Assembly (NCBI GenBank): GCA_020434495.1 | Contig: JAGRAT010000002.1 | Span: forward strand, 1-41,266 | Source of the DNA: Bdellovibrionales bacterium | GTDB taxonomy: Bacteria > Bdellovibrionota_C > UBA2361 > RFPC01 | Reading direction: 5' to 3' | DNA length: 41,266 nucleotides | In this document: positions 1-41,266 of the stretch, one piece after another | Layout of the letters: every line of letters begins with the position of its first letter | Position numbering within the stretch: position 1 is the stretch's first letter | Position numbers and translations under genes: made by a program | The notes under the pieces: generated by a model | The model's database searches: none | What the model saw: the letters and a program-made list of their open reading frames with translations, nothing else | Told to the model about the DNA's origin: nothing

Positions 1-12
1 AGGGAAGATACA

Positions 13-67
13 TAGCAGCCCTCAAAAGAACCCACCGCTTCGCGGCAATTTCTTTTGAGAACTGCTA
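13..67 (-). terminator. Long hairpin downstream of the cNMP/DUF1003 gene
   Basis: Positions 13-30 and 50-67 form an 18-bp inverted repeat with two mismatches. The loop contains a second hairpin (CCGC-TTC-GCGG). It lies about 20 bases beyond the stop of the leftward gene ending at 90, so it may end that transcript. There is no clean U-tract, so a processing or stability hairpin is also possible. Confidence 0.45.
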
Positions 68-89
68 TAGAGTATTCAAGAAGACCGTG

Positions 90-941
90 TTATCGACCAA
101 GTGACAAGCTTTGCAGCTTTCTTGAAAGTCCCTCGCTTAATCGATCGAGCTTCTCGTGGAGTTGGGTTATCTCTAGCTCGGCTTTGAGATTCACGTCGTA
201 TTCAATATCGTTTCGGATGCGATCCTTTACCGCTTGGAGATTCTGAGCGAGAAGCACAAAGATGCTCAAAAAGATCGCCTCCAATGAAACCGCCATAGTT
301 AAGAATCCGAACGGGTAGGGATCGAACGCCGAGATGCCGGGTATGATGTCTACGTTGAGGAGTATCCAAAAGAAAAAGAAGCAAAAATTGATGATGAGGA
401 ATGGAATACTGCCGCTGAAATCGGCGATTACATTCGCTATTCTCTGCATCAGAGAGAGTTCGATTTTTGCCTCTTCGTTTGGATTTCTTATGACTCGACT
501 TCGGAGCATGGCATCAGCCTCTCTCAAGCGGTTCGCAATAAGGGCGAGTAAAGCTAATCCAATTTCAGTATTTGAATGCAGGAGTTCCACAAACTCGGAA
601 CGATCAAGCCTTTGCACGAGAACATCGCTTCGGCATACGGCAGAAGCAGTCCTTGAGCCACCATCCAATACAGCGATCTCTCCAAATATCTCTCCGGGCT
701 CCAACACTGCAAGGCTGATCTGACCACCAGCGTGATCTTTAATATACAGTTCAACCGTTCCCTCTTCGACAAAGTAGAGGGCGTCTCCATCATCTCCGAC
801 TTGAAAGATGTACTCCCCTGCTTCGAGGTGCACTGGTTTGACTGCAGAATTAATACTGAGCTTTGCCTCCTCAGAGAGCGAGCCGAGCGCTTTGATAGTG
901 TTCGAGTGGTGAAGTTCAGAGGGTATTGCTTGGGTGTTCAT
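90..941 (-). CDS. Cyclic-nucleotide-binding domain protein with DUF1003 membrane domain
   Basis: This 283-aa protein has an N-terminal CRP-like cNMP-binding domain (about residues 15-140). The phosphate-binding cassette is visible as GEIFGEIAVLDGGSRTA, with Glu88 and Arg97. A DUF1003 domain follows (about 160-270), recognised by the RIAN..ADFSGS start, two membrane helices near 180-198 and 212-234, and the conserved FDPYPF and VNLKAE motifs. No DNA-binding helix-turn-helix is present, so it is probably a membrane sensor or channel-like protein rather than a transcription factor; the ligand and output are unknown. The ATG at 941 was chosen over an upstream in-frame start at 992 because GAGGAG sits about 11 bases before it. 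It is divergent from the Gate-domain gene to its right. Confidence 0.85.
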   Translation of the reverse strand: MNTQAIPSELHHSNTIKALGSLSEEAKLSINSAVKPVHLEAGEYIFQVGDDGDALYFVEEGTVELYIKDHAGGQISLAVLEPGEIFGEIAVLDGGSRTASAVCRSDVLVQRLDRSEFVELLHSNTEIGLALLALIANRLREADAMLRSRVIRNPNEEAKIELSLMQRIANVIADFSGSIPFLIINFCFFFFWILLNVDIIPGISAFDPYPFGFLTMAVSLEAIFLSIFVLLAQNLQAVKDRIRNDIEYDVNLKAELEITQLHEKLDRLSEGLSRKLQSLSLGR

Positions 942-973
942 AGGGAAGTGGACTCCTCTGAGATTGTGATGAC

Positions 974-1028
974 AACCCGCGGAAAAAAGCAACGGGGGGA
1001 CGGAAGGGGATAAGATCCTTCCGCGGTT
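974..1028. promoter_or_regulatory. Mutually exclusive inverted repeats in the divergent intergenic region
   Basis: AACCCGCGGAA (974-984) pairs with TTCCGCGGTT (1019-1028) with one bulge. A tighter hairpin, CGGAAGG (1001-1007) with CCTTCCG (1017-1023), uses part of the same right arm, so both cannot form together. On the minus strand the inner hairpin is followed after a C-run by a T-run, upstream of the cNMP gene start. It could be a leader attenuator or a protein-binding site. Confidence 0.35.
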
Positions 1029-1106
1029 GAGGAATATCTATTTGAGCTTTTCTGTGAATGCTTCTTGAGATAGCTTTTCGGTGCTTTTGGCTCTTCATGA
1101 TGGCGA

Positions 1107-2168
1107 ATGAATCGAGGGAGAGTTAGTTCCGTGAAAGAAAAGACAGGGTGGGAGAAGTCGATAGAGAAGATTTCTCCGGTTCTTGAGCTCCTAAGAGAAA
1201 CCTATTCAGTCGCGATTGCTCTCTTTAAAATTCTCATCCCTGCGATCATCGTCGTTAAAGTGCTCCAGGAGATTGGAGCGGTGGCCGTACTTTCAAAAGT
1301 ACTAGAACCGGTGATGTCACTTTTTGGTTTGCCGGGTTCTATGGCGATTGTCTGGACAACAGCAATGGTTACGAATATCTACGGCGCGCTTGCCGTCTTG
1401 ATGCTCCTCATTGGTGATACCCCCCTCTCTGTCGCTCAGATGACGGTGCTCAGTACGATGATTCTGATCTGTCATTCGCTGCCAGTGGAGCTCGCTCTTA
1501 CCCATCGGGTAGGTGGACATTTCCTCTTTCTCGGGGTCCTTCGTTTGTTCGGTGCTAGTCTTGCTGGGGGAGTTCTGTGGCAGATCTATTCTCACTATGG
1601 ACTATTGGAAGCGCAGGCAGTTGTTCGGTGGAGCGCTCAGAAGGTTGAAGGGAGTATATGGGATTGGTGTATCAATCAGGTGAATAACTTAGGGTTTATT
1701 CTCATTGTACTCTTTTCGCTACTTACCTTGATGCGATTTTTAAACTACGTTCGGTTTACTGAATTTCTTGGGAAGCTTTTGCGGCCGTTGCTGATACTGA
1801 TGGGGATTTCGCCCAAGGGAGCCTCAATCGCTGTTTTTGGACTTCTTGCTGGAATTACCTTTGGAAGTGGTCTCCTTCTCGCAGAGATAAAAAAGAGCTC
1901 CATCCCTGCCAAAGATATTGTACTGGTTCTTTCCTTTCTCTCCCTCTGTCACGGAATGATTGAGGATACGACACTCATGTTTCTCTTTGGGGCGCACTAC
2001 TCGGGAATTCTCGTTTTCCGAGTTGTATTCGCGGTAGCGGTGCTGATCATCTTTTCAAGACTCTCCTTTGTGAATTTTGAACTCCTCCAGCCGAAGAGTG
2101 CACGTTCCGGCAGGGTTAATGCGGATGCTGAGTTGAATTCCTCCGATGATGCCAAGAACGGTAAGTGA
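1107..2168 (+). CDS. Nucleoside-recognition (Gate) domain membrane protein
   Basis: This is a polytopic inner-membrane protein of 353 aa with two similar halves, each resembling the Gate/nucleoside-recognition fold found in CNT nucleoside transporters and in SpmA/SpmB-like proteins. The halves carry matching motifs, CHSLPVE in the first and CHGMIED in the second, consistent with an internal duplication. Transport or regulation of a small solute is inferred from the fold only; no substrate can be named. The hydrophilic C-terminal tail is short and probably cytoplasmic. A GTG at 1131 is preceded by GGGAG at a good distance and may be the true start, whereas the ATG at 1107 lacks an obvious ribosome site. 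A hairpin follows the stop. Confidence 0.8.
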   Translation: MNRGRVSSVKEKTGWEKSIEKISPVLELLRETYSVAIALFKILIPAIIVVKVLQEIGAVAVLSKVLEPVMSLFGLPGSMAIVWTTAMVTNIYGALAVLMLLIGDTPLSVAQMTVLSTMILICHSLPVELALTHRVGGHFLFLGVLRLFGASLAGGVLWQIYSHYGLLEAQAVVRWSAQKVEGSIWDWCINQVNNLGFILIVLFSLLTLMRFLNYVRFTEFLGKLLRPLLILMGISPKGASIAVFGLLAGITFGSGLLLAEIKKSSIPAKDIVLVLSFLSLCHGMIEDTTLMFLFGAHYSGILVFRVVFAVAVLIIFSRLSFVNFELLQPKSARSGRVNADAELNSSDDAKNGK

Positions 2169-2169
2169 G

Positions 2170-2188
2170 GGGCGAGAGTTCCTCGCCC
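2170..2188 (+). terminator. Possible intrinsic terminator after the Gate-domain gene
   Basis: GGGCGAG (2170-2176) and CTCGCCC (2182-2188) form a 7-bp GC-rich stem with a 5-base loop directly after the stop codon. The following sequence, GGAATTTGTG, has only a weak T-run. Position and stem strength favour termination. Confidence 0.45.
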
Positions 2189-2217
2189 GGAATTTGTGAT
2201 AATTAGCATGAAGAACT

Positions 2218-2248
2218 GAAATTGCTGCAAATTATGGCAGCTAATTTC
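2218..2248. repeat. AT-rich inverted repeat upstream of the putative biosynthetic operon
   Basis: GAAATTGCTGC and GCAGCTAATTTC are inverted around an 8-base AT-rich centre, with one bulge. They lie about 90 bases before the 2335 gene in an AT-rich stretch that could hold its promoter. An operator for the rightward operon is a reasonable guess but is not demonstrated. Confidence 0.35.
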
Positions 2249-2334
2249 AATAAACTATCAAATATAACGATAACTAAGCCATGGAGGAACTCTTCCTCTC
2301 GTAAACCAAATGATGAGAAAACGGAGAGAACGAT

Positions 2335-2898
2335 ATGGCTCGACATTCGCAAGATTCAATGAAACTCGTTTCGCTCGATGATGCAAAGATTCTTCTAGAG
2401 CGTTCGAACGCAAAAAAGATAGAGCGAGTGCTTGATGACGTGGAACTTACCTTACCAAAAGGAGACAGTTACTTCGCCGAGCTCCAGGGGAATGACTTAC
2501 ACCTTTACGGGCTCTCGCAAGGAATCTCTCGCTTCGGAAGTTCTCGCTCCGGTGGAAGTGAACAGTTTCAAGTGACAGCGGAAGGAATTGAACTTTCTGT
2601 TCAGAGAGGCGGAGTTTCGCGAATCGTCCTTCACTCACAAAAACTTTCACGAAATGTCGACGGGATTTTGCGTGAAGAGATTGATATCCCAGTAGATCTT
2701 CTTGGTGAGTATGCGGGGCTAAGTAAGAAGAGCGATCTTTCTCCCGAAGAGTTGGGACGCAAAGAGGAGCTCCTCCGACAAATTCGAGAAGACTTTCTAA
2801 AGCACTCTCATTCACCACGAACAACCTCTCGGTATCGTTCCACTCCTGTCTCCTCGGGTGAAAGTCGAGGTGGAGGTTATGGGAGATCCTCAGGATAG
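2335..2898 (+). CDS. Hypothetical protein with Gly/Arg/Ser-rich C-terminal tail
   Basis: I do not recognise this 187-aa family. Residues 1 to about 150 look like a folded soluble domain with mixed charge. The last 30 or so residues are low in complexity and rich in Ser, Arg and Gly, ending GESRGGGYGRSSG. There is no signal peptide, membrane helix or cysteine. It starts with an ATG preceded by GGAG about ten bases upstream. It ends only 30 bases before the ATP-grasp ligase gene, so the two are probably co-transcribed. An accessory or carrier protein, or an RNA/DNA-binding protein, would fit the tail; a peptide substrate for the neighbouring ligase is a speculative alternative. Confidence 0.7.
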   Translation: MARHSQDSMKLVSLDDAKILLERSNAKKIERVLDDVELTLPKGDSYFAELQGNDLHLYGLSQGISRFGSSRSGGSEQFQVTAEGIELSVQRGGVSRIVLHSQKLSRNVDGILREEIDIPVDLLGEYAGLSKKSDLSPEELGRKEELLRQIREDFLKHSHSPRTTSRYRSTPVSSGESRGGGYGRSSG

Positions 2899-2928
2899 AG
2901 GATTGGAAGTGAATTTCGGAGAGGCGTT

Positions 2929-3969
2929 ATGATTACAGATGAAGAGCTTGAACTTCTCCGTGCTAATCCACGGTTCTTGGCGAGAGCGCTAAGAGAGCGA
3001 GGGATAGAGGTCAATATTCTCGATATTGAAAACGAGATCATAGAAGCTGAGTTTGCTGGGCATAGGGAACTTCTCTTAGATATCGATAGTTCGCTGATGC
3101 CCTTTGCGAGTTCCTCAATTGCGAGCAGTAAATCAGTTACAAAACTACTGCTTCGAAGGGGGGGAGTCTCAGTGCCAAAGGGACAGCGATTCCTCTCCGA
3201 TGAAGTGCAGGAAGCTTGCGCATTTGCAGATCTTCTCGGTTATCCAGTTGTTGCTAAACCAAGTCTTGGAGTGCAGGGAGAGCTTGTTCATCTCGATCTT
3301 TCTTGCGCCCTCGATTTGGAGTGGGCGCTGCGAAATATTCAAGAAAAGAGGGGAGTAGGAGAAGTTCTCATTGAGGAGCAGTTCTTTGGAAAGGAATACC
3401 GGGTTTTCTATACTCAGCGTGGTGACTATGCCGTCCTTCACCGCGATCCAGCTCATGTTATCGGTAATGGACTGAACACCATCCGTGAGCTCGCCGAAGT
3501 TGAGTCCTATCGACGAATGAATCCGCGAATTAATTGCCTCTGCCCAATTGAACTCGATGAAGAGGCGAGTCGGTATCTCAGGATTCACGGAATGACGCTA
3601 GATACCGTTCCAGCGGAAGATGCCAAGGTGTATCTCCGATCGAGCTCCAACATAAAGATGGGTGGAGTAGCAACTGATGTCACCGATGATGTTCATCCGT
3701 CGGTTCTGGATATAGCTCGTCGAGCACTTGCTGCTGTCCCCGGCCTTCCTTACGCGGGCATAGATTTTATGACTGAGGACATCTCCGCCGAGCAATCGGA
3801 GAGGAGCTATCGGGTGCTTGAAATAAACTCCCTTCCAGGAATTGGAATGCACATTAATCCGGCCCATGGGAGCTCTCGGGATGTTGCAGGGATGTTAGTA
3901 GACCTCATATTTCCAGAGACCTGCGGAAACTCGCGGGTCTCTCGAGAGGGAATTCGGAGGGCCGCCTAG
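2929..3969 (+). CDS. ATP-grasp ligase, cyanophycin-synthetase-like
   Basis: This 346-aa protein has the ATP-grasp fold of carboxylate-amine ligases. Visible markers are VVAKPSLGVQG with Lys110, the KEYRVF segment (155-160), RDPAHVIGNG (172-181), DVTDDVHP (250-257) and the metal-binding LEINSLPG (297-304). The RxPAHVxGxG and DVTDxVHP pair is typical of the ATP-grasp half of cyanophycin synthetase and bifunctional glutathione synthetases, so amide-bond formation with an amino acid or short peptide is expected. It is a free-standing ligase without the Mur-ligase half of CphA. GGAGAGG precedes the ATG. Its TAG stop shares a base with the GTG start of the next gene, indicating translational coupling to the NRPS-like enzyme. 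The substrate cannot be predicted from the sequence. Confidence 0.85.
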   Translation: MITDEELELLRANPRFLARALRERGIEVNILDIENEIIEAEFAGHRELLLDIDSSLMPFASSSIASSKSVTKLLLRRGGVSVPKGQRFLSDEVQEACAFADLLGYPVVAKPSLGVQGELVHLDLSCALDLEWALRNIQEKRGVGEVLIEEQFFGKEYRVFYTQRGDYAVLHRDPAHVIGNGLNTIRELAEVESYRRMNPRINCLCPIELDEEASRYLRIHGMTLDTVPAEDAKVYLRSSSNIKMGGVATDVTDDVHPSVLDIARRALAAVPGLPYAGIDFMTEDISAEQSERSYRVLEINSLPGIGMHINPAHGSSRDVAGMLVDLIFPETCGNSRVSREGIRRAA

Positions 3970-6900
3970 TGGATACGCGAAAACTATACCGCAGGCAACT
4001 GAAGTTTCCGGGAGGTCCCCTGGAGGGACAGCAAATACTGCCCGTAGAATCGGCCGAAAGCGATAAGCTTTCGACCACGAGACCGGGAATTTCATTTGCT
4101 GGCAGTATACCAGCGGGATTTCTGGAACGATTCGAAGAGGTGGTGAAGAGGTTCCCTGATGAGACCGCAATACTCTGGCATGGGGTACCGTACTTCAGTT
4201 TCTCTGAGCTTAGGGAGAGGGCTCGTGGATTTGCATCTGTACTAGAGGCTCATGGAGTTAATGAGGAAGGGATTGTTGCTCTTCATCTCAAGAAGTCACC
4301 TCACTTTATAGTTGCAGTGCTTGGCTGTTGGTATGCGAGAGCTGCGTTTCTGCCACTCGAACCGTGCTGGCCAAAGCTTCGAAAGGAAAGAATCCTTAGT
4401 GAGGCTCGAGCAAAGATACTTGTTGGGGAAAGTTCTGATCAATTGCTCGGTGAAAGCGCAAACACAGAATTTCTTGACTGTGAACGAGCTATTCTGACTG
4501 ACACGCAAGTTCAGCAAATGAATCTTGAACGCTTTGATAGCTATGAATACCGACCAGATCGGCTTGCATATGTTATTTATAGCTCCGGGTCTACTGGAAC
4601 CCCAAAGGGGATTCTTGTCGAACACCGAGGATTGACTGCGGTTTTGTACTCTCAGATTGAAGCAATCGGGTTAACAGTAGGTTGGAGAAGTCTTTGGTAT
4701 CTTTCTCTGAGCTTTGATGCTTCGATTTCCGACATCGGAACGGCTTTGCTCTCTGGTGCAACATTGTGCATTGAAGATGGCGCTCGATTAAACCCTGGAG
4801 TTCCACTAGAACAGACAATTCTTGAACGAGGTATTAACTATGCGGATCTTCCACCTGCCGTTCTTCCACTCCTAAACATCGAAAAGATTTCGCCTGTCCT
4901 TAAAACCGTGCTTATTGGCGGCGAGGTGTGTGCTCCTGAGAGCGTTCGACAGTGGGCCGCTCGAACCCGACTTCTGAACGTTTATGGCCCCACTGAGACG
5001 ACGATTTGTTCAAGCTTCTCGGTGTGCTCGCGGGAGTGGGAGAGAGCCATGATTGGCAGGCCTCTTCCGGGATTCAAATACCGAATTGAAGGTAAGGATG
5101 GAGGCACGGACGAGGGAGAATTGCTCATTGGTGGTGTGGCCCTTGCACGTGGATATCTGCAACAGCAACGTCTCGATAGAGAGCGCTTTGTCTTTCGTGA
5201 GGGAGAACGGTACTTCAGAACGGGCGATAAGGTTCGTAAATCGGAAGACGGATCATTTGAGTTTCTCGGCCGACTCGACAGGCAGTTTAAGTTGTATGGA
5301 AGGCTGATAGAGCCATTCGAGATCGAACAAATTCTAACACAGCATACAGCAGTTAAAAGAGCCGCCGTATTAAAAGATGACTTTGGGAAGAGATGTCGGC
5401 TCGTCTGTTTCATCGAATTCCGTTCCAGTAGAACATCATGCTCTGTCCCGATGCTCCGGAAGTATCTCGCAATGTATCTCGCCAGCTGGATGATCCCAGA
5501 ACGATTTATAATCCGTGAGAATCTGCCGACGCTAACGAATGGAAAAATTGATTTCACAGCACTGCAGAGAGAGATAGAATCAGAAGAAAGCCAAGAGAAT
5601 GGTTCCTGGAGTGAGCTCCAAAGCACTATTATTGTGGAGGCGTGGGAGAAAGTTTTAGAAGTTACCGAGAAGGAAAGAGGTCAAAGTTTCTATGATTGTG
5701 GTGGTGATTCTCTAAAGGCGTTTGAACTCAGTGCAGCGCTTTCCCAGTTCGATATCAGTGTAGAGCCGCTCTCTCTTCTGGAAGATCCTACCCTCGATCA
5801 GTTCTTAAAGGCCTTAAAGTCTAAAGCCGAGATCTCAAGAGGGAAATCTCCTACGCTATTGAAGACGTTTGCCAAACTTGATGAGAAGACCCACCAGTTA
5901 CTTTCCTCTGGATCCGAAAGAGAGTGGAAGGAGGATTCATCATCTCATTGCAGGAATATTTTTCTTACCGGCAGTACTGGGTATCTGGGTGCACACGTTC
6001 TTCAAGAGCTCCTCACAAGAGAAAATGTTCGTTTAAATCTTCTCGTCCGAGCCGATAGTGAGGATATTGCGGAGAAAAAAATTCTAAACGCTCTCGTTGT
6101 TTCCGGTATTGAGGATCTCAGAGTGGATTGGAAGAAGATCCGAATTGTCTTGGGCGACATTACAAAGGAGAGGATGGGAATTTCAGAGGCCTCTTGGTCG
6201 CAGCTTGCACAAGAGTGTACAGAAGTTTTCCATTTGGCTGCCCAGGTGAATGATTTTCTTCCGTTAGACGATCTTTCTGCAACAAATATAGAGGGAATGA
6301 AGACAGTACTTTCATTCTGTCTTGAGGGGACACGAAAGTGGTTACACTACGCTTCGACAATTTCGGTTTTCACTCGACAGCAAAACTCTCCTCATTTACT
6401 CAGAGAATCTACCTTAGACTTGAATGGTGGAGCGGTGGTATCAGGATATGCTCAGTCAAAGTGGATAGCGGAATACTTGCTCGAAAGGGCTGCAGAACAT
6501 GGCTTCATGGACTTTTCGATCTACCGTTTTGGACTGCTCACACCAGATCCAAAAAAAGGAATCTTCCCGAAAAACAGTCTTTTGGAGGCAGTACTTGATA
6601 CGCTTTCCGTTCTTCGAGCCTATCCACGATCTGTATTGATAGACAAACGAACCGATATTACACCAGTTCCCCTCGCTGCTAAGATTTATGTGGCACTCAC
6701 GGAGCAACAGCACGAGGAACGTAAGCGATATTTTCATGTGTGTGGAAAGTCTCCTGTTTCTTTGGGTGACATTGCTCAAAACTTTGTAGATCTCGGTATT
6801 CCGATAGAAACAGTCGGAATGCAGGAGTGGAAACGACGTTGTTCGGAAAAGTTCACCTCTTACTCCAAAAGAATCGCCCTACACTCTCTCGAGTCTGGTA

Positions 6901-7139
6901 TCGAGAACGATCCCTATACTCTATTTGAGGCTGCACACTTTGAGTTTGACCGAACCAATACCGAAAAAGCGCTCCGCAAGTTACAAATGAACGTCTATTG
7001 GGAGCCCAAAGGGATCTTGCGAGCCTATATTCAGCAGCGGGGACATAGAAGATTCTGTGCATCAGATATCGACTCTTGGGCAGGAGATGAGATCCAGACT
7101 CGAGAGCGAGAGATTATGAAGGTCGTCGTACAAAAATAG
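3969..7139 (+). CDS. Stand-alone NRPS-like enzyme: adenylation-PCP-thioester reductase
   Basis: This 1056-aa protein has three parts. The adenylation domain (about 45-535) shows YSSGSTGTPKG near 203, FDAS, NVYGPTETT near 336, the RTGD and FLGRLDRQ motifs, and NGKID with the catalytic Lys. The carrier domain has CGGDSL with phosphopantetheine Ser581. The reductase domain (about 660-1040) has TGSTGYLG (667-674) for NAD(P)H and a Tyr827-xxx-Lys831 catalytic pair. There is no condensation or thioesterase domain. Like Lys2 and carboxylic acid reductases, it should activate an acid, load it on the carrier and release it reductively as an aldehyde or alcohol. The conserved Asp in FDAS suggests an alpha-amino acid substrate, by inference. 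The GTG start is in a TAGTG overlap with the ligase gene. A partner phosphopantetheinyl transferase is not in the window. Confidence 0.9.
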   Translation: MDTRKLYRRQLKFPGGPLEGQQILPVESAESDKLSTTRPGISFAGSIPAGFLERFEEVVKRFPDETAILWHGVPYFSFSELRERARGFASVLEAHGVNEEGIVALHLKKSPHFIVAVLGCWYARAAFLPLEPCWPKLRKERILSEARAKILVGESSDQLLGESANTEFLDCERAILTDTQVQQMNLERFDSYEYRPDRLAYVIYSSGSTGTPKGILVEHRGLTAVLYSQIEAIGLTVGWRSLWYLSLSFDASISDIGTALLSGATLCIEDGARLNPGVPLEQTILERGINYADLPPAVLPLLNIEKISPVLKTVLIGGEVCAPESVRQWAARTRLLNVYGPTETTICSSFSVCSREWERAMIGRPLPGFKYRIEGKDGGTDEGELLIGGVALARGYLQQQRLDRERFVFREGERYFRTGDKVRKSEDGSFEFLGRLDRQFKLYGRLIEPFEIEQILTQHTAVKRAAVLKDDFGKRCRLVCFIEFRSSRTSCSVPMLRKYLAMYLASWMIPERFIIRENLPTLTNGKIDFTALQREIESEESQENGSWSELQSTIIVEAWEKVLEVTEKERGQSFYDCGGDSLKAFELSAALSQFDISVEPLSLLEDPTLDQFLKALKSKAEISRGKSPTLLKTFAKLDEKTHQLLSSGSEREWKEDSSSHCRNIFLTGSTGYLGAHVLQELLTRENVRLNLLVRADSEDIAEKKILNALVVSGIEDLRVDWKKIRIVLGDITKERMGISEASWSQLAQECTEVFHLAAQVNDFLPLDDLSATNIEGMKTVLSFCLEGTRKWLHYASTISVFTRQQNSPHLLRESTLDLNGGAVVSGYAQSKWIAEYLLERAAEHGFMDFSIYRFGLLTPDPKKGIFPKNSLLEAVLDTLSVLRAYPRSVLIDKRTDITPVPLAAKIYVALTEQQHEERKRYFHVCGKSPVSLGDIAQNFVDLGIPIETVGMQEWKRRCSEKFTSYSKRIALHSLESGIENDPYTLFEAAHFEFDRTNTEKALRKLQMNVYWEPKGILRAYIQQRGHRRFCASDIDSWAGDEIQTREREIMKVVVQK

Positions 7140-7150
7140 GAGGTCTGAAT

Positions 7151-8068
7151 ATGGCATCGTCAGGAACAGCTGCAAAGATCTATGAGAAATTGGAGAACAT
7201 TCGTGACTGTTGTTCTGTAATCCCACTCAGCCCTCTTGAGGAAGATAGGCTTCTGCGTGAACTCATCAATGTCGACCGCCGGTTGCGAACGCGAGACTAT
7301 ACCATTCATAGCCATAATACCGGTACCTTTAATCTTGTTGAGCGGAATCGAGACTTTTTCACTGAGCTTCAGTTTCACTCATCAATGGGAAGAACCTGGG
7401 AGAAGGTTCTTGATGGAGTTCAGCTTTCTTCCCATCGCGCAATTCTCGATCTCTGTCCGGGATATTTTCCAAAAATTGAACTTGCGCTGCTCTATAAGAA
7501 CTATCGAGGGGAGGTTCGCGCAATCAACAAGGATGGGGAAGCTTTGGAGCAGATGAATCAGTTCTTGAAAATGTTCAATGCTCCGTTCACATTTTCCTAC
7601 ACAGTGTCCGATCTCCTCGATGCTTCAGATAAATTTGAGCCGGCGTCTTTGCTCCTTGGGAATCACATTATCGATGATATTTATATCGACTTTTTTGGAA
7701 GAGAATTGGGATTCTCATCTACCGAGCTCTATAGCGACCAAGATCTCCTGGAGCGCTTTTGGCGTTGTATACTCAAAGAATCAACTTTGAGACGAGGCGC
7801 GGTTGTTTCGTATCTAGTCGAGGCATTGGGAGCGCTTACCGCTGAGCGGGCGGAAGTAGTGCTCGTTCAGTATCCGAGCTACATCGAGAGGCAGCTTGGA
7901 ATTCAGGAGGTGAGCGACCTTCATTTACGAACTCTACGTGAGATCGAAATAGCTCTTGTTCAAGATGGGTTCGTCTCGAAGACCTCAGCACTTGAGTCGC
8001 GTTTGGACAATCCTGCTATGCGCTTCAATGCTGAGCATTGTTTACATGTCGTCAGGCATAAAAGGTAG
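7151..8068 (+). CDS. Unrecognised Rossmann-like protein, possibly a SAM-dependent transferase
   Basis: This is a soluble 305-aa protein of no family I can name. Residues 98-104 (ILDLCPG) sit where methyltransferase motif I would be, followed by VRAINKDGEAL (about 122-132), with an acidic residue where motif II is expected, and by LLGNHIIDDIYID (about 168-180) in the position of motif IV. The glycine-rich loop is degenerate (CPGY rather than GxGxG), so SAM binding is only a guess. A related aminocarboxypropyl-transfer activity is also conceivable. An AGGAGG-like site overlaps the end of the NRPS-like gene 11 bases upstream, and the stop is 7 bases before the NadR-like gene. It is therefore in the middle of the putative biosynthetic operon. 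Confidence 0.7.
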   Translation: MASSGTAAKIYEKLENIRDCCSVIPLSPLEEDRLLRELINVDRRLRTRDYTIHSHNTGTFNLVERNRDFFTELQFHSSMGRTWEKVLDGVQLSSHRAILDLCPGYFPKIELALLYKNYRGEVRAINKDGEALEQMNQFLKMFNAPFTFSYTVSDLLDASDKFEPASLLLGNHIIDDIYIDFFGRELGFSSTELYSDQDLLERFWRCILKESTLRRGAVVSYLVEALGALTAERAEVVLVQYPSYIERQLGIQEVSDLHLRTLREIEIALVQDGFVSKTSALESRLDNPAMRFNAEHCLHVVRHKR

Positions 8069-8075
8069 AAGGCAT

Positions 8076-9092
8076 ATGAAACAGAGTACTGGTCTTGTCC
8101 TTGGAAAGTTTATGCCTCCTCATAAGGGACATTGCTATCTTCTTGATTTTGCATCAGAGAACTGTACCGATCTTCGTATTGTTATTGATCGGATCCCGAA
8201 TGCTCCCATTCCGGAAGCGCAGAGAGAGGAATGGCTTAGGGAGATGTATCCAGACGCGGAGGTCACAACCTTGCAGGAGTCTCTCCCGCAGTTGCCGGAA
8301 GAGACTAAGGATTTTTGGAAGATTTGGAGCCGTACCTTGCGTGCTCTTGCTCCGGAAGGAATAGACTATCTTTTTGCGGGAGAGAGTTATGGGGCTCGGC
8401 TCGCTGATGCTGTGGGGGCTACATTTATCCCAGCGCCGGGGTATCGCTCAGAGATTCCAATCAGCGCTACTGAGATACGCGCTGATCCGATCGCAAATTG
8501 GCACTACATTCCAGAAAAGGTTCGCCCGTATTTTGTGAAACGAGTCAGCATCTTTGGACCAGAATCTTCTGGAAAATCGACTCTTACGGAGCAGCTCGCA
8601 GCTGTTTTCGGTACAGTTTTTGTTCCTGAGTTTGCTCGTATTCACCTCGAGGCCGCGGGAGGAAGATGCGTTCAAGAAGACATGGAAGTGATAGCGAATG
8701 GGCAGATAGCTCTGGAGGAGCTTATGGTAAAGAGGGCCAATCGGGTGCTCTTTGCAGATACGGATCCTTTGGTAACCCCTATTTGGAGTGAAGAGCTTTT
8801 TGGTGATTGCTCTGAAGCGATCAGAGAAATGGTGAACTCGAGAGAGTACGATCTCACCCTGCTGCTCGCGCCAGATCTGCCGTGGATTCGGGACACCGTA
8901 AGGTATCTCCCCAATGGAGGGCAGAGGTTCTTTGATCGGTGTGTTGACGCGTTGCAAAAAGCGGGAAGACGTTTCGAAGTTATTCGAGGTGAGAACCGTT
9001 TGTCTGATGCAGTGAACGCTATTAAGAGAGAATTTCCCTCAATCAGTAGCCGAGAGCAAATCGTCTCTGAAGAAATACAGCAGTCAGAGTAG
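8076..9092 (+). CDS. nadR: NadR-like NMN adenylyltransferase / ribosylnicotinamide kinase
   Basis: This 338-aa protein has the two enzymatic domains of NadR without its DNA-binding region. The nucleotidyltransferase half (about 1-150) has PPHKGH (His16/His19) and ISATEIR (129-135). The kinase half (about 155-325) has the P-loop GPESSGKST (161-169). The known reactions are ribosylnicotinamide to NMN and NMN to NAD. The ATG at 8076 was chosen because the upstream in-frame extension is the tail of the previous gene in another frame, and AAGG lies just before it. It is last in the rightward operon, and its final 50 bases overlap the end of the convergent asnB-like gene. It could supply the cofactor for the reductase steps, perform a nucleotidyl transfer on the pathway product, or be a housekeeping salvage gene placed here by chance. 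Confidence 0.85.
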   Translation: MKQSTGLVLGKFMPPHKGHCYLLDFASENCTDLRIVIDRIPNAPIPEAQREEWLREMYPDAEVTTLQESLPQLPEETKDFWKIWSRTLRALAPEGIDYLFAGESYGARLADAVGATFIPAPGYRSEIPISATEIRADPIANWHYIPEKVRPYFVKRVSIFGPESSGKSTLTEQLAAVFGTVFVPEFARIHLEAAGGRCVQEDMEVIANGQIALEELMVKRANRVLFADTDPLVTPIWSEELFGDCSEAIREMVNSREYDLTLLLAPDLPWIRDTVRYLPNGGQRFFDRCVDALQKAGRRFEVIRGENRLSDAVNAIKREFPSISSREQIVSEEIQQSE

Positions 9093-10977
9093 TAAAGAGT
9101 ACCGGGTCAAAATTCTTCCGGCATTGTGAGTTCATCTGAGAGCAGTTCCGTACCTGCTCACGAATCTTCGGGCAGTTAAGGAACGGCAAGGAGAGGGCAT
9201 CGGCGCTGGCTAAGGTGTCCAGCAAAAACTCTTTCAGGAGCCCTGATTTCGCAATCGGTAGAGGCGGAGCGATAAATGGATGTTTTTCTCTCTTATAGAG
9301 ATATGCCGGAAGGGTGTCTTTGTAGGCGTCTCTGAGAATCGCTTTCTCAACAAGAGTCCCGTGCTTCGAGTTTGGACGTATCTTAAAGTTCGTTGGAAGT
9401 TTCGAAACAAATTCAACTAGTCGGTGATCAAGAAAAGGGAGTCGACCTTCGATAGAGGCTGACATCTCCATCCCATCCCCCAATGTTCTCAAGATGTAGT
9501 TTGTAAGAGCCGATTTCGTCCAGAGATACATCGACTGATGGACCGGAGATCGACCGGAGAGCTGTTCAACCTGCTCAAAGGACGAGATGAATTCCCCAAA
9601 GCAATCGACGTCAGCAAACTGATGTGCAAACTCTTGGGACATCATTGAACGCATTCGAAATCCCATACCCGCTTTTGCTTTAAGGAAATGCGGAATGAAT
9701 CCAAGCTTCTCCATTACGGAGGAGAGGTCAATTTGGGCTTCTTCTTGTGCAATCATGATACCGGATGATGCCGCATTCGAATTCAATAAGGGCTTGGGAT
9801 TCTCATTTGAGTACAGCGCTGAGTCCGCTAGGAAGTCTTGTCTTAAGTGGGCATAACCAGCGAACACTTCGTCTGCCCCTTCACCGGTCAGAGCGACTTT
9901 GAATCCTGCCGCTCGAATTGCTTTGTTGAGAATCCGCTTCCCAATGAAGTGACCGTTGATAGCGAACCCTTCAGAGAAATAGGTTGCCTCTTCCAAGTTT
10001 TGGATGATCTGTTGGTCATCCATGGGGACTTGGTGAAAAATTCCCCCGGATTCCTCTATGAGACGGCGGGCGAGAGTAGCCTCATCGTACAAGGAATCAT
10101 CGAACGAGACGCAAAAGCAGTGGAGCGGCGCTTGGAGGAGGGCATTTGACCGTGCAGCAACAATCGATGAATCAATTCCACCACTTAAATGACAACAGAG
10201 TGGTACATCAGCACGGAGTCTCGTCTTGATAGCATCATCGAGGAGTTCTCGAACTGCGGCTGTTGCCTGTTCGTAGTCCATAGGAGCACTGTCACCGTCT
10301 GTTGCGAAGTGAAGATCCCAATACTGTCGGATTGTGAAGCTGCCTTTACGCCAGCAAAGGAGATGTCCGGGTGGCAGCTGCGCTACGTCCTTGAACAGAG
10401 TGTTCTGAGGAAGTGGATACTGGGTGCTGAGAGAGTGATAGACAGAAGGAAGGTCCCATTCTGCTTTTAATCCTGCTGCGAAAAGAGCCTTTACTTCAGA
10501 AGCGAGAAGTAAAGAATCACCGATTTTTGAAAATAAGAGCGGCTTAATTCCAAAGCGATCGCGCGCAGCGAATAGCTCCTGCCTTTTGCTATCCCAGAGT
10601 GCAAATGCGAACTCTCCACGGAGATGCTCTACGCACTCATGACCGTACTCTTCATAAAGGTGAATGAGAATCTCGCTGTCTGATTCAGAGGAAAATTGAT
10701 GCCCTTTACATTGGAGACTCTGCCGTATCTGAGCGAAATCATAGAATTCTCCGTTCACTATTGCGTGTATCGTTCCATCCTCATTCGCCATCGGCTGCTG
10801 ACCAGCATCGAGATCAATTATGCTCAGTCTTGTGTGAAGAAGAGCGGTTCTCCATGACCTATCATGCCAAACACCGGAAGCATCTGGTCCACGGTGAGAT
10901 AGAGAGTGCTGAACGAGTGGAATTTGTTCTTCAGGAAATGATTTCTCCGTGCTTACAAAGGCAAAAATTCCGCACAT
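9043..10977 (-). CDS. asnB: Asparagine synthetase (glutamine-hydrolysing), AsnB family
   Basis: This 644-aa protein begins MCGIF, so Cys2 becomes the N-terminal nucleophile of the class II glutaminase domain (about 2-210). The synthetase domain (about 240-620) carries the pyrophosphate loop SGGIDSS (265-271). AsnB enzymes adenylate a carboxylate and amidate it with ammonia tunnelled from glutamine. Many AsnB-type proteins in secondary-metabolism clusters use substrates other than aspartate, and the placement next to an ATP-grasp ligase and an A-PCP-R enzyme makes that plausible here. Its ribosome site (AAGGA) overlaps the stop region of the dehydrogenase gene 12 bases upstream, so the two form a translationally linked leftward pair. 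The 3' end overlaps the NadR-like gene. Confidence 0.9.
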   Translation of the reverse strand: MCGIFAFVSTEKSFPEEQIPLVQHSLSHRGPDASGVWHDRSWRTALLHTRLSIIDLDAGQQPMANEDGTIHAIVNGEFYDFAQIRQSLQCKGHQFSSESDSEILIHLYEEYGHECVEHLRGEFAFALWDSKRQELFAARDRFGIKPLLFSKIGDSLLLASEVKALFAAGLKAEWDLPSVYHSLSTQYPLPQNTLFKDVAQLPPGHLLCWRKGSFTIRQYWDLHFATDGDSAPMDYEQATAAVRELLDDAIKTRLRADVPLCCHLSGGIDSSIVAARSNALLQAPLHCFCVSFDDSLYDEATLARRLIEESGGIFHQVPMDDQQIIQNLEEATYFSEGFAINGHFIGKRILNKAIRAAGFKVALTGEGADEVFAGYAHLRQDFLADSALYSNENPKPLLNSNAASSGIMIAQEEAQIDLSSVMEKLGFIPHFLKAKAGMGFRMRSMMSQEFAHQFADVDCFGEFISSFEQVEQLSGRSPVHQSMYLWTKSALTNYILRTLGDGMEMSASIEGRLPFLDHRLVEFVSKLPTNFKIRPNSKHGTLVEKAILRDAYKDTLPAYLYKREKHPFIAPPLPIAKSGLLKEFLLDTLASADALSLPFLNCPKIREQVRNCSQMNSQCRKNFDPVLFTTLTAVFLQRRFALGY

Positions 10978-10989
10978 GGCTTTCAGTCC

Positions 10990-11916
10990 TTAAGAGAGAA
11001 TAACAAACGGTTTGGCAAGTTCGCTGTGAAGAGAATGCGGGAGCTCCTTTGCGAGCCCCTCAAGGGAATGCTGTTTGCCGATGAGATCTTCAACGGAGAG
11101 TTCCCCGCTTGAAAGAATCTCCAGCGCTTGCTCGAAGCTTCCATACGCAAGCGCTTGCAGGCGAATTTCCTTATCGAGAAGTTCAAGGAGTCGAACACGA
11201 ATTGCTTGATGCTGCCTGCTCTTTACGATGAGCATTCCCTTTGGTCTCAAAAGATTGAGAATTGCACTAAAGCTTTCTTGGCTTATACCGGTTTCAATTG
11301 CGAAATCGAAGCTTGAGGGAGAAGCGTCGATCAGTTCAGGTTCATCAACCATCTCGATCTGATCGAATCCAAAGCAGTGCAACACTCTTTTTGTGAGTTC
11401 TGCTATTCGGTTCTTACCGAAGATTACCCCCCGTTGTTGAGGATGAATATCTGCTTGAAGGACGGCGAGAGACGCTGCTACCGGCTCAGCATAGGCTGCG
11501 ATATGAAAGGTCATGGCTTCTGGAATCTCTCTTATCGCTCTCCGAGGAACTCGAATATACTCGGCAAAGCAGCCGTCGAGATGGACCCCAAACATATCGT
11601 AGGAAGTGAAGAGATCGTGAGGAATTGGGTGCAGGTTTGCTAGAGTGTGCTTTTGAAAGATGGGCATTACCGCCACTCGCGCTCCACGAGGAAGATCGGT
11701 CACCCCGTTTCCGATTTCTACAACTGTTCCTGAAAACTCATGACCAAGAATGATTCGGTTAGCTGCAGGTACCTGCTCAAGAGCGACATATACGTCGGTT
11801 CGACACAGTCCAGCCACGGCAACTTTTACTATGACATCGTCGTTTTGTTGAATAGCCGGATCTAGAACCCTTTGGACAGTAGCGTTCTCCCCCTGTGACT
11901 TTACTAGTGCTTTCAC
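10990..11916 (-). CDS. Compact zinc-type medium-chain dehydrogenase
   Basis: This 308-aa protein resembles alcohol dehydrogenases of the MDR superfamily. Catalytic-zinc ligands are visible as Cys38 (GLCRTD), His59-Glu60 (LGHEFSG) and Glu144 (YAEP). The four-cysteine structural-zinc lobe normally found after the GARV motif is absent. The cofactor loop near 163-174 reads GVIFGKNRIAEL instead of a clean GxGxxG. At 308 aa it is shorter than the usual 340-350. It may therefore bind cofactor unusually, or act on a narrow substrate such as the aldehyde released by the NRPS-like reductase (an inference from context). The start is GTG with AAGGAG eight bases upstream. It is first gene of the leftward unit and divergent from tlyA. 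Confidence 0.85.
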   Translation of the reverse strand: MKALVKSQGENATVQRVLDPAIQQNDDVIVKVAVAGLCRTDVYVALEQVPAANRIILGHEFSGTVVEIGNGVTDLPRGARVAVMPIFQKHTLANLHPIPHDLFTSYDMFGVHLDGCFAEYIRVPRRAIREIPEAMTFHIAAYAEPVAASLAVLQADIHPQQRGVIFGKNRIAELTKRVLHCFGFDQIEMVDEPELIDASPSSFDFAIETGISQESFSAILNLLRPKGMLIVKSRQHQAIRVRLLELLDKEIRLQALAYGSFEQALEILSSGELSVEDLIGKQHSLEGLAKELPHSLHSELAKPFVILS

Positions 11917-11977
11917 AACAATACTCCTTCTCGAAGGTGGAGCTCTTTAGGCTCGCTATAGGTGAGAAGGTACGGAA

Positions 11978-12006
11978 TGACAGCGGAACTTTGAAATTCA
12001 CTGTCA
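11978..12006. promoter_or_regulatory. Inverted repeat in the divergent dehydrogenase/tlyA intergenic region
   Basis: TGACAG (11978-11983) and CTGTCA (12001-12006) are inverted around a 17-base AT-rich centre. They lie between the leftward GTG start at 11916 and the tlyA promoter. This could be an operator; the arms are short and may be chance. Confidence 0.25.
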
Positions 12007-12034
12007 GAATGTACAGAAGCGGGGTGGAAAGTTG

Positions 12035-12040
12035 TATAAT
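12035..12040 (+). promoter_or_regulatory. Consensus -10 element for tlyA
   Basis: A perfect TATAAT lies 25 bases before the tlyA ATG at 12066. No good -35 is seen at 17 bases (TACAGA is the nearest candidate). Initiation from this box would leave a leader of only about 10-20 bases. Confidence 0.5.
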
Positions 12041-12065
12041 TTAAGAGTTTGATAGCTTGGGTGAT

Positions 12066-12791
12066 ATGAGACGGATTAAGGTTGCCAAACTACTCGTGAA
12101 AAAGGGACTGGTCCGGGAGACTGGGGAGGCGCTTCGCCTTATTGAGGGACGACGGGTATTGATTGACGGTGCTGTTGTGCTGAATCCAGAGAGTGAGGTC
12201 CTTCCGCAAGCAGAAATAACTCTATTACCGGACCAACAACCTGTTAGCCGAGCTTCAGAGAAGCTTCGTGGAGCTATTGACGAGTTTGCTGTCGATGTTG
12301 AGGGAGCAATTTGTGTAGATCTCGGGTCTTCGACAGGTGGATTTACTGAGCTCATGCTTGAACGTGGAGCAAGGCGAGTTTATGCGGTTGACACCGCAAA
12401 GGGAGAGCTTGCATGGAAACTCAGGCAGGATGAAAGAGTTGTGGTGTGGGAGGGGATCAATGCTTGTGCAATCGAATCTTTTCCGGAGGAAGTTGCATTT
12501 GTTTCAATCGATATTTCGCTTGTCCCGCTACGAGATGTTTTGCCGACTGTTGCAAGAACTGTTTCAGAGGGCTGTCAGGTTCTTGCGCTGATAAAGCCTC
12601 AATATGAGGTTTCTCCTGAGTTCGTACCTCTTGGAGGGATTCTCACTGATAGGGAGAAGCAAACCGAAGCGTGTCTTACCGTTTGTGCCGTAGCCGAGCA
12701 GCTTGGATTCTTAGTGAAAGCGATGATGAAGAGCACGCTCCCTGGTCGGGGAGGGAACCAAGAGTTTTTAATACTTATGAACCGTCTTTGA
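12066..12791 (+). CDS. tlyA: TlyA-family rRNA 2'-O-methyltransferase / hemolysin-like protein
   Basis: This 241-aa protein has an N-terminal S4 RNA-binding domain (about 1-60, MRRIKVAKLLVKKG start). The FtsJ-like methyltransferase domain has SAM loop DLGSSTGGFTE (85-95), acidic residue Asp108, Asp148 and an IKPQYE catalytic-Lys segment. TlyA proteins methylate 2'-hydroxyls of cytidines in 16S and/or 23S rRNA and influence capreomycin susceptibility. The ATG at 12066 gives the canonical N-terminus; a TTG nine bases earlier is in frame. No clear Shine-Dalgarno is visible, which fits a short leader. The TonB-like gene follows 32 bases downstream on the same strand. Confidence 0.9.
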   Translation: MRRIKVAKLLVKKGLVRETGEALRLIEGRRVLIDGAVVLNPESEVLPQAEITLLPDQQPVSRASEKLRGAIDEFAVDVEGAICVDLGSSTGGFTELMLERGARRVYAVDTAKGELAWKLRQDERVVVWEGINACAIESFPEEVAFVSIDISLVPLRDVLPTVARTVSEGCQVLALIKPQYEVSPEFVPLGGILTDREKQTEACLTVCAVAEQLGFLVKAMMKSTLPGRGGNQEFLILMNRL

Positions 12792-12823
12792 CTGCGGTGA
12801 GAGCTCCGTTTACCATTTCCTTC

Positions 12824-13543
12824 ATGAAGAAGGAGGCTCTGCAGTTTGCTATAGTTTGGAGTGTGTTCTTTCACGCTTCAGTTATCGCCATTGCTATCTA
12901 TTTACCGGTTCACTCGGAGTTCTCTGTCTCTCCAGTCAACGCTACGGAGGATGCTCCGCTCGCTATTCGACTTGTTGCTGCGCCGAGGCCTGAAGCGATA
13001 CTTGATACGTTAGAAGCTCCAAAGGAATTGGAGAAAGAACAACCAGATGTTCAACGGCCGGAAAGGCCGGAGACCAAGCAGCCTCTCCTCGAAAAGCCAG
13101 TTCCGAAAAAAATTGCACCAGCCCCGCAGAAAGTTGTTTCGATGGAGAACCGTCGAGAGCCTCAATCACGGGAGGCGGAGCGGAGGGAAGAGAGCCTTAG
13201 CAGCGTTACAGCGAAATTACAGTCTGACACTTTGATAAAGGAGCGAGTAGCTCGCGCCGTACGGAGTTATGAATCTTTAATTGTTGGACTTATTGCTAAA
13301 GAGAAGCATTATCCCGAAAGAGCTCGGCGAATGGGTATCGAGGGTACCGTTGGCTTGTCTGTTCGAGTTTCTCCAGATGGCGAGTTGATTGAGTCTTCAG
13401 TTTATCAAGAGAGTAAGTTTTCATTTTTTGATCGTGAAGTACTGCGCATGGCGAAAGCTGCAGCGCCGTTTCCAAAGGCTCCTCCGATGCTACAAGGAAA
13501 AAGTGTTACCGTTCGGATTCCTGTACAGTTTACACTGCGCTAG
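12824..13543 (+). CDS. TonB-family energy transducer
   Basis: This 239-aa protein has a short cytoplasmic start, one N-terminal membrane helix (about 8-28), a long Pro/Glu/Lys-rich periplasmic linker (about 60-140) and a C-terminal TonB domain (about 155-239). The TonB domain shows YPERARRMGIEGTV followed by SPDGE and the IPVQFTL end. TonB couples the ExbBD proton-driven motor to outer-membrane receptors, or serves in related envelope machines. No exbB, exbD or receptor gene is in the window. The ATG at 12824 was chosen because it starts exactly at the hydrophobic anchor; the open frame upstream overlaps tlyA and is not credible coding. It is likely co-transcribed with tlyA. Confidence 0.85.
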   Translation: MKKEALQFAIVWSVFFHASVIAIAIYLPVHSEFSVSPVNATEDAPLAIRLVAAPRPEAILDTLEAPKELEKEQPDVQRPERPETKQPLLEKPVPKKIAPAPQKVVSMENRREPQSREAERREESLSSVTAKLQSDTLIKERVARAVRSYESLIVGLIAKEKHYPERARRMGIEGTVGLSVRVSPDGELIESSVYQESKFSFFDREVLRMAKAAAPFPKAPPMLQGKSVTVRIPVQFTLR

Positions 13544-13756
13544 ATACTCACATACTGCCGAGAAGCCATCCCAACAACTTGAGTTGACAAGAATTGGTGA
13601 ACGAGATGGAAGAGCGTGGTTGGTGGAGTTTCATCGATCTCCGCATTGTCGCTGTACACGACGTCCCGCGAGAATGAGGCCAACCGGGAAGCAGATAGAC
13701 GTTCGTTCTCTCAACTCGGCTTCAGTTTAAACAAATCCGAGCTTTTGATCTGGCTT

Positions 13757-15043
13757 CTAAGTTTCTTTGCTTTCTGAAACCAGTCGCCTGAAGTGTTCCC
13801 CTCGCTCCGAAAAGTTCTTGTAAGCGTGATAGCTGGCAGCAGATGGAGAAAACAAGCAAGTTGCGCCTGTTGGGGTCACATGCTTTGCAATCTGAACAGC
13901 ATTTTCAAGATCCTTGGCCATATGGAGCCTCTCAGAGTTCGGTTGAGCATTCCGGAGCGATTCAAAGAGTTTTTTTCCCGTCTCGGGGATGCAGATGATC
14001 TGTAAATGTAATGTTTGATCGAGGAGCGAACGGAGCGAGCCTAGGTCAACCCCACGATCAAACCCGCCAACAATAAGAGTCTTCGTTTCGGGGAAGCCTT
14101 GCAGAGCGGCAATAGTCGCTTCTGGAATAGTTGCTGCCGAATCGTTGATAAATCGAATTCCGTTAAACACCCCGACCTCCTCTGTACGGTGAGGCGGGAT
14201 TTTACAACTCTTCAGTGCTTGAGCTGCCGTAGATTTGGTAATGCCAAATGTCGAGGCTACCTCATAGGCAAAGTGGGCATTGATGCGTTGATGAGTTAAT
14301 GAAAGGTGTGGTGGTGTCTCAAAATCACACTCAGTCGGTGAGACCCAGATAAAATTTCTTTCCGAGTGGAATTTCTCTGTTGCTTGGAAGAGTTCGGAAT
14401 TTACGAAGGCCACATTTGGTTCGCTCCCCTTCTGCAATATCGAAAACTTGGCAGCTCGGTACTCTTCTAAAGTGCCGTAGTACTCTAAGTGTTCCGGATA
14501 GAAATTGAGCAAAATCGCGATATCCGGAGCGGAATCTATGTGGTGCAGTTGATGGCTCGACAGTTCAAGAAGAACGATATCATCACCCGATAGCCGTTCG
14601 AGCGCAGAGAGCACCGGGAGTCCAATGTTGCCAAGGAAGTGAACCTTCTTCGGAAGAGTCGAAAGCATGCTATAGAGCATTGAGCAGGTTGATGACTTTC
14701 CCTTGGTGCCGGTGAGCCCGATAGTTCGACCTTTGTAATACTTTAAGAAAATCTCTATCTGGCTGGTAAGTTGAGATCGATGCTTTTCCCAAAGTGATTT
14801 CGGGAGAGGAATTCCTGGAGATTTTATGATGAGATCGTAGTTGGAGAGGGAGTCGAGGTATCCTTCTCCGAGATGGAGAGCGACTCCTTCTGGTGCTACC
14901 AGGGTTTTGCTCATATCAGCAATTCCCAAGCTTTTATGTACCTTCAGCTGTTGTAACAAGGAGTAAGTAGAGCGTCCTTCTGCTCCAAAACCGAGTAAGA
15001 GGATGTCTTTTTCTGACAAGAGTTCTTTGAGATTTTCAATCAT
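13757..15043 (-). CDS. murD2: UDP-MurNAc-L-Ala ligase, MurD/MurD2 type
   Basis: This 428-aa Mur ligase has an N-terminal substrate domain, a central ATPase domain with P-loop GTKGKSST (112-119) and a C-terminal domain. It has the MurD-like NDSAATIPEAT segment. Conventional MurD adds D-Glu to UDP-MurNAc-L-Ala. In Xanthomonas, MurD2 adds L-Glu and MurL then epimerises it. Here the gene starts inside the end of murL (8-base overlap, ATGATTGA), so I assign it to the MurD2 role by context. Specificity cannot be read from the sequence alone. The ATG at 15043 matches the usual MurD N-terminus better than the upstream in-frame start at 15109. Confidence 0.85.
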   Translation of the reverse strand: MIENLKELLSEKDILLLGFGAEGRSTYSLLQQLKVHKSLGIADMSKTLVAPEGVALHLGEGYLDSLSNYDLIIKSPGIPLPKSLWEKHRSQLTSQIEIFLKYYKGRTIGLTGTKGKSSTCSMLYSMLSTLPKKVHFLGNIGLPVLSALERLSGDDIVLLELSSHQLHHIDSAPDIAILLNFYPEHLEYYGTLEEYRAAKFSILQKGSEPNVAFVNSELFQATEKFHSERNFIWVSPTECDFETPPHLSLTHQRINAHFAYEVASTFGITKSTAAQALKSCKIPPHRTEEVGVFNGIRFINDSAATIPEATIAALQGFPETKTLIVGGFDRGVDLGSLRSLLDQTLHLQIICIPETGKKLFESLRNAQPNSERLHMAKDLENAVQIAKHVTPTGATCLFSPSAASYHAYKNFSERGEHFRRLVSESKET

Positions 15044-16370
15044 TCTGGGTAGCCGACCAAACGAGCGACTCGCATTCAGGAGGTAGATTGTGCTCTTTAC
15101 TCCAATCATTCAATAGTTCGTGAAGTGATTTTCCCGCTGGAAGCTTGTCCGCAACAGCTGTTAAGAGTGGAAATGGGGTATCTCTGCTCAAGAGAAATCG
15201 AGCAGAGGCGATACTTTCCTCTCTTGTTCCTACGCATTCAAATGGTTTGACCCGATCTGGGAGGCAGAGGTCGAGGAGCACTTCGGTAAGCGAGGTATTG
15301 TCCAGGGGGTTACTGAGAAAAATAGTGGCGAGTTCGGTTGAGGTGATGTGCGGGGCGAGCAAGAGCGCGGTGAAGAGGCACTTTGAACACTCACTGCACC
15401 AATTGTCATGGTAACAACCAACATTGCAACTTCTAAAGGCAGAGAAGTACTTCGGATGTTGAGCAAAGAGCTTTCCGATCTGTGCTTCGTGAAGAGGTCG
15501 GAGGAGGCTGAAGTAATTAATATTGCCGGTGAGAAACTGTCTAACGTAATCACGAAAGGAATTTTCGAATTCAAGAGATTTTGAGTACTGATGATTGACG
15601 GACTCTCCAGCAACGTTTCCCTCAGAGGCGCTCCCCTCATTAGAGAGAACGATATATTCCTTTTCGAGTAAGGCTGCTGTAACAAGCGAAGTAAACGCAA
15701 GTAACGCCGAGTAGGGGGTATGGCCGTTAAGAAATCCCTCCTTATTCAGTCGGAAGAGTTCTTTGTCCAACGTACGGGTAACAGTCGTTGTCTGGTCTGG
15801 AGTATAACCGCCTAATTCTCCAGAGCGAATGCAAGCTGGACGGGGGTTAAGGTAGAAGAGATGATTGCTTTCCCGAAAAGGTTTAAGAAGTTCGAGGGTG
15901 ACAATCGAATCCTTTCCTCCTCCGATCGGCACAAGGTTTCCCGTGGTGGTTCTTTGATAACAGGGTAATTGTTGTGTTGTGCCTGAGCTTGAGAAATTTA
16001 CAAATGCTTCCTTTGAGCTCTTTATAACATTCCGGTATCGAAATTCGCTTAGGCCCTCCCAGTAGAGATGTTGCCAGAAGTCGAACTCGTCTGAGGAGAT
16101 GTCTGGCACTTGAATTTCAAAGCGCGGGGAACAAGTCGCCTTCCAGTAACTGAGCGCTTCAATCATCCCAAGTCGGGAGAGCAACGGAACAATACTTGTT
16201 TGTTCGAATCGTCCTTCTGGAAAAACAAAAGTAGAGATGAAAGAAGTTAGCCCCTCGATTGAGAAGTTGTAGTGGATAACGAGATTCTGATTTTCAAGCT
16301 CAAGGGTAAAGCCCTCGTAACGAAAAACGGGGAACTGCATGCGGAGATTTTGATACGTGGACGAATTCAT
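15036..16370 (-). CDS. murL: UDP-MurNAc-L-Ala-L-Glu epimerase MurL
   Basis: This 444-aa protein matches the MurL family described in Xanthomonas, which converts the terminal L-Glu of UDP-MurNAc-L-Ala-L-Glu to D-Glu. It thereby replaces glutamate racemase in peptidoglycan synthesis. Family marks I recognise are PIGGGKDSIVTLELL (GGGKDS at 150-155), an ATP-pyrophosphatase-like loop, and FYLNPRPA (about 172-179). A cysteine cluster at Cys315, 319, 325, 328 and 331 may bind zinc. Its start overlaps the stop of the upstream lipoprotein gene by ATGA, and its end overlaps murD2. The two enzymes are therefore almost certainly made together. Whether a separate MurI exists elsewhere cannot be judged here. 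Confidence 0.88.
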   Translation of the reverse strand: MNSSTYQNLRMQFPVFRYEGFTLELENQNLVIHYNFSIEGLTSFISTFVFPEGRFEQTSIVPLLSRLGMIEALSYWKATCSPRFEIQVPDISSDEFDFWQHLYWEGLSEFRYRNVIKSSKEAFVNFSSSGTTQQLPCYQRTTTGNLVPIGGGKDSIVTLELLKPFRESNHLFYLNPRPACIRSGELGGYTPDQTTTVTRTLDKELFRLNKEGFLNGHTPYSALLAFTSLVTAALLEKEYIVLSNEGSASEGNVAGESVNHQYSKSLEFENSFRDYVRQFLTGNINYFSLLRPLHEAQIGKLFAQHPKYFSAFRSCNVGCYHDNWCSECSKCLFTALLLAPHITSTELATIFLSNPLDNTSLTEVLLDLCLPDRVKPFECVGTREESIASARFLLSRDTPFPLLTAVADKLPAGKSLHELLNDWSKEHNLPPECESLVWSATQND

Positions 16371-18196
16371 CGGCGGGTAAAGGGATTTTGTTCAATTGGG
16401 AGCAAGGATGCTACAAATTTCATTCGCTCTTCAATGATGGAAACGAGCGGTGGCTTTGAAAATCCAACCGCCATTGGTGCCATGAGTTTCTCCCGGAGAT
16501 TATGGAGTACCACTTCAAGACTTTCAATGAACTCTGGTGAATTCGCCTCTAATACAGCGCTTTCCCATTCCTCTCGCGGGGCGAGCAGGGTGGCAACGTT
16601 TAGGGCGAATCGGTTCAAGGAATCCTGGCCACTAAGCGGTAGAGCCTCGATGTTTCCTCCAAAGAGGCGATCGTAAAACAGTCTATAATTCGGTTCGGTC
16701 TCCTTAATAGAACTCCAATACTCATCGGCACGTTCGAATCCAGCGATATCCTTTTCGATGCATGCAAGGGCTGCGTAGCGAGCAGCGGTGCGCGTCCCGA
16801 GGGGTATGGCCAGGGACTCTACCTGCGAAATTTGTATTGCTCTTGGTGTGATGTAATCCCTATGTTCTTGCCAGTCGTCTACTAGGGGGTATCGGCCGAC
16901 TCGAGCACCTAAAGCGCGTTCCACGGATCTCGTTTCTTCATCGATCAAATGAAGGTCAAAGATGCGGAGCAGGAGCGTCCGATCTTCTGGCTCTCCTGAA
17001 AAGATGCATCGTTCCTTTATGCTTCGAGTCGGTGCAGGCCTTACCTTGTAGTCGCCTTCCGAGGCCTTAACGAATTGCGCCAGTGAGATGCTGAAGAGCC
17101 CGCTTTCTGTATCTAACACCACGAAATCAGAGTTGGCTTCTCCTACCGGTGCTCCTTTTGGCCGAAAGCTGGTAGTGCAGTATACGCGGCCATCAAGAAT
17201 ACCTTGGAGTTCAACGGGAACATCACGGAAGTTCTCATCTTCTTGTTGCCAACGTAGGGTACAGCAAGGGCGCTCAAAAAACTGATTATCAGTCGCGAGT
17301 ATCTTGAGGAGCGCTGTGATCTCGGGAGAAGGGAGCTCTCCCTTCGGCCACTCACTCTTCTCTTCTGCTAGATGGGCTGCTATGCGGATAGTTCCGATTT
17401 TTGAAAGGGCGCGAGAGAGCTCGCGTTGTTCCCGTTCCGAAAGTTCCCTGGTGGTACCGGAGGCGATGCTATCGGTGTTAAAACCATCGAAGTTGTACTC
17501 TCCGCGGTCATTACTATAACGGAGACGGAAATCTGCAGAGACTGAATTGCCCCTGAATCCGGCAAGGTAGAGGAGGGCTCCTACTGACCACTGGCCATCG
17601 ACGAACACGGTGCTTGAGTTTGGTGGATCTACTTGCTGATTGGCGCTCAATTGGACGGTGAGGTGATGAGGAATGTAGGCAAGAAGTGAGAGTTGCTGAA
17701 AGGTGGTGTCTTTGTCTCGAGCAACTTCCCGAATGGAGTATTCGCCGGAAACGTCAAATGCGTTGTCGTTGAGATCGAAAAACTGTCCTTTGAGTTTTCC
17801 AGCTGTTCGAGCAGCCGCGCTATCATTTGCTTCTTCCACTGGATTTTCAGAGTTCGCCTCTTCCTCTGGATCGTTAGGGATCATTCTCAGCCGGAGTTCT
17901 CCTCTCGAGGTGAACGCTGAAACTTTGTTTATCTCGCTAAAGGGGATTAATGCCGCCCCGTGAAGTGCGTGAACAATTTCACCTGGAGTAGTGATTAGCG
18001 CTGGTGCAACCTCCGTAACCAGTGAGAGCTGTAGGTTCTCTTGACGCTTTGAAATGTCGTCAAAAGTCTGAAGTGCAGTTGGAGTTACTGGTAGTCGAAG
18101 AACATCACCATCCTCTTCCTGCAGTTTCGGGGCAACGCAAGAGGTTAGGGCGAGGAGGCCCGCTATGGCTGGAGCTTTCGAGGTGAACATACCCAT
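16367..18196 (-). CDS. Large lipoprotein of unknown function upstream of murL
   Basis: This protein of about 609 aa starts with a lipoprotein signal peptide (basic MFTSK, hydrophobic stretch, lipobox LTSC). I do not recognise the mature domain. It has an acidic Glu/Asn-rich spacer near residues 105-130, several scattered cysteines in the second half and no membrane helix. It is expected to be anchored in the inner or outer membrane and exposed to the periplasm or surface. The ATG at 18196 is taken as start; ATG at 18190 is equally possible and an upstream TTG at 18205 less so. No strong ribosome site is seen for any of them. The ATGA overlap with murL places it first in a three-gene operon ending with murD2, which hints at an envelope role. 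Confidence 0.75.
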   Translation of the reverse strand: MGMFTSKAPAIAGLLALTSCVAPKLQEEDGDVLRLPVTPTALQTFDDISKRQENLQLSLVTEVAPALITTPGEIVHALHGAALIPFSEINKVSAFTSRGELRLRMIPNDPEEEANSENPVEEANDSAAARTAGKLKGQFFDLNDNAFDVSGEYSIREVARDKDTTFQQLSLLAYIPHHLTVQLSANQQVDPPNSSTVFVDGQWSVGALLYLAGFRGNSVSADFRLRYSNDRGEYNFDGFNTDSIASGTTRELSEREQRELSRALSKIGTIRIAAHLAEEKSEWPKGELPSPEITALLKILATDNQFFERPCCTLRWQQEDENFRDVPVELQGILDGRVYCTTSFRPKGAPVGEANSDFVVLDTESGLFSISLAQFVKASEGDYKVRPAPTRSIKERCIFSGEPEDRTLLLRIFDLHLIDEETRSVERALGARVGRYPLVDDWQEHRDYITPRAIQISQVESLAIPLGTRTAARYAALACIEKDIAGFERADEYWSSIKETEPNYRLFYDRLFGGNIEALPLSGQDSLNRFALNVATLLAPREEWESAVLEANSPEFIESLEVVLHNLREKLMAPMAVGFSKPPLVSIIEERMKFVASLLPIEQNPFTRR

Positions 18197-18271
18197 AGAT
18201 ACCAATCCAGTTGGTACGGCTCATGCTACCCCGAGTTTTGCCAATAACAAAGCAATCAAGGTGAAGATCGG

Positions 18272-18700
18272 CTATGCAGCCGCTACATCGATTATTTTCA
18301 CATCAAAGTGGAGATTCTTTCCGGCAAGGGGATGGTTAAAGTCGAGGGTGATCGCATCTTCCTTGACCTCAGAGACCACAGCCATGATCGGTTGACCGTC
18401 CTGCCCAACAGCTTGAATAGCGTTGCCAACGTTATGTGCTTCTGTTGGAACTTTTTCCTTCGGTACGTCAATGAATGCCTTCGGCTCAACGACCCCATAC
18501 CCTTCTTCTGGTGAAACAGTTACCTTTTTTGAGTCTCCCTTATTAAGTCCTTCGAGCTCTTTTTCCAATCCGATGACGATCTGCCCACTGCCGTGGGTAT
18601 ACTCTAGGGGGTTTCCGCCAACGTTTGTATCAATGGTGTTTCCAGCGTCGTCTGTCAGGGTGTACTCAAAAGAGACGACACTTCCTTCTGTAATGGTCAT
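18272..18700 (-). CDS. SlyD-like FKBP-type peptidyl-prolyl isomerase
   Basis: This 142-aa protein is an FKBP domain with an insert-in-flap region, as in SlyD. The start MTITEGSVVSFEYTL, the GSGQIVIGLEKELEGL core and the DFNHPLAGKNLHFDV segment are hallmark motifs of this family. It catalyses proline cis-trans isomerisation and acts as a folding chaperone, probably cytosolic since no signal peptide is seen. The His/Cys-rich metal-binding tail of E. coli SlyD is missing, and the protein ends VAAA. It stands alone between the GT2 gene and the murL operon on the same strand, with gaps of about 70-110 bases. Confidence 0.9.
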   Translation of the reverse strand: MTITEGSVVSFEYTLTDDAGNTIDTNVGGNPLEYTHGSGQIVIGLEKELEGLNKGDSKKVTVSPEEGYGVVEPKAFIDVPKEKVPTEAHNVGNAIQAVGQDGQPIMAVVSEVKEDAITLDFNHPLAGKNLHFDVKIIDVAAA

Positions 18701-18810
18701 ATTTCTTCCTCTCTCAAACCGATAGTCACTGTCTCAAGATGAGAGATGATATGCAAATCAGCCGTATTAGCGATGAAATGGTGATTGCGGGATTGAAGCG
18801 GCTTTGAGCC

Positions 18811-19482
18811 TTAAGAACCCTTTTGCCACTCAGCAGCTACCTGTGTCCAGGTGATCCAGAAATGCTTGATAGTTACTTGAAGCCAACCACCTCGTGCATA
18901 CTTCCGTGCGCTTGTGAGCAAGCATGCACCAACGGAAATTATCGGCATTTTGGCTCGTTTTGCTTTCCAGACGAAGAGGTGATCTTCTCCCACTATCGCT
19001 TCTTCGTCGAAGCCGCGGAGTTCGTTAAACAGCGCTTTGGGTAAGCAAAAACCTTGATCGCCGAATGGAAGTCCAAAAAGGTGACTCCGAAACCAAACTC
19101 CGAGTTGGGTGAGCCACATGAGTGATGGACCGTCATCTCGAAACACAAGATCGAAATAGTAAAGGGCGTTTGGTTGGGCGATGAGGGAACGGGTAAGTGC
19201 TCTTATTGCTTCGGGCGTCACTAGAGAGTCAGCGTGAACAAACCAGAGGAAATCCCCTGACGCAGCAGCGGCACCCCGATTGAGCTGCTGCGCCCTGCCT
19301 CTATCTCCCACGATGAATCGGAGCTTCGGATGTATTTTGAGACCGTCCGGAATGGTTGCTCCCTGCGGAATTGAGAGCACAACTTCGGTGATCTCTTTTG
19401 CTTTCAGCAGAGAATGAATGAGCGGCTCAAAGTCGCGTTCTTCAACGCTAAGGGGAATGATGACACTAAGGTTGGGATTCAC
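18811..19482 (-). CDS. GT2 family transferase of the rSAM/selenodomain-associated type
   Basis: This 223-aa GT-A glycosyltransferase-like protein begins NPNLSVIIPLS. It has the nucleotide-binding GDRGRAQQLN segment, a metal-site VHADS motif and LWFVHAD/GFCLPKALF features of the TIGR04283-type subgroup. Members of that subgroup usually occur beside a radical SAM/selenodomain protein of the ArsS type. It follows arsM by 13 bases on the same strand, so it is the last gene of the arsenosugar-type unit. A role in forming the glycosidic part of an arsenosugar is inferred from this neighbourhood. The sugar donor and acceptor are not known. Confidence 0.85.
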   Translation of the reverse strand: MNPNLSVIIPLSVEERDFEPLIHSLLKAKEITEVVLSIPQGATIPDGLKIHPKLRFIVGDRGRAQQLNRGAAAASGDFLWFVHADSLVTPEAIRALTRSLIAQPNALYYFDLVFRDDGPSLMWLTQLGVWFRSHLFGLPFGDQGFCLPKALFNELRGFDEEAIVGEDHLFVWKAKRAKMPIISVGACLLTSARKYARGGWLQVTIKHFWITWTQVAAEWQKGS

Positions 19483-19495
19483 AACCGTACGAGTA

Positions 19496-20545
19496 CTAAC
19501 AGCATCCCCCGCCGCTTACGTGCGGTGCTATCATCATCGGCTCTTCACTTGCAAAGAGTCCAAAGTGGGTAGATTTATCACCGAGTACTTCAAAGTATTT
19601 CTTGTATCGAGTTTCACTCAGCATCGCTGCTGAATTTCCGCAGACTCGCATTGGCTTACCGAGTTCAAAGTAGTGGTGATCGTCCAGTTCAAAGGCATGT
19701 GGATGACCAAGCATCGGAGTCTTATAGGTCGCGATCTGTCCAAAGTCTTCGCAGCGGTCCTCCAGGGAGGCGATTTTAAAAACCCGCACGGTATCTGAGG
19801 TGAATTGGACCATTCCGATCTTGTTAAAAATCTCCCCATCTTCGATAGCAAGAGGCGTGGTTGATACGGTTCGATAGTCGGGGCAGCCGTTAGCTATCAT
19901 CATTCTTCTGAAATCTTCGGTGTACATCGCTCCACCAAGGCACTCTCCAAGTAAAACCGGATCGTTTGCCAAGTGAGAGGGGATTCTCCTGTCAGCGAAT
20001 ACATCTGAGAAGAAGAGCTCGCCTCCTGGTTTTAGTACCCGAAAGATCTCGGAGAAGAGCTTATCTTTATCAGCGGAGAGATTGAGCACGCAATTTGAGA
20101 TAACGAGATCAAAGGAGTTGTCCTCTAAACCGATTGCAGCGAGGTCTTCCATATGCCCCTTTACGAATGAAAGCACACCCGGCTTAATCTCAAGCTTCTC
20201 TTCGTGGTACGGTAACCAACGGTTAGCAATCTCAAGTTGCTCATCCGTCATATCAACACCTACAACTTGGCCCGTGTCCCCAACAAGTTTTGCGATGACA
20301 ACGCAATCTCTTCCTGTTCCACATCCAAGATCTAGCACCCGTAACCCTTCCAGCGCTTCAGGAATAGGGGAGCCACACCCATAAAACTTCATATGCACTT
20401 CGGTGTGAATTTTAGCGAGGATAGGCTTCAGGTGGGCCGGTGGTTCAGTGGCAGCGCAGCACGCATTGGTTTTCAGATCTTCATAAGATTTGAGCGTTTC
20501 ACTGTAGTACTCAGTGACGGCATCTCGGACGGTTTCAGTAGACAT
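19496..20545 (-). CDS. arsM: Arsenite S-adenosylmethionine methyltransferase
   Basis: This 349-aa ArsM-type methyltransferase has SAM loop LDLGCGTGRD (71-80). The thiols expected for As(III) binding and relay are visible: Cys29/Cys30 (ACCA), Cys57 (YGCGSP), Cys152 (SNCVLNL) and Cys200 (LGECLGG). ArsM enzymes methylate arsenite to mono-, di- and trimethyl arsenicals. Together with ArsS they lead to dimethylated arsenosugars. The C-terminal domain (about 255-349) ends in a GGGCC motif. The ATG at 20545 is preceded by GGAGAG, whereas a GTG six bases upstream lacks that spacing. The 5' side carries three 18-bp tandem repeats separating it from arsS. Confidence 0.92.
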   Translation of the reverse strand: MSTETVRDAVTEYYSETLKSYEDLKTNACCAATEPPAHLKPILAKIHTEVHMKFYGCGSPIPEALEGLRVLDLGCGTGRDCVVIAKLVGDTGQVVGVDMTDEQLEIANRWLPYHEEKLEIKPGVLSFVKGHMEDLAAIGLEDNSFDLVISNCVLNLSADKDKLFSEIFRVLKPGGELFFSDVFADRRIPSHLANDPVLLGECLGGAMYTEDFRRMMIANGCPDYRTVSTTPLAIEDGEIFNKIGMVQFTSDTVRVFKIASLEDRCEDFGQIATYKTPMLGHPHAFELDDHHYFELGKPMRVCGNSAAMLSETRYKKYFEVLGDKSTHFGLFASEEPMMIAPHVSGGGCC

Positions 20546-20580
20546 CTTCACTCTCCATTAATGAGAAACATGGACAAAAA

Positions 20581-20634
20581 CACAGCTATTCAGAACAACA
20601 CAGCTATTGAGAACAACACAGCTATTCAGAAACA
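20581..20634. repeat. Three tandem 18-bp repeats at the arsS/arsM junction
   Basis: The unit CACAGCTATTCAGAACAA occurs at 20581-20598, 20599-20616 (one mismatch) and 20617-20634 (diverging at the end). The last copy contains the arsS stop codon at 20622-20624. The unit length is six codons. Recent slippage expansion of the arsS 3' end or a protein-binding array are both possible. Confidence 0.9.
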
Positions 20635-21596
20635 AGGGCACCACCGCAAGAACTCCCGGCTCCAGCGGTACATCCAAAACAATGGCTATCAAAAGCGATT
20701 GTACTGCTCTGAAGCTCATTAAAACTCTCAATGTCCCAGATGGTTCTTTGCGTACCCCCGAGCGGTAGGTCCAGCATCTGGTTGAAATCACAATCAAAGA
20801 GCTGCCCATCGTATCCGATGGAGACGAGGTTCTTACACATCACTGCTTCCGCCGCTCTGGGATTGAAATTCCGAAAGAGTAGCTCCATATACTCCTCTCT
20901 CTTTCCCCACTTTTCAAGTTGGTGGAGGAATCGCTTAATGGGCATGTTCGTGATGGTAAAGAGCTCATGAAACTCGATCTCGAAGTCCTCAAAGAGGCGT
21001 TTTTTGTAATCTGTAGCAAGGGATGACTGGGACGGGGGGAGGGACGGCCCCAGTGGGTTGTAAACGAGGTCTAGCCGGAGCTTCGAGTTTGGCCGTCCAT
21101 ACCCAAGTTCGTTGAGAAGACGAAGCCCCCGAATGCTCCCGTCAAACGTTCCTCGTCCACGTTGTTTGTCGACATTTTCCGAGGTGTAGCAGGGAAGTGA
21201 AGCGATGATGTGTACTTCGTGTTTCGCCAGGAATTCGGGAAGCGATTCGTATCCTTCTTCAAAGAAGATGGTGAGGTTACACCTATCGATTGCTTGAAGT
21301 CCTAATCGAGTCGCTTCCTCAATGGTCATTCGAAAATAAGGATTCATCTCGGGAGCGCCACCCGTAATATCGAGGGTAGTTATCCCAGTCGAAGCTTCAA
21401 GGAGTTCGATAACACGCCTTGTCGTTCTTTCATCCATGAGCTCTGTTCGCTTCGGTCCTGCTTCAACGTGACAGTGGAGGCAAGCAAGATTGCAGAGTCT
21501 CCCGTTGTTGATCTGAATGGTGTCGATAGCTGTTCGAGAGCAAGACACACCACTAGCGACGAGGTGATCTGCAAATAGAGGGAGAGAACTTGGCAC
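20622..21596 (-). CDS. arsS: Arsenosugar biosynthesis radical SAM protein ArsS
   Basis: This 324-aa radical SAM protein has an iron-sulfur triad CxxxCxxC at Cys35/39/42 (LCNLACLHCH). Its C-terminal Cys-rich domain has Cys306, Cys309 and the SSCGGAL motif with Cys317, which is Cys or selenocysteine in this family. ArsS transfers the 5'-deoxyadenosyl group from SAM to dimethylarsenite, producing the first arsenosugar nucleoside. I favour the GTG at 21596, preceded by GGAGGAG at seven bases and sharing one base with the upstream TAG stop (TAGTG). An in-frame ATG at 21611 lacks a ribosome site. It is translationally coupled to the flavoprotein gene and followed by arsM. Confidence 0.9.
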   Translation of the reverse strand: MPSSLPLFADHLVASGVSCSRTAIDTIQINNGRLCNLACLHCHVEAGPKRTELMDERTTRRVIELLEASTGITTLDITGGAPEMNPYFRMTIEEATRLGLQAIDRCNLTIFFEEGYESLPEFLAKHEVHIIASLPCYTSENVDKQRGRGTFDGSIRGLRLLNELGYGRPNSKLRLDLVYNPLGPSLPPSQSSLATDYKKRLFEDFEIEFHELFTITNMPIKRFLHQLEKWGKREEYMELLFRNFNPRAAEAVMCKNLVSIGYDGQLFDCDFNQMLDLPLGGTQRTIWDIESFNELQSSTIAFDSHCFGCTAGAGSSCGGALVSE

Positions 21597-23743
21597 TATG
21601 ATCTCCTCCATCTGTGGAACCGCTCAAGGTAGGGCAGTGCCCATTCGGGTTTTGTCTGTCGCTTCCAAACTCCGGCAACATACTTGTTCGCTTCGGAGAA
21701 GGTTGGATAGGTATGAATAGTTCCGAGAATCTTATTGAGTCCAATTCGATGCTTCATGGCAAGCACATACTCGGCTAAGAGTTCGCTAGCGTGGCTTCCA
21801 ACAATCGTCACCCCGAGTATCTCGTCTGAACCCGTTCTGGTAATCACCTTCACAAAGCCCGCGGTCTCTCCATCAGTAATAGCCCGATCGAGGTCGTCCA
21901 GTTGGTAGGTACTTACCGTAACATGAATCTTTTTCTTCTTCGCTTCTTCTTCTGTTAGACCGACCTGTGCGACTTCTGGATCGGTAAAAGTTGTTCTTGG
22001 AATAACCCGATAATCTGTACGAAACTTCTTGAAGGGCTGAAGAAGGGCATTTACAGCTGCATACCACGCTTGATGGGCACCAAAGTGGGTGAACTGTAGA
22101 GGCCCGGCGACATCACCACATACAAATAGGTTTGGATAATTGGTGCGTAAAAACTCATCTGCTCCAATAGTTCCATTTTTTTCGATAACTACCCCGAGTT
22201 CTTCCAATCCAAATCCGGAAGTATTGGCTTTTCTTCCAAGGGCTACGAGAACTATATCAAAGGGGATCTGTACTTCCCCGTTTGCAGCGTTACAAAGAGC
22301 GAAGTGCTCACCGTTCGTCGTTTTAAACGATACCAATTCATGATTGCAATAGACGGCTATTCCTTCCTTATTGAACTGGTCCATTACTGTTTGCGAGGCG
22401 AGAGCGTCTTCCTTATGAAGAATAGATGATCCCCGTTCAATAATTGAAACCTCCGAGCCGAGTCTGTGGAATGCTTGCGCGAGCTCTGAGCCAATAGGTC
22501 CGCCGCCCAGTACCAGCATCCGTTTCGGTTGATCTCGAAGCTGCCAGATGGTGTCAGAGGTATAGAAGGGAACTTTCTCGAGTCCAGGGTAATCAGGGAC
22601 GAACGGATGGGCTCCTGAGGCTACTACAATATTTTGAGTCGTAAGGACTTGCTCTCCTACTTTGACACGGAAGGGATCGAGAATCTGTGCTTCCCCGCTA
22701 AAGCATTCAACTCCAAGCTCTGTGTATCGCTCCACCGAATCGTGAGGAGCAATTTTTTGAATAATTGACTGAACTCGCTCCATCACCTGCGCGAAATCGA
22801 CTTGTCCCGCTGATGACTCTATGCCGAATGCGCCAGCATTTTTGATTTCATGAATCGCCTTAGCAGAACGGATGAGCGCTTTACTCGGTACACATCCTGT
22901 ATTTAGGCAATCACCTCCCATTCTGTGCTTTTCTACAAGGGCTACTTTGGCCTTTACCGCAGCGGCAATATAGGCGGTGACTAGCCCAGCGGATCCAGCG
23001 CCGATGACGATGATATTGTACTCTGTATTTTGCGGACGATTAAACCGCGCATACAACTTTCGGACTTTGAAGAAGTTAATGGCCCACTTAGAAACAAGGG
23101 GGAGAGCGGCGAGGATGAGAAAAGCAGCGACTAATCCTGGGGAGAAAATATCATCAAGAGCAGAGAGCTGCGCTAGCTGAGTCCCGGCATAAACGTAAGC
23201 AACTGTTCCCGGAAGCATCCCGAGCTGGCTAACCCAAAAGAAGGTCGCGGTAGAGAATCCGGTAATTCCCATTACGAGGTTAATGAGAAAGAAGGGAAAG
23301 GCAGGAACGAGGCGCAGAGCAAAAAGGTAGAAGGCACCTTCTCTTTTTATGCCGCGATCAATCTTGTCAATCGCTGAAGGGAATTTGCTCTCGACGGAGT
23401 CTCGAAAGAGAAAACGCGAGAGCAGAAAGGCAATCGTTGCACCAATGGTGCTCGCAAAGGACACAATGAGGGTCCCGTACACGAGGCCGAAGATCGCTCC
23501 TCCTGCAAGTGTAAGCACGGCGGCTCCGGGAAGAGACAGGCTTGTGACGAGTATGTAAATTGCAAAGTAAATCCCACCTGCGAGCAAAAGGTTTTCCGTT
23601 GCAAATTGCTGCAGCGACTCTCTTTCTGATTTCAGTGCCTCTAACGAGGTGTACTCTGCTGGGAGAAGCAAGTAGACGAGGAGAGCGAGTATGAATACTC
23701 CAATGAGAGTCGCGAACTTTTTCCCCGCGATTTTTTCACCCAT
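21596..23743 (-). CDS. Fusion of VTT (TVP38/DedA-like) membrane domain and mercuric-reductase-like flavoprotein
   Basis: This 715-aa protein has an N-terminal polytopic part (about 1-230) of the TVP38/TMEM64 (VTT) family and a C-terminal class I pyridine-nucleotide disulfide oxidoreductase (about 240-710). The FAD loop is IIVIGAGSAGL, the redox-active pair is Cys279-xxxx-Cys284 in GGDCLNTGCVPS, and a second dinucleotide loop reads LVLGGGPIGSELA. The C-terminal interface domain ends with a catalytic HTYPTFSE segment like that of mercuric and dihydrolipoamide reductases. It should use NAD(P)H to reduce a disulfide, thiol-bound metal or quinone at the membrane. Its overlap with arsS suggests a link with arsenic handling or redox supply. 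GAGG precedes the ATG by seven bases. Confidence 0.9.
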   Translation of the reverse strand: MGEKIAGKKFATLIGVFILALLVYLLLPAEYTSLEALKSERESLQQFATENLLLAGGIYFAIYILVTSLSLPGAAVLTLAGGAIFGLVYGTLIVSFASTIGATIAFLLSRFLFRDSVESKFPSAIDKIDRGIKREGAFYLFALRLVPAFPFFLINLVMGITGFSTATFFWVSQLGMLPGTVAYVYAGTQLAQLSALDDIFSPGLVAAFLILAALPLVSKWAINFFKVRKLYARFNRPQNTEYNIIVIGAGSAGLVTAYIAAAVKAKVALVEKHRMGGDCLNTGCVPSKALIRSAKAIHEIKNAGAFGIESSAGQVDFAQVMERVQSIIQKIAPHDSVERYTELGVECFSGEAQILDPFRVKVGEQVLTTQNIVVASGAHPFVPDYPGLEKVPFYTSDTIWQLRDQPKRMLVLGGGPIGSELAQAFHRLGSEVSIIERGSSILHKEDALASQTVMDQFNKEGIAVYCNHELVSFKTTNGEHFALCNAANGEVQIPFDIVLVALGRKANTSGFGLEELGVVIEKNGTIGADEFLRTNYPNLFVCGDVAGPLQFTHFGAHQAWYAAVNALLQPFKKFRTDYRVIPRTTFTDPEVAQVGLTEEEAKKKKIHVTVSTYQLDDLDRAITDGETAGFVKVITRTGSDEILGVTIVGSHASELLAEYVLAMKHRIGLNKILGTIHTYPTFSEANKYVAGVWKRQTKPEWALPYLERFHRWRRS

Positions 23744-23858
23744 GAATTGCCTCTATTCTTTGCTCTTCCCTAAGTCGAGGGAAAGGATGGAGTGTTACTC
23801 GTGAAAACGCAATTGTCACCTTCATTAGCGGAAATGGTAGTGCTAGTGTTAGGTCGGC

Positions 23859-25418
23859 CTAGGCCATGAGTGAAGGTGTGCTTCTGAAGCGGTGGCGTTT
23901 ATGCTTCAGTACGGTCTCTCGAATCCAACGCATGGTGGCTTCGTAATCGAGGGGCTTTTCAAAAAATTGAGCGGCTCCGTTTCGTAGGAGCTCATCAACG
24001 TCCTGATCCTTCGACCCTGAATAGACAACTATTGGAACCTCTGGAACGAGATCCCGGTAATGAAAAAAGCAGTCGCGCCCTGAGATCTCTGGTAGCTGAA
24101 GGTCGAGTACTATCAGATCAATTTCATCCGAATGATTCTTTGACCACTCCAGTGCATCTTTCGGATTCGAAAATGTTTCGGCTGACATCCCGTATTCTTC
24201 GAGAAAGTCACTCATGATGTCGAGAAGCGCTGTTGTGTCATCAATAACTACCACACGTCCTAGCGAGCCTTGCACTTCGTTTGACCGGTTCTCTGGAGGA
24301 GCCATCGGGATATGAAGAGGTAGATGAACGGTGAAGCACGTTCCTTTCCCAACGGTTGACTTGACTGCTATGTGTCCTCCGTGTTCGTGGATAATCTTGT
24401 TCACCATCGCAAGTCCAAGACCTGTTCCACCGCGCTTCTTGTTTGAGGTGAAAAACGGATTGAAAATGTTCGTGAGATTCTCTTCGGGAATCCCTTTTCC
24501 TTGGTCCTCAATGGTAATAGCACAAAACGGTTGTCCGTCCTCCTCTACTTTGGCAGTAGCGACATGCACTGTCCCGCGGTTCGGTGTTGCCTGAACTGCG
24601 TTGAGAATGAAATTGAGAATAGCTTGCTCCAATTGATGCCTGCTCCCAAGCACCTCGCACTCTTCGGAGACATCAAGAGAAAGGGTGATTCGCTCTGGAA
24701 TCAACGGAGAAACAATTGTTTCCATCTCAAGGAGTAGTTCGGTTAGTGGTACAGCTTTTGGTCGCTCGAGTTTTCCCCCGTTCGCATTGTGCGAGTTCTT
24801 CCATTGGTGGAGCACTGATGAAATATGTTGACAACCAGCAAGAGCGGATCGGAGGTGTTCTCCAGTGCGTTCCTCCTGTTCTGGCCCGAGCTCGTTAGCG
24901 AGGAGCTGTAGGTGTCCGATAACAGCGCCAATCATATTCTTGGCATCATGGGCAATTGCGGTTCCGAGTTCTGAGGCACTTAGCTCCTGCTGTGTAATGG
25001 CGAGCTGCGCCTGTGATTGGTTCAGCGCTATGTACGCATCACAACGAGCCAGGAGGTTTCGCATGGTGGAGAGGCAGACCGCGGGAGAGAGTTCTTTTTT
25101 GCAGAGGAACTCTATCGGGAGCTTTGCAGAGGTCATGCTGATGGCTACCTCTTCGTCTCCTAGACAGATCATAGAGATTGGATTTGGAAGTCCCGCGTGA
25201 CGTTGAAGGACCGGATCTGGAATTTCAAGGGGATCAGGAAGTTCGTAAATGATGACTTGTCGACCAGCCTCTAAGATGAGTGAGGTAAAGAGATCGTCCT
25301 CGTCCGAACATCGATTGAAGACAAATGTCGAATCACCACGACAGAAGTCCGCGAGTTGCTTATGCAACGAGTCTCCTCTTACCAGAGTATGGACGGTGAT
25401 TCTTTTCTGACTCATCAC
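23859..25418 (-). CDS. Hybrid sensor histidine kinase with C-terminal receiver
   Basis: This 519-aa soluble protein has three parts. Residues 1 to about 115 look like a degenerate receiver or other small alpha/beta sensor domain without a clear phosphorylation site. A kinase core follows, with phospho-accepting His157 in AIAHDAKN, N-box Asn273, DQGKG and GGTGLGLAM ATP-lid motifs. A genuine receiver domain occupies about 388-505, with acidic pair DD (393-394), phospho-Asp439 (LIVLDLQLP) and a conserved KP. No membrane segment or signal peptide is seen, so it is a cytosolic phosphorelay protein. A partner response regulator or phosphotransfer protein is not adjacent. A 10-bp palindrome (GGCCTAGGCC) overlaps its stop region. 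ATG at 25415 is an equivalent start. Confidence 0.88.
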   Translation of the reverse strand: MMSQKRITVHTLVRGDSLHKQLADFCRGDSTFVFNRCSDEDDLFTSLILEAGRQVIIYELPDPLEIPDPVLQRHAGLPNPISMICLGDEEVAISMTSAKLPIEFLCKKELSPAVCLSTMRNLLARCDAYIALNQSQAQLAITQQELSASELGTAIAHDAKNMIGAVIGHLQLLANELGPEQEERTGEHLRSALAGCQHISSVLHQWKNSHNANGGKLERPKAVPLTELLLEMETIVSPLIPERITLSLDVSEECEVLGSRHQLEQAILNFILNAVQATPNRGTVHVATAKVEEDGQPFCAITIEDQGKGIPEENLTNIFNPFFTSNKKRGGTGLGLAMVNKIIHEHGGHIAVKSTVGKGTCFTVHLPLHIPMAPPENRSNEVQGSLGRVVVIDDTTALLDIMSDFLEEYGMSAETFSNPKDALEWSKNHSDEIDLIVLDLQLPEISGRDCFFHYRDLVPEVPIVVYSGSKDQDVDELLRNGAAQFFEKPLDYEATMRWIRETVLKHKRHRFRSTPSLMA

Positions 25419-25580
25419 TGGTAGTTATCGGAAAGGATCGAGGATCACTTGTGTAAATTCAGAGTTTTAAGTCTGGCGTGAGTAACTTTGTTGACTCGGA
25501 CGTAAGCGAATTTCGTATGGATTTGCGGGTAAGTGATTGAAAAAATGTAGACCAGGTAGCTTTTCAGAACAGTGGAGAGA

Positions 25581-25609
25581 CGTCGATGGGGGGGGAGCCC
25601 GCATCGACG
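25581..25609 (-). terminator. Terminator-like hairpin after the protease gene
   Basis: CGTCGATG (25581-25588) and CATCGACG (25602-25609) form an 8-bp stem that can extend with flanking GAGA/TCTC. The loop holds a run of eight G on the plus strand. It lies 34 bases beyond the stop of the leftward protease gene. The following minus-strand sequence is pyrimidine-rich but not a true U-tract. Confidence 0.55.
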
Positions 25610-25642
25610 CCTCTCGAACCGTGTGTAGTTGCCTCGTGGTCG

Positions 25643-26311
25643 CTACGGTCGTACACCAATGTAGTTCTGAGTCTCTTTCGATCCCCATGGCCACATCGGT
25701 TGGTTGTACGTCACACTGCCGCAGTAGATACCAACGATGGTCCACTGCTTCGTCTTCGGGTTGAGCCAGAGGAGCGGACTTCCTGAAAGACCATCGTTGT
25801 TCTGAACACCAGCAGCGCCGGGATCCAGGACGATGATGTTCTCAGGTTGTTCGATTCCCTCTGGAGTCTTCGACACGCGGGCTGACAGAGTCATTCCCTT
25901 GTATCGCGACTGACCATTCACCGGGTACCCCATGATGAGAAGTTCCGCGCCCTCGGGCAAGGAAACTTCGAAATCAACGGGGTAGTTGCCGGGGAGACGG
26001 TACGCAGACTTGAAGACGACCCAGTCGTTCTCGAACCCAGTGCCCTCACCCTCATCGATGTGGTCGATGCGGAAGCGAGCACGGTCCAGGCGGACATCGG
26101 TGGAGTCCTCGAGCACGTGCCGGTTCGTAAGCCAGATCCCGTTGCCGAGATATGTGGCGGAACCGAGCATCGTGTCAGTCTCGAGGTGAGCCACCGGTGG
26201 AAGTGTGTAACGACGTTCGCAGCCATCGGGGTTAGTCGATACCTGCGAGTCACGTACTCCCGAACATGCCGTGAAGAGTGCGACCACGAGGAAGAGCAGG
26301 CTCCACCTCAT
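25643..26311 (-). CDS. Trypsin-like serine protease, putative lipoprotein
   Basis: This 222-aa protein has a lipoprotein signal peptide (hydrophobic 4-15, Cys16 in LFTAC) followed by a chymotrypsin-fold protease. The likely triad is His65 (LTNRHV), Asp96 (ENDWVVF) and Ser176 in GLSGSP, the family GxSGxP pattern. It should cleave proteins in the periplasm or on the outer surface; specificity is unknown. Its ribosome site AGGAGGTGAT is a near-perfect match to the 16S anti-Shine-Dalgarno, stronger than at most genes here. It begins 14 bases after the stop of the lipoprotein gene upstream. Base composition is clearly richer in G+C than flanking genes, suggesting acquisition together with that partner. 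An in-line terminator-like hairpin follows. Confidence 0.85.
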   Translation of the reverse strand: MRWSLLFLVVALFTACSGVRDSQVSTNPDGCERRYTLPPVAHLETDTMLGSATYLGNGIWLTNRHVLEDSTDVRLDRARFRIDHIDEGEGTGFENDWVVFKSAYRLPGNYPVDFEVSLPEGAELLIMGYPVNGQSRYKGMTLSARVSKTPEGIEQPENIIVLDPGAAGVQNNDGLSGSPLLWLNPKTKQWTIVGIYCGSVTYNQPMWPWGSKETQNYIGVRP

Positions 26312-26325
26312 GATGCATCACCTCC

Positions 26326-27198
26326 TCAGAACGGCGCCGACGCGACGAGCGCGTTGTTGAAGAACAGGTCCAACATGCGGACGCCGTTCTGATCGCGGAC
26401 GTTGAAGCTGAGCGAGAGGCCCAAGCCGTCGTCGAACGCGAACTCCGTGGTGCCGTTGTCGGCGAGGTAGCGCGCGACGTCCATGAAGCTCCCCTCGAGG
26501 TGCATCAGGTAGACGCCAGGCGAGGTCTCCCAGTCCTGCGGCGCGAGGCCGAGCAGCTCGTAGCGGACGTTCGGGTGGTTCCGGACGTCTTCGAGCTGCC
26601 AGATCGACGACTGCACGATGCTGAGCTCGACGACGGAGTCGACGATGTTCGGCATCGGGTTGATCTGGTACAGGATGGCGTTCTGCAGGGTGAAGTTGCC
26701 CTGGCCGCCAGCGGGGAGCGGAAGCGCGGCGTTGACCTGGTCCATGCCGAAGCGCTTGTGCAGCTCCGTCGCGGTCATGTCGGTGTTGAAGTACTTGATC
26801 GGCGACGAGACGTTGTTCTCGTACGGGACCACATCGTACTGCGGGAGCGTCGGAGCGACGAAGCTCGAAGCACCCGAAGACGGCGTGATCGACACGATCT
26901 TGTAGAACTTGCCGGTCTTCTCGTCCTTCAGCAGGTCGGGGGTGTCATCGCCATCGGTGTCCATGACATCGAAGCGGCGGCCGGTCTCCGGGTGCGTGCC
27001 CGTGCCGATCTTGACGCCCCACAGCGGGCCCTGCACCTCGATCGGATCGATCTTGATGTCGACCTTCTCGGTGGTCTTCTTGCTGCCATCCGGGTTCTCC
27101 ACCTTCTCGACGTTCGACGAGAAAGTGCAGGCGGCGACGGCGGCCAAGAGAGCGAGACCGACCCAGTTACGGGTCGTGGTGTTGTTTCGAATGGACAT
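26326..27198 (-). CDS. GC-rich lipoprotein of unknown function with Asp-rich calcium-type motif
   Basis: This 290-aa protein has a lipoprotein signal (NWVGLALLAAVAAC, Cys24) and no family I can name. The mature part holds a DTDGDDTPDLL segment, resembling the Asp-rich calcium loops of thrombospondin-3 or dockerin-like repeats. It occurs once only. The ATG at 27198 has AGGAA six bases upstream and starts at the signal peptide; an upstream in-frame start at 27276 would add an unlikely 26 residues. The gene is markedly G+C-rich with third-position G/C bias unlike the rest of the window, which leaves long but non-coding open frames on the other strand. It is directly upstream of the protease lipoprotein, so the pair may work together on the cell surface. 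Confidence 0.78.
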   Translation of the reverse strand: MSIRNNTTTRNWVGLALLAAVAACTFSSNVEKVENPDGSKKTTEKVDIKIDPIEVQGPLWGVKIGTGTHPETGRRFDVMDTDGDDTPDLLKDEKTGKFYKIVSITPSSGASSFVAPTLPQYDVVPYENNVSSPIKYFNTDMTATELHKRFGMDQVNAALPLPAGGQGNFTLQNAILYQINPMPNIVDSVVELSIVQSSIWQLEDVRNHPNVRYELLGLAPQDWETSPGVYLMHLEGSFMDVARYLADNGTTEFAFDDGLGLSLSFNVRDQNGVRMLDLFFNNALVASAPF

Positions 27199-27257
27199 GT
27201 GATTCCTGAAAGGGTTGATGTGCGGTGTGCACGACATAAAGCTCACAAAGGCGCGAG

Positions 27258-27357
27258 CAAAATGTTGACGATCCACCCTGGATGATCATCGGGAGTTGCT
27301 TTCATAGTCGTTCAAAAATGTTGTAACGAGGTGAAGCACTCCCCGATGATCATCGGG
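27258..27357. promoter_or_regulatory. Repeated palindromic operator-like array upstream of the GC-rich unit
   Basis: CCCGATGATCATCGGG is a perfect 16-bp palindrome at 27342-27357. A copy with two changes in the left arm lies at 27278-27293. Each is preceded by CAAAA(A)TGTTG (27258-27267 and 27313-27323), and a third variant, CAAATATGTTG, is at 27487-27497. The array sits within 160 bases upstream of the lipoprotein start at 27198, so repressor binding sites are likely. Confidence 0.55.
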
Positions 27358-27588
27358 ACACATGTGATTCTGGTAAAAAACCATATTAGCTACCATGGTC
27401 TGTGCTCCGTTTCTTACTGCGCAAAACAGATCACAGACCATGTAGTTATCACTTCTACTCAGGGGCAAATTTTTAAAGAGCTGTAGCAAATATGTTGAAT
27501 GGAAAGTCGTTCAGCGAATGACGAACCCCGAACCAACTTTGCTACCAACCTATTAAAAAACCGAGGGAAAACGGGAAGGTATTATTCC
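27286..27588. other. Non-coding stretch with inverted repeats
   Basis: No convincing gene is seen here; a short TTG-started frame on the minus strand has no ribosome site. It holds the second palindrome (27342-27357). It also holds a large inverted repeat, CTACCATGGTCTGTG (27390-27404) against CACAGACCATGTAG (27432-27445), with a 27-base spacer and one bulge. It joins the G+C-rich unit on the left to A+T-richer sequence on the right. Confidence 0.5.
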
Positions 27589-27963
27589 CTAAAAAATCTT
27601 TACCTCTGGACACCGTGTGAAGGTGCGGATACAGATGAGAGCGATTGTCCCACCGCACGAATACACACCCATGTTCGGACAATCCATCATCCTCTGTATC
27701 TGTCTTCGAATGTCTTCAGGAATCTGGTCGGTAATCTCTTCACAGTGGTCGAGAATGAAGTCGACAACTGGGCAATCAAATTGCGGTTCTGTGCGTTCTG
27801 CGTCGCTTTGGTCAGCCGTGCACTGGGGGGCGTCAGCAAAGCATGAATCTTGTGCTTGAGCCGTTGTTCCGCCAATGAAGCCCAAAGAGACAATGAATGC
27901 CGCTAATACTACAAGATGCGAAAAATGCTTTTTACCCCAATAAGGAGAGAGTTCCACTATCAT
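27589..27963 (-). CDS. Small cysteine-rich secreted protein
   Basis: This 124-aa protein has a Sec-type signal peptide (hydrophobic 16-35, probable cleavage after AQA near residue 37). The mature part of about 87 aa holds eight cysteines (Cys41, 48, 64, 74, 94, 103, 111, 118), an even number that suggests up to four disulfides in the periplasm or outside the cell. I do not recognise the family. The middle, acidic region (about 50-90) also contains IPEDIRRQIQRMM, a likely helix. The ribosome site is weak (GGGG about eight bases before ATG). It stands alone on the minus strand with a palindrome 40 bases upstream that may be its operator. Confidence 0.65.
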   Translation of the reverse strand: MIVELSPYWGKKHFSHLVVLAAFIVSLGFIGGTTAQAQDSCFADAPQCTADQSDAERTEPQFDCPVVDFILDHCEEITDQIPEDIRRQIQRMMDCPNMGVYSCGGTIALICIRTFTRCPEVKIF

Positions 27964-28000
27964 TGTTGCCCCACAAAAACGTTTGTCCCCCTCAGGTTGA

Positions 28001-28016
28001 GACTTTCCGGGAAGTC
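28001..28016. promoter_or_regulatory. 16-bp near-palindrome upstream of the Cys-rich protein gene
   Basis: GACTTTCCGGGAAGTC is an inverted repeat with a single central mismatched pair (T/G). It lies 38 bases upstream of the ATG at 27963, inside the likely promoter zone. This is a candidate transcription-factor site. Confidence 0.4.
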
Positions 28017-28100
28017 AAATACCTAAGCAAAAAAAAGTTATAAAGTTATGTGGAAACCGTTTAGGAGCGTGTCGTAAGAGTCCAAACTTCTTGAATTTAC

Positions 28101-28871
28101 CTAGCGCTTACGGACGAATAGCCATTTTTCATCGGTGGATTTCGATGGTAGGTGGCGGTAGCCAGATACGTTGAAACTTTTTAAGTCCGAAAGGGTAGTT
28201 ACCTTCTCAGTAACTATGAAGTTCGCCATATACCCTCTAGCCTGCTTTGCAAACAGGGCGATACTTTTCAGAGTTCCTTTCTGATCTTCTTTGAAGTCAA
28301 CTGTGACCACGGGAACGCTGAGTTCTGAAAATTTAACTGCCTTTGCATACTCCTGCGAGGCGAGGTTGATAAGTACTTTAGACTTTGATTCTTCAATACT
28401 CCGCTGGAGCTCTTTGGTAATCAATGTTCCCCAAAAAGAGTAAAGGTCTTTACCCCGAACATTCTTTAGGGAAGTTTTCATCTCCAGTCGATATGGCTGA
28501 ATAAGATCCAAGGGGCGCAGTACCCCGTACAGTCCAGAGAGAATTCGGAGGGTTTTTTGTGCTCTGGTAAAGTCCTGCTGACTGTACTCTTCAAGCGGAA
28601 ATCCTTCGTAGACGTCTCCTCGGAAAGCGGACAGAGCCGGGCGAGCGCCTTTAGGCCGCGGAGAGGTCGCCCACTTCTGGAAACGCTCATAGTTAAGAGC
28701 TGCTAACTTCGGGCTAATTGACATGAGCTTTTGGAGTTTTGGTTCAGAGAGCGCTTTCAGCTCCGGGATAAGCTTCTTTGATTCTAGGAGCAATGCGGGG
28801 ACAGTGGGCTTTGGAGTTTTCAGATCTCGTTCGAAATCCAATGTTTTTGAAGGGGAGAGGATCGCTATCAT
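28101..28871 (-). CDS. yaaA: YaaA-family peroxide stress protein
   Basis: This 256-aa protein is a full-length member of the YaaA/UPF0246 family, starting MIAILSPSKTLDFE and containing FRGDVYEGF, LSGLYGVLRPLD, PYRLEMKT and FWG segments diagnostic of it. E. coli YaaA limits intracellular free iron during hydrogen peroxide stress and binds DNA through a cavity lined by basic residues. It is cytosolic, with no membrane segment. The ATG at 28871 overlaps the mltG stop as ATGA, so it is translationally coupled to mltG; upstream in-frame residues belong to the mltG region. Nothing in the pairing with a lytic transglycosylase explains a functional link. Confidence 0.92.
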   Translation of the reverse strand: MIAILSPSKTLDFERDLKTPKPTVPALLLESKKLIPELKALSEPKLQKLMSISPKLAALNYERFQKWATSPRPKGARPALSAFRGDVYEGFPLEEYSQQDFTRAQKTLRILSGLYGVLRPLDLIQPYRLEMKTSLKNVRGKDLYSFWGTLITKELQRSIEESKSKVLINLASQEYAKAVKFSELSVPVVTVDFKEDQKGTLKSIALFAKQARGYMANFIVTEKVTTLSDLKSFNVSGYRHLPSKSTDEKWLFVRKR

Positions 28872-29941
28872 TCTTTCTTCTGACGCTCCGCGAGTTTCTT
28901 TGCTTTCCAAAACGCCGCGACGTTTCGATTGTGCTCCGCTAAGGTACGCGCAAATCGGTGCTTTGAAAAGTTTTCAGCATCCACTACATAGTACCAGTAA
29001 TCGAGATTGGTGGGAGTCACAACTGCTTGCAAAGACGCTTCACCAGGCGAGCAGATCGGTCCAGGGGGAAGACCTTTGTGTTTCCGACTGTTGTACAGGT
29101 TGTTGAGATCTTCAAGATGTCGGCGTCGCAAGTTCCCGTCGAAATCTGGAATGCCGTAAATGATGGACGCGTCAATTGCTAGCGCCACACCTTTCTTGAG
29201 TCGATTTTGTATTACCTCAGAAACAATTGAACGCTCTGAATCGAGCTGGGTTTCTCGTTCTATCAAGCTAGCGATAATTACTCCGTCTTGGAGGGAGTAG
29301 CCCAGTACAGATAGCTTACCAACGTAATCGTTCGGAAGACGTTCGAAGAAGGTTTTCAGTAGTAGGGTGATGAACTCCTTCGCCGTTGGGATTTTGGTGA
29401 ATTGGTAGGTAGCCGGGAAGAGGTACCCTTCAAGTGATGTCGCTTCTTTTGGGATGAGTGGAAACTGTTCCCGTATCTCTTTGTCCGCTACCGTTGCTTC
29501 AAGTTGGTCACCTGTTCCGATTCCTGCGGCTTCTGCCCGTGCAAGGATCTGTCCGAGGGTAAATCCTTCAGGGATGGTTATTTCCAAAACTATGGGCTCA
29601 AACGTTTCACCGGATCGAATCATTCGGTCGATGTCTGAGGGAGTCATGAGACCAGCTACCTGATACGGTCCTGCCTGATACTCTTCATAGTGAGAGAAGA
29701 GTCTCACCCACCATTCATAAAAGAGTTTATTTTCAACTACCCCGTTAGAGTGAAGGGCTTTTGCGAAGCTTTTTAGGGAGGTGCCTCTTTCAAGCTGAAA
29801 GGCAACAGGGGTGGAGAATTCTTTTGGGCGAGTTCCCCATGCTTTCAGTTCCGAATATCCCCAGTAGGTCGCACCAAGACCAAGTGCGCCAATCAAGACT
29901 ATCCCAATGAAGAAATGAGCTAGTGTTCGAACTATCGCCAT
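28868..29941 (-). CDS. mltG: Endolytic murein transglycosylase MltG
   Basis: This 357-aa protein has one N-terminal membrane anchor (about 8-28), a LysM-like region with EITIPEGFTLGQI, and the YceG/MltG catalytic domain. The catalytic Glu lies in ASLIERETQLDSER, followed by the family VIQNRLKKG and DASIIYG motifs. MltG cleaves nascent glycan strands at the inner-membrane surface and sets their length. The C-terminal segment PPGPICSPGEASL..A matches the family end. It is followed by yaaA with a 4-base overlap. It is divergent from the nucleotidyltransferase-like gene, with 74 bases between starts. The ribosome site is not obvious. Confidence 0.93.
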   Translation of the reverse strand: MAIVRTLAHFFIGIVLIGALGLGATYWGYSELKAWGTRPKEFSTPVAFQLERGTSLKSFAKALHSNGVVENKLFYEWWVRLFSHYEEYQAGPYQVAGLMTPSDIDRMIRSGETFEPIVLEITIPEGFTLGQILARAEAAGIGTGDQLEATVADKEIREQFPLIPKEATSLEGYLFPATYQFTKIPTAKEFITLLLKTFFERLPNDYVGKLSVLGYSLQDGVIIASLIERETQLDSERSIVSEVIQNRLKKGVALAIDASIIYGIPDFDGNLRRRHLEDLNNLYNSRKHKGLPPGPICSPGEASLQAVVTPTNLDYWYYVVDAENFSKHRFARTLAEHNRNVAAFWKAKKLAERQKKE

Positions 29942-30015
29942 GCCAATCTTTGCCAGTATACGGTGCCTTAGGCTACACTCAATTAATGGCTGAATGCGAG
30001 TCAGCTTAAGATGAT

Positions 30016-30693
30016 ATGGAAGAGTTCGAAAATCCCTTTATCCGCTCCATAACCCACCTCGAGAATTCTGGAGTAGAGTACGTGATCGTTGGTGGATTTG
30101 CTGTTGTGATGCACGGCTGCAACCGGTTTACCCCAGACTTGAATGTGATGGTTTCTGTTGAGGACGAGAAAAGCCTAGCGGTATTCTTGCAAGATCTTGC
30201 GAAAGAGGAGTTTATCGCAACAACGGACTCCGATCCTCTTGTTTTCCTTGATGATGCTAGGCGGACGCAGCTTTATGATGAGGGGCGGCGGTGGTTTTTC
30301 TCCTTTCGAAATTTAGAATCTCCATCCTTTAGCCTTGATCTCTTCCTGAAGTTTCCAGTTCCATTTGCACAGGTCTCAGAGAGAAAGGTGACTCTCTCCG
30401 TTGATGATAAGTTGAGTTTTAATATCTGCTCCCTTGAGGATCTTGTTGCTATGAAGTCTGTGGCAGGAAGGGGACAGGACAAAGCAGACATTGGAGCGCT
30501 CACCCTGATAAAGAAATTGGAAGAGCTTCGAAATCAAGGAGCACCCGAGGCCGACCTTCTTGCTCTTGGGGCCACCGATGCAGAGCAAGAACAGATAGAG
30601 GGATTTCTTCGTTTTATGTCCCTTACACCCAAAGAGAAGCTGAGCTGGCTAGCAGAGATGCTGAATCATCTCGGCAAGTTCTGTGTCGCTTGA
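30016..30693 (+). CDS. Nucleotidyltransferase-fold protein with altered DxD motif
   Basis: This 225-aa protein resembles the nucleotidyltransferase superfamily of AbiEii/MNT-like proteins. It has VIVGGFAVVMHG (about 20-31), then RFTPDLN where family members usually have RxTxDxD. The second metal-binding Asp is replaced by Asn. A later LEDLVAMKSVAGRGQDKADI segment corresponds to the usual LxxLIAxKxxAGRxxDxxDI block. The substitution may abolish or change catalysis. Relatives act as tRNA- or protein-nucleotidylating toxins or in antibiotic modification; no antitoxin or HEPN partner is adjacent. The start codon has no strong ribosome site. Confidence 0.8.
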   Translation: MEEFENPFIRSITHLENSGVEYVIVGGFAVVMHGCNRFTPDLNVMVSVEDEKSLAVFLQDLAKEEFIATTDSDPLVFLDDARRTQLYDEGRRWFFSFRNLESPSFSLDLFLKFPVPFAQVSERKVTLSVDDKLSFNICSLEDLVAMKSVAGRGQDKADIGALTLIKKLEELRNQGAPEADLLALGATDAEQEQIEGFLRFMSLTPKEKLSWLAEMLNHLGKFCVA

Positions 30694-30840
30694 TCCGTCT
30701 TTCTCGATCCATTCAGTTTGAATCTTCGTTGTTAGGCGACACCCCTGATTCCCCTTTCCATACCAGTAATGGAGTCAAAAAATAGAGCCGTCCGGCACAA
30801 CGAGGGGAAGCGTTGCGACGGCGAGTTAAGGAGTCAGGAA

Positions 30841-31059
30841 ATGAAGGGCAGTCCTAAGCGCCGTGGGATCGGCGTGCCGAGAAATTGTATCCCGAAAAAT
30901 CAACGAACACGTCTTACCAAAAGACGAGAATTCCTCAGCAATCTCTTTCGGTTGAGCAACATGATGAGTCGAGCGAGAAACTCTACTCAAGTCGATTTCG
31001 TTCGTGATTTTTCTACGGGGAAGATCTCCTACGCGATTACCTCGGAGACCATTCACTAA
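30841..31059 (+). CDS. Small basic hypothetical protein
   Basis: This 72-aa frame starts with an ATG preceded by AAGGAG at eight bases, one of the better ribosome sites nearby. The N-terminal half is very rich in Lys and Arg (KGSPKRRG, RTRLTKRRE); the second half is ordinary soluble sequence (VDFVRDFSTGKISYAI). There is no family I recognise. A basic nucleic-acid-binding or ribosome-associated peptide is possible. It overlaps the convergent zinc-ribbon gene by 4 bases. It could be chance coding; the ribosome site and amino acid mix are the only support. Confidence 0.4.
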   Translation: MKGSPKRRGIGVPRNCIPKNQRTRLTKRREFLSNLFRLSNMMSRARNSTQVDFVRDFSTGKISYAITSETIH

Positions 31060-31658
31060 GACTGTTGCCGATCGTCTGCTGGTCGCGTTTGTTTCAACTC
31101 TCCATCGAGAGGCCGCCATCTTGTTGTGGTGCGTGTTGGAACCGGGAGCCCGCGACTGGAGCGGAGTGATAACATCGGGATGAGATTCTTCGCGATAGAA
31201 GGAGTCTTTACATTGAGCTGCATATTCCACGAGCCGAGCTGTAAAGAGAAATTATAATCGGAGTCCTTCCCAGCTTCACCGAGTGACTGTGTCGGTTCAG
31301 CCGGTGTCTCTGACTCCGAAGTGGAGCTCTGCTGAACCTTTCTTGCTAGAGATTCCTCCAGCACCGCAATACGAAGATAGTCGTCTTGCTCATCTGAGCT
31401 AGCAGAACTTTTTAGACCGGCTGATGGAGTGCCGGTGGGTGAGACTAATTGCTTCGATCCCTTTTCGCAGAGTCGCTCTATGAGGGAGCTTAAGCGAGAA
31501 GTGGAAAAGGAAATTGCACACCGCTCGCAACGACTGAGCACAAAAAATGCTCGGAAGAACACAGAGTTCAGATTCTTTCGAGAGATAAACGAGGTGGGAT
31601 CTATTACCTCGCTTCTTGTTCTACACACCGGACATCGCGGTGTTTTGCATTGACCCAT
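31056..31658 (-). CDS. Hypothetical protein with N-terminal zinc ribbon
   Basis: This 200-aa protein begins with CPVCRTR and later CERC (about residues 9-12 and 44-47), forming a plausible four-cysteine zinc ribbon. The rest is a Ser/Glu-rich, probably disordered segment (about 75-140) followed by a basic tail. No enzymatic motif or membrane helix is seen. GGAGGGGAG lies four bases before the ATG, giving good support for translation. A nucleic-acid- or protein-binding adaptor is a reasonable guess, but the family is unknown. It sits alone on the minus strand, convergent with a small basic frame. Confidence 0.6.
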   Translation of the reverse strand: MGQCKTPRCPVCRTRSEVIDPTSFISRKNLNSVFFRAFFVLSRCERCAISFSTSRLSSLIERLCEKGSKQLVSPTGTPSAGLKSSASSDEQDDYLRIAVLEESLARKVQQSSTSESETPAEPTQSLGEAGKDSDYNFSLQLGSWNMQLNVKTPSIAKNLIPMLSLRSSRGLPVPTRTTTRWRPLDGELKQTRPADDRQQS

Positions 31659-31821
31659 TTTACTCCCCTCCGGGAGAAGTTTTTTGCGGCTCTTGAAGCA
31701 GTAATCGGCCCTTCGAAAAACTTTCTACATTTCGTTTAGTAGTTAAGATGAAAAGTTGTGGAAAAATGGCCCAATTACCTGATATTAGGAGATTTTCGGT
31801 GGAACGATGTTTGAAGTCTGC

Positions 31822-33876
31822 CTATGAGCTCGCTTTCCAGCTCTTTGTGGTGAGTTTTGGCCAGCGATTGGTGGCGAGATCGTTCGTTAGTCGCACTACC
31901 TTATCCGGGGTCTCTCGAGGAAGAAGAAAAAGGTCATACCCCGCGCTCGTATGAGAGTGTTCGTTTTCTCTACAAGCAGAGAAGGTCACCCAGTTCCCTG
32001 ACTGGTCTATAGATGGAAAGTACTCGTGATTGAACTCGGACTTCGGATCATGAAACGAGGCTATTTGGTTGCTCCTGAGATCAAACGAGTAGATACCCGA
32101 ACCACCGATGGCGTGCTGCTCCTCAATAAAAACTCCAAAGGTTCCATCTGGGGCGGTAGCTGGTTCGCAGCCCGGTGAAATCGGTCGGGCTGTCTGTTCT
32201 TTGAAGTCTACTATCCAAGCGTGCCACGCCTTGGGACGGTCTGAGGTAAAGGTGAGATAACGTCTATCTCTTGTCATCCTTGGTTTTACTATTTGTGAGT
32301 TTCTAAAACCTTTAAAGGCAGCAGTCGGGAAAACCATGACCTCCTTCTCTGTTGCTCTATCAAATACGAATACGCTTTCACGGTGACGTTCAAACAAGAT
32401 GTCGCCTGAGTCATCTATGAAGGTAGGAAATGTTCCATCTTCAATGAGTTTTCTTGGTGTTGCGTCCTCTGTTCGTGGAAGTAGCCAAATGCTCCCCGGT
32501 TCGAGTCGTTTTGTCGTTTTTGAGGAGGCAAACACGAGTTCATCTCCTGATGGAGAAACATCGGGGTACATTTCGTGTGCGTTAGAATCATAGAGCGCGA
32601 CTGGTTGGGTGGAGTTCTCGCCAAGAAAGTAAATGCCAAAAGTTCCAGAACGATTCGAGTCAAAGATGACCCCACCACCACTCGGGAGGTTACTCGTACT
32701 GTAGGTGCCAGCTGTTACCGGATGGGCGGGCTGTTCGGCCGTGTCGGCTCCTGATTTAGCGATGCTCACAGCAAAGAAAATCAGGCTTGAGACGATAAGC
32801 ATTCGCAGCACGGTACTGCTACGGACCTTTGTTGGAACTTTTCTAAAAGATCTCTCAGACAGCCAAAAGAGAGGAAGAAGTGCTAGTGCGCCAAGGGAGT
32901 ACCCGTAAGCTTGGGTAAAGAGGTGATGAGAGAGCGCGGTAATGTCGGCGGCTTCGCTCTTAAGGCCGAGTAATCGAAAGGTGAAGGCCCAGGTGCCCTC
33001 ATAGAGGCCAAATCCGGCAATCCCTGAAACGGGTAGGCTTGCAGCAACTTCACTCGAGAGGATTCCAACAAAAGCCTTCACAATGGAAAGCTGCTCCCGC
33101 GTAATTCCAAGCGGAAGCAGGAGTGCATAGAGAAATATTATAAGGCTGAGGTACTTGGTGAGCCTTATGAAAAGGGAGAGCAGTAGTAACTTAAAAAATT
33201 CGGAAGGTTGGTGGAGCGTGTGGATCTCGCGTGAGACCTCTTCGAAGAAAGCATTTAAGCGAACACACAATTTCCTCTTTGATGCAGACACAATGGTCTG
33301 AGCGCGGGTAAGAATTTTCGGGAGAAACCAGATCAGCAGCCCAGAGGCAAAGAGCGCTGCTATCAGAATCACCCAGAGGAGGAGATGGTGGTTAAGCTGA
33401 GTATCAAACGCTATGAACGCTATTAAGATGATCGGTACGGTAACGAGGTCAAACAGGAGGGCGAGTGAAAAGCTTGAAGTGGCACTTGCAAGAGGGATCC
33501 CCAGTTTTGCGTGAACGAGGTAGATGTAAACAGTAGAGCCAAGCCGAGCGGGAAGTAGGTCGGCGCACAGGTTTCGGACGAGCGTAACGAAGAAAAGTGG
33601 TGTTGTTGCTACCGCATGACCGGCCCAGGAGAGAACGAGTTGGTACCTCCATGCCCGTAAGACACTTCCGGTAAGTGATAAGATAATAAATGCAATAAGC
33701 CCTTCCTTTGAAAGTTCTCGGAGCAGGAGCAGGAGCTTCCCCATCGGCACCACAGAGAAGAGGTAGGAGAAGACTGCAACGAAGAAGATGCCCCCAATCC
33801 AAGGGAAAGAGCTCTTAACTAAACTTCGCTTCGGGGCGTTGCTCATGGAAAGTGTGGCGGATGGCGGACTGCTCAT
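31822..33876 (-). CDS. Flippase-like membrane protein fused to a TolB-like beta-propeller
   Basis: The N-terminal half (to about residue 330) is a polytopic membrane protein of the UPF0104/lysylphosphatidylglycerol-synthase transmembrane family, with GSVLRAWRY and NLCADLLPARLG signature segments. The C-terminal part (about 380-680) has repeated PD40/TolB-like propeller strands, for example FDSNRSGTFGIYFL, YPDVSPSGDELVF and YLTFTSDRP. The first half may move or modify a lipid-linked molecule; the propeller would lie in the periplasm or cytosol and bind a partner or ligand. Start choice is uncertain: GTG at 33912, ATG at 33876 or ATG at 33846. None has a strong ribosome site, and 33876 is taken as a compromise. 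It is divergent from the SGNH hydrolase gene. Confidence 0.82.
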   Translation of the reverse strand: MSSPPSATLSMSNAPKRSLVKSSFPWIGGIFFVAVFSYLFSVVPMGKLLLLLRELSKEGLIAFIILSLTGSVLRAWRYQLVLSWAGHAVATTPLFFVTLVRNLCADLLPARLGSTVYIYLVHAKLGIPLASATSSFSLALLFDLVTVPIILIAFIAFDTQLNHHLLLWVILIAALFASGLLIWFLPKILTRAQTIVSASKRKLCVRLNAFFEEVSREIHTLHQPSEFFKLLLLSLFIRLTKYLSLIIFLYALLLPLGITREQLSIVKAFVGILSSEVAASLPVSGIAGFGLYEGTWAFTFRLLGLKSEAADITALSHHLFTQAYGYSLGALALLPLFWLSERSFRKVPTKVRSSTVLRMLIVSSLIFFAVSIAKSGADTAEQPAHPVTAGTYSTSNLPSGGGVIFDSNRSGTFGIYFLGENSTQPVALYDSNAHEMYPDVSPSGDELVFASSKTTKRLEPGSIWLLPRTEDATPRKLIEDGTFPTFIDDSGDILFERHRESVFVFDRATEKEVMVFPTAAFKGFRNSQIVKPRMTRDRRYLTFTSDRPKAWHAWIVDFKEQTARPISPGCEPATAPDGTFGVFIEEQHAIGGSGIYSFDLRSNQIASFHDPKSEFNHEYFPSIDQSGNWVTFSACRENEHSHTSAGYDLFLLPRETPDKVVRLTNDLATNRWPKLTTKSWKASS

Positions 33877-33963
33877 TGCTGGAAGTATAGCGAAAAGTTC
33901 GTAAACGAACACACCGTTGGCATCTCATGGAAAACGAAGCTAGACTCCCGGTTTGCAACTGGA

Positions 33964-35031
33964 GTGACCTTTTTGAGAACACAGATTCTTCTCGCCACAT
34001 TTGGAATTGCCCTCGGACTGAGCTTGCTCGGTGGGGTATATTTTGTTGCTAAGGAGTTTTCCCTTTTGCCTCCTGGGCTTGTCGCTTCAGAGGCTACTCA
34101 CTTTGAATCCGTGGCGGATTTTCACCGAAAGATGCTTGGTCATGATCAACGGGATGAACACGGTGACAAATCGGTAAGTTTGCGTTCAATCATTACTCCT
34201 CATCTGAACGAACGTGTGTTGTATGATCTCCTTCCGAATCAAAGAGTTCAGTTTCAAGGAGTTCCTGTTCGCCTAAATAACTGTGGGATGAGAGGAGAGG
34301 ATGTCGAAATCCCTCGATCCCCAAAAACGGTGCGAATAGCATTCCTTGGGGATTCCTTTACCTTTGGTTGGGGAGTGGAAGAGGACGAATCCTTTGTTGC
34401 TGTGACTGAGGAGGTGTTAAACCGTTGGCTTGCAAGTTACGGGTATCAGGCCGAAGTGCTCAATTTTGGGACTCCTGGGTATTCGACCTTCCAAGAAGTG
34501 GAGCTCTTTCTCTCTGAGGACCGGGAATTTCAACCAGACATTGTTGTTGTGTTTTTCATCGCCAATGATTTTGGCCTTCCATTCTTTATACGTGGGTTTG
34601 GAACTGACGGAGAAATGGTAACGAGCACGCACTATGAAAAGACGGTGCAATCGTCTCAGGACGAAACCTTAAGGGCGAAGCGAGCAGAGCTTGTGAATAA
34701 GCTCGATCCGAACAGGGCATTGCGCCAGTTGGTGCAGAGCGGTAGGGAGGAGGGATTTCGTACCCTCATCGCCTTTAATCCACATCCGAAATGGAAGGAG
34801 AGTTATCAGAAGCTCTGGTTTGTTCGAAAGTCGAGACAGATTGGGGTTATTGACTTGCGAGATCGATTTCTCGAAGCGATGCACACCTTTCAGTTGAAGG
34901 AATCCGAACTGAGTCTCCCCGATGATCCGCATCCGAGTGCTTATAAGCACGCCATTCTTGGTGGGCTGCTTGCTGAATCATTATTTCCAGAAGTTTCCCT
35001 GTTTGTTGAGCGTGACGGTGATGTCGAGTAG
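33964..35031 (+). CDS. SGNH/GDSL-family hydrolase with membrane anchor
   Basis: This 355-aa protein starts with one membrane helix (about 4-29) and then has an SGNH hydrolase domain. Block I is FLGDSFTFG with catalytic Ser131, then LNFGTPGYST, FFIANDFG with the block III Asn, and DDPHPS near the C-terminus with Asp320 and His323. Such proteins act as esterases or acyltransferases on envelope glycans; the anchor places this one facing the periplasm. The start is GTG with only a weak ribosome site. Its last 11 bases overlap the start of the glycosyltransferase gene, so the pair is probably co-translated and may act on one cell-surface polymer. Confidence 0.85.
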   Translation: MTFLRTQILLATFGIALGLSLLGGVYFVAKEFSLLPPGLVASEATHFESVADFHRKMLGHDQRDEHGDKSVSLRSIITPHLNERVLYDLLPNQRVQFQGVPVRLNNCGMRGEDVEIPRSPKTVRIAFLGDSFTFGWGVEEDESFVAVTEEVLNRWLASYGYQAEVLNFGTPGYSTFQEVELFLSEDREFQPDIVVVFFIANDFGLPFFIRGFGTDGEMVTSTHYEKTVQSSQDETLRAKRAELVNKLDPNRALRQLVQSGREEGFRTLIAFNPHPKWKESYQKLWFVRKSRQIGVIDLRDRFLEAMHTFQLKESELSLPDDPHPSAYKHAILGGLLAESLFPEVSLFVERDGDVE

Positions 35032-37003
35032 TTCCCTGACTGAACGCTCTAGGTATTCTCCACTTATAATTTTCGGCGCGCTCGTTATCGGCGCTTTGTT
35101 GCGGCTCGACTTTCTCTTTGCAAGTCATTTCATCATCGATTCAGACGAGGCGATCGTTGGCCTGATGGCGAAGCACATGAGCGAAGGGGCACCCGTTCCG
35201 GTGTTCTACTACGGACAGCACTACATGGGGGCCCTAGAGCCGCTGATGTTGAGCTTTCTCTTTCAATGGTTTGGGTTCGTACCGGAGCTCATCAAAGTTG
35301 TCCCGCTCCTGTTTTCCCTTGGCTTTATCGTAGTTTGTTATTTTCTTGGTCGAGAACTTGGCGGGAAGACCGCTGCTGCTTACGCAGCGTTGATAGCGGC
35401 AGTGCCCCCGAGTGTTCTTGTTGTCTGGAGCACGAAGGCTCGCGGTGGGTTTATAGAGATTGTCTTTCTTGTTGCCGTAGCGCTGTTGTTCTCTCTGTAC
35501 TGGTATAGAGATTCTAAGTGGAGCTGGGCACGGCTTGGTATTGTCGCCCTAATTGTCGGATTTGGTTGGTGGACGAACAACCAGATGGTCTATGTCATCC
35601 CTGCCGTAGGGATGCTGGTGGTGTGGAAGTCCTTTCAGCTAGGAGGCACTCTTTTTGCTCGGCTAGGAAGGCTGTTCCTTGCTTCTCTGTTTTGCATTTT
35701 GTTTTCACTCGTTGGCGGCCTTCCATTTTGGCTCTACAACCTGTTTCATGAGTTCGCCTCATTCTCTCAGCTCCTTCGTGACCACCAGTCAGACATCATG
35801 TCTCACTTTGAAGGATTCGTTTCGACGGCAATGCCGATCCTCACGGGAGGTATTCGCTATTGGCAAAAAGAACAGACATTCCCGTATTCAGTCGATGTGA
35901 GTTATTCCATTCTTGGGCTTCTCACCTTTCTTGGGCTTTATGGTGTAGTGAGGCGTGAGCTTTCAGCTGTTACTTGGTTTACCCTGATGGGAACAGCGCT
36001 GGTAACTGCTTTTGTGTTTATTGCTAGCCCGTACGGGTATCTGTCTGAGGCTCCCCGTTACCTCCTTCCCATATACGTCCCTTTGATTCCACTTTTTGCC
36101 GGTGGACTGGCTGTAGTTGAGAAACGGAGCTGTGCATTGGCTCTGCTTCTTCTTGGAGGGTTGTTGAGTTTTCACCTTGTCAGTGCCTACCTCCACAAGC
36201 GAGCCATTCCTGGTGAACCCTTCGTAGCGAATGGTGAAAGAGTTTCTAAGGACCAGCGGGAAATTATAGCGGCGCTTCGTGAGCGAGATATCACCAAGGT
36301 GAAGACGAATTATTGGATTGGATATCGGTTAGCTTATGAGACTGCGGAAGAGGTAACCTTCGTTGTCTTTGCTGAACCGGATCAGGTGAGAATCCCGCAG
36401 TATGAAGAAGGTCTTAGCGAGGGCGAGCTACAGAGCTTGCCGTACCTTCTTGTTCCCTCTCAGGCGAAGATAGTTGAGCGTGGTTTGGAGATTACCGGTC
36501 AGAAGTATTCCAAGTTGGAGGCTTCTGGCTACATCCTTCTCTATGATATCTCGCAACCTGTAAATGATGACCTGCTCTATGTGCTTCGGGAAGGAGACAC
36601 CCTGACAAGTACGGTTGAAAACGAGCGCTTGCCGCTTCGGAATGCCTTTGATGGAGATGTGACAACTCGTTGGGGGAGTGGACAGCCACAGAATCCGAGT
36701 ATGGAGATTGACCTTCAGTTTTCAGAACCTATCACCCTTACCCGTATTCAGTACCTCCTTGGGGAGTGGAAACATGACTTTCCCCGAAAGTTAGAGGTGG
36801 TGGCTGTGACGATTGACGGAACAGAAAAGGCAGTGCTCACGACTGAAGATTATGCAGCGCTTGTCTATATAGGGCGTCGAGGAGAGCCGATAGCATTTTT
36901 GAACCCACCGCTTGAAGTTGTGCGCCTTAAGCTGCTTCAAAAGGGAGCACATCCAGTGCTTGACTGGTCTATAGCCGATGTCAATCTCTATGTGGCTCGC
37001 TAG
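35021..37003 (+). CDS. Polytopic GT-C glycosyltransferase-like protein with C-terminal discoidin domain
   Basis: This 660-aa protein has about 10-11 membrane helices in residues 15-400. An acidic pair in the first periplasmic loop (IDSDEAIVG) is typical of ArnT/PMT-like glycosyltransferases that use lipid-phosphate sugars. The C-terminal part (about 515-655) resembles an F5/8 type C (discoidin) carbohydrate-binding domain, with NAFDGDVTTRWGS and a FSEPITLTRI-like strand. It probably transfers a sugar to an envelope acceptor on the periplasmic side. The ATG at 35021 is inside the end of the SGNH gene; an upstream in-frame start would overlap much more. The stop codon lies within the left arm of a structured repeat. 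Confidence 0.85.
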   Translation: MSSSSLTERSRYSPLIIFGALVIGALLRLDFLFASHFIIDSDEAIVGLMAKHMSEGAPVPVFYYGQHYMGALEPLMLSFLFQWFGFVPELIKVVPLLFSLGFIVVCYFLGRELGGKTAAAYAALIAAVPPSVLVVWSTKARGGFIEIVFLVAVALLFSLYWYRDSKWSWARLGIVALIVGFGWWTNNQMVYVIPAVGMLVVWKSFQLGGTLFARLGRLFLASLFCILFSLVGGLPFWLYNLFHEFASFSQLLRDHQSDIMSHFEGFVSTAMPILTGGIRYWQKEQTFPYSVDVSYSILGLLTFLGLYGVVRRELSAVTWFTLMGTALVTAFVFIASPYGYLSEAPRYLLPIYVPLIPLFAGGLAVVEKRSCALALLLLGGLLSFHLVSAYLHKRAIPGEPFVANGERVSKDQREIIAALRERDITKVKTNYWIGYRLAYETAEEVTFVVFAEPDQVRIPQYEEGLSEGELQSLPYLLVPSQAKIVERGLEITGQKYSKLEASGYILLYDISQPVNDDLLYVLREGDTLTSTVENERLPLRNAFDGDVTTRWGSGQPQNPSMEIDLQFSEPITLTRIQYLLGEWKHDFPRKLEVVAVTIDGTEKAVLTTEDYAALVYIGRRGEPIAFLNPPLEVVRLKLLQKGAHPVLDWSIADVNLYVAR

Positions 37004-37151
37004 TGCTCCGACAAAAAGGTTCTTTCACCTATCAGGGAGGAGCACCTTTTCGGCGAAGGCCGAAAACCCCCGGAGGGATGACGCAGCCAGCTAGTGGCAG
37101 GATAAAAAAGGTCTGTAACGAAGTGAAAGAACTTTTTTGTCATGGCACTAG
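37000..37151. repeat. 152-bp element with long terminal inverted repeats and internal hairpins
   Basis: Arms of 29 bases at 37000-37028 and 37123-37151 are inverted with about four mismatches, both beginning CTAGTGC at the outer end. Inside are TTTTCGGC-GAAG-GCCGAAAA (about 37047-37066) and GCCA-GCTAG-TGGC. A competing pairing, GTGCTCC (37003-37009) with GGAGCAC (37039-37045), would break the outer stem. The right arm contains GTGAAAGAAC followed by TTTTTT, so it might also terminate transcription of the glycosyltransferase gene. It may be a miniature mobile repeat or a structured leader RNA. Confidence 0.75.
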
Positions 37152-37238
37152 TAACTAAGAGATTAGCGTATTTTTGATTCCATTCCTTGAGCACTCCGGT
37201 TTCCTCACCGACCTTTTGATGTACCGGGGAGATCAGAG

Positions 37239-37808
37239 ATGTTACGGAGCTTAAGCGCCTTTTTACTTTTGTTGTCACTAATGCCGATGCCGCTTCAAGC
37301 GGACAGTGATGGCGTTCGTGTTCTTGAGAATCGAATCTTTGACGAGGGCGAGGGGAGCCTAGGGGGGAGCGGTACTTTCTCCATAGACACCCGTGAGGAC
37401 AACTGCGAGCTCAATCCAGATGCGGATCCCGACCCAGAACCTTTCTTCGACACACTGCTTCAGATACGGCTCATCAACAATCGCAATCAAGATATACGTT
37501 TCACGAGATTGAATTATCGAATTCGCTATCGAGACGAGTTTGGAAACCGAGTGCGAGTGAAGGTACGTAAACTTGGAGTATCGAGAGGAGCCATTGTTCC
37601 TGGAAATGGCGAAGAGGGAGAGGTGCTCTTCTTGCTTCTCGATAAAAAGGAAGATCAGAAGGGATTTCCCCGATCCTCAACAGTGCTTCCAACCGAAGCT
37701 GGCTTTCGGAAAATTCGTTATACCCTCTTTGGAAACACAGAGAGTGGCGAACGAATTACTCTTCGCTCAGTGCTATCGGTGAGCATTGATAACTTTAATC
37801 GTTGCTAA
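37239..37808 (+). CDS. Secreted protein of unknown function
   Basis: This 189-aa protein has a Sec signal peptide (hydrophobic 5-18, probable cleavage after LQA near residue 21). The mature domain is mostly beta-strand-like with a DNCELNPDADPDPEPF acidic loop. Two cysteines, Cys54 and the C-terminal Cys189, may form a disulfide. No family is recognised; an immunoglobulin-like or other all-beta exported domain would fit. GGGGAG precedes the ATG at eight bases, so translation is well supported. It follows the structured repeat by 87 bases, which could form part of its leader. Confidence 0.75.
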   Translation: MLRSLSAFLLLLSLMPMPLQADSDGVRVLENRIFDEGEGSLGGSGTFSIDTREDNCELNPDADPDPEPFFDTLLQIRLINNRNQDIRFTRLNYRIRYRDEFGNRVRVKVRKLGVSRGAIVPGNGEEGEVLFLLLDKKEDQKGFPRSSTVLPTEAGFRKIRYTLFGNTESGERITLRSVLSVSIDNFNRC

Positions 37809-38230
37809 GGTGTCCTAGCCGGTATCCTACCAGTGGCTTCGAGGAGTGTTTCGGTATTTGAGCTTCAGCTCATCTATAATGCTCGGTGCAAGAAATCTTG
37901 AACTTGTTTGAACGTGGTTGATAGAGAGCAGGTAAGTCGCTTGTTGCGCCATGTGTCTCTTGGAAATAAATCGCCCAGCGCCTCTTAGGTGTCTTTGAGA
38001 ATTTACGTGAGGAGTTCCGTAAAATGGAAGTAGAGATGATTTTTTGTTTTCGTCTTGCTTGAAGAGTTTCATTACAGCTCCTTATTTGAGTCTTAAGCTC
38101 CACCTCCCATCCAAACTCGCTAGAACCGTATTGAAACCTTGTGGATATGATAATAGAGAGGGTAGGGTCCTTACGGAAAATTATCGAATGAGTGTACTAA
38201 TCGTAATTTCAATAGGTTATCTTGGGCGCC
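37809..38230. other. Intergenic stretch with only a small possible gene
   Basis: No large gene is visible between the secreted protein and the alpha/beta hydrolase. The only supported reading is the small minus-strand frame at 37827-38072. The rest is A+T-rich and may hold promoters for that frame and for the hydrolase, but no clear -10/-35 pair was identified. Confidence 0.5.
37827..38072 (-). CDS. Small hypothetical protein with strong ribosome site
   Basis: This 81-aa frame starts with an ATG preceded by AAGGAG at five bases, better than most genes here. The product is basic and soluble (KLFKQDENKKSS start, then a mixed helix-like region ending RNTPRSHW), with no signal peptide or cysteine. 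The family is unknown. Its support is the ribosome site, the lack of any other gene in this interval and ordinary residue composition. Coding is plausible but unproven. Confidence 0.4.
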   Translation of the reverse strand: MKLFKQDENKKSSLLPFYGTPHVNSQRHLRGAGRFISKRHMAQQATYLLSINHVQTSSRFLAPSIIDELKLKYRNTPRSHW

Positions 38231-39094
38231 ATGGCCAATCTGAAAAACAGTAGGGAAGTCACCATCCCGATTTCGAAAGAATTGAGTCTTCGGGGGGATC
38301 TCTATCTATCGAGTGGAAACCCGGTGGAACCGGCACCGCTTGCGATAGTGTGCCACGGATTTACAGCTTACAGGCGGTATCTCTTTCTTCCCGCGTTGGC
38401 TCAAGCGATAGCTGACTCTGGCATAAACGCTTTGGTGGTTGATTTCAGCCGAAACGGTTTTGATGGGGCAACGGGTCAGTTCAACAATCCAGATCTATTC
38501 TCAAAGAATACCTTTGAGAATGAGCGTCTAGAGCTCGTCCAACTTATTGCGGCTCTTGCAGAGCGCGGAGTTCCTGAACTCGGCGTTCCAGCTCCACGGG
38601 ACTTCGATCTCGTTGGACATAGTAGAGGAGGGGTGACGGTTCTTGGCGCGGCAGCCGATCCAAGTATTGCGTCGCTTGTGAGCAAAGTTTCTGCATGGTC
38701 GACTCCATCTGATGTTCAGCCGGCGCGGTTTGGTGCTACCCCGGAAGTGCTTCAGGCGTGGAGAGCGTTTGGCGAAGTTCCCTATCCGATAGAGCGACTT
38801 GGGATTGATGCCTCACTAAAACTCGAAGTGCTTGAAGAGATGGAGCAAGACACAGAGCGGGTTGAGCGCTTTGCTAAGGCGGTTACTGTTCCACTTCTTG
38901 TTATTCACGGCGAAGTTGACCAGCGAATTCCTCTCTCTTGTGGCGAAAAGATAGCGAGCTGGGCGCCGCACGGAGAGCTTGTCGTAATAAAAGATGGCGA
39001 CCACGTATTTAACGTGGCATCAGCTAGTGATGTTTCTTCAAAGCCAATACTTGAAGCGATTGCTGCTCTGCAGCAGTTCCTAAAATCCTGTTAG
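38231..39094 (+). CDS. Alpha/beta hydrolase
   Basis: This 287-aa soluble alpha/beta-hydrolase has the nucleophile elbow GHSRGG (Ser of VGHSRGGV), an IVCHGF oxyanion segment near residue 40, VIHGEVDQRIP with the acid residue and a final GDHVF with the catalytic His. It resembles dienelactone-hydrolase-like or serine aminopeptidase S33-type esterases; the substrate is unknown. The ATG at 38231 is chosen over a TTG nine bases earlier; neither has a good ribosome site. Its stop overlaps the convergent rph stop by four bases. Confidence 0.88.
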   Translation: MANLKNSREVTIPISKELSLRGDLYLSSGNPVEPAPLAIVCHGFTAYRRYLFLPALAQAIADSGINALVVDFSRNGFDGATGQFNNPDLFSKNTFENERLELVQLIAALAERGVPELGVPAPRDFDLVGHSRGGVTVLGAAADPSIASLVSKVSAWSTPSDVQPARFGATPEVLQAWRAFGEVPYPIERLGIDASLKLEVLEEMEQDTERVERFAKAVTVPLLVIHGEVDQRIPLSCGEKIASWAPHGELVVIKDGDHVFNVASASDVSSKPILEAIAALQQFLKSC

Positions 39095-39828
39095 CTGAGT
39101 GATATTCCCTCACGCTTTAGCACGGAGTGTTGCATTTCAATGAGCTGCTCGATGCCGGTAGCGGCATAGGCAAAGAGTTTATCGAAATCTGCCTTCGTCA
39201 TTGTTTCCCCTTCGGCAGTCCCTTGTACTTCGACTATCTCTCCCGCTCCGTTACAAACAAAATTCGCGTCTACCTCTGCTGCAACATCTTCCTCGTAGCA
39301 GAGATCGAGAACTGGCCTTCCCTGCACAACCCCTGCAGAGATAGCAGCAACTGGTTGGCGGATTGCTGATCTTGGAATTGCGGCTGATTTGAGTTCTGGC
39401 CCAAGTGCCAGCATCAGCGCAATGTATCCACCGGTAATAGAGGCGGTTCGAGTTCCTCCATCTGCTTGAATGACATCGCAATCGATAGTGATAGTGCGTG
39501 GACCGATCAGCTCTAGGTTGACTGCGGCGCGGAGGGATCTCCCGATGAGCCGTTGAATCTCCTGGGAACGACCACTGATACCGTTTCGTTCGCGACGAAC
39601 GCGAGAGCCTGTGGACCTTGGCAGCATGGCGTACTCAGCGGTTATCCATCCACCATCTTTTTCTTCAGACTGCATCCACCTTGGAGTACCTTCTTCAACT
39701 GAGGCTGTGCAGAGAACTCGTGTGTTCCCCATTGAAATAAGAACCGAGCCTTCGGCATTTGGAGCGAATCCGACATCAAACTGCACCTCTCGTAACTGTT
39801 CGTCCGCTCGTCCATCGCTTCTTTTCAT
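39091..39828 (-). CDS. rph: Ribonuclease PH
   Basis: This 245-aa protein matches RNase PH along its full length, starting MKRSDGRADEQLR and containing GNTRVLCTASVEE, the RNGISGRSQEIQRLIGRSLRA block and the DCDVIQADGGTRTASI catalytic segment. It trims the 3' ends of tRNA precursors by phosphorolysis, forming a hexameric ring. AAGGAAA lies before the ATG at 39828; an upstream in-frame ATG at 39864 would add 12 residues not seen in the family. It is divergent from the MazG-like gene with a palindromic intergenic region. Confidence 0.96.
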   Translation of the reverse strand: MKRSDGRADEQLREVQFDVGFAPNAEGSVLISMGNTRVLCTASVEEGTPRWMQSEEKDGGWITAEYAMLPRSTGSRVRRERNGISGRSQEIQRLIGRSLRAAVNLELIGPRTITIDCDVIQADGGTRTASITGGYIALMLALGPELKSAAIPRSAIRQPVAAISAGVVQGRPVLDLCYEEDVAAEVDANFVCNGAGEIVEVQGTAEGETMTKADFDKLFAYAATGIEQLIEMQHSVLKREGISLS

Positions 39829-39887
39829 AACGTTTTCCTTGTCTTTCACGAGGGGGATATGCATTGTTGGTTCGGCTCCGCCTCGCC

Positions 39888-39948
39888 ATATACTGCTCTA
39901 CTTGAATTTTAGTGGTAAAAACGGAATTCTCAACCACGAGCAGTATAT
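39888..39948. promoter_or_regulatory. Extended palindromic region between rph and the MazG-like gene
   Basis: ATATACTGCTC (39888-39898) and GAGCAGTATAT (39938-39948) are a perfect 11-bp inverted repeat. Further pairing, such as GTGGT with ACCAC, lies inside. It is placed between divergent starts at 39828 and 39986, so it may be a shared operator or form a cruciform or hairpin leader. Confidence 0.5.
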
Positions 39949-39985
39949 ACCAGCCACAAACTGCCACAAACGGAGAGACAGTGAA

Positions 39986-40546
39986 ATGAAGTCCGATAAG
40001 ATTCAACAGTTCATCGAGTTAGCTGGCCAATCACGTGCAACGAGGTTCCAAGAGGGGAGTGAAGAGGAGCGAAAGCTTGGGGCGCAGCTGCTACTTTCAG
40101 AGGTCCTTGAGTACGTCGTGCACGGCCTCGGTGTAACACCTGTAGTGGATGGTCATCCGATTACGAAGCCCAATGACATTCACTACACTACAAACGGTGA
40201 GGCCCCAGACCGAAAGGAGATGTTGGATGGGCTCGCCGATGTTGCCTATACCATGTACTGGAACAAGGTAAAGTTTGGAATTCCGCTGGAGGAAGCTTTT
40301 GAGCTTGTCTGCGACAACAACCTTTCAAAGTTTGTACATCTGAAAGAGTGGGATGGACGTGAAGGCGCCTTAGAAGAGGATGCGTGGTCTTGTGGTCAAG
40401 ATGTCACCTGGCCGGAAAGCGTTGTTTCAGTGGAAGTGATTCGATACCAAGGGAGCTTCTATGCGGTAGGGAAAGACGACACTGGCAAGGTGCGAAAGCC
40501 CTCGACGTACACCTCGGTAGATCTCTCTGAGTTGCTCAAAAATTAG
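39986..40546 (+). CDS. MazG-like nucleotide pyrophosphohydrolase family protein
   Basis: This 186-aa protein carries an all-alpha NTP pyrophosphohydrolase-like region with KEMLDGLADVAYTMYW and EAFELVCDNNLSKF, the ExxDxxxxxxxxxxxx...N..K pattern of the PRA-PH/MazG superfamily. The N-terminal acidic ligands would be EVLEYV (about 43-48). It probably hydrolyses nucleotide triphosphates to monophosphates for house-cleaning or pool control. A C-terminal extension of about 60 aa is of unknown role. The ATG at 39986 is preceded by GGAGAG; the long open frame upstream is antisense to rph and not coding. Its last codons lie in a 17-bp tandem repeat. Confidence 0.82.
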   Translation: MKSDKIQQFIELAGQSRATRFQEGSEEERKLGAQLLLSEVLEYVVHGLGVTPVVDGHPITKPNDIHYTTNGEAPDRKEMLDGLADVAYTMYWNKVKFGIPLEEAFELVCDNNLSKFVHLKEWDGREGALEEDAWSCGQDVTWPESVVSVEVIRYQGSFYAVGKDDTGKVRKPSTYTSVDLSELLKN

Positions 40547-40564
40547 GGTTGCTCAAAAATTAGG
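40531..40564. repeat. Perfect 17-bp tandem duplication across the MazG-like stop codon
   Basis: GTTGCTCAAAAATTAGG is repeated exactly at 40531-40547 and 40548-40564. The first copy contains the stop codon TAG at 40544-40546. Because the copies are identical, the duplication looks recent. Confidence 0.95.
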
Positions 40565-40632
40565 CCGAAGGAAGCCGAGAGATCCAATTCTCCTCTCGAA
40601 ATTTGAAGTGGTATCAGGGGAGAGGTCGAAAG

Positions 40633-40989
40633 TTAAAATAACACTCCCAGCGAAGCAGAGAGAGTTCTCAGTTTTCTGTCGGCCGTCCACAGCGGCGTCC
40701 CCGAAATAAGTGCTGCCGCCAATAAATGAGCATCAATCCAACCGATTCCTTTCCCCATGAGCATGTGGCTCTCAATGAGTTGGAGGACTTCCTCGTGAAT
40801 TGCCATGTCTACTTTGGGTAAATCCGATAGCAAATCGATAATCGTTTGACGATTCTTCAGGTTTCCACAGGCCAATTCTCCAACTACGAATGGGTGAGTC
40901 GCTACCTCGCCATTTTCGAGTAGCTCCACGAAGGCGGTGTTTGCCTTCCTAAAATGGTCAACCCAAATTGAAGTATCAGCAAGAATCAT
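40633..40989 (-). CDS. vapC: VapC-type PIN-domain toxin
   Basis: This 118-aa PIN-domain ribonuclease has all four conserved acidic residues: Asp5 (MILADTSIW), Glu38 (VGELA), Asp86 (GWIDAHLL) and Asp104 (TADRKL). VapC toxins cleave specific tRNAs or rRNA in a magnesium-dependent way and are held inactive by VapB. The ATG at 40989 shares one base with the vapB stop (TGATG), giving coupled translation; an in-frame TTG one codon upstream is less likely. The residues are intact, so the toxin should be functional. Confidence 0.93.
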   Translation of the reverse strand: MILADTSIWVDHFRKANTAFVELLENGEVATHPFVVGELACGNLKNRQTIIDLLSDLPKVDMAIHEEVLQLIESHMLMGKGIGWIDAHLLAAALISGTPLWTADRKLRTLSASLGVLF

Positions 40990-41186
40990 CAATTGCTCGT
41001 GCTGCGCCTTCGACGTACGGATTTCAATGATTTTTCGGTGCCGCCGAGCTCTGCAAGGCGCTTACTACTGGCCCGAGCGATAAGGGCTTCAAGCCCCAGG
41101 TGTACCAGAGCCGTCTTCTCATCTACCCCGGTCAAGCGGGAGGCTTTTTTCAGTAGTGCATCGTCGATATTCAGTGTAGTTCGCAT
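40989..41186 (-). CDS. vapB: VapB-type antitoxin
   Basis: This 65-aa protein has an N-terminal ribbon-helix-helix-like DNA-binding motif (MRTTLNIDDALLKKA) and a basic C-terminal tail (KSVRRRRS) that should wrap around and inhibit VapC. It is upstream of vapC with overlapping stop and start, the usual antitoxin-first order. VapB usually represses its own promoter with VapC as co-repressor, and direct repeats overlapping its start codon fit this. Confidence 0.92.
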   Translation of the reverse strand: MRTTLNIDDALLKKASRLTGVDEKTALVHLGLEALIARASSKRLAELGGTEKSLKSVRRRRSTSN

Positions 41187-41217
41187 GCATATAAGTATGC
41201 ATTATCTATGCATATAA
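41185..41217. promoter_or_regulatory. Likely VapBC operator repeats
   Basis: ATGCATATAA occurs directly at 41185-41194 and 41208-41217, 23 bases apart (about two helical turns). TGCATA-TAAG-TATGCA (41186-41201) is an inverted repeat. The sites overlap the vapB start codon and the upstream promoter zone, as expected for autoregulation by a ribbon-helix-helix complex. Confidence 0.6.
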
Positions 41218-41266
41218 ATCAACAAGCAATTCTTTAGAATCCCCAGCTGAGGTTTCCAACTCTCAT

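Follow-up and report, generated by a model that had tools for sequence, protein, structure and literature searches.

The A-PCP-R protein of livipeptin biosynthesis in Streptomyces lividans 66 is of the C-minus type and works with a non-NRPS ligase, and genes for a methyltransferase and a dehydrogenase adjoin it (PMC10548850). The Rickettsia palindromic elements (RPE) and the Coxiella QMITEs are short, palindromic, dispersed repeats that lie in frame inside unrelated protein genes (PMC10969869, PMC5896051). Features of both kinds meet in a seven-gene locus of an uncultured Bdellovibrionales bacterium within the window, that is, the whole stretch of 41,266 nucleotides that was analysed. Like the livipeptin locus, it has one A-PCP-R protein without a condensation domain, a separate ligase, and a predicted methyltransferase and a dehydrogenase encoded nearby. 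Its features are as follows.

2335-2898, + strand: orphan small protein of 187 aa with a Ser/Gly/Arg-rich tail; open reading frame with Shine-Dalgarno sequence, first gene of the rightward operon
2929-3969, + strand: CphA-like ATP-grasp ligase without the Mur-ligase half; NCBIfam models and solved CphA chains
3969-7139, + strand: lone A-PCP-R (C-minus NRPS-like) protein; Pfam AMP-binding, PP-binding and NAD_binding_4
3985-4109, + strand: palindromic mobile repeat (MITE/RPE-like) of 125 bp; lies in frame in the A-PCP-R gene, at about residues 6 to 47
7151-8068, + strand: predicted class I SAM-dependent methyltransferase, no named family; model of the homologue in the same-order genome G024
8076-9092 (open reading frame 7956-9092), + strand: NadR-like NMN adenylyltransferase/ribosylnicotinamide kinase; TIGR01526 at 1.6e-72 and motifs
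9043-10977, - strand: AsnB-like glutamine-dependent asparagine synthase/amidotransferase; TIGR01536, N-terminal Cys and SGGIDS loop
10990-11916, - strand: short zinc-type (GroES-like) dehydrogenase; ADH_N at 7.8e-19, upstream of AsnB

All seven genes that the earlier note had listed are present, each with a ribosome-binding site in the form of a Shine-Dalgarno-like stretch before its start. The A, PCP and R domains, NadR and AsnB all have intact catalytic motifs. The five rightward genes follow one another almost without gaps (30, -1, 11 and 7 bases) and are therefore read as one operon, in which the GTG start of the A-PCP-R gene overlaps the stop codon of the ATP-grasp gene. The leftward pair, dehydrogenase followed by AsnB after 12 bases, converges on this operon, and the frames of NadR and AsnB overlap tail to tail over 50 bases (9043-9092), as had been described. 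The NadR frame does span 7956 to 9092 as first drawn; its true start is ATG 8076, not TTG 7956. GC content across the cluster is 0.45 to 0.50, so that base composition gives no sign of a foreign origin. PADLOC matched none of the seven cluster proteins, and an anti-phage defence reading was therefore set aside. A search of Rfam gave no match.

The A-PCP-R protein is a C-minus NRPS. Its A, PCP and R domains are complete according to Pfam, NCBIfam and motifs (GGDSL, TGSTGYLG and YAQSK), and Pfam scans revealed no condensation domain in this protein or in the products of the other cluster genes. It is also the sole A-PCP-R of its genome, which upholds the description of a lone A-PCP-reductase without a condensation domain. 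The best-scoring NCBIfam model across A, PCP and R is that of MxcG (NF038078), an NRPS that activates lysine, at 471.5 bits against a cut-off of 2300. Assignment as a myxochelin synthetase was rejected on this score; the locus further differs in having no condensation domain and, across the window, no catechol genes. The A-domain pocket, read by hand from the motifs and from an alignment with linear gramicidin synthase, is D-A-S-D-L-G-V-I-C, which we judge to resemble the published lysine-type pockets. These binding-pocket motifs suggest that the substrate is a basic amino acid such as lysine. Within the class the protein has partial or distant matches and no full-length homologue, and a profile search of genome contigs with A-PCP-R returned nothing. 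A Klebsiella plasmid gave one match; with a gene of the SDR/PKS type close by, it does not belong to a leupeptin operon.

The most secure unexpected result, missed by the earlier note, is the mobile repeat that lies in frame within this NRPS-like gene. The 125-bp element has 41 further BLAST matches in its own genome, many of them at contig ends, and its copies thus break the assembly; residues 1 to 55 of the A-PCP-R protein match 28 other places in the genome. The ends of the repeat are imperfect terminal inverted repeats, TATAC..GTATA (TATACCG...GGCAGTATA), and the element folds strongly (z = -5.3). Related copies, 124 to 130 bp long or truncated, occur in genomes G001, G004 and G005. Short, dispersed, palindromic, bounded by terminal inverted repeats and in frame in unrelated genes, the element is MITE/RPE-like.

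Within the A-PCP-R gene, the repeat sits after the fifth codon from the GTG, in frame and with no internal stop, and as read from the frame it adds about 41 residues at the N terminus of the predicted protein. If a TA target is duplicated, the net gain is 123 bases, or 41 codons; all but one of the near-complete copies begin with TATA. Between the GTG and codon 58, which falls within the A domain, there is no in-frame ATG, GTG or TTG, and homologues align only from about residue 49 onward, so that translation must cross the repeat. Two further copies are in frame, one within the gene of a 573-aa membrane protein (L064:3815-3939) and one close to the beginning of that of a 405-aa DUF5666 lipoprotein (L063:1456-1580), read in another frame than the window copy. 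Among the repeat copies of G000, usually three of the six reading frames are open, while shuffled sequences have about one (P about 0.05 for at least three). No empty site was found, the membrane protein gene having a distant partial homologue at most. In form the repeat resembles the RPE and QMITEs, being short, palindromic, dispersed and in frame in protein genes, whereas the bacterial lineage is different and the gene that carries it here is NRPS-like.

The ATP-grasp protein scores 218.8 bits against cyanophycin synthetase models over residues 61 to 331 (NCBIfam) and matches solved CphA chains at 1e-46, and CphA proteins are the closest relatives of its ATP-grasp domain. It is not a cyanophycin synthetase: the score compares with a cut-off of 850 bits, the likeness covers the ATP-grasp part alone, and the Mur-ligase half is missing. 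The gene at 7151-8068, called a Rossmann-like unknown in the earlier note, has no match in Pfam, NCBIfam, PADLOC or PHROGs and so belongs to no named family. Its single homologue, at 27% identity, is in G024; none was found in plasmids, phages or viral contigs, and a contig search with the two-row methyltransferase alignment returned the G024 contig again and no other. The model of the G024 homologue (pLDDT 66, pTM 0.68) matches solved class I methyltransferases best in Foldseek (1e-7), and all top matches have that fold. On the strength of this model, the window protein is best read as a member of a new family of class I SAM methyltransferases, by prediction; its own model, built from two sequences, is poor (pLDDT 48) and was left out of the fold assignment.

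Across some 45 genomes in the class, the methyltransferase gene occurs in its own genome and in G024 only, and neither same-genus nor same-family genomes carry genes for the methyltransferase, NadR or the small protein. From this distribution, the predicted rightward operon is an accessory set. The G024 contig opens inside an ATP-grasp gene, whose end is 69% identical over 42 residues to that of the window ATP-grasp and which runs straight into the methyltransferase gene. On the 3' side of the latter follow an NadE-like/2OG-oxygenase fusion and then a 578-aa NMN-adenylyltransferase-like protein, which has the motif GxFxPxHxGH and one that resembles a PRPP-binding motif. The fusion itself (L059:1681-3441), of an NAD synthetase-like domain with a 2OG-Fe(II) oxygenase-like domain, is unusual. 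An ATP-grasp, a methyltransferase and a pyridine-nucleotide enzyme are common to the two loci, and this shared core provides the strongest comparative evidence for a putative joint pathway. No A-PCP-R is found on the G024 contig, which starts within the ATP-grasp gene, and no other locus has an A-PCP-R together with such an ATP-grasp or methyltransferase. The refutation that the earlier note had set for its own reading, seven genes not co-conserved in relatives or each better explained by a housekeeping context, half applies: no relative has all seven, and AsnB by itself scores as an ordinary asparagine synthase. What does recur is the three-part core, without an A-PCP-R. In G040 and G043, lone ATP-grasp genes have peptidase and agmatinase-like neighbours, and another in G009 lies beside an aroQ-like gene; none of these is the present cluster.

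The most economical reading of a lone, complete A-PCP-R adjoining an ATP-grasp ligase is the formation of an amino-acid-derived aldehyde or alcohol without a condensation domain. With a probability of roughly 0.55, the locus is an accessory cluster for a small molecule, with a condensation-free NRPS at its centre, an amide bond made by ATP-grasp, tailoring and an in-frame repeat. In the proposed order of steps, A-PCP-R would activate one amino acid, perhaps a basic one such as lysine, load it onto the carrier domain and release the loaded residue by reduction, as an amino-aldehyde or alcohol. Near its N terminus the enzyme carries about 41 additional residues, gained by insertion of the 125-bp palindrome in frame after codon 5. 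The ATP-grasp ligase would form an amide bond in place of a condensation domain, and the predicted methyltransferase would tailor the product. NadR, encoded in the same operon, would supply pyridine nucleotide or act on a nucleotide intermediate, while AsnB and the dehydrogenase may amidate the product or adjust its oxidation state. The condensation-free aldehyde or alcohol proposed earlier keeps the support of the complete lone A-PCP-R, of its ATP-grasp neighbour and of the livipeptin precedent, and loses that of co-conservation.

The true unit could instead be the ATP-grasp, the methyltransferase and the pyridine-nucleotide enzyme, with a nucleotide-linked (NAD-like) product. Since the core recurs in G024 without an A-PCP-R, it can be argued that A-PCP-R and the leftward pair of AsnB and dehydrogenase are local additions. 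In both loci, a protein of the NMN-adenylyltransferase type stands beside the ATP-grasp/methyltransferase pair (NadR here, the NMN-adenylyltransferase-like protein in G024), and in G024 so does the NadE-like/2OG-oxygenase fusion. NadR, with the motifs GKFMPPHKGH, ISATEIR and GPESSGKS, has no homologue in 47 other genomes, which include every class member examined, and this too speaks for such a unit. NAD is a known building block, that of altemicidin (PMC11610977). However, the pattern comprises two loci, the nucleotide enzymes come from different families, and NadR could simply supply the cofactor of the reductase; an NAD-linked product is unlikely. In a combination of both ideas, the ATP-grasp and methyltransferase core would mark a family of pathways whose products are made on, or out of, a pyridine nucleotide, each with a step of the NMN-adenylyltransferase type, and a C-minus A-PCP-R amino-aldehyde would be joined here; this is a distinctly improbable speculation.

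Less certain is the part played by the leftward pair. AsnB scores 419.9 bits against TIGR01536, over the cut-off of 267.1, and by this score is, taken alone, an ordinary asparagine synthase, and the dehydrogenase is short (308 aa), with a degenerate dinucleotide-binding loop (GKNRIA). Located on the opposite strand, the two may be unrelated to the rightward operon. The convergent pair that the earlier note had counted as part of the cluster is present, but no tie to the operon was found outside its own genome. The locus as a whole could even be a loose neighbourhood of unrelated genes, in which genes for an asparagine synthase, for a NadR used in salvage and for a reductase of NRPS-like type adjoin by chance, as the score of AsnB, the two convergent transcription units and the absence of the seven-gene set elsewhere among the searched genomes would allow. 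The nearly gapless spacing of the five rightward genes argues against chance, as does the adjacency of ATP-grasp and methyltransferase, kept at 27 to 69% identity in another family, and such a neighbourhood is rather improbable.

The small protein at 2335-2898, directly upstream of ATP-grasp, fits no family of Pfam, NCBIfam, PADLOC or PHROGs and has no homologue among 96 other genomes. A ribosomal-peptide-type system, in which the ATP-grasp ligase and methyltransferase would act on this protein as their substrate, is very improbable: the match of the G024 methyltransferase to TIGR04188 (ATP-grasp peptide maturase methyltransferase) is below threshold, at the chance level of E 0.024, and is confined to that homologue, the ATP-grasp resembles CphA and not a RiPP maturase, and the 187-aa protein shows no graspetide-like core.

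Judged by its flanks, the contig is native to the lineage: the flanking cyclic-nucleotide/DUF1003 gene has a 75% identical counterpart in G004, G002 keeps counterparts of the TonB-MurD-MurL-like-GT2 genes in unchanged order, and the mobile repeat is abundant here and found also in the three genomes named above. In this flank, a MurD-type ligase gene overlaps a gene that resembles MurL, the UDP-MurNAc-L-Ala-L-Glu epimerase of Xanthomonadales (228 bits, below the cut-off; 13757-16370, - strand, for the two genes together), and upstream of the pair lies a 612-aa gene of no family (16367-18205). Further along the window, an ArsM-like methyltransferase is encoded beside an ArsS radical SAM protein (19496-21611, - strand; TIGR04167, above cut-off), genes of the arsenosugar type, followed by a VTT-domain/mercuric-reductase-like fusion (21596-23743). 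GC content rises to 0.60 at 25501-27000, against about 0.48 elsewhere, in genes with few or no family matches.

The cluster is small and rare, an unusual version of a known pathway type, and the same holds for its mobile repeat. With the repeat, the lengthening of proteins by short palindromic DNA gains a further case in a lineage distant from Rickettsia and Coxiella, here in an NRPS-like enzyme. If the condensation-free reading is true, the ATP-grasp, the new methyltransferase and the pyridine-nucleotide enzyme also give a small core for genome mining. Among known systems, the N-acetylglutaminylglutamine amide (NAGGN) pathway likewise pairs an ATP-grasp with an AsnB-like amidotransferase. The locus was rejected as an NAGGN cluster (TIGR03103, 147.5 of 569 bits; TIGR03104, 290.1 of 570.1 bits; acetyltransferase domain absent), and a better-fitting candidate lies in the same-genus genome G001. 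Livipeptin is an analogy and not a case of shared membership. Its A domain is predicted for arginine and the A domain here for a basic residue as well, but its partners are a tRNA-utilizing enzyme of the L/F-transferase type and an N-acyltransferase, neither of which has a counterpart in the cluster or in the remaining window proteins that were scanned. Here, an ATP-grasp ligase, NadR and AsnB accompany A-PCP-R, and the ATP-grasp would replace the tRNA-dependent partner of livipeptin, so that nature would have two ways for an NRPS to work with no condensation domain.
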